Source of the DNA: Gammaproteobacteria bacterium
Lineage (GTDB): Bacteria > Pseudomonadota > Gammaproteobacteria > Beggiatoales > Beggiatoaceae
DNA: 38,952 bases
NCBI GenBank assembly: GCA_003645255.1
Contig: QNES01000019.1
Coordinates: forward strand, 1 to 38,952
Reading direction: 5' to 3'
This document shows positions 1 through 38,952 of this stretch, in pieces. Every line of letters starts with the position of its first letter. Position 1 is the stretch's first letter. A program made the translations under genes and the position numbers. The notes under the pieces are model-generated. The model was not told the origin of the DNA, searched no databases, and saw nothing but the letters and a program-made list of their open reading frames with translations.

Positions 1-1010
1 TCAGCTCCCGGTTCTTTGCTGCGATCTAGAACGGCAATTTTACGTACCGTGTTAGGCAGTGCTTCAATAAGGTGTTTGGCGGAAAATGGGCGAAACAGCC
101 GTATCCTTAACATACCTATCTTTTCACCCTGCTCTAATAGATATTCGACAGTTTCCTGAACCGCTTCTGCGCCTGATCCCATGAGTACGACGACCCTTTC
201 AGCATCTGGCACCCCTAAATAGTCAAAAAGGCGATATTGTCGCCCGGTCAATGCTGCAAAGCGGTCCATGACTGATTGCATGATCCCAGGGACTTTTTCA
301 TAGTAAGGGTTGACAGTTTCACGCCCTTGAAAATAGACATCTGGATTTTGAGCGGTGCCACGAATGACCGGACGATCTGGTGTCATGGCGCGTGAGCGGT
401 GACTACGTACTAATTTATCCGTTACCAGCGTCCGCATAATTTCATCATCTATTAACTTAACCTTTGCTACCTCATGTGAAGTACGGAAACCGTCAAAGAA
501 ATGCATAAAAGGAATCCTGGATTCCAGGCTTGCCGCCTGGGCAATCAGGGCACAATCCATGACTTCCTGGGGTGAACAGGAGGCTAACATAGCAAAACCG
601 GTGGTGCGAGCAGACATGACATCATTATGATCGCCGAAAATGGATAAAGCTTGAGCGGCAATGGCACGGGCTGCTACATGAATAACCATCGGGGTCAATT
701 CACCTGCGATTTTATACATACTGGGGATCATTAAAAGCAACCCCTGGGAAGCGGTAAATGTTGTCGTCAAGGCACCCGTTTGTAAAGCACCGTGAGCTGT
801 ACCTGCGGCACCGCCCTCATGCTGTAGCTCCATGATTTCTGGTACGATACCCCATAAGTTGGTTTTTCCCTGGGAAGATCGTTCATCACAGATTTCCCCC
901 ATACCTGATGAGGGAGTAATAGGATAGATGGCGATGACTTCATTGGTTTTATGTGCAACGTAGGCAGCAGCATCATTACCGTCAATAGTCAGTATTTGTG
1001 GATTAGACAA
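1..1010 (-). CDS. nifJ: Pyruvate:ferredoxin (flavodoxin) oxidoreductase, N-terminal part, runs off the left edge
   Basis: The reverse strand is open from a TTG at 1010-1008 to the window edge, giving about 336 residues of a protein that is normally near 1,180. A GGAG lies 6 bases before the TTG and there is no better ATG. The translation matches domain I of pyruvate:ferredoxin oxidoreductase: YPITPSSGMGE near residue 27, the QHEGGAAG segment whose Glu contacts thiamine diphosphate, and DRSKEPGA at the truncated end. The family oxidatively decarboxylates pyruvate to acetyl-CoA with CoA and ferredoxin or flavodoxin. The gene follows accC on the same strand after about 100 bases containing a palindromic repeat, so co-transcription is possible but unproven. 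Ferredoxin- and TPP-binding domains lie outside the window. The family call is firm; the physiological direction is unknown. Confidence 0.93.
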   Translation of the reverse strand, partial: MSNPQILTIDGNDAAAYVAHKTNEVIAIYPITPSSGMGEICDERSSQGKTNLWGIVPEIMELQHEGGAAGTAHGALQTGALTTTFTASQGLLLMIPSMYKIAGELTPMVIHVAARAIAAQALSIFGDHNDVMSARTTGFAMLASCSPQEVMDCALIAQAASLESRIPFMHFFDGFRTSHEVAKVKLIDDEIMRTLVTDKLVRSHRSRAMTPDRPVIRGTAQNPDVYFQGRETVNPYYEKVPGIMQSVMDRFAALTGRQYRLFDYLGVPDAERVVVLMGSGAEAVQETVEYLLEQGEKIGMLRIRLFRPFSAKHLIEALPNTVRKIAVLDRSKEPGA

Positions 1011-1041
1011 GTGAATCTCCTATGTAAGTGAGCAAAATTAA

Positions 1042-1074
1042 AGAAATCCGATTTTTTGAAAAAATCGGATTTCT
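1042..1074. repeat. Palindromic repeat family P1, copy 1 (nifJ-accC gap)
   Basis: Near-perfect inverted repeat: AGAAATCCGATTTTTT, two central bases, then its reverse complement. It is the best-preserved of about ten copies in this window and sits between accC and nifJ. A strong hairpin would form in RNA from either strand. There is no long T-run after the stem, so a terminator role is possible but not shown. Confidence 0.85.
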
Positions 1075-1112
1075 AACACGCCTGAATTTGACTGACTTCA
1101 AGTAACTTAAAC

Positions 1113-2456
1113 TTAACACATTCCCAATTTTTTTTCCAAATAGTGAATATTAATACCACCTGCTTGGAAACTAGAATCGGTGAATAATCTTTTATGGAGA
1201 GGGGTATTGGTTTTGATGCCATCAATAACGACTTCATCTAAAGCCATCCTCATACGTGCCATAGCTGATTCGCGTGTATCACTATGAACGATGAGTTTAC
1301 CAATCATGGAATCATAGTAGGGCGGCACACGATAGCCATTATAAATATGCGTATCAACACGTACCCCTGGACCACCCGGTGCATGGAAGCGGGAAATGAC
1401 ACCTGGTGAAGGTAAAAAACTATCTGGATCTTCGGCATTGATCCTGCATTCCATCGCATGTCCCTGAAAATGAATATCTTTTTGTTTATAGCTCAATGGT
1501 TCGCCGGCGGCAATACGCAGTTGTTCGCGTACAATATCAACACCGGTTATCCATTCCGTCACGGGGTGTTCCACTTGTAAACGAGTATTCATTTCAATGA
1601 AATAAAATTCTCCCTCTTCATATAAAAATTCAAAGGTACCGGCTCCCCGATAGCCTAGATTTCGACAAGCTTGAGCACAACGTTCTCCCATTTTATTGCG
1701 TATTGTTTTAGTCAAACCGGGGGCAGGTGCTTCTTCGATCATTTTTTGGTGACGACGCTGCATAGAGCAATCGCGTTCGCCTAAGTGAATGGCATTGCCA
1801 TGACTATCCGCTAAAACTTGAAATTCGATATGACGTGGATTTTCAAGGTATTTTTCCATATACACTTGCTTATTACCAAAGGCAGCCGCTGCTTCACTTT
1901 GAGTTAAAGAAATGGCATTATGTAATGCCGCTTCGCTACGAACGACACGCATTCCACGTCCACCGCCTCCCCCAGTCGCTTTAATAATGACTGGATAACC
2001 AATATTCTTTGCCAATTTGAGATTTCTATCCATATCATCATCAAGGGCACCATCGGAGCCAGGGACACAGGGTACGCCGGCTTTTTTCATTGCAGCAATG
2101 GCGGAGACTTTATCTCCCATTAAACGAATGGTATCTGGACGCGGACCGATGAAAATAAACCCGCTCTTTTCAACTTGTTCAGCAAAATCAGCATTTTCCG
2201 ACAAAAAGCCATAACCAGGATGAATAGCGACGGCATCAGTCACTTCAGCGGCACTAATGACCGCAGGGATATTGAGATAACTTTTAGCCGAAGGAGGTGG
2301 ACCTATACATACTGATTCATCAGCCAGTCGTACATGTTTGATTTCTCTATCGGCTTCAGAATGTACCGCGACAGTTTTAATGCCCATTTCTCGACAGGCT
2401 CTTAGAATGCGTAGAGCAATTTCACCTCGGTTGGCAATAACGATTTTAGACAGCAT
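1113..2456 (-). CDS. accC: Acetyl-CoA carboxylase, biotin carboxylase subunit
   Basis: A 447-residue protein that follows E. coli AccC almost end to end ([18 protein letters not shown] at the start, [10 protein letters not shown] at the end). Visible motifs are the glycine-rich ATP loop (GGGGGRGM), the [10 protein letters not shown] segment, [15 protein letters not shown] and the catalytic [10 protein letters not shown]. It carboxylates the biotin on AccB using ATP and bicarbonate, the first step of fatty-acid synthesis. An upstream in-frame ATG at 2471 would add MRLKY, but it overlaps the ribosome-binding GAGG that lies 9 bases before the ATG at 2456, so 2456 is chosen. It follows accB, separated by a TAACTGA hairpin. 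The call is secure. Confidence 0.97.
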
Positions 2457-2472
2457 GTACTTTAACCTCATA

Positions 2473-2522
2473 TCAGTTATCAGTTATCAGTTAGGTTTTT
2501 TTGACTGATAACTGATAACTAA
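2473..2522. repeat. TAACTGA heptamer array with inverted arms, between accB and accC
   Basis: Three tandem TCAGTTA units (2473-2493), a T-rich spacer, then TGATAACTGATAACT (2507-2520) on the opposite arm. In the accB-to-accC transcript the array forms an imperfect hairpin ending just before the accC start. TAACTGA direct repeats in intergenic regions are known from marine Beggiatoaceae genomes. Confidence 0.85.
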
Positions 2523-2529
2523 TAAATTA

Positions 2530-2985
2530 TTATTCAATGGCAAATAATGGTTCACCATATTCTACCGGGGCACCGTTTTCTACTAAAATTTTAGAAACAA
2601 TACCCGCCTTGTCAGCCGTGATTTGATTAAGAATTTTCATGGCTTCAATAATACATAAGGTGTCTCCTTCATTAACCATTTGCCCTTCTTCAACAAAAAC
2701 TTTACTACTAGGAGAAGAAGCCCTATAAAATGTGCCAACCATTGGTGACTTGATAATATGTCCCTCTGGCTCTACGTCAGTTGGCTCAGGCAGTGGGGGT
2801 GTCACCGGTAACGCTGGTGCCACTTGCATCACAGGCGAAGGTAGCATCGTTTGTTGTGCCATCACCTGCGTAGAATTTGGATAACGGCTAATACGTACCG
2901 ATTCTTCACCTTCGTGAATTTCTATCTCAGTTACCCCAGATGCTTCAATCAATTCTACGAGTTTTCTAATTTTACGAATATCCAT
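2530..2985 (-). CDS. accB: Acetyl-CoA carboxylase biotin carboxyl carrier protein
   Basis: A 151-residue BCCP. The N-terminal helical region ([18 protein letters not shown]) is followed by a Pro/Ala/Thr-rich linker around residues 43-75 and a C-terminal biotinyl domain from [13 protein letters not shown]. The biotin-accepting lysine is in EAMKILNQ (Lys117); E. coli has EAMKLMNQ. Biotin ligase attaches the cofactor there and AccC carboxylates it. An in-frame ATG at 3000 adds MRKSL, but the MDIRK start at 2985 matches the family and has AAGAG upstream. The start overlaps the end of aroQ by 14 bases, so the two are translated from one transcript, the usual gammaproteobacterial order aroQ-accB-accC. 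Confidence 0.96.
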
Positions 2986-3436
2986 GAGGCTCTTTCTCAT
3001 TCGATAAAATAAAAAGTGCGGCTTGTAAAGCTAAGGTATATCCTTGCGCCCCAAGTCCGCTAATAACACCAACGGCAATATCTGAAAAGTAAGATTTGTG
3101 CCGAAAATGTTCACGGGCATGTATATTGGATAAATGCACTTCAATAAATGGAATAGCAACAGCTAATAAAGCATCGCGTAAAGCTATACTGCTATGGGTA
3201 AAAGCAGCTGGGTTGATTAAAATAAAATCAACCTTTTTATGGCGTGCAGCATGAATTTTTTCAATTAATTCATGCTCTGCCTGACTTTGAAAAGTAGTCA
3301 TTTGATGACCGGCAGCTTGTGCCATTTCAACAAGTTGTTGATTAATGCTTGCTAAAGTGCTCTTACCATATTGTGTTGGTTCACGCTTACCTAATAAATT
3401 GAGATTGGGACCGTGTAGCACAAGTATATTAAACAT
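2972..3436 (-). CDS. aroQ: 3-dehydroquinate dehydratase, type II
   Basis: A 154-residue protein of the usual length for type II dehydroquinase, which makes 3-dehydroshikimate in the shikimate pathway. Family signatures are complete: [13 protein letters not shown], catalytic Tyr23 in TQYG, Asn75 in INPAAF, His81 in THSSIALRD, the EVHLSN substrate loop (Glu99, His101) and [14 protein letters not shown]. It is the first gene of the aroQ-accB-accC run and overlaps accB. No strong ribosome-binding site is seen before the ATG. A divergently transcribed kinase gene begins about 120 bases away. Confidence 0.97.
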
Positions 3437-3507
3437 TTTTAATTTTGAAATTACCCCTTTGGTTTTTTAAACTTTATATTGTGTGTGAAAATAAGTTAAC
3501 CCGTTTA

Positions 3508-3539
3508 AGAAATCCGATTTTTGAAAAAATAGTATTTCT
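3508..3539. repeat. Palindromic repeat P1, copy 2 (degenerate right arm)
   Basis: AGAAATCCGATTTTT followed by a right arm altered to ATAGTATTTCT. It lies in the gap between aroQ and the divergent kinase gene. An open frame runs through it from an upstream TTG, which argues against that longer start for the kinase. Confidence 0.7.
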
Positions 3540-3555
3540 TGTACACAAAATCATT

Positions 3556-6237
3556 ATGAATAATAAAATGGCGGTGGAGATATCTAAACTCAAAAGACTT
3601 TGTATTAATTGTATGCAACACAAAGGACATAACTTATTATGCCCCGCCTGTGGCTACAATGAACGTCAATATCAAGCACATCCATTATATCTTAAACCAA
3701 GAACGATTCTAAAAAATCAATATGTGATTGGAATGACCCTGGGGCAAGGGGGATTTGGTATCACTTATATTGGGCAAGATTTATGGTTACAAAAAAAAGT
3801 AGCCATTAAAGAATATTTACCCGTCGCATTTGCTACCCGTGATGTTCAAACTTCAAATATTATCCCCGTCAAAAAACAAGAAAATACTTTTTATAAAGGA
3901 TTACAGTGGTTTATTGATGAGGCTCGCAATTTAGCTAAATTTGATCATCCAAATATCGTTAGGGTAATTAATTTTTTTGAAGATAATCAAACAGGCTATA
4001 TGGTTATGGATTATTTGGAGGGCTTAAGTCCAGAAAATAGGTTAAGTCAAGCCGGGGGGCATCTATCTGTTCCACAGGCATTAGCGATTATCCTGCCTTT
4101 ACTTGATGCTTTAGCTTTAATTCATGCTCAACACATTTATCACCGTGATATTTCTATACAAAATATTCGTATTCTAAATACGGGTACACCTATCTTAATT
4201 GATTTTGGTGCGGCACGGCATATTGTAGGTGAACATAGTCATAGTCTAGATTTAGTACTTAAACATGGTTATTCACCTCTCGAACAATATTCCGGTAAGG
4301 GCAAAATAGGACCGTGGACAGACATTTATGCCTGTGGTGCCTTGTTGTATTTGATGATGACCGGTATTTTACCGCCGGCAGCAACGGATCGATCTTGTGA
4401 AGATTGCTTAGTTGCACCGGTGACGCTTGGTGTCAAAATGTCTACTTCAGTCAATGATGCTATCATGCGGGCGTTAGCCATTAAACATGAAGAACGTTTT
4501 CAAACTGTTTTTGCCTTTAAAGCCGCTTTACAGGGGCAAGTGCCTTTGAATGTAGAATCCCCCCCTCCTTTAATATCAAATCAGCCTTTGCAAAGTAAGC
4601 ATCAAGCAGATGATAGTCCTCGTCAAAAATTTGTTCTAATAAGCATATTATTTTTTTTGATAATATTAAGTAGTTTATTCTTTTATTTGAAAAAGGAAAC
4701 AGTTGATTTGGCTCCATTATTGCTACAGGCTAAAAATCAGTTAGCCCATGAAAAATTAATTCAACCAAATGGTGATAATGCTTATGAAACTTATCAACAA
4801 ATTCTCACTGATGCACCGAATAATGCACAAGCTAAAGCGGGATTAGTTAAAATCGCTCAACACTATTTTTTTGAAGCGAAAAAAACAAGCGCGGCTGGGC
4901 AATGGGAAGAAAGTTTAGAAATAATTAAACAAGGTTTATCAGCTATGCCAACTTATGCCGATTTATTAGCTATGGAGCAAAGCGTGAAGGCAGAATTAGC
5001 TGTAGAAATAAACCATATTCGTACCACCCAATTAAAAGTGAAGTTATTAAACCAAGCTGAACAATATTTAGCCATGTCACAATTAGAAGCAGCTTATACT
5101 ACCTATCAAAAAGTCTTAGTTCAAGAGCCTAATAATCAATCAGCACAAGTTGGGCTTCGACGGGTGTTAGAAACTTACATGCAAATAGCGCAGAACCAAA
5201 ATGGAAATTTATCAGATCGTTTAGTTTTCATTAGTAATGGATTAACGGTGTTTCCAAAGCATCCTGGATTGCTCGCTCTAAAAAATGCGTTGAACGATGA
5301 AAAGAGAGCAAAACAACGTGAGTTGAAAGCTAAACAGACGAGGCAACGTCAATTGGAATTGGAAGTTCAACTAGCCAGGCAACGTGAACGGGAGATGAAA
5401 ACTAAACAAGCTAGGCTACGTCAATTGGAATTGGAAGCCCAACAGGCAAAACAACAAAAAATGGCTCGATTGCTCAAAAAAGCGAATCATCAGTTATCTG
5501 CATTACGCCTAACAACGCCTGCGGATGATAATGCTTATGAAACTTATCAAAAAATACTCAGTATGGCACCTGATAATCTCCAAGCTCAAGCAGGATTGGT
5601 AAAAATTGCTAATAAATATGAACAATTGGCACGAATAAGTCGATATCATAAACAAACAAAATTAGCTTTTATTAAAAGAGGATTAAAAGTTTTACCGACA
5701 CATGCCGGTTTACAAGCTCTCCATAAAAACCTTGTAAAAGCTAAGAAAAAAATAGTTCAAACGACAGCTCCCCAACAACCTGTCGTCAAACAAACACCGT
5801 CGGCTCAAATTCAAAAAACACCCCTGGCAACCAATCATCACGTCACAGAGCCTTCGACTCCTTTAAAACAGGAAAAACCACATAAGCCAGATAACACGGT
5901 ACAAAATTTGCTAAAAATAGCCAAAGAACATTTTAAAGCCGCACAATTTGAAGCAGCCTATCAAACTTATAGAAATGTGTTAAGGATTGCACAAGAAAAT
6001 CCTTCCGCAAAAAATGGCTTACTGCAGATTGCTCATCGCTATGAACAATTGGCAAATTCCCAATATAAAGAAGGTAAGTTGGTGGAAAGTTTATCCTTAG
6101 TTAAAAAAGGCTTGGCAGCCGTTCCCACATATCCAGGATTATTAGCATTGCAAGCTTCAATCACGCGCAGTATTCAGGAAAAAGCCGCTATTGAAAAAAC
6201 TCAACCTTCACATCTTATTTTCACGCCTTCTTTTTAG
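3556..6237 (+). CDS. Ser/Thr protein kinase with zinc-ribbon N-terminus, TM helix and TPR-like periplasmic repeats
   Basis: An 893-residue protein from the ATG at 3556; ATG 3568 is equally possible, and neither has a clear ribosome-binding site. A zinc-ribbon (Cys16, Cys19, Cys29, Cys32) precedes a Hanks-type kinase domain: glycine loop LGQGGFG (62-68), Lys85 in VAIKEYLP, Glu122 in DEARN, HRD at 196-198, DFG at 216-218. The catalytic loop reads HRDIS instead of HRDIK. One transmembrane helix (about 359-377) is followed by four ~85-residue repeats, each starting LL.xA and containing AYETYQ.IL-type TPR helices, with a charged Gln/Arg/Lys coiled coil between repeats two and three. The layout implies a membrane kinase sensing through an extracytoplasmic repeat domain. 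The substrate is unknown. It is probably a single-gene transcript. Confidence 0.88.
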   Translation: MNNKMAVEISKLKRLCINCMQHKGHNLLCPACGYNERQYQAHPLYLKPRTILKNQYVIGMTLGQGGFGITYIGQDLWLQKKVAIKEYLPVAFATRDVQTSNIIPVKKQENTFYKGLQWFIDEARNLAKFDHPNIVRVINFFEDNQTGYMVMDYLEGLSPENRLSQAGGHLSVPQALAIILPLLDALALIHAQHIYHRDISIQNIRILNTGTPILIDFGAARHIVGEHSHSLDLVLKHGYSPLEQYSGKGKIGPWTDIYACGALLYLMMTGILPPAATDRSCEDCLVAPVTLGVKMSTSVNDAIMRALAIKHEERFQTVFAFKAALQGQVPLNVESPPPLISNQPLQSKHQADDSPRQKFVLISILFFLIILSSLFFYLKKETVDLAPLLLQAKNQLAHEKLIQPNGDNAYETYQQILTDAPNNAQAKAGLVKIAQHYFFEAKKTSAAGQWEESLEIIKQGLSAMPTYADLLAMEQSVKAELAVEINHIRTTQLKVKLLNQAEQYLAMSQLEAAYTTYQKVLVQEPNNQSAQVGLRRVLETYMQIAQNQNGNLSDRLVFISNGLTVFPKHPGLLALKNALNDEKRAKQRELKAKQTRQRQLELEVQLARQREREMKTKQARLRQLELEAQQAKQQKMARLLKKANHQLSALRLTTPADDNAYETYQKILSMAPDNLQAQAGLVKIANKYEQLARISRYHKQTKLAFIKRGLKVLPTHAGLQALHKNLVKAKKKIVQTTAPQQPVVKQTPSAQIQKTPLATNHHVTEPSTPLKQEKPHKPDNTVQNLLKIAKEHFKAAQFEAAYQTYRNVLRIAQENPSAKNGLLQIAHRYEQLANSQYKEGKLVESLSLVKKGLAAVPTYPGLLALQASITRSIQEKAAIEKTQPSHLIFTPSF

Positions 6238-6253
6238 AGAAAAGTTAAACTTA

Positions 6254-6282
6254 TGAAAAATTTTTGGAAAAATCGGATTTCT
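6254..6282. repeat. Palindromic repeat P1, copy 3 (degenerate left arm)
   Basis: AAATTTTTGGAAAAATCGGATTTCT; the right arm is intact and the left arm has decayed. It sits between the convergent stop codons of the kinase and the MazG-like gene, where a bidirectional hairpin could end both transcripts. Confidence 0.6.
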
Positions 6283-6289
6283 TTGGAGC

Positions 6290-6652
6290 CTACTTTTGAC
6301 TAGCGCGACGAGCATCGCCTTTCACCAGTTCAGCGGGATAACGAGTTTCGTTAATTTGGATTTTAGTATTGGCAGCGGCAATTAAATCAATATCAAGTTT
6401 ATCAGCGATACGAATAAGATAAATCAACACATCGGCTAATTCATAACTAACTGCCTTAAGTTTATCAGGCGATAATTGATTGCTTTGTGCTTCACTTAAC
6501 CATTGAAAATGTTCAACCAGTTCGGCTGCTTCTGCAATCAGAGCCATCGATAGGTTTTTAGGTGAGTGAAATTGATCCCAGTCGCGCACTTTGGCAAATT
6601 TCGCAAGACGAAAGCGCAATTGTTCTAAGCTGTCATTGGACATGGATGTCAT
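6290..6652 (-). CDS. MazG-like nucleotide pyrophosphohydrolase (dCTPase-type)
   Basis: A 120-residue all-alpha protein of the MazG/dUTPase superfamily, in the short single-domain branch related to RS21-C6/dCTP pyrophosphatase. The metal-binding helices are recognisable: EAAELVEHFQW supplies the first E-x-x-E pair and YELADVLIYLIRIAD the second acidic pair. The C-terminal INETRYPAELVKGDARRAS is typical of the branch. Such enzymes hydrolyse non-canonical or excess (d)NTPs to the monophosphate and pyrophosphate in the cytoplasm. A second Met three codons in (6643) is an alternative start, and neither has an obvious ribosome-binding site. Substrate specificity cannot be read from sequence. Confidence 0.88.
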   Translation of the reverse strand: MTSMSNDSLEQLRFRLAKFAKVRDWDQFHSPKNLSMALIAEAAELVEHFQWLSEAQSNQLSPDKLKAVSYELADVLIYLIRIADKLDIDLIAAANTKIQINETRYPAELVKGDARRASQK

Positions 6653-6662
6653 AATCAGTTTA

Positions 6663-6694
6663 AGAAATCCGATTTCTGAAGAAATCGGATTTTT
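6663..6694. repeat. Palindromic repeat P1, copy 4
   Basis: AGAAATCCGATTTCT, GAA, then GAAATCGGATTTTT: two well-matched arms carrying a compensating T-to-C / A-to-G change near the centre. It lies between the DUF2939 gene and the MazG-like gene, both minus strand. Confidence 0.8.
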
Positions 6695-6709
6695 AGTTAT
6701 AAAAATAGG

Positions 6710-7159
6710 CTATTCGTAAACTGCTGTCACGCGCCAATACCAATCTTGCATAGTCATTTGGATATGAACAGGATCCTGCCCTAATTGACCGAGTCTGATG
6801 GTAAAACGGGTGGGGGATTCAAAAAAGGCAAAAGTTAGCTGTTGCCAAAGGGAACCTTGCGTTTTATGCAAACGAGTCAATATCCAATTGACATCGATTA
6901 CAGCATCGACGGCGGTGTCGCCCAATACTTTTACGCCTTTACGCATGGCATCAGCTACCATACCTTGTGGACCGGTGTTGTTAATTTGCCATTCGACATT
7001 TTCTTTATGAACCTTACGTACCTCTTCAATATCAATCAATTCTTCAAGTGCCGCGTGATTATTATTGACGACAGCGTTGTCGATTTGATAAAGATGGTAA
7101 TAAGGCAAGGCGAAATAGGCTACAATCGCTAAAAATATCAATCCACTCAAATACTTCAT
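6710..7159 (-). CDS. DUF2939 family protein, membrane-anchored
   Basis: A 149-residue protein with an N-terminal hydrophobic helix (LSGLIFLAIVAYFALPYY) immediately followed by the DUF2939 signature, HLYQIDNAVVNNNHAALEELID and VRKVHKENV. The rest is soluble and probably extracytoplasmic. A GGAG 7 bases before the ATG supports the start. The family is of unknown function and widespread in proteobacteria. No neighbour suggests a role: MazG-like lies downstream and carbonic anhydrase upstream, both on the same strand. Confidence 0.8.
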   Translation of the reverse strand: MKYLSGLIFLAIVAYFALPYYHLYQIDNAVVNNNHAALEELIDIEEVRKVHKENVEWQINNTGPQGMVADAMRKGVKVLGDTAVDAVIDVNWILTRLHKTQGSLWQQLTFAFFESPTRFTIRLGQLGQDPVHIQMTMQDWYWRVTAVYE

Positions 7160-7195
7160 TAATTTGCTCCAAGGTTGGTTTAGGAATAGGAAACT

Positions 7196-7228
7196 TCAAG
7201 GTAACCACAAGGGATTACCCCTACAGTT
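7196..7228. repeat. Dispersed repeat: GGGATTACCCCTAC type (P2)
   Basis: The segment GGTAACCACAAGGGATTACCCC lies in the gap between the DUF2939 and carbonic anhydrase genes. Its relatives, some reverse-complemented, occur at about 15736-15765, 21368-21389 and 35412-35440. Imperfect inverted ends (GGTAA / TTACC) let it fold. Confidence 0.6.
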
Positions 7229-7283
7229 ATTTAATGAATAATGCGAAATTCAAATTAACATTCGCATTAAAGTCTATTAAAAA

Positions 7284-7964
7284 TTAATCAGAAGAAAACA
7301 CCTTACGATCATTCAACGGTTGTAATGGGCGAGCATTTTGAGGATGCACAGCATGATATAGGGAAAGTTGCGCCGCTGAAATCGAAATGGGTTGCCTGAG
7401 TATAATCCATTTGACACCTTCACTACAAGGCGGTGTCGTTAAGGAACCTTCAAAGGTATAATAATTTTTATCCTTTGGGAGTAATTGGTTAATGTCTATT
7501 TGTACATCATGTTCTTGAGGTTGCCCAGGTGTTTTAGGCATCGCTTGCACCAGGGTTTCAATCACGGGATTAGGCGTTTCTGTCACGTTTAAAAGCAGTG
7601 CGACAACCGCCAGTTGACCCTGGATATTTTGATGTACAAAATGGATAACCATATCAGCCCGTTTTCCCTTGAAAGCTTCTTCGCTGGGCGTATGGGAGTG
7701 AAATTGCAGCAATTGATAAGCGTTATCACCTATTTTCAGAAACCCTCCTTTATCGGCGGTTATCTGAACACTATGCCCGTTATTTTCAATGATTAGCCCC
7801 ATTGGGCTATAATTAAATTCTAGCGGAGGTAAATCCGCTTTAATGCTTTCGGTAATATCAATCGGTGCTTGCTGTTGACCACTGCCACATAAAGCATATT
7901 CTTCAGATAAACAGTCCCAATATTGTGGACCGGTTTTGCCTTCGTAACTCCAAGAACTACTCAT
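7284..7964 (-). CDS. Alpha-class carbonic anhydrase, apparently cytoplasmic
   Basis: A 226-residue alpha-carbonic anhydrase (WSYEGKTGPQYW at the N-terminus, QQAPIDI, FHSHTPSEE, VIHFVH, SLTTPPCSEGVKWIIL). The three zinc-binding histidines correspond to His89, His91 and His108. It interconverts CO2 and bicarbonate. Two oddities: no signal peptide is encoded, although most bacterial alpha-CAs are exported, and a TAA lies in frame four codons before the ATG, with AAGGA 6 bases before the ATG confirming the start. In addition, Val106 stands where human CA II has Glu117, the residue that hydrogen-bonds the third zinc histidine. The gene may supply bicarbonate to carboxylases such as AccC, but no operon link is visible. 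Confidence 0.93.
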   Translation of the reverse strand: MSSSWSYEGKTGPQYWDCLSEEYALCGSGQQQAPIDITESIKADLPPLEFNYSPMGLIIENNGHSVQITADKGGFLKIGDNAYQLLQFHSHTPSEEAFKGKRADMVIHFVHQNIQGQLAVVALLLNVTETPNPVIETLVQAMPKTPGQPQEHDVQIDINQLLPKDKNYYTFEGSLTTPPCSEGVKWIILRQPISISAAQLSLYHAVHPQNARPLQPLNDRKVFSSD

Positions 7965-8009
7965 ATCTAATCCTTATTCTATAGTTAGCCAAAAAAGTTT
8001 TATCCTGCC

Positions 8010-8040
8010 AAAATCAGATTTTTCTAAAAAATCGAATTTT
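8010..8040. repeat. Palindromic repeat P1, copy 5 (diverged)
   Basis: AAAATCAGATTTTT, CT, AAAAAATCGAATTTTT: both arms carry changes relative to the consensus but still pair. It abuts the stop codon of lysA and could form the 3' end hairpin of its mRNA. Confidence 0.65.
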
Positions 8041-9281
8041 TAAACATTTTCTAATGCTAATAAATCGTTCACTGTCTCCCGTTGGCGTACCACAGTCACA
8101 TGTTCACCATCAACCATTAATTCTATAGCCCTAGGGCGAGTATTATAATTGGAACTCATGGTAAATCCATAAGCACCGCAAGTTCGCACGGCTAATAAAT
8201 CGCCTTCACGTAAAGCCAATGACCGGTTTTTTCCTAAAAAATCGGCTGTTTCACAGATGGGTCCGACAATATCATAGTTTTGTATTATTTCATCTTGTCT
8301 CAGTTGTACAGGTAAGATATCCTGTTTAGCATTATATAACGCTGGGCGAATTAAATCATTCATTGCAGCATCAACGATGGCAAAATGTTTATTGGCTGTT
8401 TTTTTGAGATATTCAACTTTAGTTAATAAAATGCCAGCATTAGCAGCAATGGCTCGCCCTGGCTCTACTATAATTTCATAAGGCGTATTGCCTAATACTT
8501 GATTAAGTGCTTGTACATACTCTTTCGGTGTCGGCGGTGTTTCATTGGAATAACGCACACCTAAGCCACCACCAATATCAATATGTTGTAAATGGATGCC
8601 CTTTTGCTGTAAAGTTTCTACTAAAACCATTAAGCGTTGCAATGCATCTACAAAGGGGGCGATGTCAGTTAATTGTGAACCAATATGACAATCTATACCG
8701 ATCACTTGTAAATGAGGTAAAGCGGCTGCTTCCCTATAAACGTCGGTGGCAATGTTGACATCAACACCAAATTTATTTTCTTTTAAACCGGTTGAAATAT
8801 AGGGATGCGTTTTCGCATCAACATCGGGATTGACACGCAATGAGACAGGCGCACACAGATTCATATCACCAGCCACCTGATTAAGACGCTGCAATTCCGC
8901 TTCCGATTCAACATTAAAGCATCGAATGCCCACTTCTAAAGCACGGCGCATTTCTAGCACTGTTTTGCCTACGCCTGAAAAAACAATTTTATCAGCTTGC
9001 CCTCCTGCCCTTAATACCCGTTCTAACTCACCCCCGGAAACAATATCAAATCCAGAACCTAAACGGGCTAGAACATTTAATACTGCCAGATTAGAATTAG
9101 CCTTAACTGCATAACAAATCAGATGACGATGATTTATGAAAGCTTTATCAAAAGCATACCAATGTCGTTCAAGTGTGGCACGGGAATAAACATAACAAGG
9201 CGTACCATAAGTATCTGCCAGTGTTGTTAAATTGATTCCTTCAGCATGTAGTATATCATTATGATAATTAAAATAGTCCAT
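8040..9281 (-). CDS. lysA: Diaminopimelate decarboxylase
   Basis: A 413-residue fold-type III PLP enzyme that decarboxylates meso-diaminopimelate to L-lysine. Signatures: YAVKANSN with the PLP lysine at Lys60, GSGFDIVSGGEL, HIGSQ, the glycine-rich phosphate loop HIDIGGGLGV, EPGRAI, and the catalytic GPICETADFLG (Cys) and GAYGFTMSSNYN motifs near the C-terminus. Length and order match the family. It follows the tiny lipoprotein gene lptM on the same strand, the classical gammaproteobacterial pair; dapF, which usually follows, is absent. There is no ribosome-binding site. Instead, four tandem TAACTGA heptamers end 4 bases before the ATG. Confidence 0.97.
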   Translation of the reverse strand: MDYFNYHNDILHAEGINLTTLADTYGTPCYVYSRATLERHWYAFDKAFINHRHLICYAVKANSNLAVLNVLARLGSGFDIVSGGELERVLRAGGQADKIVFSGVGKTVLEMRRALEVGIRCFNVESEAELQRLNQVAGDMNLCAPVSLRVNPDVDAKTHPYISTGLKENKFGVDVNIATDVYREAAALPHLQVIGIDCHIGSQLTDIAPFVDALQRLMVLVETLQQKGIHLQHIDIGGGLGVRYSNETPPTPKEYVQALNQVLGNTPYEIIVEPGRAIAANAGILLTKVEYLKKTANKHFAIVDAAMNDLIRPALYNAKQDILPVQLRQDEIIQNYDIVGPICETADFLGKNRSLALREGDLLAVRTCGAYGFTMSSNYNTRPRAIELMVDGEHVTVVRQRETVNDLLALENV

Positions 9282-9285
9282 TTTT

Positions 9286-9316
9286 TCAGTTATCAGTTAT
9301 CAGTTATCAGTTATCA
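9286..9316. repeat. TAACTGA heptamer array (four perfect copies) in front of lysA
   Basis: On the plus strand TCAGTTA repeats at 9286-9292, 9293-9299, 9300-9306 and 9307-9313, followed by a degenerate TCAATTA. On the coding strand these read TAACTGA, directly upstream of the lysA ATG. The lptM stop codon (TGA, complement of 9314-9316) is at the outer end of the array. Confidence 0.92.
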
Positions 9317-9451
9317 ATTATTCAGTGGCTGTTTTTCCGTCGGTATAGGGCGTACTAAATCGCCTTTTTTACCACATCCTGTTAAGCCCATATTCAAAAT
9401 CAATGTTAAAAAACATAATCCTATTAGTATTGTTAGCGCATTATTTTTCAA
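9314..9451 (-). CDS. lptM: Small LptM/YifL-type lipoprotein
   Basis: A 45-residue reading frame starting at TTG (9451-9449), easily missed because it lacks an ATG. It starts with MKNN, followed by a hydrophobic stretch (ALTILIGLCFLTLILNMG), a lipobox LTGC with the lipidated Cys at residue 26, and GKKGDLVRP. LTGCGxKGxL is the hallmark of LptM (YifL), a lipoprotein that in E. coli assists maturation of the LPS transporter LptDE. Its position directly upstream of lysA is the conserved gammaproteobacterial arrangement, which strongly supports a 45-residue gene. No good ribosome-binding site is seen. Its stop codon lies in the TAACTGA array. Confidence 0.87.
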   Translation of the reverse strand: MKNNALTILIGLCFLTLILNMGLTGCGKKGDLVRPIPTEKQPLNN

Positions 9452-9545
9452 GGTTTATTATCTCACTTGATTTATAAGACATCTCAATCTATATTATAAT
9501 ATTTATTTAACTTGATGTTCAAGTTTCCCGCTTTAAAGGCGACTT

Positions 9546-9576
9546 AAAAATTTTTGAAAAAAATCTGATTTTTTTG
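9546..9576. repeat. Palindromic repeat P1, copy 6 (diverged)
   Basis: AAAAATTTTTGAAAAAAATCTGATTTTTTT, a decayed copy in the leader region of ftsY, between divergent lptM and ftsY. Only part of the two arms still pairs. Confidence 0.45.
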
Positions 9577-9631
9577 TTGAAACTTGAATTTTCAGTCTAT
9601 CCTAATTCATATTGTTAATTCTATATAGCTA

Positions 9632-10627
9632 ATGTTTGGATTCAATAAAAAAACTGACTCACCTCAAGAAAATACACCTGCCAAAATACCAAATACACCT
9701 AAAAAACAGGGTTTATTTGCTCGCTTAAAACAAGGATTAAGCAAAACTCGTGAAAATTTAACAGCAGGATTGGCTCATTTAGTCTTGGGCAAAAAGGCGA
9801 TTGATGATGATCTGCTTGAAGAAATTGAAACTTTGCTACTCACTGCCGATTTAGGAGTTGATGCAACTAATACCTTGCTTACAGATTTGACAAATCGGGT
9901 AGCTAGAAAACAACTAACTGATTCTGAAGCCTTATTTCAAGCCTTGCATGAAGATATGCAAGCTATTTTGCAGCCGGTTGAACATCCACTGGTTTTGCCT
10001 AAAGATAATAGCAAGCCCTTTGTTATTTTAATGGTAGGCATCAACGGAGCCGGAAAAACGACTACAATTGGAAAACTGGCTAAACGCTTTCAAGCAGAGG
10101 GACGCTCAGTTATGCTCGCAGCGGGAGATACTTTTCGTGCGGCAGCCATTGAACAATTAAAAGTATGGGGAGAACGGAATGATGTCCCGGTGATTGCCCA
10201 ACATAATAGAGCGGATGCTGCTTCGGTCATTTTTGATGCCCTACAAGCGGCAACAGCGCGTGGTATTGATGTGCTGATTGCAGATACTGCCGGGCGATTA
10301 CATACCCAGGATAATCTCATGGAAGAGTTGAAAAAAGTTCGGCGAGTCATTAATAAATTGGATTCGACTGCACCCCATGAAATTATGTTAGCAATTGATG
10401 CCGGTATTGGTCAAAATGCCTTGATCCAGGTAAAACAATTTCATAAAGCAATTGGGGTAACCGGTTTAACAATTACTAAACTTGATGGTACCGCTAAGGG
10501 CGGTATTATTTTTGCGATAGCTAAAAAAACCGGGTTACCTATTCGTTTTATAGGCGTTGGTGAGCAAGTTAATGACTTACGGCAATTTGAAGCCGCGAGT
10601 TTTGTAGAAGCATTATTGAGTCAGTAA
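9632..10627 (+). CDS. ftsY: Signal recognition particle receptor FtsY
   Basis: A 331-residue SRP-type GTPase. A short, Lys/Gln-rich N-terminal tail of about 25 residues replaces the long acidic A-domain of E. coli FtsY; GLFARLKQGLSKTRENL then forms the membrane-binding/N-domain start. GTPase motifs: GINGAGKTTT (136-145), DTFRAAAIEQL, DTAGR, TKLDG, and the closing GVGEQVNDLRQF. It docks ribosome-SRP complexes at the inner membrane. ftsE follows after 200 bases, conserving the ftsY-ftsE-ftsX order. No clear ribosome-binding site precedes the ATG. Confidence 0.97.
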   Translation: MFGFNKKTDSPQENTPAKIPNTPKKQGLFARLKQGLSKTRENLTAGLAHLVLGKKAIDDDLLEEIETLLLTADLGVDATNTLLTDLTNRVARKQLTDSEALFQALHEDMQAILQPVEHPLVLPKDNSKPFVILMVGINGAGKTTTIGKLAKRFQAEGRSVMLAAGDTFRAAAIEQLKVWGERNDVPVIAQHNRADAASVIFDALQAATARGIDVLIADTAGRLHTQDNLMEELKKVRRVINKLDSTAPHEIMLAIDAGIGQNALIQVKQFHKAIGVTGLTITKLDGTAKGGIIFAIAKKTGLPIRFIGVGEQVNDLRQFEAASFVEALLSQ

Positions 10628-10628
10628 A

Positions 10629-10649
10629 TCAGTTATCAGTTATCATTAA
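10629..10649. repeat. TAACTGA heptamers after ftsY
   Basis: Two complete TCAGTTA units (10629-10635, 10636-10642) and a decayed third (TCATTAA), starting 1 base after the ftsY stop codon. They are in the opposite orientation to the copies just before ftsE, so the ftsY-ftsE gap is bracketed by inverted arrays. Confidence 0.8.
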
Positions 10650-10674
10650 TGCGAATTAAGAGTTGAATTTTGTG

Positions 10675-10703
10675 AGTTACCACAGGTTCCACCTGTGGTA
10701 ACT
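10675..10703. repeat. Perfect inverted repeat, possible terminator or attenuator, ftsY-ftsE gap
   Basis: AGTTACCACAGGT, loop TCC, then its exact reverse complement: 13-bp perfect arms. It is followed by A-rich rather than T-rich sequence on the plus strand, so it is not a classical intrinsic terminator of ftsY; it could be an RNA-stability hairpin. Confidence 0.7.
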
Positions 10704-10796
10704 AAAAAAGCATATTAAGCATTTTTGCAGATGCTGACGAACTTGAACGAATACTTTTTTCCAGCCTCAAAAGTACACGCATTAAAAGCAAAACTG

Positions 10797-10825
10797 ATAA
10801 CTGAACACTGATAACTGGTAACTGA
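10797..10825. repeat. TAACTGA heptamers directly before ftsE
   Basis: TAACTGA at 10798-10804, TAACTGG at 10812-10818 and TAACTGA at 10819-10825, the last ending 2 bases before the ftsE ATG. No Shine-Dalgarno sequence is present in this position. Confidence 0.85.
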
Positions 10826-10827
10826 AA

Positions 10828-11499
10828 ATGATCCTTTTTAACAAAGTCAGCAAACGTTATCCAGGCGGATATAAAGCACTCATCCAGGTTAATTTCCACT
10901 TAAAACGGGGAGAAATGACATTTTTGACGGGACATTCCGGTGCCGGCAAAAGTACATTATTGCGCCTAATTGCATTGATTGAACGCAATAGTAGTGGACA
11001 AATTGTCGTTGGTGGACAAAATTTAAGCCGTTTGCCTAATCATCATATCCCCTACTTAAGGCGCAAAATAGGTATGACATTTCAAGAACATCGCCTACTT
11101 TTTGACCGGACTGTATTTGATAATGTCGCCCTACCACTCGTCATTGCTGGTTTTAGGCATCAAGAAATTCGCCGTCGTGTCCGAGCCGCATTAGATAAAG
11201 TCGGCTTGCTTAATAAAGAAAAAAGTTATCCTATTACCCTATCCGGGGGACAACAACAACGGGTTGGTATTGCTCGTGCCGTTGTTAATAAACCACCCAT
11301 TCTACTCGCCGATGAGCCCACTGGTAATTTGGATCCGGGTTTAGCCAGGGAAATAATGAATTTATTTGTGCAATTTAATCAAGTCGGAGTTACGGTATTA
11401 ATCGCCTCACATGCTTTAGGGTTAATCAAAAGTATGGGATATCGTACTCTTATTTTGCAACAGGGCAACTTAATCGGTGATACCTATCCGCGCCGTTGA
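10828..11499 (+). CDS. ftsE: Cell division ATP-binding protein FtsE
   Basis: A 223-residue ABC ATPase with Walker A GHSGAGKST (35-43), Q-loop in GMTFQEHRLL, signature LSGGQQQR (138-145), Walker B ILLADEP (158-164) and the switch His in IASHA. FtsE pairs with FtsX at the division septum and drives the periplasmic activation of peptidoglycan amidases. The stop codon overlaps the ftsX start by one base (TGATG), so translation is coupled. The ATG lacks a Shine-Dalgarno sequence and is preceded by TAACTGA repeats. Confidence 0.97.
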   Translation: MILFNKVSKRYPGGYKALIQVNFHLKRGEMTFLTGHSGAGKSTLLRLIALIERNSSGQIVVGGQNLSRLPNHHIPYLRRKIGMTFQEHRLLFDRTVFDNVALPLVIAGFRHQEIRRRVRAALDKVGLLNKEKSYPITLSGGQQQRVGIARAVVNKPPILLADEPTGNLDPGLAREIMNLFVQFNQVGVTVLIASHALGLIKSMGYRTLILQQGNLIGDTYPRR

Positions 11500-12470
11500 T
11501 GAAACACTCTACTCATTTACAAAATAATCCACGCCGCAAAGCGAAACCTTCACAGCAAGGTCATGCTTGGCTATTACACCACCTTTACGTTTTATTTTCC
11601 AGTTTAGGGCGTATTGCCCGCACCCCTTTACCCAGTTTGATGACCGCGGCAGTCATTGGAATTGCTTTGGCTCTACCAACCGGTTTATATCTGTTACTAG
11701 AAAATGTTCAGCAAATCAGTAATGATTGGGAAAGTGTCGCCCAAATGTCCTTATTTATCAAACCAGAAATTAATGATGACGCTAAAATTAATGCATTTGC
11801 AAAAAAATTAGAGCAACATCCTGATATTCATGGCATACGAATCATCACACCAGCACAAGCCCTGGAAGAATACCGCCAGTTATCCGGATTTGGGGACGCT
11901 TTAAAAGCACTGGAAGAAAATCCATTGCCGGCGGTAATAGTTATTCAACCGGCTAGTTCCGAGGTAGAAGCCAATCAACGTTTACTCAAAAATTTAGAAC
12001 AATTGCCCGAAGTTGACATTGTTCAATTTGATATGCTTTGGTTAAAACGCCTCTTTACCATTATAACAATTATACGGCGAGGCGTATTAATACTAGCCGG
12101 TTTACTTTCATTAGCGGTGTTACTCGTGATAGGCAATACGATCCGCCTAGCCATTTATAATCGCCGTGACGAAATCGAAATTTATAAATTAGTTGGCGCA
12201 ACTGATACCTTTATTCGTCGCCCTTTTTTATATATCGGCTTTTGGTATGGTTTATTTGGTGGACTCATTGCATGGGTATTAGTCAATATTTCACTTTGGT
12301 TACTAAAAAAACCAGTCAAACAGTTGGCTATTTTATATGAAAGCCAATTTGAATTAGTCACTTTAGATGCATTATCCAGTTTTATATTACTTTTTTGTGG
12401 TGCGCTACTTGGACTTGCAGGAGCATGGTTAGCCGTTGGACAACACTTAAAAAATATACAACCCCGTTAA
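11499..12470 (+). CDS. ftsX: Cell division protein FtsX
   Basis: A 323-residue membrane partner of FtsE. A basic cytoplasmic N-terminus of about 45 residues precedes TM1 (LMTAAVIGIALALPTGLYLL). A periplasmic domain of about 110 residues follows, then three TM helices: GVLILAGLLSLAVLLVIGN, FLYIGFWYGLFGGLIAWVL and SFILLFCGALLGLAGAWLAV. The cytoplasmic loop IYNRRDEIEIYKLVGAT is the conserved FtsX segment contacting FtsE. A TTG three bases upstream is possible, but the ATG overlapping the ftsE stop is preferred. A response-regulator gene starts after 5 intervening bases and may be co-transcribed. Confidence 0.96.
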   Translation: MKHSTHLQNNPRRKAKPSQQGHAWLLHHLYVLFSSLGRIARTPLPSLMTAAVIGIALALPTGLYLLLENVQQISNDWESVAQMSLFIKPEINDDAKINAFAKKLEQHPDIHGIRIITPAQALEEYRQLSGFGDALKALEENPLPAVIVIQPASSEVEANQRLLKNLEQLPEVDIVQFDMLWLKRLFTIITIIRRGVLILAGLLSLAVLLVIGNTIRLAIYNRRDEIEIYKLVGATDTFIRRPFLYIGFWYGLFGGLIAWVLVNISLWLLKKPVKQLAILYESQFELVTLDALSSFILLFCGALLGLAGAWLAVGQHLKNIQPR

Positions 12471-12475
12471 ATAAT

Positions 12476-13108
12476 ATGACTACTGAACCGACTATTTTTA
12501 TTGTTGACGATAATAAAATCATACATCAAATGATAGAACAAGTCATTAAAACACTCAATAAAAAAATGGTTTCCTATTTTTCTGCTCTAGAGTTCTTAAA
12601 CAATGTCAATCCTGATGCCGCCGGTTGTTTATTGCTTGATTTTATGATGCCCCTTATGAATGGAACTGAACTCTACGATCAGATGAGGATACGACATTTT
12701 TCCATGCCTGTGATCATGATCACGGCATTTGGAAATGTCTCTTTAGCGGTTGATGAAATGAAAAAAGGCTTGTTTGATTTTATTGAAAAACCTATAGAAC
12801 CTCAGGTATTAATTGATACAGTTCAACGTGCGCTTGATTATGACGCGCAGCAGCGTGAAATCAATCTACAGCAGCATGAATTATTAGCCCGCTTAAAAAC
12901 TTTGACACCGAAAGAACATGAAGTGATGGAAAAAGTGGTGAAAGGGAAACTTAGTAAAATTATTGCTTATGAACAGGGCATATCTATGAAAACCGTTGAA
13001 AAACACCGCGCCCACGTCATGAAAAAAATGCAAGCTAAAAACATTGCACAACTCGTCCATATCAGCGAACAGTGTGGTATTTTTACATCTCATTTTTCAG
13101 ATAAATAA
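12476..13108 (+). CDS. FixJ/NarL-type response regulator (REC + LuxR-type HTH)
   Basis: A 210-residue two-domain regulator. The receiver domain has FIVDDN (acidic pocket), phosphoacceptor Asp55 in LLLDFMMP, Thr83 in MITAF and Lys105 in FIEKPIE. From about residue 140 a LuxR-type helix-turn-helix follows: LTPKEHEVMEKVVKGKLSKIIA..GISMKTVEKHRAHVMKKM. The canonical SNKxIA is altered to LSKIIA. The FixJ/TodT style of receiver suggests a transcription activator, but no cognate histidine kinase is adjacent. The ATG lies 5 bases after the ftsX stop, so it probably belongs to the ftsEX transcript. A longer open frame overlapping ftsX is rejected. Targets are unknown. Confidence 0.93.
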   Translation: MTTEPTIFIVDDNKIIHQMIEQVIKTLNKKMVSYFSALEFLNNVNPDAAGCLLLDFMMPLMNGTELYDQMRIRHFSMPVIMITAFGNVSLAVDEMKKGLFDFIEKPIEPQVLIDTVQRALDYDAQQREINLQQHELLARLKTLTPKEHEVMEKVVKGKLSKIIAYEQGISMKTVEKHRAHVMKKMQAKNIAQLVHISEQCGIFTSHFSDK

Positions 13109-13608
13109 TTTCAATTATCCGTCTTGGAATAAATTCCAAGGCTAACAGCTAAAGTCGGCTAAAGCAGACTAACGAAGATAGCATTTTTAGTTAGTTGGTT
13201 TTAACCGATTTTATTAGCCGTAAAAATTTACTTTTACGGCAAATGATGTGTGCAAAGAGTGACTTGCCCAAAAATGTTCAAAAAATTTTGTACACTTATA
13301 TACTTCTCAAACTTGAACGTCCTGAGTATAAATTAAATCAGTAAGGGGACAACAAAAAAAACTTGCCCACCCTACGATACTATGATACTATAGCGGTTCT
13401 GATAATTAATTTCACAATGGCGATAACAAAAAACCATCCCTACAAGAAAAACATCTGTACTTTAGCTATTAGCTTTAGAATTTATTCTAAGGCGGATGAT
13501 ATGTGCATAGAGTAGGTACTGTAGGGGCAGACTTGCGTGTGCTCCGAAGTGAAGTTATTTTTCTAAACATCTATACTTTTTTAGCACTAATATTTTGGAG
13601 AAAGTGTC
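13109..13608. other. Intergenic region of 500 bases with decayed repeats, no gene seen
   Basis: Contains two inverted repeats, CTTGGAAT..ATTCCAAG (13123-13140) and GCCGTAAAA..TTTTACGGC (13217-13240), which may end the ftsEX-regulator transcript, although no T-run follows. Part of the region is an imperfect internal duplication: about 13236-13258 resembles about 13491-13514. Fragments of other repeat families appear at 13364-13376 (TTGCCCACCCTAC) and 13519-13530 (TGTAGGGGCAGA). The last 20 bases hold the ribosome-binding site of the WD40 gene. No open frame with coding character was found. Confidence 0.7.
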
Positions 13609-14976
13609 ATGAAAACAAACCATTGTAAGTCTATGCGATGGTTCAATCGTTCTTATTTAGTATTGGTCCCTTTGCTAGGATTACTGTTAGGCAGTATTGA
13701 AGGTTCTGCCGAAACGATAGAAGCGACTCTGACTTTTGAGGGACATACTGATTCCGTGAATAATGTCGCCATCTCAAATGATGGTTCACAAGTCCTTTCC
13801 GGCAGTTATGATAACACCATGAAATTATGGGATGTCGAAACGGGAAACGTGATTCACACTTTCCAGGGACACACAGATTTTGTGATGTCAGTTGCTTTTT
13901 CTTCAGATGCTATTGCCTTATCAGGCAGCGCAGATAATACGATAAGGCGATGGAACATAGAAACAGGAAAAAACAGTGATACCTTTCAGCAAAAAATAGG
14001 CTGGATTTATTCTATTGCTTTTTCTCCTAATAGCAACCGTGCCATTCTATCTGGTAGTCGTGATAATGCACCCAGATTATTAAATACCTTGAAGGGAACA
14101 GAAATAGATTCCTTCCAAGGGCATACTAATTGGGTTCATTTAGTCGCTATATCCAACGATAGCCAAAAAGTGTTTTCAGCCACTGATGATGGCACAATGA
14201 AAGTTTGGGATGTTGAGAGTGGTAAAGCAAAAACGATCAATGAAAATGATCAGATATGGGCTGCCGCTTTTTCGCCTGATGGGAGCAAAATTCTATCAGG
14301 GAACGCCGAAGGTGTCATAAAGTTATTTGATAGCGAAAGTGGCAAAGAAATTCGCGCTTTCAATGGGCATAGTGCTCGTGTTGATTCTATTGCTTTTTCC
14401 CCTGAAGGCAATCAAGCAGTATCAGGGGGGCATGATGGGACCATTAAAGTATGGGATATTGATTCAGGTGAAGAGATTCACATACTCAAAGGGCATACTG
14501 ATATTGTATCATCCGTCGTTTTTTCGCCCAATGGTAGCCAAATTCTATCAGGTAGTTATGACAATACCCTAAAATTGTGGGATATGATACCCACGACATG
14601 TACGTCTTCATGCATACAGATTGAAGGGTTAGAAGATGCTTATACTATTGGAACCGAGCTTGTTATGCGACTGGTGGAAACGGGAGAACGTTCTGAATTG
14701 ATTGATCTTTGGTTAGCGATTGTACTCCCTGATAACGAGATGTTATTTGTGACTTCTTTCCCAGCCGCGTCATATAGTTTGAGTCCTCAACCCTTCAAAA
14801 GTGCTGTGGAGAGTTCAGCGAAAACTCACGCTTTGCTGGATATTCAAGTATCGCCTGGAACGGCTGCTGGAGAATACACCTTTTACGCGCTTTATGTTAA
14901 GAAAGGGAAAAATCCTTTTGATGGCGAAGGTGTTTGGTTGTCTAACCTTGCACAAAAGAAGGTGATGCTAGAGTAA
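13609..14976 (+). CDS. Exported seven-bladed WD40-repeat protein
   Basis: A 455-residue protein with a Sec signal peptide (basic start, hydrophobic SYLVLVPLLGLLLGSIEG, likely cleavage after GSA near residue 34). Seven WD40 repeats of about 41 residues cover roughly 41-330; most show GHT...V..VAFS..G...LSGS.D.T.KLWD. Blades 3 and 5 have lost the GH and WD signatures. A 120-residue C-terminal module follows a CTSSC motif and reads like a beta-sandwich (ELIDLWLAIVLPDNEMLFVT, GTAAGEYTFYALYV). A seven-bladed propeller in the periplasm or outside the cell is likely; the partner is unknown. GGAG lies 8 bases before the ATG. It stands alone between repeat-rich gaps. Confidence 0.9.
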   Translation: MKTNHCKSMRWFNRSYLVLVPLLGLLLGSIEGSAETIEATLTFEGHTDSVNNVAISNDGSQVLSGSYDNTMKLWDVETGNVIHTFQGHTDFVMSVAFSSDAIALSGSADNTIRRWNIETGKNSDTFQQKIGWIYSIAFSPNSNRAILSGSRDNAPRLLNTLKGTEIDSFQGHTNWVHLVAISNDSQKVFSATDDGTMKVWDVESGKAKTINENDQIWAAAFSPDGSKILSGNAEGVIKLFDSESGKEIRAFNGHSARVDSIAFSPEGNQAVSGGHDGTIKVWDIDSGEEIHILKGHTDIVSSVVFSPNGSQILSGSYDNTLKLWDMIPTTCTSSCIQIEGLEDAYTIGTELVMRLVETGERSELIDLWLAIVLPDNEMLFVTSFPAASYSLSPQPFKSAVESSAKTHALLDIQVSPGTAAGEYTFYALYVKKGKNPFDGEGVWLSNLAQKKVMLE

Positions 14977-15064
14977 ACCATTAATTTCACAAGAAGGGCA
15001 AACACTATAAGGGTAGCCCCGAATCTATTTGTAGGGGCAGATCTACGTGTCTGCCCTTGTGATA
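14977..15064. repeat. Repeat fragment (P2-like) between the WD40 gene and the MITE
   Basis: GGGCAAACAC near 14996 and GTGTCTGCCCTT near 15048 are imperfect inverted ends around GTAGGGGCAGATCTACG. It belongs to the same loose GTAGGGG/CCCCTAC family seen near 13519, 15710, 18950 and 35412. Confidence 0.55.
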
Positions 15065-15165
15065 CTCAGCGCGGGAACAAACTTAACTTTTATCTAATGA
15101 GGAAGGTGGGCAAAAAAAAGACTTTACCCACCCTACCTAAAAGTTTAAATTGTGCCCGCGTGCAG
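15065..15165 (+). mobile_element. MITE-like element M1, copy A (upstream of nap)
   Basis: A 101-base element with imperfect terminal inverted repeats: CTCAGCGCGGGAACAA at the left against CTGCACGCGGGCACAA reading in from the right, about 22 matches over 29 positions. It is flanked on both sides by TA (15063-15064 and 15166-15167), as expected from a Tc1/mariner or IS630-type insertion. The centre carries GGTGGGCAAAAAAAAG..CTTTACCCACC, a further inverted repeat. It contains no coding frame and ends 37 bases before napF. Copy B is at 18999-19099 in the opposite orientation and has the same length. Confidence 0.8.
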
Positions 15166-15202
15166 TAGAACAAACCTTTGTGAAACTGAAAATTATATAT
15201 AA

Positions 15203-15685
15203 ATGGCAACAAATCCTATCAGTCGTTTCCAGTTTTTACGTGGCGATTTCAGAGGAAAACAACCATTGCGTCCACCATGGGCTGGTAGTGAAGCAGAATT
15301 TGTGATCAATTGCCAGCGTTGTGGTGAATGTATTAAGGTTTGCCCAGAAAATATTTTGGAAAAGGGGCGTGGTGGTTTTTCCCAAGTCAATTTTCAACGG
15401 GGTGAATGTACTTTTTGTGGTTACTGTGTTGATCACTGTCCTAATAATGCTTTACAACGGACAAATGGTCCACCTTGGCAAATAAAAGCCCACATTGATA
15501 CGCAATGTTTGATAAAACAAGGGATTACCTGTGTCACTTGCCATGAACATTGTGAACTTGAAGCGATACAATTTTCATTAGATCGCGTCGCTATCCCAAC
15601 AGTCAATCTTGAAATATGCAATGGCTGTGGTGCTTGTTATCAAGGATGTCCGGTTACGGCAATTATTATTAAGGAACGTGCGTGA
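15203..15685 (+). CDS. napF: Ferredoxin-type protein NapF
   Basis: A 160-residue iron-sulfur protein. Four cysteine clusters: Cys37/40/43/47, Cys69/72/75/79, Cys102/110/113/117 and Cys139/142/145/149. The first, second and fourth are classical CxxCxxCxxxC; the third is the irregular cluster also found in E. coli NapF. The N-terminal RPPWAGSEAEF matches RPPWSGDESHF of E. coli. NapF is cytoplasmic and linked to maturation of the iron-sulfur centre of NapA. The last codons (..GAA CGT GCG TGA) fall within a repeat element that fills the napF-napA gap. No strong ribosome-binding site is visible. Confidence 0.95.
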   Translation: MATNPISRFQFLRGDFRGKQPLRPPWAGSEAEFVINCQRCGECIKVCPENILEKGRGGFSQVNFQRGECTFCGYCVDHCPNNALQRTNGPPWQIKAHIDTQCLIKQGITCVTCHEHCELEAIQFSLDRVAIPTVNLEICNGCGACYQGCPVTAIIIKERA

Positions 15686-15794
15686 AATAGCGAGGGCGAT
15701 AACGAAGGTTTGCCCCTACATAATATAAAGTTTCGTAGGGGTAATCCCTTGTGATTACCCTTACTTTTGTCGAAAGTTATTTCAGGCACACTCC
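15673..15794 (+). mobile_element. MITE-like element M2 between napF and napA
   Basis: About 122 bases with terminal inverted repeats: GGAACGTGCGTGAAATAGC at the left; the right end, reverse-complemented, reads GGAGTGTGCCTGAAATAAC. Inside is a P2-type palindromic part (TTGCCCCTAC and GTAGGGGTAA..TTACCC). The left end covers the last four codons of napF, including its stop. A partial copy of the left end occurs at about 25083-25119, again spanning a stop codon. No coding frame. Confidence 0.72.
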
Positions 15795-15856
15795 TAAGTA
15801 GCACTTCAAATCAGTCCAAAGCTTTAGCTTTGCATAATGATGAAAAAAAAATGAAT

Positions 15857-18424
15857 ATGAAACTAAATCGACGAAATTTTATTAAGACGAATGCTATCGC
15901 CGCAACAGCAGCCGCTGCCGGAGTATCACTCCCTGGCATCGTTTCTGCAAATTCAAGCGATGACATTCACTGGGATAAGGCACCTTGCCGGTTTTGTGGT
16001 ACGGGTTGCAGTGTATTAGTGGGTACTCAGAATAATCGAGTGGTAGCAGTACAGGGTGATCCTGATTCGCCTGTGAATAAGGGAATTCTTTGTGTTAAGG
16101 GTTACTTCTTACCCAATATTATGTATGGCGAAGATCGTTTAACAACTCCCCTATTGCGTATGAAAAATGGTAAATACGATAAAAATGGGGAATTTACAGA
16201 GATCACCTGGGATGAAGCCTTCACCATTATGGCAGAAAAGTGGAAAACGGCACTTAATGAAAAGGGACCCAACGGTATCGGTATGTTTGGTTCTGGACAA
16301 TGGACCGTGTGGGAAGGTTATGCCGCTGTCAAACTGATGAAAGCCGGTTTTCGCTCTAACAATCTCGAACCTAATGCGCGTCATTGTATGGCTTCCGCAG
16401 TGGCAGCTTTTATTCGTACTTTTGGTGCTGATGAACCGATGGGTTGTTTCGATGATATTGAAGAAGCAGATGCCTTTGTACTTTGGGGTGCAAACATGGC
16501 AGAGCAGCATCCCGTTTTGTGGTCTCGTTTAACAGATCGCAGTTTGAATGCGCCTGATGTTAAAATGGCGGTTCTCTCTACTTTTAAAAACAGCAATTTT
16601 GATTTGGCAACACTTGGCATTGTCTTCAAACCACAAACTGATTTAGCAATTCTTAATTACATTGCTAACTATATCATTGAAAGTGGCAACGTTAATGAAG
16701 ATTTTGTGAGTCAGCATGTTAAGTTCCTTATTGGTAATAGGGATATTGGTTATGGTTTACGTCCTGACGACGATAAAGAAGCCGCAGAAAATGCGAAGGA
16801 TGACATTTTTAATGCAGGAAAACAATTTTCGGCTGAAAATGCAGGTGCCGCTGGCGGTGCTAAAGAAGCGACTTTTGATGAGTATAAAGCTTTTGTGTCT
16901 GAATATACGCTTGATAAAGTGCATGAACTCTCTGGTGTTCCTAAGAAAGACTTAGAAGCACTTGCCGAAATTTATGCCGATCCGAGTATCAAAGTGGTTT
17001 CCTATTGGACAATGGGGTTCAATCAGCATAGTCGTGGTACTTGGGTTAATCAACTTTGCTATAACCTTCATTTGCTCACGGGCAAAATTGCGGAACCGGG
17101 TAATGGTCCATTTTCATTGACGGGACAACCTACTGCATGTGGCACCGCTCGCGAAGTGGGTACTTTCTCCCACCGTCTGCCCGCAGATTTAGTTTCAGGA
17201 AATCCAGATCATCGTGCATTTGCAGAAGAAATATGGCAATTGCCAGCGGGTGCCGTCGCAGATACCCCTGGTTATCATGCGGTATTGCAAAACCGTAAAT
17301 TGAAAGACGGTGAAATCAATGCCTATTGGGTGCAATGTAGTAATAACCTGCAAGCCGCTGCTAACTTACAAGAAGAAGGTTATCCTGGGTATCGTAACCC
17401 AGCTAATTTTATTGTCGTTTCAGATCCTTATCCCACTCTGACTACAATGGCAGCCGATTTGGTTTTACCTACGGCGATGTGGGTTGAAAAAGAAGGGGCT
17501 TATGGTAATTCTGAACGACGTACTCAATTCTGGCGACAACAAGTCAAAGCCCCTGGGGAATCAAGGTCTGATCTTTGGCAAGTCGTTGAATTTTCAAAGT
17601 ATTTCAATGTGGAAGAAGTTTGGCCAAGTGAATTGATAGATGAAAATCCAGAGTATGCAGGCAAAACGCTCTATGACATTCTGTTTGCGAATGGTGCTGT
17701 TGATGAATATCCCACACAAGATGTAAAGGATACTGAAGGTAATCTTTACAATAACGACGAAATGGCATCTTTTGGGTTTTATCTACAAAAAGGGCTTTAT
17801 GAAGAATATCGCCGCTTTGGTGTGGAAGGGCCACAAAAAGGTCATCAACTGGCAAGTTTTGACCAATATCATGAATCACGCGGGTATCGGTGGCCAGTGA
17901 TACAGGGCAACACGGGAGATAAACCGACAGAGACACTCTGGCGTTATAATGAGAAATACGACACCATTGTCGAAGAAGATGCCAAGATACAATTTTATGG
18001 CAATGCTGATGGTAAAGCCAAGATTTATGCCTATCCTTATGAGCCACCAGCTGAAGTGCCTGATGATGAATATGATTTATGGCTCTGCACAGGACGGATG
18101 TTGGAACATTGGATGACCGGTACAATGACGCAGCGTGTTCCAGAACTGTATCGGGCTTATCCTGATGCCATTGTGTATATGCACCCCAAGGATGCGAGAA
18201 GACGGGGTTTAAGACGGGGTATGCCAGCAAGGCTGATGACTAGGCGTGGTGAAATACTCATCAATGTTGAAACACGAGGACGTAATCGAGTGCCAGAAGG
18301 ACTGGTGTTTGTGCCATTTTTTGACGCGGCTCGTTTGATTAACAAATTAACTTTGGATACCACATGTCCTATCTCAAAAGAAACCGATTACAAAAAATGT
18401 GCGGTTCGGATTGAGAAGGTTTGA
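15857..18424 (+). CDS. napA: Periplasmic nitrate reductase, catalytic subunit NapA
   Basis: An 855-residue molybdopterin enzyme that parallels E. coli NapA throughout. A Tat signal ([10 protein letters not shown] then an Ala-rich segment to VSAN) is followed by the 4Fe-4S site Cys44, Cys47, Cys51, Cys79 with Lys81, and by the Mo-ligand Cys177 in [34 protein letters not shown] and [14 protein letters not shown] are further family blocks. It reduces nitrate to nitrite in the periplasm, with electrons arriving through NapB. The ATG at 15851, two codons upstream, is equally usable; no Shine-Dalgarno sequence is visible. A TTG at 15767 would begin inside the repeat and spoil the signal peptide. 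About 25 extra residues near 325-355 (Ala/Glu/Lys-rich) lengthen it compared with E. coli (828). Confidence 0.97.
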
Positions 18425-18511
18425 ATGAATAGTCATGATACTATTGTTGCAATTCGTTACGCTTTGTACTCCTATCCTGAACAAATATATTTTAACCGGA
18501 GAACAGATTTT

Positions 18512-18898
18512 ATGAAAATGTCACTATTATGGGGATTAGTTTTAGTATTAGCTTCACTTCCCCAACTTGCCCTGTCCATTGAATCTTTGCGGGGGGATAA
18601 CCCCATTGAGGATATATCAGAAATCACCGTTTGGAAAAGGGTTCCTCCTGATTTTCAAACATTTGAAACAGCTTATGAACAGCGAGCCCCTTTGATTAGT
18701 CATTTCGTTGAAGGCTATAAGATTACCCGACAATCCAACGATTGTCTTGATTGTCATGATACAATTCACTTCACAGATGGGGATGGCAATGCCCTTAGTA
18801 AAATAGACAGTCGGCATTATTTCTGTCTTCAGTGTCATGTTCCTCAAGTGGATGCTGACTCACTGAAGGAAAACTATTTTGAATCTGCTAATGACTGA
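18512..18898 (+). CDS. napB: Periplasmic nitrate reductase, dihaem cytochrome c subunit NapB
   Basis: A 128-residue protein with a signal peptide (LLWGLVLVLASLPQLALS) and two haem-binding CXXCH motifs, CLDCH (78-82) and CLQCH (105-109). The flanking ISHFVEGYKIT and RHYFCLQCHVPQ are NapB hallmarks and carry the distal haem ligands His64 and His102. It passes electrons from a quinol-oxidising system to NapA. The start at 18512 has GGAG 10 bases upstream; an open frame from 18425, next to the napA stop, lacks a signal and is rejected. It is the last gene of this compact nap cluster. The quinol dehydrogenase (napC or napGH) is not in the window. Confidence 0.95.
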   Translation: MKMSLLWGLVLVLASLPQLALSIESLRGDNPIEDISEITVWKRVPPDFQTFETAYEQRAPLISHFVEGYKITRQSNDCLDCHDTIHFTDGDGNALSKIDSRHYFCLQCHVPQVDADSLKENYFESAND

Positions 18899-18998
18899 TT
18901 ATAGTGTTTTTCGTTTGGGTGAAATACAAAAAAAGGCAACCAGTCAGTCTTGCCCCTACAAGAGATGTACTTCACTCAAAAGGGAAATGCTATATATA

Positions 18999-19099
18999 CT
19001 GCACGAACATAATTTAAACTTTTATGTCGGGTGGGCAAAGTCTTTTTTTGTGCAACGGCTTCCTCAAATAAGAAAAGTTCAGTTTGTGCCCGTGTGCAG
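18999..19099 (-). mobile_element. MITE-like element M1, copy B (downstream of nap, inverted)
   Basis: Reverse-complement relative of the element at 15065-15165 and the same length (101 bases). Ends are CTGCACGAACATAATTTAAAC and, from the other side, CTGCACACGGGCACAA. TA flanks both sides (18997-18998, 19100-19101). The conserved core reads GGTGGGCAAAGTCTTTTTTT. It begins 100 bases after napB, so the nap genes lie between two inverted copies. Confidence 0.8.
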
Positions 19100-19287
19100 T
19101 ATAGTGGGTAATTTATCACTAATCTCATTTTTGGATACTGTTAATAAACTTTTGTGTACCTACTTATATAAGCTAAAATACAAAACGGGAAGTTATTTCG
19201 TGCTCATTCCTAACCTGCGTGTTCGCCCTTATAGAAACCAAGTTTCTTTAGGATTCAGGATTTAATAAATCCCAAACTTGATTTGTC

Positions 19288-19320
19288 AAACCTGCCAGGT
19301 TTAAAAAACCTGGCAGGTTT
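19288..19320. repeat. Palindrome P3, copy 1 (AAACCTGCCAGGTTT arms)
   Basis: AAACCTGCCAGGTTT, loop AAA, then the exact reverse complement: perfect 15-bp arms. A second perfect copy is at 33431-33463 and a decayed one near 28967-28983. It may act as a hairpin terminator; sequence after the stem is only mildly T-rich. Confidence 0.85.
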
Positions 19321-19747
19321 AGTATTCGAGGTTTGAGTTTTTTGAAGAAAAATTAAAACATCCCACAACCCCACCGTCAGAATCAACCACCGAAATAGAA
19401 CGAAATGGTGGGTTTCGCTATCCTACGCTTGCTAATTTCTCCTCTTTTGACATAATCAAGCAAACGTTTTGAAAATTGACAGAATTAAAACCAAACACCC
19501 AAGGACTAATTCTGAAAATCCTAAAATCCTGAAAATTCTGATTAAGACAAAAAATATAAACAACCCACACAAACCAAATCAAGCAACAGCAGGTTGAACC
19601 TAGCGGGTAACGAAGTGTAGCGAAGCTCTACCCACACATGTCATATATTACGAGATGAATGGTGGGAAAACAAAAAGACGTTTGCCCACTCTACCCGGCT
19701 TGCATGTTAACTGCCTACCAACCAAAATCTCCAATCCTCACCAGCAT
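19321..19747. other. Intergenic region with repeat debris, no gene seen
   Basis: Holds short repeated words (AATCCTAAAATCCTGAAAA around 19517-19535), GGTGGG..CCCAC inverted fragments (about 19403-19424, 19660-19690) and GTAGCGAAGCTCTACCC near 19617. No frame with coding character was found. The region lies downstream of the broken nuclease gene and probably formed by repeated insertion and decay. Confidence 0.6.
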
Positions 19748-20215
19748 TTATGATTTCTTCTTCTGTTCAGTATTCAATTGTAAAATTTCTCGTTTAGATA
19801 ATTGAGTAACCTTAGTAATTAGAGATATATCAATATTTTCATCAAGCATCCGTTTTGCCGTTTTGGTGATACCTTGAGTTACCCCATTTTGGTAAAGTGT
19901 TTGCCGTTCTTGTCTAAGAGATGTCAGCAACATGCTAACCTCCTGAGTTGTGGTATAAACTTTTTCTAAAGACGAATAATCGTTCTTATCTATCCGTCCA
20001 TGTATGGCTAACTGTTTAAACCAATTTAAAAACAAGGAAACTGCCTGCTTATCAGGTTCCATTTGAAATAATTTAACCAATTCTTGTTCCAATTGCTCCA
20101 TGTCATAATTATTTTCAGCTAAAAATAAGGTCGAAATGATATTCTTAATTTTGAGCAAGTTTTCTTGACTGTAGTAAAATGTAGGGTGGGCAACGTTTTT
20201 TTTGTTGCCCACCAA
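19748..20215 (-). pseudogene. C-terminal remnant of an Rpn-type (PD-(D/E)XK) nuclease/putative transposase
   Basis: An open frame of 155 codons, of which only the part from about YYSQENLLKIKNIIS onward looks like protein. That part resembles the helical C-terminal half of Rpn/YhgA-like recombination-promoting nucleases: PDKQAVSLFLNWFKQLAI, a MLLTSLRQERQTLYQNGVTQGI helix and the closing LDENIDISLI..TQLSKREILQL. The N-terminal nuclease domain is missing. Its first codons run through a GGTGGGCAAC inverted repeat (20185-20213), and another such repeat lies at 20306-20334, so the 5' part was probably lost to repeat insertions. Expression as a short protein is possible but unsupported by a ribosome-binding site. 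Confidence 0.6.
20185..20213. repeat. Inverted repeat GGTGGGCAAC / GTTGCCCACC
   Basis: Perfect 10-bp arms around a T-rich loop, preceded by GTA. It is related to the core of the M1 elements. It occupies the broken 5' end of the Rpn-type remnant. Confidence 0.7.
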
Positions 20216-20305
20216 AATCGTTAAAATCAGATATTATCCACACATATAATAACATCGGGTCCAAGGTGCGTCCCTTTACCAAAATGTTAAAATACTTAAT
20301 GGAAC

Positions 20306-20334
20306 GGTGGGTTGTAATGAAATTCCTACCCACC
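20306..20334. repeat. Inverted repeat GGTGGGT / ACCCACC
   Basis: Seven-base perfect arms followed by CTAC, the same word that closes the other GGTGGG-type repeats (13364, 15127, 20181). It lies 46 bases upstream of the next gene. Confidence 0.5.
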
Positions 20335-20379
20335 CTACATTTTATTTATCTCTAAATTTTGATAGGATACAAATAAAAT

Positions 20380-21354
20380 ATGACATCAAAAAAATTTATA
20401 ATTATATTTGGAACTTTATTAAGCTTCGTTTTACTTTTTATCGTCTTTTCCACTTTAGATTGGCAGGCTTTTTTAACAGCCCTTAAAACGATTCGTTTAA
20501 CAAAAGTTTTATTAGCAGGGGGAATTATTGTTATTGTTATTGCCTTACGTTCATTGCGTTGGACTTTAGTCACTCGTATGCCCTTGGCAGAATTTAAACA
20601 TTTTTGGCAAGCGGTTAATATTGGTTATTTGGGCAATATGATTTATCCGGCACGGGCGGGCGAGGTGTTGCGAGTCGTTGCTATTCATCATTTTGCATCG
20701 TTAAAACTAGGGCGTGCTGTATCAAGTGCAGTGATTGACCGAATGCTAGATATGATTGTGCTGGGCGTTTTTACATTATTGGTACTTTGGATACATAGTC
20801 ATCGAATTGATCCTAATATTGGCAAAGGTGTTGTGGGTATTTTTATCCTGGCTACTTTAATCTTAATTCTATTAGTCGCCTTTGTTGATCATTTATTGGC
20901 TTATGTACAAAGCTGGGTAGTCCAAAAAAAATGGCAACAACAGTTACAAGAATTAATTTCACATGGCTTAGAAGGGGTTCAAGCTTTTCGTCAAACTCAT
21001 AATGTTGTCATCGTTTTACTATTGACATTTTTTATTTTTATGTTAGATTATTTATTGATGTGGCAAATAATGGCGGCGTTTGGGTGGCATTTGCCCTTTG
21101 AAGCGGCTTTAACTGTAGGTGTTTTTCTATTGATCAGCATTTCAGTGCCATCTGCTCCAGGTTATGTTGGTATTTATCAAGTGGCTTGTGTATTGGCTTT
21201 AGGACTCTATGGCATTGATCAAAGCCTGGCAGTCGCTTATTCGATAGTATTGCAATTGCTCAGTTTTTCAATTATGGGGGTGCAAGGCGTATTAGTGACT
21301 ATTTATTGTGGATTTAATTTATCGCTGGAACGACAATCAGATTTAAGCCAATAG
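20380..21354 (+). CDS. LPG-synthase transmembrane-like (UPF0104/YbhN) membrane protein
   Basis: A 324-residue integral membrane protein of the family of the lysylphosphatidylglycerol synthase membrane domain (PF03706 type; YbhN/AglD-like). About eight hydrophobic helices are visible, starting with FIIIFGTLLSFVLLFIVFS. Family blocks present: RSLRWTLVTR, GYLGNMIYPARAGEVLRV, the short VSSAVIDRMLDMIVL and SISVPSAPGYVGIYQ near the C-terminus. Relatives act as lipid flippases or in envelope-lipid modification; no aminoacyl-transferase domain is attached here, so the role is probably lipid transport. AGGATA about 10 bases upstream may serve as ribosome-binding site. Substrate unknown. Confidence 0.88.
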   Translation: MTSKKFIIIFGTLLSFVLLFIVFSTLDWQAFLTALKTIRLTKVLLAGGIIVIVIALRSLRWTLVTRMPLAEFKHFWQAVNIGYLGNMIYPARAGEVLRVVAIHHFASLKLGRAVSSAVIDRMLDMIVLGVFTLLVLWIHSHRIDPNIGKGVVGIFILATLILILLVAFVDHLLAYVQSWVVQKKWQQQLQELISHGLEGVQAFRQTHNVVIVLLLTFFIFMLDYLLMWQIMAAFGWHLPFEAALTVGVFLLISISVPSAPGYVGIYQVACVLALGLYGIDQSLAVAYSIVLQLLSFSIMGVQGVLVTIYCGFNLSLERQSDLSQ

Positions 21355-21367
21355 TGGTAACTAATAT

Positions 21368-21389
21368 GGGCAACCACAAGGGATTGCCC
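21368..21389. repeat. P2-type repeat GGGCAACCACAAGGGATTGCCC
   Basis: Short inverted repeat (GGGCAA / TTGCCC) matching the element at 7196-7228. It sits in the 60-base gap before the histidine kinase. Confidence 0.6.
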
Positions 21390-21400
21390 TTGCATATTGA

Positions 21401-21414
21401 TAACGGATAACTGA
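21401..21414 (+). repeat. TAACTGA heptamer abutting a start codon
   Basis: TAACGGA (21401-21407) then TAACTGA (21408-21414) directly joined to the histidine kinase ATG at 21415. There is no Shine-Dalgarno sequence between. Confidence 0.75.
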
Positions 21415-23862
21415 ATGAAAAAATCACTTAATGCTATTATTAACCGATATTTTTTAACATCGTCGTTAATGCCCGTTCTTACGGTGGAGTTACTACTGTT
21501 GGCTCTTTATTTTGGGGTGAGTGCCTTTATCACGAATAAAACCATGATGACGCTTTTGGAGGAAACGAAACAAAATATGAGTGAAATTTCCTTTCGAGAA
21601 ACGCAAAATATTAATCAGCAACTGAAGGAAATCTCAACGTTTGCTAAACTTCTCCAAAGTGAACATCAGCGTTTTTTTAAAACACCTGATACTTTTGGTA
21701 TGCCTTATGGAAAGCCTGAATTTGCGGTGGCGGATAATGGTGTTTATTATAAAACCGTCAACAACGGCGGCTCAAGTCTTTATTATTCCTCCAATACCAA
21801 AATCACGGAAAAAGAACGTCAAAAGGCGTTAAAAACGGAAACTTTTGATCCCCTGTTTCAGGATATTATCACTCATAATCCAAATGTCGTACAAATTTAT
21901 ATAAACACTTATGACAATATGAATCGGCTCTATCCTTTTATTGATGATGTCGCCAATCAATATGAAAATATACTGAACATGGAAAATTTTAATTTCTATT
22001 ATGAAGCAGATATCCAACATAATCCAACACGGGGTACGGTTTGGACTGATGCTTATTTAGATCCCGCAGGGCAAGGATGGATGATGTCTTGTATTGTGCC
22101 TATTTATCATCAAGATTTTTTAGAAGGTGTCACTGGGCTTGATGTGACGATTGCAAAATTTGTTGATAACATATTGAAACTGGATTTGCCCTGGGAAGCC
22201 AGTGCTTTTTTAGTGAATAAAGAAGGTATGATCTTGGCTATGCCTGAAAAGGTGGAAAATTATTTGGGTTTAAATGAACTTAAAACCCATGCCTATGGTG
22301 ATGCTAAACTCACGACGACTATCCAAAAACCGGCAGAATTTAATCTGCTTAAACATCCAGATGAAAAGATTGTTGAGCAATTTAAAAAACTTTTTACTGA
22401 CGCTCATGCCAAAATAATAGATTTTACGATCAATCATCAAGATTTTTTGTTATCTCAAGAAAAGATTAATGAAACCGGTTGGCGATTACTTTTTTTAGTT
22501 GATAAAGATATTATTTTTAAGCCCATTTTTGACTTAAAGGCACTCTCCCGTCAAATAGGTTATGGAGTGATTGTGTTTATGATATTGTTTTATATAGGAT
22601 TTGTAATTTATCTGATCAATAAATCACGTCATTTATCGACTCGGATTTCATCTCCAATTGCTAATCTTGCCAATCTGAGTTCTGAAATGGTTAATAATAT
22701 GGAAACGATTGAAATTAAACATTTGGATTCTGATATCAAAGAAGTCAGCCAATTGTCTCATAATTTCAATCGCATGGTGATTCACCTCAAAGAATTGTTT
22801 GCTAACTTGGAAGAAGCTAGAAATACTTTGGAAATCAGAGTACAAGAGCGAACTCTTGAGCTTTCAAAAGCTCTTGAAAATCTCAAATTGGCACAACAGG
22901 AATTGGTACAATCCGAAAAAATGGCGGCTTTAGGACAACTGGTTGCCGGTATTGCCCATGAAATTAATACGCCGTTGGGTGCTATTCGTTCCTCCGTTGG
23001 CAATATTGCTAAGTTTTTGGATAAGGGAACTTTGGAACAGTTACCTGAATTTTTTAATTCACTTTCTCAAGAACAACGCCAAGACTTCTTTGCTTTAATG
23101 CAAAGTGCCCTACAACAGGAAGCCACATTTTCTATTAAAGAAGAGCGCAAATTTAAAAGAGCTTTGGCTCGTCAACTCGAAGAGCATGGCATTAAAAAAG
23201 CGACTACGGTAGCAACTAAATTGGTGAGTATGGGCATTTATGACCATATTGAGACTTTTTTACCTTTGTTAAAATCCCCTAATAGTGCTGACATTATCCA
23301 AATCGCCTATAAATTATCGGGCTTACAAAAAAGCACTCAGAATATTTCCATTGCAACTGATCGAGCGTCAAAAGTGGTATTTGCTCTTAAAAATTTTGCA
23401 CGTTATGATAAATCCGGTGAAAAGGTACGCGCTAATCTCATAGACGGTATTGAAACGGTACTGACACTCTACCATAATCAACTGAAACAGGGCGTGGAAG
23501 TTATCAAAAACTATCCGACAGATTTACCGTTGCTTGCTTGCTATTCTGATGAACTCAATCAAGTGTGGACTAATTTAATTCATAATGCCTTGCAAGCTAT
23601 GGATAATAAGGGAACATTACTTATAGATGTGGCTATGCAAAAAGATTATGTGCTGATTAGCATCACTGATAGTGGTGTCGGTATTCCGGCTTCAATTCAA
23701 CCTAAAATATTTGAACCTTTTTTCACGACTAAACCGGCGGGTGAAGGTAGCGGTTTGGGTTTGGATATTGTCAAAAAAATTATTGACAAACATGATGGTA
23801 AAATTACCGCCACAAGTATGCCTGGTAAAACGACATTGACTGTGTCTATTCCAACCTGTTGA
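21415..23862 (+). CDS. Membrane histidine kinase: dCACHE, HAMP, HisKA-like with insert, HATPase
   Basis: An 815-residue sensor kinase. TM1 lies at about 15-37; an extracytoplasmic double-CACHE region (about 40-375) contains GTVWTDAYLDPAGQGWMMS and GVTGLDVTI; TM2 is at about 383-402, followed by HAMP and a coiled coil ending in RVQERTLELSKAL. The phosphoacceptor His515 is in GIAHEINTPLGAI. The two dimerisation helices are split by about 105 residues of helical insert (LPEFFNSLSQEQRQDFF.., KEERKFKRALARQL, VSMGIYDHI) before ATDRASKVVFALKNF. The ATPase domain has NLIHNALQAM (N box), DSGVGIP and GEGSGLGL (G box, residue 776 on). It likely senses a small ligand in the periplasm. It is first in a five-gene signalling block. 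Ribosome-binding site replaced by TAACTGA. Confidence 0.94.
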   Translation: MKKSLNAIINRYFLTSSLMPVLTVELLLLALYFGVSAFITNKTMMTLLEETKQNMSEISFRETQNINQQLKEISTFAKLLQSEHQRFFKTPDTFGMPYGKPEFAVADNGVYYKTVNNGGSSLYYSSNTKITEKERQKALKTETFDPLFQDIITHNPNVVQIYINTYDNMNRLYPFIDDVANQYENILNMENFNFYYEADIQHNPTRGTVWTDAYLDPAGQGWMMSCIVPIYHQDFLEGVTGLDVTIAKFVDNILKLDLPWEASAFLVNKEGMILAMPEKVENYLGLNELKTHAYGDAKLTTTIQKPAEFNLLKHPDEKIVEQFKKLFTDAHAKIIDFTINHQDFLLSQEKINETGWRLLFLVDKDIIFKPIFDLKALSRQIGYGVIVFMILFYIGFVIYLINKSRHLSTRISSPIANLANLSSEMVNNMETIEIKHLDSDIKEVSQLSHNFNRMVIHLKELFANLEEARNTLEIRVQERTLELSKALENLKLAQQELVQSEKMAALGQLVAGIAHEINTPLGAIRSSVGNIAKFLDKGTLEQLPEFFNSLSQEQRQDFFALMQSALQQEATFSIKEERKFKRALARQLEEHGIKKATTVATKLVSMGIYDHIETFLPLLKSPNSADIIQIAYKLSGLQKSTQNISIATDRASKVVFALKNFARYDKSGEKVRANLIDGIETVLTLYHNQLKQGVEVIKNYPTDLPLLACYSDELNQVWTNLIHNALQAMDNKGTLLIDVAMQKDYVLISITDSGVGIPASIQPKIFEPFFTTKPAGEGSGLGLDIVKKIIDKHDGKITATSMPGKTTLTVSIPTC

Positions 23863-23879
23863 GTTTAGAAATCGAGCCT

Positions 23880-23910
23880 CGATCCGATTTTTGAAAAAAT
23901 CTGATTTCTT
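23880..23910. repeat. Palindromic repeat P1, copy 7
   Basis: CGATCCGATTTTTGAAAAAATCTGATTTCT, one mismatch between arms near the outer end. It lies between two signalling genes. The open frame upstream of the next gene's ATG runs through it, so it is not coding. Confidence 0.7.
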
Positions 23911-23935
23911 TATTCGTTGCAAAAAGGAAAACATT

Positions 23936-25084
23936 ATGAAAACCCCCGTTATTATTTGTGTTGATGATGAAAGAACGTTACTTAACAGCCTTCAAACTGA
24001 ATTAAAATCCGCATTATGGGGTGAATATTTAATTGAAACAGCTGAAAGTGGAGAAGATGCGTTAGAACTGGTGGAAGAATTATTAGAAGAGGGTGCTGAT
24101 TTGCCCTTAGTAATCTCCGATCAACTCATGCCTGGGATGAAAGGAGATGAATTGTTAAGAAAAATTCATCTAATTGCACCCAAAACGATGAAAATTCTCT
24201 TAACGGGTCAAGCAAACCTTGACGCAGTGGGTAATATAATCAACCATGCCAATCTTTATCGTTATATTACGAAACCTTGGGAACCAACTAATTTGCTTAT
24301 GACTGTCAAAAAAGCCATTCAAAGTTATTTTCAAGAACAGGCACAGGTCAAATTTTATGCCGATTTAGAAATAAAAGTGGCTGAACGTACCCAACAATTA
24401 CAGGACAAAAATGAGTTTTTAAGTATGGCGGTGCATGACTTGAAAAATCCCCTTTCAGCTATTCAAGGTTTTTCGGAAATGATTAAATGTCATTTTGATG
24501 AGATTCCTAAAGAAATGGTGATTGATTTTGCCGAGCAGATATTTACCAGTTCCAGACATTTGTTTGATGTCATCAAAAATATATTAGATATTAACGCAAT
24601 TGAGGCGGGTAAAATGAATCCATCACTTGACGTGCTGGATATTCGGCAGACTTTGCAATGGTTAATTAAGCATTATAATGAAAGGGCAAAAGCTAAAAAC
24701 ATCACTTTGCAGTTTCAATATCCAGAAGAAGCATACTTTGTTAGAGTTGACGAAACACTTTTACGCCAGGTGCTAGATAATCTTCTTTCAAATGCCATTA
24801 AATATTCTCCAAGCGGAAAGCCGATCTATATTCGTTTTAACCAAGATGATCAATTTAGGGGCTGTGAAATACAAGATGAGGGTCCAGGATTAAATGATGA
24901 AGATCAAAAAAGGTTATTTAATCAATTCACCCGCTTAACGCCTCAACCTACTGGGAATGAACATTCAAGCGGTTTAGGTTTATTTATGGTTAAAAAATGG
25001 GTTGAAGCAATGCATGGTGAAGTCCAATGCGAAAGTATTTTAGGGCAAGGTAGCACTTTTAGGGTAAAATTTCCCGCTGCTTAG
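23936..25084 (+). CDS. Hybrid REC-histidine kinase
   Basis: A 382-residue soluble protein. A receiver domain (about 1-125: CVDDE, phosphoacceptor Asp62 in ISDQLMPG, Thr90 in LLTGQA, Lys113 in TKPW) of the RpfG-like style is joined by a coiled coil to a HisKA domain with His167 in SMAVHDLKNPLSAI. The ATPase domain has DNLLSNAIKYSPSG, DEGPGL and SSGLGLFMVKKWVEAMHG. AAGGA 7 bases before the ATG fixes the start. This kinase is of the ordinary type, without the insert found in its neighbours. It may be phosphorylated on Asp62 by the upstream CACHE kinase and pass on the signal; this is inferred from context. Confidence 0.94.
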   Translation: MKTPVIICVDDERTLLNSLQTELKSALWGEYLIETAESGEDALELVEELLEEGADLPLVISDQLMPGMKGDELLRKIHLIAPKTMKILLTGQANLDAVGNIINHANLYRYITKPWEPTNLLMTVKKAIQSYFQEQAQVKFYADLEIKVAERTQQLQDKNEFLSMAVHDLKNPLSAIQGFSEMIKCHFDEIPKEMVIDFAEQIFTSSRHLFDVIKNILDINAIEAGKMNPSLDVLDIRQTLQWLIKHYNERAKAKNITLQFQYPEEAYFVRVDETLLRQVLDNLLSNAIKYSPSGKPIYIRFNQDDQFRGCEIQDEGPGLNDEDQKRLFNQFTRLTPQPTGNEHSSGLGLFMVKKWVEAMHGEVQCESILGQGSTFRVKFPAA

Positions 25085-25119
25085 GAACGTGCCTGAAATA
25101 ACTAGGGCGATAACGAAGT
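25083..25119 (+). repeat. Partial copy of the M2 element left end
   Basis: AGGAACGTGCCTGAAATAAC and the following GGGCGATAACGAAG match the left end of the element at 15673-15709. The right half is missing. It starts at the stop codon of the upstream kinase. Confidence 0.65.
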
Positions 25120-25148
25120 TCACGAAACTAAAAACAGAAGAAATATAA

Positions 25149-25544
25149 ATGTCCCAAGCCGTTATTTTATGTGTAGATGATGAAAGAATCATTTTAGACA
25201 GTCTTCAAATACAACTTGAAGATGCCTTTGGTGATGCTTATCTTTATGAATTTGCTGAAAATGCTGAAGATGCCCTTGAACTGATTGAAGAATTGAATGA
25301 AGAGGGCTTAAATATTCTAGTTATTGTCTCTGATTGGCTCATGCCAGGTATCAAGGGGGATGAACTGTTGATTCGTGTTCATCAGCTGTTCCCTGATATT
25401 GTCAAAATTTTATTAACAGGTCAAGCTGATGAAACAGCCATTAAGCGAGTTCATAAGCAAGTTGAGCTCCAACGTTGTATCTATAAGCCCTGGGATGAGG
25501 AAGAATTAGTGAAAACCATTAAACAAGGTTTAAAAGAATCGTGA
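25149..25544 (+). CDS. Single-domain response regulator
   Basis: A 131-residue stand-alone receiver domain: CVDDE, Asp62 in VSDWLMPG, Thr90 in LLTGQA, Lys113 in IYKPWD. It closely resembles the receivers of the flanking genes, so it probably arose by tandem duplication. No output domain is attached, suggesting a phosphate shuttle or a protein-interaction role. Its stop codon overlaps the GTG start of the next gene by 4 bases (GTGA), so translation is coupled. Confidence 0.92.
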   Translation: MSQAVILCVDDERIILDSLQIQLEDAFGDAYLYEFAENAEDALELIEELNEEGLNILVIVSDWLMPGIKGDELLIRVHQLFPDIVKILLTGQADETAIKRVHKQVELQRCIYKPWDEEELVKTIKQGLKES

Positions 25545-27022
25545 AACAATCCGTTATTATTTGTGTCGATGATGAAAAAACTATACTGAATGCCCTTCAA
25601 ATGGAATTGATGGATGCACTAGGAGATGAGTATCTTATTGAAACCTCTGAGGGGGGTGATGATGCTTTGAGCCTATTTAAGGAATTGTTGGAAGAAAAAT
25701 ATGAAATTCCTTTAATTATATCAGACTACATCATGCCGGATATGCAAGGCGATGAACTTTTAGAACATATTCATACACTTTCTCCCAAAACATTTAAAAT
25801 TTTATTGACAGGTAAAACCAGTCGCAGTGAAATTGTCATTAATGCCGTTAATAATGCTAATTTGTATCGCTACATGCTTAAACCCTGGGATAAAGGAGAT
25901 TTGGTTTTAACGGTGTACGAAGCGGTAAAAAGTTATTTTAAAAATCAACTACTTGAAGAGCAAAATCAGGCACTCAAAGAAGTGAATGCCAAATTACGAG
26001 AGCGCACACAGGCATTATCTCAAACAATTGATCATCTTAAAGCCACTCAACAAGAATTAATTCAATCAGAAAAAATGGCAACCCTGGGTCAAGTGATTGC
26101 TGGCATTGCTCATGAAATTAATACCCCATTGGGTGCTATTTACTCTTCAGTGGAGAATATAGCCAAGGTTTTAAATCAAACTTTGGAACAATTACCTCTT
26201 TTTTTTAAATCACTTTCTTTACAAGAGCAGCAGGATTTTTTTGCCCTAGTCAAACAATCAAGTCCTAATGATACCATTTTATCTTCCAAAGAAAAACGCC
26301 AATATCGACGCGCCTTGATGCATAAATTAGATCAATACGCCACTGAAAATACACTGGTTATTGAAAATACATTGATTATTGCTGATACATTAGTGGAAAT
26401 GGGTATTTATGAAAATATTGATATTTTTTTACTTTGCTTAAAAACTTCTCAAAGTCAAAATATCTTAAATACAGCTTATCAATTAAATAGCTTAAAAAAA
26501 AGTACCCGAATCATTACACTGGCTTCAGAACGTGCCACTGAAGTCGTATCTGCCCTGAAAAAATTTGTTCATTATGATCAGATAGAAAAAGTTCAGGCTA
26601 ATCTTATTGAAGGTATTGAAATCGTTTTAACGCTGTATCATTATCAATTCAAACAGGGCGTGAAAATCATTAAAAATTATGGCGACTTGCCCCCTATTTG
26701 GTGTTATCCTAGTGAACTCAATCAAGTTTGGACAAATTTGGTTCATAATGCCTTACAAGCAATGAATAATCAAGGTACTTTAAAATTTGATGTGTTTGAA
26801 CAAGATAGTTTTGCAATAATTAGTATCACTGATAGTGGAACAGGGATTCCAGATGACATTAAGCCAAAAATTTTTAACCCCTTTTTTACAACTAAACCCG
26901 CCGGCGAGGGCAGTGGGTTGGGATTGGATATTGTCAAAAATATTGTTGAAAAACATGAGGGTAAAATAAACGTAGAAAGTATTGAAGGAAAAACGACATT
27001 TACTGTGTCTATTCCTATTTAG
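25541..27022 (+). CDS. REC-histidine kinase with insert-bearing HisKA domain
   Basis: A 493-residue protein starting at GTG inside the preceding stop (GTGA). The receiver covers about 1-125 (Asp62 in ISDYIMPD, Thr90, Lys114 in LKPW). A coiled coil of about 45 residues leads to His191 in GIAHEINTPLGAI. As in the kinase at 21415, a helical insert of about 120 residues (LPLFFKSLSLQEQQDFF.., KEKRQYRRALMHKL, VEMGIYENI) separates the two dimerisation helices. The ATPase domain has NLVHNALQAM, DSGTGIP and GEGSGLGLDIVKNIV. The repeated phrase ENTLVIENTLIIADTL inside the insert indicates a small internal duplication. It is probably co-transcribed with the single-domain REC gene. Confidence 0.94.
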   Translation: MKQSVIICVDDEKTILNALQMELMDALGDEYLIETSEGGDDALSLFKELLEEKYEIPLIISDYIMPDMQGDELLEHIHTLSPKTFKILLTGKTSRSEIVINAVNNANLYRYMLKPWDKGDLVLTVYEAVKSYFKNQLLEEQNQALKEVNAKLRERTQALSQTIDHLKATQQELIQSEKMATLGQVIAGIAHEINTPLGAIYSSVENIAKVLNQTLEQLPLFFKSLSLQEQQDFFALVKQSSPNDTILSSKEKRQYRRALMHKLDQYATENTLVIENTLIIADTLVEMGIYENIDIFLLCLKTSQSQNILNTAYQLNSLKKSTRIITLASERATEVVSALKKFVHYDQIEKVQANLIEGIEIVLTLYHYQFKQGVKIIKNYGDLPPIWCYPSELNQVWTNLVHNALQAMNNQGTLKFDVFEQDSFAIISITDSGTGIPDDIKPKIFNPFFTTKPAGEGSGLGLDIVKNIVEKHEGKINVESIEGKTTFTVSIPI

Positions 27023-27067
27023 GCATTCCCAAATATACCAAATGTTAGTTTTTTCTGCTCTTCTTAT

Positions 27068-27099
27068 AGAAATCCGATTTTTTCAAAAATCGGATTTCT
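27068..27099. repeat. Palindromic repeat P1, copy 8 (perfect arms)
   Basis: AGAAATCCGATTTTT, two central bases, and AAAAATCGGATTTCT: fully matched 15-bp arms. It lies in the gap between the REC-kinase and REC-cyclase genes. Confidence 0.85.
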
Positions 27100-27135
27100 T
27101 ATACCTACAAATTGAGACTAATCTGCTTTAGCAAA

Positions 27136-28872
27136 ATGATGAATCAACCGGTTATTATATGTGTTGACGATGAGCAAACGATACTGGATAGCTTGAAAAC
27201 CGAACTAAAGCAAACATTTAGCGAGCAATATCTTATAGAAATCGCCCAAAGCGGTGAAGAGGCATTAGAGTTAGTTGAAGAATTATTAGAAGAAGAATAT
27301 GAAATACCCTTAGTTATCTGTGACTACATAATGCCTAATATGAAAGGAGATGAACTGTTAAAACGTTTCCACAGCCTTTCTCCCAACACGCGCAAAATTA
27401 TGCTTACAGGGCAAGCGGATTTTAAAGCCGTCGCTAATGCTATCAAGTATGCCAAGTTATATCGTTATATTCCCAAACCCTGGGATACAGAAGATTTGGT
27501 TTTAACCGTTTCTGAAGCGATTAAAAGTTATGTTCAAGATAAACAAATTGCAGAAAAAAATAAGGAATTGGAAAAAAAAGTAAAAACATTCCATAAATTT
27601 GTGCCTGTTCAATTTCTTGAACTTTTAAATTTAGAAGACAGTGCTCCTATTGAATTAGGTACTTGCGTTGAAAAAAACATGAGTATCATGTTTGCTGATA
27701 TTCGGGGATTTACCACGCTATCTGAAAAAATGACACCACAAGAAAATTTCAATTTCATTAATGCTTATTTAAGTCAGATGGAACCACTGATTGATCAACA
27801 TCATGGATTTATTGACAAATATATTGGTGATGGAATTATGGCATTATTCCCAATCCAGGCTAATGATGCGGTGCAAGCTGCGATTGCTATGTTAAAAAAG
27901 CTTGTTACCTATAATCAAGGGCGGCAACATGCCGACTATGAATCCATTTCAATCGGTATTGGCATCCATACTGGTGCCTTAATGCTTGGTACTGTAGGCG
28001 GAAAAAACCGTATGGATGGTACAGTTATTTCAGATGCGGTGAATTTAGCCTCACGGGTTGAAAGTTTAACCAAAACTTATGGTACCCCCCTATTAATTAC
28101 GGAGCAAACTTATCAACAATTAACCGATGTTTCGCAATATAAGATTCGGAATATTGACAATGTGACAGTTAAAGGTAAAACAAAATCGGTTATTGTTTAT
28201 GAGGTTTTTGATACCGATTCATCGACAAGCATTGAAATGAAATTAAAAACAAAAGCCTCTTTTGAACAAGGTATTCAATGTTTTCATCAAGCACAATTTA
28301 ATGATGCCCAAGTTTTTTTTAAAGAAGTCTGTCAAATTAATGGTAATGATAAGGTGGCGCAAATTTATCTGAACAATTGCAAAAATATATTAAGCATGAT
28401 AATGCCACAATCGTTTCATATTCTGATAGTTGATGACATACCTCTCAACGTGCATGCTTTGATTCACCTTTTAAGCAAAAATAATTTTGAAGTTTCACTT
28501 GCCAAAAGTGGTGAAATAGCTCTGTCGATGGTTAAACAAAATTTACCACATTTGATTTTATTAGATGTGATGATGCCAGGCATAGATGGTTTTGAAACCT
28601 GTCGGCGACTTAAAGCGGAACCACAAACCCAGGGTATTCCTATTATTTTTATAAGTGGTTTAACGGATACAACTGATAAAATTAAAGGTTTTAAAGTGGG
28701 TGCTTTAGACTACATTACTAAACCTTTTCAGCGCGAAGAAGTACTAATACGAATTAAAACCCATTTAAACCTAAGCTATTTGCAACGCAAATGTCAATTA
28801 AAAACTTCCTTAAAAATCAGTAATTTAGAACTGAGAGCGAAAGTAAAACTTATGATAGCACAGGGAATTTAA
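27136..28872 (+). CDS. REC-adenylate/guanylate cyclase-REC response regulator
   Basis: A 578-residue protein. REC1 (about 1-125; Asp63 in ICDYIMPN) is followed by a coiled coil and the KFVPVQFLELL linker. The class III nucleotide cyclase domain (about 182-345) has FADIRGFTTLSE (metal Asp188) and YIGDGIMALF (metal Asp232), with GKNRMDGTVISDAVNLASRVE. A short TPR-like stretch (FEQGIQCFHQAQFNDAQVFFKEV, about 376-400) leads to REC2 (about 427-550; Asp477 in LLDVMMPG). Both metal aspartates are present, so activity is plausible; cAMP versus cGMP cannot be decided here. The start is ATG 27136 or 27139, without a ribosome-binding site; a TTG at 27112 is rejected. It is the likely output of the signalling block. 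Confidence 0.92.
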   Translation: MMNQPVIICVDDEQTILDSLKTELKQTFSEQYLIEIAQSGEEALELVEELLEEEYEIPLVICDYIMPNMKGDELLKRFHSLSPNTRKIMLTGQADFKAVANAIKYAKLYRYIPKPWDTEDLVLTVSEAIKSYVQDKQIAEKNKELEKKVKTFHKFVPVQFLELLNLEDSAPIELGTCVEKNMSIMFADIRGFTTLSEKMTPQENFNFINAYLSQMEPLIDQHHGFIDKYIGDGIMALFPIQANDAVQAAIAMLKKLVTYNQGRQHADYESISIGIGIHTGALMLGTVGGKNRMDGTVISDAVNLASRVESLTKTYGTPLLITEQTYQQLTDVSQYKIRNIDNVTVKGKTKSVIVYEVFDTDSSTSIEMKLKTKASFEQGIQCFHQAQFNDAQVFFKEVCQINGNDKVAQIYLNNCKNILSMIMPQSFHILIVDDIPLNVHALIHLLSKNNFEVSLAKSGEIALSMVKQNLPHLILLDVMMPGIDGFETCRRLKAEPQTQGIPIIFISGLTDTTDKIKGFKVGALDYITKPFQREEVLIRIKTHLNLSYLQRKCQLKTSLKISNLELRAKVKLMIAQGI

Positions 28873-28901
28873 AGTAAAACTTATGATAGCACAGGGAGTT
28901 T
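28840..28901 (+). repeat. 31-base tandem duplication at the end of the cyclase gene
   Basis: AAAGTAAAACTTATGATAGC and the next 11 bases occur twice in direct tandem (28840-28870 and 28871-28901) with one difference. The first copy encodes the last residues (KVKLMIAQGI) and stop; the second is non-coding. Confidence 0.9.
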
Positions 28902-29031
28902 ATAATTGTGAATTATGAATTGGGAATTGGGAAACTTCGTTCCAATCTACTATAATCAAGATCTGACAGGTTTTGGAAACCTGTTCTTTCTTAGAACTTT
29001 TATTTTTCGGAAAAGCTATAAGGGGAAAAAT

Positions 29032-30126
29032 ATGTCAACACCTCAAACGATTTACGAAAGTTTACACCACCAAGGTTTCAGTCGGCGTGACTTTCTCAAA
29101 TTTTGTGGGATAAGTGCCACGATCATGGGCTTATCACCATCCATGATACCCAGGATTGCTAAGGCACTGGAAAACACACCTAAAAAATCGGTCATTTGGC
29201 TCTCCTTTCAAGAGTGTACAGGTTGTACTGAATCCCTGATTCGCGCCCATGCGCCAACAATTGAGGGATTGATTTTTGACCATATCTCTTTAGATTATCA
29301 TCATACTTTGCAAGCTGCATCGGGTAGAGCCGCTGAGCAGGCTCGTGAAAATGCCATGAAAGAACATCACGGCGATTATTTATTAGTAGTTGACGGTTCA
29401 ATCCCAATGGGAAATCCTGGCTATTCGACCAGTGCAGGGATAAGTAGTTTAGATATGTTAAAAGAAGTCGCAAGCGGTGCTGGTGCGATTATTGCCATTG
29501 GTACTTGTGCTGCTTACGGGGGGCTACCCCATGCTGCTCCTAATCCAACCGGAGCGGTGTCGGTGGAAGAACTCATTACTAATAAGCCGCTTATTAATAT
29601 TCCCGGTTGTCCACCGATTCCAGCGGTGATTGCTGGTGTCATTTCTTATATAGTCACTTTTGGTCAATTGCCAAAACGAGATTCATTAAAACGTCCTATC
29701 ACTTTTTTTGGACAAAATATTCATGATCGTTGTTATCGCCGTTCCTTTTATGATCAGGGACTGTTTGCAAACAGTTTTGATGATGAAGGGGCTAAAAAAG
29801 GCTGGTGCTTATACAAACTAGGCTGCAAAGGGCCTGTCACTTATAACGCTTGTGCCACTACTAAATGGAATGAAAACGTCAGTTTTCCCATTGAAGCGGG
29901 GCATGGTTGTTTAGGTTGCTCGGAACCGCATTTTTGGGATGCCGGTCATTTTTATCAAGCACTCTCAGTACCCACCCGCGAGATTGTGGGGACAGCAGGT
30001 TATGCCTTAGCGGCAGGAGCTGCGGTGGGTGTCGCCTCAGCAATGTTAAATAAGAAGAAAAAAGTGGATGCGACCAAAAACCACGAAACAGTGACGATTC
30101 ACGATTTAGAGAGGACATCATCATGA
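29032..30126 (+). CDS. hynS: [NiFe] hydrogenase small subunit (Isp-type, group 1)
   Basis: A 364-residue precursor. The Tat signal (SRRDFLKFCGISATIMG, twin Arg 18-19) is followed by the proximal-cluster motif ECTGCTES (Cys62, Cys65), GTCAAYGG and NIPGCPPIP. The medial/distal region is HDRCYRRSFYDQG, KGWCLYKLGCKGP, NACATTKWN and GHGCLGCSEPHFWD. A C-terminal hydrophobic helix (YALAAGAAVGVASAML) anchors it in the membrane. Its iron-sulfur clusters carry electrons from the Ni-Fe site of the large subunit. AAGGGG 6 bases before the ATG sets the start. The stop overlaps isp1 (ATGA). In Thiocapsa and Allochromatium the order is hynS-isp1-isp2-hynL; here hynL is missing. Confidence 0.95.
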   Translation: MSTPQTIYESLHHQGFSRRDFLKFCGISATIMGLSPSMIPRIAKALENTPKKSVIWLSFQECTGCTESLIRAHAPTIEGLIFDHISLDYHHTLQAASGRAAEQARENAMKEHHGDYLLVVDGSIPMGNPGYSTSAGISSLDMLKEVASGAGAIIAIGTCAAYGGLPHAAPNPTGAVSVEELITNKPLINIPGCPPIPAVIAGVISYIVTFGQLPKRDSLKRPITFFGQNIHDRCYRRSFYDQGLFANSFDDEGAKKGWCLYKLGCKGPVTYNACATTKWNENVSFPIEAGHGCLGCSEPHFWDAGHFYQALSVPTREIVGTAGYALAAGAAVGVASAMLNKKKKVDATKNHETVTIHDLERTSS

Positions 30127-30782
30127 ATTATGTAGACTTCCTATTATGGGTGCGAGGCCCTGCTTTTCAGATCGCGACGGCTATTTTTATTTTTGGGCTT
30201 TCATGGCGTTTGCTTGAAATTTTGTCATTAAGTCGCAAGCCAGAACTCGCTGTTGTCCGCGAAAGGGGCATCGCAGGTGGTTTTCGTACCATTTTCCGTC
30301 GATTTTTACCGGTTGACGATAACACTTTTCAGCGTTCTGCTTTTATTATCACCGCTGGCTATATTTTCCATTTGGGTTTTTTTATCATCCTCTTGCTGTT
30401 TGTTCCGCATATTCTTTTCTTCCGTGAATTCTTTGGTTTTAGTTGGCCCGGTCTCCCAACGCCAGTGATTGGTATCATCACCATTATGACCCTGTTAGCC
30501 CTCATCGCCCTATTAATCAACCGCATGAGACACCCTGTCTTACGATTTTTATCTGGCTTTGAAGATTATTTTGTTTGGATAGTCACTTTTTTACCTGTAT
30601 TAACAGGGTATATGGCGTTTCATCATTTTTTTCACTACCCGTTGATGTTAGCCCTGCATATTCTCAGTGTGGAACTACTGATGATAGTGTTTCCCTTTAC
30701 AAAGTTAATGCATACCTTCACTTGGTTTATTTCACGTTGGTACACCGGGAGTCGCGCCGCCCAAAAAGGAGTACAAGTATGA
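30123..30782 (+). CDS. isp1: Isp1, b-type cytochrome membrane subunit (NarI/DsrM-like)
   Basis: A 219-residue membrane protein with about five hydrophobic helices (IATAIFIFGLSWRLLEIL; SAFIITAGYIFHLGFFIILLL; IGIITIMTLLALIALLI; YFVWIVTFLPVLTGYMAF; LMLALHILSVELLMIVF). Histidines in the second (FHLGFF) and in the HH and LHIL segments of the last helices are the likely haem b ligands. The family (NarI, DsrM, HdrE) exchanges electrons with the quinone pool. Coupled starts at both ends (ATGA with hynS and with isp2) show one operon. The position between hynS and isp2 is diagnostic of Isp1. Confidence 0.92.
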   Translation: MNYVDFLLWVRGPAFQIATAIFIFGLSWRLLEILSLSRKPELAVVRERGIAGGFRTIFRRFLPVDDNTFQRSAFIITAGYIFHLGFFIILLLFVPHILFFREFFGFSWPGLPTPVIGIITIMTLLALIALLINRMRHPVLRFLSGFEDYFVWIVTFLPVLTGYMAFHHFFHYPLMLALHILSVELLMIVFPFTKLMHTFTWFISRWYTGSRAAQKGVQV

Positions 30783-32047
30783 GTACTGCTAGTTTTGAAC
30801 GTGGCTATAATGCCTTTAAAGAAAAAATAGATGCGCCCATCGCCTCATATTTTAGCAGTTGCGTTCACTGTGGGATGTGTGCTCAAGCTTGTATGTTTTT
30901 CACCGAAACCGGTGACCCTAAGTATACGCCCATTTATAAACTTGAACCCATGCGAAAAGTATGGGAACAAGAATACACCTTATTAGGAAAATTAAAGGCC
31001 CTTTTAGGAATAAGTCAAAAATTGACCGATGCCGAATTGGCAGAATGGCAAGAATTGATTTATGGCAGTTGTACCCTATGTGGACGCTGTTCAATGGTTT
31101 GTCCTGTCGGTAATGATTTAGCCTATATGATTCATAAAGCGCGTGAAGGAATTGCCGCAGCAGGACATGCTCCCAAAGGGCTAATTGATGCGACTAAACG
31201 GGCTGTCATAATTGGGAGTGCAATGGGAGTGAAATTAGCTACCCTGCAAGCACAAATTAAACACACTGAACACAATACGGGGATAAGAATTCCTTTGGAT
31301 GAGCCAGGGGTTGATTACCTGGTGATACTATCCGCTCTGGAAGTGGTCAATTTTCCAGAATACTTGGAAGCCCTCGCCAAAATTATGAAACAGGCGGATA
31401 AGACTTGGACGCTCTCATCAATAGCGTTTGAAGCGACCAATCCAGGTCTTCAAATAGGTGTTTCTGATATTGCTAAAGAATTAGTCAGCCGTGTTATTAA
31501 TGTAGCAGAAGAACTCGGCGTGTCAACCGTTATCAGTCCAGAGTGTGGACATGCTTATACAGCAATCCGTTGGGAAGGACCCAATTTAATCGGTCGGTCC
31601 TTTTCTTTCAAAGTCCAGCATATTCTTGAAGTGTTGGATGAACTGCGCGAACAGGGCAAGCTGAAAACCGAGGGCTTTGAAAAAGCACGTTTGACATTCC
31701 ACGATCCTTGCCAATTAATACGGCGCGGCGGTGTTATAGAACAACCACGTCACTTACTGAAAATGGTAGCCACTCACTTTGTTGAAATGGAAGACCCTGG
31801 CAAAATGAATTGGTGCTGTGGTGGTGGAGGTGGTTTGGTAACACAAGAAGAATCTGAAGAACTCCGTACCAAAGCCTTCAATCGCAAAAAGACGCAACTT
31901 GATGCACTTGAGGTAGATACACTCGTCACTGCCTGTTCTAACTGTCGTATTGTCCTTGAAGAAGGGTTTGAAGCTTATGAAATGGAAATGCCAGTGGTTG
32001 GGTTAACAGAAATGGTTGCCGAACATTTGGTTGAATCGGAAGTATAA
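30779..32047 (+). CDS. isp2: Isp2, HdrD/DsrK-like iron-sulfur protein, copy 1
   Basis: A 422-residue cytoplasmic protein. Two ferredoxin-type sites, CVHCGMCAQAC (about 28-38) and CTLCGRCSMVCP (about 97-108), are followed by two CCG-type segments: PECGHAY..HDPC and NWCCGGGGG..ACSNC. HdrD and DsrK relatives use the CCG cysteines for a special 4Fe-4S cluster doing disulfide or thiol chemistry. With Isp1 it forms a transmembrane redox module attached to the hydrogenase. AAGGAG stands 8 bases before the ATG, which overlaps the isp1 stop. A near-copy follows at 32138. Confidence 0.93.
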   Translation: MSTASFERGYNAFKEKIDAPIASYFSSCVHCGMCAQACMFFTETGDPKYTPIYKLEPMRKVWEQEYTLLGKLKALLGISQKLTDAELAEWQELIYGSCTLCGRCSMVCPVGNDLAYMIHKAREGIAAAGHAPKGLIDATKRAVIIGSAMGVKLATLQAQIKHTEHNTGIRIPLDEPGVDYLVILSALEVVNFPEYLEALAKIMKQADKTWTLSSIAFEATNPGLQIGVSDIAKELVSRVINVAEELGVSTVISPECGHAYTAIRWEGPNLIGRSFSFKVQHILEVLDELREQGKLKTEGFEKARLTFHDPCQLIRRGGVIEQPRHLLKMVATHFVEMEDPGKMNWCCGGGGGLVTQEESEELRTKAFNRKKTQLDALEVDTLVTACSNCRIVLEEGFEAYEMEMPVVGLTEMVAEHLVESEV

Positions 32048-32077
32048 TTTTTAGGGGATTTCTTTATAACCCGCTCA

Positions 32078-32109
32078 AGAAATCCGATTTTTGCCAAAAA
32101 TCGGATTTA
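32078..32109. repeat. Palindromic repeat P1, copy 9
   Basis: AGAAATCCGATTTTTGCCAAAAATCGGATTTAT; arms matched over 13 bases. It lies between the two isp2 copies. Confidence 0.8.
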
Positions 32110-32137
32110 TAATTTACTACCATTAGGAGTACAATTT

Positions 32138-33409
32138 ATGAGTGCTGCCAGTTTTGAACGTGGCTATAATGCCTTTAAAGAACAAATAGATGCGCCCATC
32201 GCATCCTATTTTAGCAGTTGTATTCACTGTGGAATGTGTGCTCAAGCCTGTTTGTTTTACACCGAAACAGGTGAGCCTAAATATACCCCCATCTACAAAC
32301 TTGAACCCATGCGAAAAATATGGGAACAAGAATACACCTTATTTGGCAAATTAAAGGTTCTGTTAGGGATCAGTCAAAAATTGACCGATGCCGAGTTGGC
32401 AGAATGGCAAGAATTGATTTATGGCAGTTGTACCCTATGTGGACGCTGTTCAATGGTTTGTCCTGTCGGTAATGATTTAGTTTATATGATTCATAAAGCG
32501 CGTGAAGGAATGGCAGCAGCGGGGCATGCACCGCATAGTCTCATAGAGGGTAATCAGCGTGCTATAAACATTGGCAGTGCCACCGGGGTAGGATTACCCA
32601 CTTTGCAGGCGCAAATTAAAAACATTGAACGCGACACAGGCATAAAAATTCCCATTGATGTGCCAGGGGTTGAATACATGGCATTGATTTCTGCGATAGA
32701 AATTCTCAACTATCCGGAATATCTCAGTTCTCTGGCTAAAATCATGAAACATGTCGGTAAAACTTGGACACTGTCATCAAAAGGTTTTGAAGCGACTAAT
32801 GCTGGGATTCAAATAGGCGTTTCAGATATTGCTAAAGAATTGCTCATGCGAATTGTTAACGAAGCTGAAGAACTCGGCGTTTCAACCGTTATCAGTCCGG
32901 AATGTGGACATGCTTACATGGTGATACGATGGGAAGGGCCTAATTTAATTGCTCGCCCCTTTAATTTTAAGGTCCAACATATTGTTGAATTATTAGATGA
33001 ATGGCGCGAACAAGGCCAATTGGAAACGGAAGGTTTTGAAAAAGCGCGTCTAACTTTCCATGATCCCTGCCAATTAGCGCGACGGGGTGGTGTCATTGAA
33101 CAGCCCCGAAAATTATTAAACATGGTAGCGAATCAGCTGGTAGAAATGGAAGATCGCGGTAAAATGAATTGGTGCTGTGGTGCCGGCGGTGGTTTGGCGG
33201 CACAAGAAGAATCTGAAGCACTCCGTCTCAAAGCCTTCAATCGCAAAAGAACTCAACTCAAAACACTCAAAGTCTCCCAATTAGTCACCGCCTGTGCTCA
33301 TTGTCGGGAACATTTGGAAGAAGGGCTTGAAAACAACGACATGAAAATGTCAGTTGTTGGTTTGACCGAGATGGTTGTCAAGCATTTGGTTGATAAAAAT
33401 GAAACGTAG
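32138..33409 (+). CDS. isp2: Isp2, HdrD/DsrK-like iron-sulfur protein, copy 2
   Basis: A 423-residue paralogue of the preceding gene in tandem, with its own ribosome-binding site (AGGAG 8 bases upstream). All cluster cysteines are kept (CIHCGMCAQAC, CTLCGRCSMVCP, PECGHAY, HDPC, NWCCGAGGG, ACAHC). By my count about 11 residues differ from copy 1 over the first 131, but differences are much denser in the rest. The two copies may serve different partners, or one may be a spare after loss of the downstream large subunit. Where hynL is expected, the next gene is nuoN on the opposite strand. Confidence 0.93.
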   Translation: MSAASFERGYNAFKEQIDAPIASYFSSCIHCGMCAQACLFYTETGEPKYTPIYKLEPMRKIWEQEYTLFGKLKVLLGISQKLTDAELAEWQELIYGSCTLCGRCSMVCPVGNDLVYMIHKAREGMAAAGHAPHSLIEGNQRAINIGSATGVGLPTLQAQIKNIERDTGIKIPIDVPGVEYMALISAIEILNYPEYLSSLAKIMKHVGKTWTLSSKGFEATNAGIQIGVSDIAKELLMRIVNEAEELGVSTVISPECGHAYMVIRWEGPNLIARPFNFKVQHIVELLDEWREQGQLETEGFEKARLTFHDPCQLARRGGVIEQPRKLLNMVANQLVEMEDRGKMNWCCGAGGGLAAQEESEALRLKAFNRKRTQLKTLKVSQLVTACAHCREHLEEGLENNDMKMSVVGLTEMVVKHLVDKNET

Positions 33410-33430
33410 CACAGTAGGTGGGCAATGTCC

Positions 33431-33463
33431 AAACCTGCCAGGTTTTAAAAACCTGGCAGGTTT
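33431..33463. repeat. Palindrome P3, copy 2, between convergent isp2 and nuoN
   Basis: AAACCTGCCAGGTTTT, one central base, then AAAACCTGGCAGGTTT: perfect 16-bp arms. It lies 22 bases after the second isp2 stop and 69 bases after nuoN on the other strand, so it could terminate transcription from both sides. Confidence 0.85.
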
Positions 33464-33532
33464 AATTTCGAGTATTATTGAATCCTAATTCATAAATGAT
33501 TTATAGTTCCTCGTATAGCCACCGCTGGAAAG

Positions 33533-35170
33533 CTAAATTCCTAAAGCCTCCAAACATACGGTCATCAACGTATGTGGCATGATACCAAGCAGTAAAATGA
33601 CCAGGGCATTGGCACTGAGGGCGATACGCATATCCATAGGCGCTTCAATCGGTGTCCTATTTTCAGCTTTGTCAAAATACATGAGCTTGATAATTCGTAA
33701 ATAGTAGAATGCTCCAATTACGGCAAATAAGACACCTAAAACGGCTAACCAGATAAAGCCGGCATTGACGACTTGTGCTAAAACGTACCATTTTGCCCAA
33801 AATCCAATCATGGGGGGTACTCCTGCCATTGATAGCATCAAAATTAACATGAGCGCGGCGTACCAAGCATTTCTTTCGTTTAAGCCCTTGAAGTCATTAA
33901 TGAGTGAAGCTTCAAAACCGGCATGACTGAGCAGCACTATCATACCAAAGGCTCCTAATGTCATGAGCGTATAAACAACGACATAAAACATGGAGGCGGC
34001 ATAGCCCTCTTGCGTGCCTGTAAGTATTCCAAGCATTAAGTAGCCAACATGGGCAATTGTTGAATAGGCTAACATGCGTTTAATATTCGTTTGGGCAAGC
34101 GCAATAATATTACCGGTTACCATGGACAAAATTGATAGCAGGATCAATATATTTTGCCAATCGGTCTGTAAATTTTGCATACCATCAACTAATAAGCGCA
34201 TTAACATGGCAAATGCGGCAATTTTCGGAGCGCTGGCAATAAATAACGTCACTGCTGTTGGTGCGCCTTGATAGACATCGGGTATCCATACATGGAATGG
34301 CACTGCACCTAATTTAAAAGCGACACCGATGATGACAAACACTAAACCAAATACTAAAATTCTGTATGATTGTAGAACTTGATCAACGATGGGGTTAATA
34401 GCCGCTAAAGCGATACCATTATCCGTATTTTCTGCCAGGATTTGGGCAATCGCTGCGTTTGCTCCCCCCGCATTTTCACTAACTTGCTGTCCAATAGCAA
34501 TGACGGTAATGTTATGATCTTTAATCTCACTGATGCTTTGTGCCACTGACACCGCAATGGTGTGATCATCTGCTATTTGATGGATGCTTTGGGCTAGCAC
34601 TGTTAAGTCTAAAGTGCCGGTGACACCATATAGCATAGACATACCATATAGCAACATGCCTGATGCAATGGCACCTAAAACAAAATACTTCATTGCCGCT
34701 TCAGACGCGAGTTGCGATTGACGGTGCATGGCAACCATTGTATATAAAGATAACGAAAGTAATTCTAAGCCAAGATAGACTGTCAGCAGACTATGGGCGG
34801 AAACCATAATCATCATGCCCAAAGTGGCAAACAAGCCCAATACAAAATATTCACCTAAGCGGAAGTGACGATCACGCAGGTAGTTCCGTGAATAGATAAA
34901 CGCGACAAACACGATCATGACGATAAAAAGTTTTAGCACCGCTCCCATTGGATCGCTGACGAACATATCATTCATCGCCAAAGTCCGTTGTTCAGGGAAC
35001 GTAGCCATAATCAGGATGGCAGTACCTATTAAAGTACCTTGTGTCAACTGATAAGTCATTGAACGCAAGTGCTTTGGTAGATAGGCATCAATAATCAAAA
35101 TAAGACAAGCCATCGTGAGCAGCACGATTTCAGGCAGCAGCCCTAGCACATTCAAATTTGCAATAGTCAT
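33533..35170 (-). CDS. nuoN: NADH-quinone oxidoreductase subunit N, isolated from other nuo genes
   Basis: A 545-residue antiporter-like membrane subunit of complex I with about 14 helices. Family blocks: LLPEIVLL, LGLELLSLSLYTM (Glu in the proton path), KYFVLGAIASGMLLYG, FKLGAVPFHVWIPDVYQGAPTAVTLFIASAPK (key Lys residues), NIKRMLAYSTIAHVGY and GVPPMIGFWAKW. The usual length is about 480; a hydrophilic insert of about 70 residues (roughly 193-263, Ala/Ile/Asn-rich) accounts for the excess. nuoN is normally last in the nuo operon, after nuoM, but no nuoM lies upstream here. The start at 35170 (MTIANLNVL) is preferred over 35236, although its ribosome-binding site is weak. Confidence 0.93.
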   Translation of the reverse strand: MTIANLNVLGLLPEIVLLTMACLILIIDAYLPKHLRSMTYQLTQGTLIGTAILIMATFPEQRTLAMNDMFVSDPMGAVLKLFIVMIVFVAFIYSRNYLRDRHFRLGEYFVLGLFATLGMMIMVSAHSLLTVYLGLELLSLSLYTMVAMHRQSQLASEAAMKYFVLGAIASGMLLYGMSMLYGVTGTLDLTVLAQSIHQIADDHTIAVSVAQSISEIKDHNITVIAIGQQVSENAGGANAAIAQILAENTDNGIALAAINPIVDQVLQSYRILVFGLVFVIIGVAFKLGAVPFHVWIPDVYQGAPTAVTLFIASAPKIAAFAMLMRLLVDGMQNLQTDWQNILILLSILSMVTGNIIALAQTNIKRMLAYSTIAHVGYLMLGILTGTQEGYAASMFYVVVYTLMTLGAFGMIVLLSHAGFEASLINDFKGLNERNAWYAALMLILMLSMAGVPPMIGFWAKWYVLAQVVNAGFIWLAVLGVLFAVIGAFYYLRIIKLMYFDKAENRTPIEAPMDMRIALSANALVILLLGIMPHTLMTVCLEALGI

Positions 35171-35308
35171 TTCTATTTTTTCACCATTGGTTAATTCAAA
35201 AAAAGTATAGATTTTCAAGCGCGACATTTTGAGCATCTACCCAAAAAAAACCGTCAATGAGCATTTTATCATGTATGGGCGTTTTTTGGATATAATGTTG
35301 AGCAGTAT

Positions 35309-35341
35309 AGAAATCCGATTTTTTTCAAAAATAAAATTTCT
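35309..35341. repeat. Palindromic repeat P1, copy 10 (degenerate right arm)
   Basis: AGAAATCCGATTTTTTT followed by CAAAAATAAAATTTCT; the CGG of the right arm is lost. It lies upstream of nuoN on its coding strand. Confidence 0.65.
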
Positions 35342-35503
35342 GAATGAATTTTCTAAAGTATCAAGTATGTTCAGTATATCTATAGTTTTTCAAAAGAAAG
35401 TACATCTTTTGTAGGGGCAAGACTGAATGGTTGCCCTGTATCTCACCCAAACGAAAAACGCTATAAGCTTATTCTAAATAAAAAATTAAATTAATTTAGA
35501 AAC

Positions 35504-35517
35504 TTGATTTAAATCAA
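35504..35517 (+). promoter_or_regulatory. FNR/Anr-type binding site, exact consensus
   Basis: TTGATTTAAATCAA fits the FNR consensus TTGATnnnnATCAA at every fixed position. It lies 306 bases before the octaheme cytochrome start and 334 bases before nuoN. If it acts as a class II site, transcription would start near 35552; the hexamer TACCAT at 35540-35545 then occupies the -10 position (4 of 6 matches). This would give anaerobic induction of the cytochrome gene with a leader of about 270 bases. Binding is inferred. Confidence 0.65.
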
Positions 35518-35822
35518 GGATTGCATCATTTAAATCATTTACCATTGCGATACCACGATTGGAATTATCTGGGTAAGTTTCATTAATTTTTGTGTTTCAA
35601 AAATGGTTGGCAGGTGGGCGTTTGATCAATACGTCGATTTATCCTTACATTTCTAATTGTTGTTACTGTTATGTAGGTAAAGAAAAGTATTTTAATATTT
35701 TTAATGAAGTTCAAAGATATCCTATTTTTTAAATCTGATTTCTACTTCTCAAAATGTCAAAAAATTTATAACTACCTACTTATTAACTTTTGTTAAATTA
35801 AATGAATCGGAGAGTAAAGATT

Positions 35823-37358
35823 ATGATTCGTAAATTGTGGGCATTTACTGCAGGTGCCGCTTTGCTGTTGGTACAAGGTGCTAGCATCGCATCAGTTGAT
35901 GCGCCGCCTAATGAGTTTTCAGAAGAAACTAAGGCATGTATTGCATGTCATAAGGAAACTTCCTTGGGTGTCGTTCAGCAATGGGGCGATAGTAAGCACC
36001 ATCGTGCTAAAGTAGGTTGTTATGAATGCCATAAGGCTGAAGCCGGTGAAATTGATGCCTTCATCCATGAAGAATTCGATAAAAAAGCGATTGGCAAAAA
36101 CAAACCCATTTCCATCATCGTTTCACCGAAAGACTGCTCAAACTGTCATGAAAAAGAGGTGGCAGAATATACCGCTTCCCACCATTCCCAAGGGGGGCGT
36201 ATTATTGGTTCGTTGGATAACCTCTTAGCCGATGTGGTTGAAGGTAACCGTGCCATGGTGACTGAGTCCTTTCCTGAAGGTGTTTCTGCAGCGGTTGTCA
36301 ATGGTTGTTGGCAATGTCATGGTTCAGAAGTCAAGGTCATGAAGGATGGCTCTTTGGATCCAGCCACTTGGCCAAATACGGGGATTGGACGTATTAATCC
36401 TGATAAATCCAGGGGTTCTTGCTCAGCCTGTCACTCTCGTCACAAATTCTCTGTAGAACAAGCCAGAAATCCTGAAAACTGTGGTAAATGCCACATGGGT
36501 CCTGATCATCCACAAGAAGAAATTTATTACGAATCCAAACATGGTATTGCTTTCCATGCCAACAAAGATAAGATGAATATGGATCGTTCTAAATGGATTG
36601 CAGGTGAAGATTATGATGCCGCGCCAACCTGTGCTACTTGCCACATGAGTGCTACCAAGGAACAAGGGGTTAACCATGATGTTGGTATGCGTATTTCTTG
36701 GAATAATCGTCCTGCCATTTCGGTACGTCCTGAAACAACCGATGCTAAAATGGATTTACCAGGTCAACATGTGAAATGGGATGAACGCCGTGATAATATG
36801 AAAAATGTGTGTTCCGCTTGCCACGGTGAATCTTTCATTGATAACTTCTATATTCAATATGATGGCCAAATTGAATTATACAATAATAAGTTTGCCAAAC
36901 CGGGTTTAGCTTTATACCAAGCTGCTCTTCCACTCTTGCCAAGAGATGCTAAGTTTGCCAATCATCTTGACTTTGTTTGGTTTGAAATTTGGCATCACGA
37001 AGGTCGCCGTGCTCGTCATGGTGCATCTATGATGGGTCCAGATTGGACACAGTGGCATGGAAACTATGAAGTGGGCAAACACTTCTATGGTAAGTACGTT
37101 CCTGAACTTGAAGAATTGATAGAAAAGAATCTTGATTCTGAAGATGCGAATAAAAAAGCGTCTGCCCTAGCACTCAAAAATTTGCTTCACGAAATACTTA
37201 GCGACGAGTTCGTTGTCACTGATGAGAAAACTGGAAAAGAAGTAAAGAGTACTGGTCATAGCTGGTTTATTGGTAAAATGAGTCCTGAAGAAGCAAAAGC
37301 CAGAAAGGAAAGTCGGGAAGCGTTCATTCAGCGGTATGGTGAGCAAACCGATAGATAG
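35823..37358 (+). CDS. hao: Octaheme cytochrome c of the hydroxylamine oxidoreductase (HAO) family
   Basis: A 511-residue exported cytochrome: signal peptide (KLWAFTAGAALLLVQGASIAS) and eight CXXCH motifs starting at Cys39, 66, 105, 162, 200, 220, 270 and 330. The fourth (CWQCH) corresponds to the catalytic haem of HAO. The order, spacing and blocks such as YYESKHGIAFHAN and FEIWHHEGRRARHGASMMGPDW are HAO-like. In ammonia oxidisers HAO oxidises hydroxylamine; in sulfur and epsilonproteobacterial relatives the enzyme is thought to work reductively on nitrite or hydroxylamine. This organism has Nap and no visible amo genes, favouring reduction. GGAG 10 bases upstream supports ATG 35823 over 35802. 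It is probably monocistronic, ending at a strong terminator. Confidence 0.94.
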   Translation: MIRKLWAFTAGAALLLVQGASIASVDAPPNEFSEETKACIACHKETSLGVVQQWGDSKHHRAKVGCYECHKAEAGEIDAFIHEEFDKKAIGKNKPISIIVSPKDCSNCHEKEVAEYTASHHSQGGRIIGSLDNLLADVVEGNRAMVTESFPEGVSAAVVNGCWQCHGSEVKVMKDGSLDPATWPNTGIGRINPDKSRGSCSACHSRHKFSVEQARNPENCGKCHMGPDHPQEEIYYESKHGIAFHANKDKMNMDRSKWIAGEDYDAAPTCATCHMSATKEQGVNHDVGMRISWNNRPAISVRPETTDAKMDLPGQHVKWDERRDNMKNVCSACHGESFIDNFYIQYDGQIELYNNKFAKPGLALYQAALPLLPRDAKFANHLDFVWFEIWHHEGRRARHGASMMGPDWTQWHGNYEVGKHFYGKYVPELEELIEKNLDSEDANKKASALALKNLLHEILSDEFVVTDEKTGKEVKSTGHSWFIGKMSPEEAKARKESREAFIQRYGEQTDR

Positions 37359-37438
37359 GAAATGAGGTATTAAAAGGTAATGTGGGGTGCAAAGTTCATT
37401 TGCATATCGCAACATAATTTACCGGCCTTAAAATTAAA

Positions 37439-37474
37439 AAGCCCTTACCATTTATTTGGTGAGGGCTTTTTTTT
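37439..37474 (+). terminator. Rho-independent terminator after the octaheme cytochrome gene
   Basis: AAGCCCTTACCA, loop TTTATT, TGGTGAGGGCTT, then a run of T to 37474: 12-bp stem with one G:T pair. It lies 80 bases after the stop codon. It is the only textbook intrinsic terminator noticed in the window. Confidence 0.92.
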
Positions 37475-37498
37475 GTTAATATTTATCGAGTATTTATC

Positions 37499-38326
37499 AT
37501 GTCATTCATTGAATCGTTATTAAGAATCGTTTTAGGAGTTATTATTGCGATTCCATTATTGTTATATCCATTTTTGTATTTAGCACAAGATAAATTAATT
37601 TTTATACAGCGCAAAATGGATAATAACTTATTGAATTGGATTAGGGAAGCCTATCCTAATGCTGAAGTCAAGATTAAAACGCCTGATAATGTGATACTAC
37701 AGGGTTGGTATGTAAAAAATAGTTCTGAAAAACGTTCGCCTTTACTGATTTATTTTGGTGGAAATGCTGAAGAGGTGTCGGGACATATTATGGAGCTTGA
37801 TGACTTCAAAGGATGGTCATTGTTATTAGTTAATTATCGAGGATATGGCTTGAGTGAAGGAAAACCGAGTGAAAAGAATCTTTTTAATGATGCCCTTTTG
37901 CTTTATGATACCTTTTCTAATCGGGCGGATATTGATCCGACAAGAGTTGTCGCCTTTGGTCGTAGTTTAGGGACTGGTATTGCTGTTTATCTTGCTGCGA
38001 AAAGGTCCTTGAAGGGGGTTATCCTGGTTTCACCTTATGATAGTATTAGAAGTCTCGCACAAGAAACTTATCCCTACGTTCCCGTTTCTACACTCCTAAA
38101 ACATCATTTTGATGTGATGGTTTATGCGCCGAAAATCAAAATTCCGATGTTAGCTTTGATTGCTCAAGACGATGAACTTATTTCACCCTCCCATTCCTTT
38201 GCGTTAATTAAGGCTTGGGGCGGTCCCACTGAGCAAAAAATTCTTGAAAACGTGGATCATAATAATATTACGATGGGGCAAAATTATTGGGGGAGTATTA
38301 AGTTTTTTTTGGAGCAGTTAGATTAA
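37499..38326 (+). CDS. Alpha/beta hydrolase, membrane-anchored (BEM46/YfhR-like)
   Basis: A 275-residue protein with an N-terminal helix (LLRIVLGVIIAIPLLLYPFLYLA), then a hydrolase fold. Catalytic triad candidates: Ser156 in the nucleophile elbow GRSLGTG, Asp225 in AQDDELI, His254 in VDHNNI. NYRGYGLSEG and ILVSPYDSIRSLA are typical of the BEM46/ABHD13-like branch. The substrate is unknown; the anchor places it at the membrane. The ATG is preceded only by a weak GAG. The next gene begins 14 bases later, so the pair may form a transcript after the terminator. Confidence 0.88.
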   Translation: MSFIESLLRIVLGVIIAIPLLLYPFLYLAQDKLIFIQRKMDNNLLNWIREAYPNAEVKIKTPDNVILQGWYVKNSSEKRSPLLIYFGGNAEEVSGHIMELDDFKGWSLLLVNYRGYGLSEGKPSEKNLFNDALLLYDTFSNRADIDPTRVVAFGRSLGTGIAVYLAAKRSLKGVILVSPYDSIRSLAQETYPYVPVSTLLKHHFDVMVYAPKIKIPMLALIAQDDELISPSHSFALIKAWGGPTEQKILENVDHNNITMGQNYWGSIKFFLEQLD

Positions 38327-38340
38327 AAGGGGAAAAAGTC

Positions 38341-38946
38341 ATGGCATTTAGCAATTTCAAAAATGTTGGTCAAGTGTTAGAACAATACCCCCTTCGATAC
38401 AGGCGGGAAAGATTTTTGCCCGATGTATCAATTGAATTGGTGGATTTTTTTTTAGAAAACATTAATTTTTCATTGGATAAGCAAGCCGAAAATGAAAATG
38501 AGTTTTTCTTTCGAGAAAGCCTTATTTTCCCGTTTCTGCAACAGGCTTGGAAACGCCATCACCAGTTAAAGCTTTGGTCCCATCAGCAACTGGCTTATGA
38601 TGACAAGCTGTGTGGTGAACCAGACTATTTTATCTCTAGCTGGCGTGATGAAGTAATTAATAAATGGGTTAATACACCACTTTTAGCGGTTGTCGAAGCA
38701 AAAAAGCAAGATTTTGAAGGGGGCTGGGGGCAATGTTTGGCTGAAATGATTGCTTGTCAAAAGATCAATCAGGATGAAAATCTAGTTATCTATGGTATTG
38801 TTTCAACAGGTATGTTTTGGGAGTTTGGCAAACTCGTACAAGATATTTTTACTAAGCATTCATTTTCTTATTCAATTGCTGAACCACAAAAAGTTTTTGG
38901 AATTTTAGACTTTGTTTTTGAACAATGCGAAAAGCAAATTCAATAA
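38341..38946 (+). CDS. Hypothetical protein with PD-(D/E)XK nuclease-like motif
   Basis: A 201-residue soluble protein. GEPDYFIS (Pro94-Asp95) and, after a strand, LLAVVEAKKQDFEGGWGQ (Glu119-x-Lys121) fit the PD-(D/E)XK pattern, with a downstream helix (GQCLAEMIACQ) of the type that follows in restriction-like folds. Similar uncharacterised proteins occur in cyanobacteria and large sulfur bacteria. No methylase, helicase or toxin partner is within the window, and the sequence ends 6 bases later. A nuclease function is inferred from the motif only. GGGG about 10 bases before the ATG may serve as ribosome-binding site. Confidence 0.7.
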   Translation: MAFSNFKNVGQVLEQYPLRYRRERFLPDVSIELVDFFLENINFSLDKQAENENEFFFRESLIFPFLQQAWKRHHQLKLWSHQQLAYDDKLCGEPDYFISSWRDEVINKWVNTPLLAVVEAKKQDFEGGWGQCLAEMIACQKINQDENLVIYGIVSTGMFWEFGKLVQDIFTKHSFSYSIAEPQKVFGILDFVFEQCEKQIQ

Positions 38947-38952
38947 TATAGA

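What the first reader, a model, noticed from the sequence alone, without database searches (positions are those of the whole stretch)
29032..33409. Isp-type hydrogenase operon with isp2 duplicated and the large subunit missing
The known purple-sulfur arrangement is hynS-isp1-isp2-hynL. Here hynS-isp1-isp2 is intact, with stop/start overlaps, but a second isp2 stands where hynL should be, followed by a convergent gene. Either the catalytic subunit is encoded elsewhere, or the module has been rewired so that the small subunit and Isp proteins serve another redox partner.
Basis: partly seen in the sequence, partly recalled or inferred. Interest (0 to 1): 0.66.

Follow-up and report, generated by a model that had tools for sequence, protein, structure and literature searches.

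The report
Hydrogenase arm, catalytic subunit encoded elsewhere
This sulfur bacterium keeps the wiring genes of a hydrogen-burning enzyme in one place and the gene for its catalytic half elsewhere, and it has a second, differently wired adapter gene beside a cytochrome gene, so one catalyst may be plugged into two electron circuits.

Summary
In detail: 29032-33409 encodes hynS-isp1-isp2-isp2', two intact isp2 genes and no hynL. "Missing" is wrong for the genome: one complete group 1 large subunit (HynL, 579 aa) stands alone on contig C186, sister to the HynL of G019, whose operon is intact. In single-contig G003 hynL lies about 1 Mb from the operon, so the split is real. It is seen in 8 of 20 family genomes with isp2.

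Unexpectedly, the genome has two small subunits for one large one. HynS2 (C56) keeps the Tat signal and all 11 cluster ligands, lacks the membrane tail and follows an octaheme cytochrome gene. Extra small subunits recur in Gammaproteobacteria: of 16 examined, 6 are fused to and 6 lie beside a c-type cytochrome. The distal-cluster loop reads IHDRCYRR in 103 of 103 Isp-paired rows and in 0 of 13 extra Isp-family rows.

Best reading: HynL made in trans serves a membrane HynS1-Isp1-Isp2 complex and a soluble, cytochrome-linked HynS2. Sharing is inferred, not shown.

The parts
29032..30126 (+). hynS1: [NiFe] hydrogenase small subunit, 364 aa, Tat signal, all 11 cluster ligands, hydrophobic C-terminal tail, distal-cluster loop IHDRCYRR
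30123..30782 (+). isp1: membrane protein, 219 aa, four hydrophobic segments, no cysteine
30779..32047 (+). isp2a: Fe-S protein (4Fe-4S dicluster and CCG domains), 14 Cys, each conserved in all 40 rows aligned
   Evidence: the tool's longer TTG start at 30575 is rejected, ATG 30779 overlaps the isp1 stop
32080..32108 (.). perfect palindromic repeat between isp2a and isp2b, with an imperfect second copy at 1044-1072
32138..33409 (+). isp2b: second intact isp2, 14 of 14 Cys and 81 of 81 invariant positions kept, dN/dS about 0.17 against isp2a
33431..33463 (.). perfect palindromic repeat just after isp2b, where hynL would begin; further copies at 19288-19320 and on C8, half copies on C56

Best explanation
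The locus is the membrane arm of a group 1e (Isp-type) uptake hydrogenase whose catalytic subunit is supplied in trans from a solitary hynL. HynL is matured by the Hyp proteins and the peptidase, docks in the cytoplasm onto a small subunit that carries the Tat signal, and is exported with it. Docked on HynS1 it is anchored to Isp1, and electrons go through Isp1 to Isp2a or Isp2b and on to the quinone pool or a cytoplasmic acceptor. Docked on HynS2 (contig C56) it becomes a soluble periplasmic enzyme that hands electrons to c-type cytochromes, here probably the octaheme protein encoded 100 bp upstream of hynS2. Putting hynL in its own unit lets the two small subunits share it. Shown: the genes, the displacement of hynL, the 2:1 count, conservation and motif changes, cytochrome linkage. 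Inferred: docking of HynL on HynS2, export, electron routes, role of the second Isp2.
For: One HynL and two small subunits in the genome. HynL, HynS1 and Isp2 all group with G019, whose operon is intact, so the C186 gene is the displaced partner. Maturation: HypA, HypD and HycI by search, HypB and a HypC-like frame by eye. HynS2 keeps the Tat signal, 11 of 11 ligands and 122 of 128 conserved core positions, but stops before the membrane tail. Its clade also holds the HynS2 of G003 and G027, which sits in the operon as hynS1-isp1-isp2-hynS2. A Thiomargarita MAG has hynS1-isp1-isp2-hynS3-hynL: two small subunits and one large in a row. In 232 class genomes the same 48 carry S and L; S exceeds L in 6. 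Of 16 extra small subunits examined, 6 are fused to a CxxCH tail in place of the anchor and 6 have a same-strand gene with c-type heme motifs beside them. The tail is hydrophobic (best 19-residue mean 1.21 or more) in HynS1 and all 102 other Isp-paired rows and in none of 13 extra 1e-type rows. Loop 230-237 is IHDRCYRR in 103 of 103 Isp-paired rows and in 0 of the 13; Tyr235 is lost in 12 of 13, and in each of four lineages.
Against: No experiment shows that HynL binds HynS2. Three extra small subunits of the 1d type (G029 twice, G026) keep the Tyr of the loop although they lie beside cytochrome genes. Four of 16 extras have no cytochrome beside them (G003, G027, G008 C138, L143). Five family genomes have hynL apart with no extra 1e-type small subunit found (G006, G015, G023, G031; and G005, where no small subunit was found at all), so displacement does not need sharing; in G017 a second small subunit coexists with an intact operon. 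The assembly is 96.7% complete, so a second hynL could be unseen. In one search only 5 of 11 candidates were scored in G104 and G162, so their L count could be low.
Confidence: 0.6

Rival explanations
1. Ordinary group 1e hydrogenase with its hynL moved elsewhere by operon break-up; HynS2 is a redundant or decaying paralogue without a role of its own, and the second isp2 is a plain tandem duplicate.
For: hynL is displaced in 8 of 20 family genomes with isp2, with at least six changes between split and contiguous on the HynL tree; five of those eight have no extra 1e-type small subunit. nuoN and the hyp genes are scattered too. Palindromic repeats lie between the isp2 copies and after isp2b.
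Against: HynS2 is intact, keeps all ligands, belongs to a lineage shared with two other species, and shows the same loop change as cytochrome-fused relatives. HynS1-HynS2 dN/dS is about 0.16 and Isp2a-Isp2b about 0.17.
Confidence: 0.22
2. HynS2 and the other extra small subunits are exported Fe-S electron carriers that no longer bind any large subunit.
For: Most stand apart from hynL, and 12 of 16 are linked to cytochromes that could be their only partners.
Against: All four ligands of the proximal cluster, which faces the large subunit (recalled), are kept in 13 of 13; 107-122 of 128 conserved core positions are kept, and the changes are densest near the distal cluster. Two HynS3 genes lie directly beside hynL.
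Confidence: 0.1
3. HynS1-Isp1-Isp2-Isp2 works without HynL, with another redox partner in place of the catalytic subunit.
For: No hynL in the operon.
Against: An orthologous HynL is encoded in the same genome; HynS1 keeps the tail and the loop of Isp-paired subunits.
Confidence: 0.05
4. Assembly artefact: hynL really follows isp2 and the contig is misjoined.
For: isp2a and isp2b share an exact 85-base stretch, long enough to confuse a short-read assembler.
Against: A misjoin inside that stretch would give one chimeric isp2, not two full ones in tandem; hynL lies inside its own contig with unrelated genes on both sides; the split is seen in single-contig G003.
Confidence: 0.03

Closest known systems
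Isp-type (group 1e) [NiFe] hydrogenase hynS-isp1-isp2-hynL of Thiocapsa and Acidithiobacillus
   Same: Same four proteins. The closest solved structure of both HynL and HynS2 is 3MYR (that it is the Allochromatium vinosum enzyme is recalled). HynL carries RICGVC and SFDPCIACAVH with 15 residues after the end of the 3MYR chain.
   Different: hynL is unlinked, isp2 is doubled, and a second, anchorless small subunit is present. [quoted passage not shown]
Acidianus brierleyi SUL2 hydrogenase (isp genes after S and L)
   Same: Another case where isp1-isp2 are not between S and L (PMC11018855, passages).
   Different: There S and L remain adjacent; an archaeal enzyme of another subgroup.
Group 1d oxygen-tolerant hydrogenase with cytochrome b (subgroup by motif, recalled)
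   Same: G029 and G026 carry extra anchorless small subunits of this type beside cytochrome c genes.
   Different: 46% identical to HynS2 in the alignment, CTCCSES proximal motif, Tyr235 kept.
Periplasmic hydrogenases that feed c-type cytochromes (Desulfovibrio type, group 1b; recalled)
   Same: Proposed working mode of HynS2: soluble periplasmic dimer delivering to cytochromes.
   Different: HynS2 belongs by sequence to the 1e small subunits and no large subunit is encoded beside it.

Membership tests
Group 1e Isp-type [NiFe] hydrogenase | Small subunit with Tat signal and ligands for three Fe-S clusters | tested here: met
   HynS1: TIGR00391, Tat signal model TIGR01409, 11 ligand positions; HynS2: Tat motif RR and the same 11 positions
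Group 1e Isp-type [NiFe] hydrogenase | Large subunit of group 1 with both active-site cysteine motifs | tested here: met
   HynL on C186, 789.7 bits to PF00374, closest solved relative 3MYR; not in the window
Group 1e Isp-type [NiFe] hydrogenase | Isp1 membrane protein and Isp2 Hdr/DsrK-like Fe-S protein | tested here: met
   by likeness to TmcC/HmcE and DsrK/TmcB/HmcF below their cut-offs, and by homologues in canonical operons
Group 1e Isp-type [NiFe] hydrogenase | Gene order S-isp1-isp2-L in one operon | tested here: not met
   S-isp1-isp2-isp2, L on another contig
Group 1e Isp-type [NiFe] hydrogenase | Maturation genes hypA-F and a peptidase | tested here: inconclusive
   HypA, HypD, HycI found by search; HypB and a HypC-like MCLAVP frame by eye; hypE and hypF were not searched
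Group 1e Isp-type [NiFe] hydrogenase | H2 oxidation linked to Isp1-Isp2 | not testable with these tools
   needs an activity assay
Cytochrome-linked extra small subunit (class proposed here) | No large subunit of its own | tested here: inconclusive
   G000: 2 S, 1 L, assembly 96.7% complete; single-contig G134: 2 S, 1 L
Cytochrome-linked extra small subunit (class proposed here) | No hydrophobic tail, altered distal-cluster loop, c-type cytochrome beside or fused | tested here: met
   HynS2: ends at residue 315, loop IHDRCSRR, octaheme gene 100 bp upstream

The most novel reading that the evidence does not exclude
Across Gammaproteobacteria there is a modular 'one large, several small' hydrogenase: a single catalytic subunit is shared by dedicated small subunits that differ in their electron exit, one membrane-bound and Isp-linked, others soluble and wired or fused to c-type cytochromes. 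In this lineage hynL became an independent gene as part of that sharing.
Probability: 0.5. Interest if true: 0.78.

Novelty: new variant of a known kind. Interest (0 to 1): 0.62.

Why it matters
[NiFe] hydrogenases are usually treated as fixed pairs of one small and one large subunit. If one HynL serves several small subunits, a cell can send electrons from H2 to sulfur or quinone metabolism at the membrane or to periplasmic cytochromes by choosing which small subunit to make. That is a simple and testable form of redox switching, fitting for bacteria that live between oxygen, nitrate and sulfide. It would also mean that counting large subunits underestimates hydrogenase variety, and the heme-fused small subunits could serve as ready-made parts for wiring hydrogenases to electrodes or cytochromes.

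Tried and rejected
Rejected: loss of the catalytic subunit; assembly error; isp2b as a pseudogene (by contrast G006 has a broken second isp2 fragment with a stop); the '1 TAG' that the search counted in the HynS2 genes of G003 and G027 as an internal stop (the frames are open). The octaheme gene downstream in the window (35802-37358) was considered as a partner of HynS1 and set aside: it lies beyond a convergent nuoN, and no full homologue was seen in the 17 kb around the G003 operon. The proposal that hynL is displaced because small subunits share it is weakened by five split genomes without an extra 1e-type small subunit. A domain that seemed, by eye, common to the HynS3 tail and the octaheme protein was not tested and is not claimed. 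Promoter and terminator scans gave about what shuffles give. Pfam found no family in isp1 or in the second C56 cytochrome. No structure was predicted. Literature: nine searches of open-licence PMC papers; I saw their listings and passages of 13 papers, no whole text. In what I saw there was no description of extra small subunits sharing a large subunit or of a heme-fused HynS. PMC6501319 ('two small subunits') and PMC3578206 speak of other things.

The largest extra lineage holds three rows flagged as long branches. The loop window was looked at because of the data, so its rank is descriptive. For the Isp2 invariants five divergent rows were left out of 40. The three 1d-type extras were left out of the motif and tail tests and are reported apart. 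G008 (contig ends 0.3 kb after isp2) and G022 (fragments) were left out of the split count. The 16 extras are those I looked at; genomes with several small subunits that turned up only (for example G339, G357, G368) were not examined. G335 and G347 were judged from about 7 kb of flank only; their large subunits were not counted genome-wide. In one search part of the candidates were scored in many genomes (for instance 5 of 11 in G104 and G162, 5 of 8 in G026). No background rate for cytochrome neighbours was computed.
Full report
What is there. The window is the whole of contig C19 (38,952 bases) of an assembly of 313 contigs, 96.67% complete. At 29032-33409 lie hynS1, isp1, isp2a and isp2b, all open, with ATGA overlaps between the first three and a 90-base gap before isp2b. 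HynS1 matches TIGR00391 far above cut-off; Isp1 resembles TmcC/HmcE and the two Isp2 resemble DsrK, TmcB and HmcF, all below those models' cut-offs. A convergent nuoN follows.

Where the large subunit is. A search of the genome with PF00374 gives one match, a full protein on contig C186: 579 aa, with RICGVC near the N-terminus and SFDPCIACAVH followed by 15 residues, the form expected before C-terminal processing. The closest solved structure is 3MYR, for HynL and for HynS2 (the Allochromatium vinosum enzyme, recalled). It is a solitary gene between a YciB-like and an ApaH-like gene (names by eye). HypA lies on C30, HypD on C8 with a HypB-like gene (by eye) beside it, a peptidase of the HycI family on C161, and a frame with MCLAVP next to hypA looks like HypC. 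HypE and HypF were not searched. The tested parts of an active hydrogenase are present, dispersed over several contigs.

The split is real and recurrent. On trees, HynS1, HynL and Isp2a/b each group with G019, a family member with an intact hynS-isp1-isp2-hynL operon (HynL 83% identical; support 95, 98 and 98). So the C186 hynL is the displaced original partner. G003 is a single 4.8-Mb contig; its hynL is about 1 Mb from hynS1-isp1-isp2. Of 36 family genomes examined, 20 have an isp2 match; in these hynL is apart in 8 (G000, G003, G005, G006, G015, G023, G027, G031), next to the operon in 10, and unresolved in 2 (G008, G022). On the HynL tree the split/contiguous state needs at least 6 changes over 37 rows. 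The two species of the same genus (G001, G002) gave no match for HynL, HynS or Isp2. Among the 80 named loci kept (the best of 578), 63 have S-isp1-isp2-L, one of them with an extra S before L, 15 run off the contig before hynL could be seen, 2 have S-L without isp, and none shows a split.

The second isp2. Isp2b keeps 14 of 14 cysteines and all 81 positions that are invariant in 33 relatives (Isp2a differs at two of them); dN/dS against Isp2a is about 0.17 (0.136/0.81), so both look to be under selection. The copies share an exact 85-base stretch, possibly from gene conversion. The duplication is about as old as the split from G019. The only other second isp2 found among 57 genomes is a broken fragment in G006. 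Its function is open: an alternative cytoplasmic end or a hetero-oligomer.

Two small subunits, one large. PF14720 finds a second small subunit, HynS2, on C56. It is 73% identical to HynS1 over the shared part, has the Tat motif and all cluster ligands, but ends where HynS1's tail begins. That tail in HynS1 is only moderately hydrophobic (best 19-residue mean 1.53, under the 1.6 threshold used), yet typical: the 102 other Isp-paired rows range from 1.21 to 2.07, and none of 13 extra 1e-type rows reaches 1.2. hynS2 starts 100 bases after an octaheme gene of the HAO/hydrazine-dehydrogenase-like kind (8 CxxCH, PF13447; below the cut-off of the hydrazine dehydrogenase model); a second multiheme gene converges on it. 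HynS2 forms a clade (support 99) with the second HynS of G003 and G027, which there follows isp2 directly: hynS1-isp1-isp2-hynS2. A Thiomargarita MAG (L143) has hynS1-isp1-isp2-hynS3-hynL, and G008 has hynS3-hynL on one contig plus another HynS beside a diheme cytochrome.

How general it is. Among 232 class genomes, HynS (E 1e-55 or better) and HynL (E 1e-80 or better) occur in the same 48; S outnumbers L in 6 (G000, G026, G104, G134, G145, G162), counts agree in 41, and in G049 hynL is cut into two pieces. Not every candidate was scored, so L could be undercounted in G026, G104 and G162; G000, G134 and G145 had every candidate scored, and one search also found two full L in G026. In the four outside the family the extra HynS carries, in place of the anchor, a tail of 71-79 residues with one CxxCH; these are the only 4 of 124 HynS frames checked with such a motif. 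Pfam sees a cytochrome c domain below cut-off in the three of these four that I tested, and above it in G347. A search with the fused protein over 370 class genomes, 78 of them with a match, shows the fusion in six genomes of five families (G104, G134, G145, G162, G335, G347). Of the 16 extra small subunits that I examined, 6 are fused to a heme domain, 6 have a same-strand gene with c-type heme motifs beside them (G000, G017, G008 C22, G029 twice, G026), and 4 have neither (G003, G027, G008 C138, L143). No background rate for cytochrome neighbours was computed.

Electron exit. In 103 of 103 Isp-paired rows positions 230-237, which hold two ligands of the distal cluster (His231, Cys234; assignment recalled from solved hydrogenases), read IHDRCYRR. 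None of the 13 extra 1e-type small subunits has that sequence; Tyr235 is Ser in 10, Ala in 1, Pro in 1, Tyr in 1. The 13 need at least four origins on a tree built without this loop, with three long-branch rows in the largest group; position 235 is changed in all four lineages, and so are 70 and 199. The window 225-243, chosen after seeing the data, ranks first of 116 equal windows of conserved columns, and 228-240 is among the top 3 of 119. Meanwhile 107-122 of 128 conserved core positions and all 11 ligands are kept (paired rows: 119 or more). HynS that lack Isp1 but have their own HynL (Cellvibrionaceae, Dasania) keep the Tyr, and so do the three 1d-type extras. So the change marks the 1e-derived extra subunits, not every cytochrome-linked one.

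Mechanism. In known [NiFe] hydrogenases the Tat signal on the small subunit exports both subunits (recalled). A pool of matured HynL could then be drawn by HynS1 to the Isp1-Isp2 membrane complex or by HynS2 to a soluble complex with cytochromes. A paper on archaeal Isp enzymes models S and L outside, Isp1 in the membrane and Isp2 inside, with quinone and cytoplasmic outlets (PMC11018855, passages). Octaheme cytochromes of orange Beggiatoaceae reduce nitrite (PMC6449678, abstract and passages); I did not compare them with ours by sequence. H2-driven reduction of nitrogen oxides through HynS2 is possible but untested. Beggiatoa sp. 35Flor oxidises H2 (PMC4959497, listing and passages).

How hynL may have left. 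Palindromes with other copies in the genome lie between isp2a and isp2b and right after isp2b. A MITE interrupting hupL is reported in Thiomargarita (PMC4853749, passages including the abstract). Rearrangement at dispersed repeats is a plausible route, not shown.

Verdict. The large subunit is not missing but displaced. The operon is a variant of a known kind. The new point is the recurrent extra, largely cytochrome-linked small subunits without a large subunit of their own.

Noticed in passing
window 35802-37358: Octaheme HAO/hydrazine-dehydrogenase-like cytochrome, homologous to the octaheme gene in front of hynS2 on C56.
   Followed up: partly
window 33533-35236: nuoN stands alone, with no nuoM-like gene beside it (by eye), another sign of scattered operons in this genome.
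   Followed up: no
window 15203-18898: Genes that by eye look like napF-napA-napB, a periplasmic nitrate reductase.
   Followed up: no
window 21415-28872: A row of response-regulator and histidine-kinase genes with alike receiver domains (by eye) directly upstream of hynS1.
   Followed up: no
window 19288-19320 and 33431-33463; 1044-1072 and 32080-32108: Two families of palindromic repeats; the first also has copies on C8 and half copies on C56.
   Followed up: partly
isp2a and isp2b, offsets 261 and 258: An exact 85-base shared stretch in genes that are otherwise 77-78% identical in protein, suggesting gene conversion.
   Followed up: no
L107:5736-6095 (G006 C34): Broken second isp2 fragment on the same strand downstream of an intact hynS-isp1-isp2; the whole-genome match contains a stop.
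   Followed up: no
L219:4945-6156 and L239:5469-6680: An NnrS gene (PF05940, tested in L219) lies close to the heme-fused small subunit in G145 and, by sequence likeness, in G335, hinting at nitrogen-oxide metabolism.
   Followed up: no
L101:9674-11104 and L143:13629-15068: HynS3 proteins carry a C-terminal extension of about 160 residues without a CxxCH motif; in L101 no Pfam family was found there.
   Followed up: partly
G227 C43 and C47 (L225, L226): hynS-isp1-isp2 and hynL each lie at a contig end, so no split can be claimed there.
   Followed up: yes
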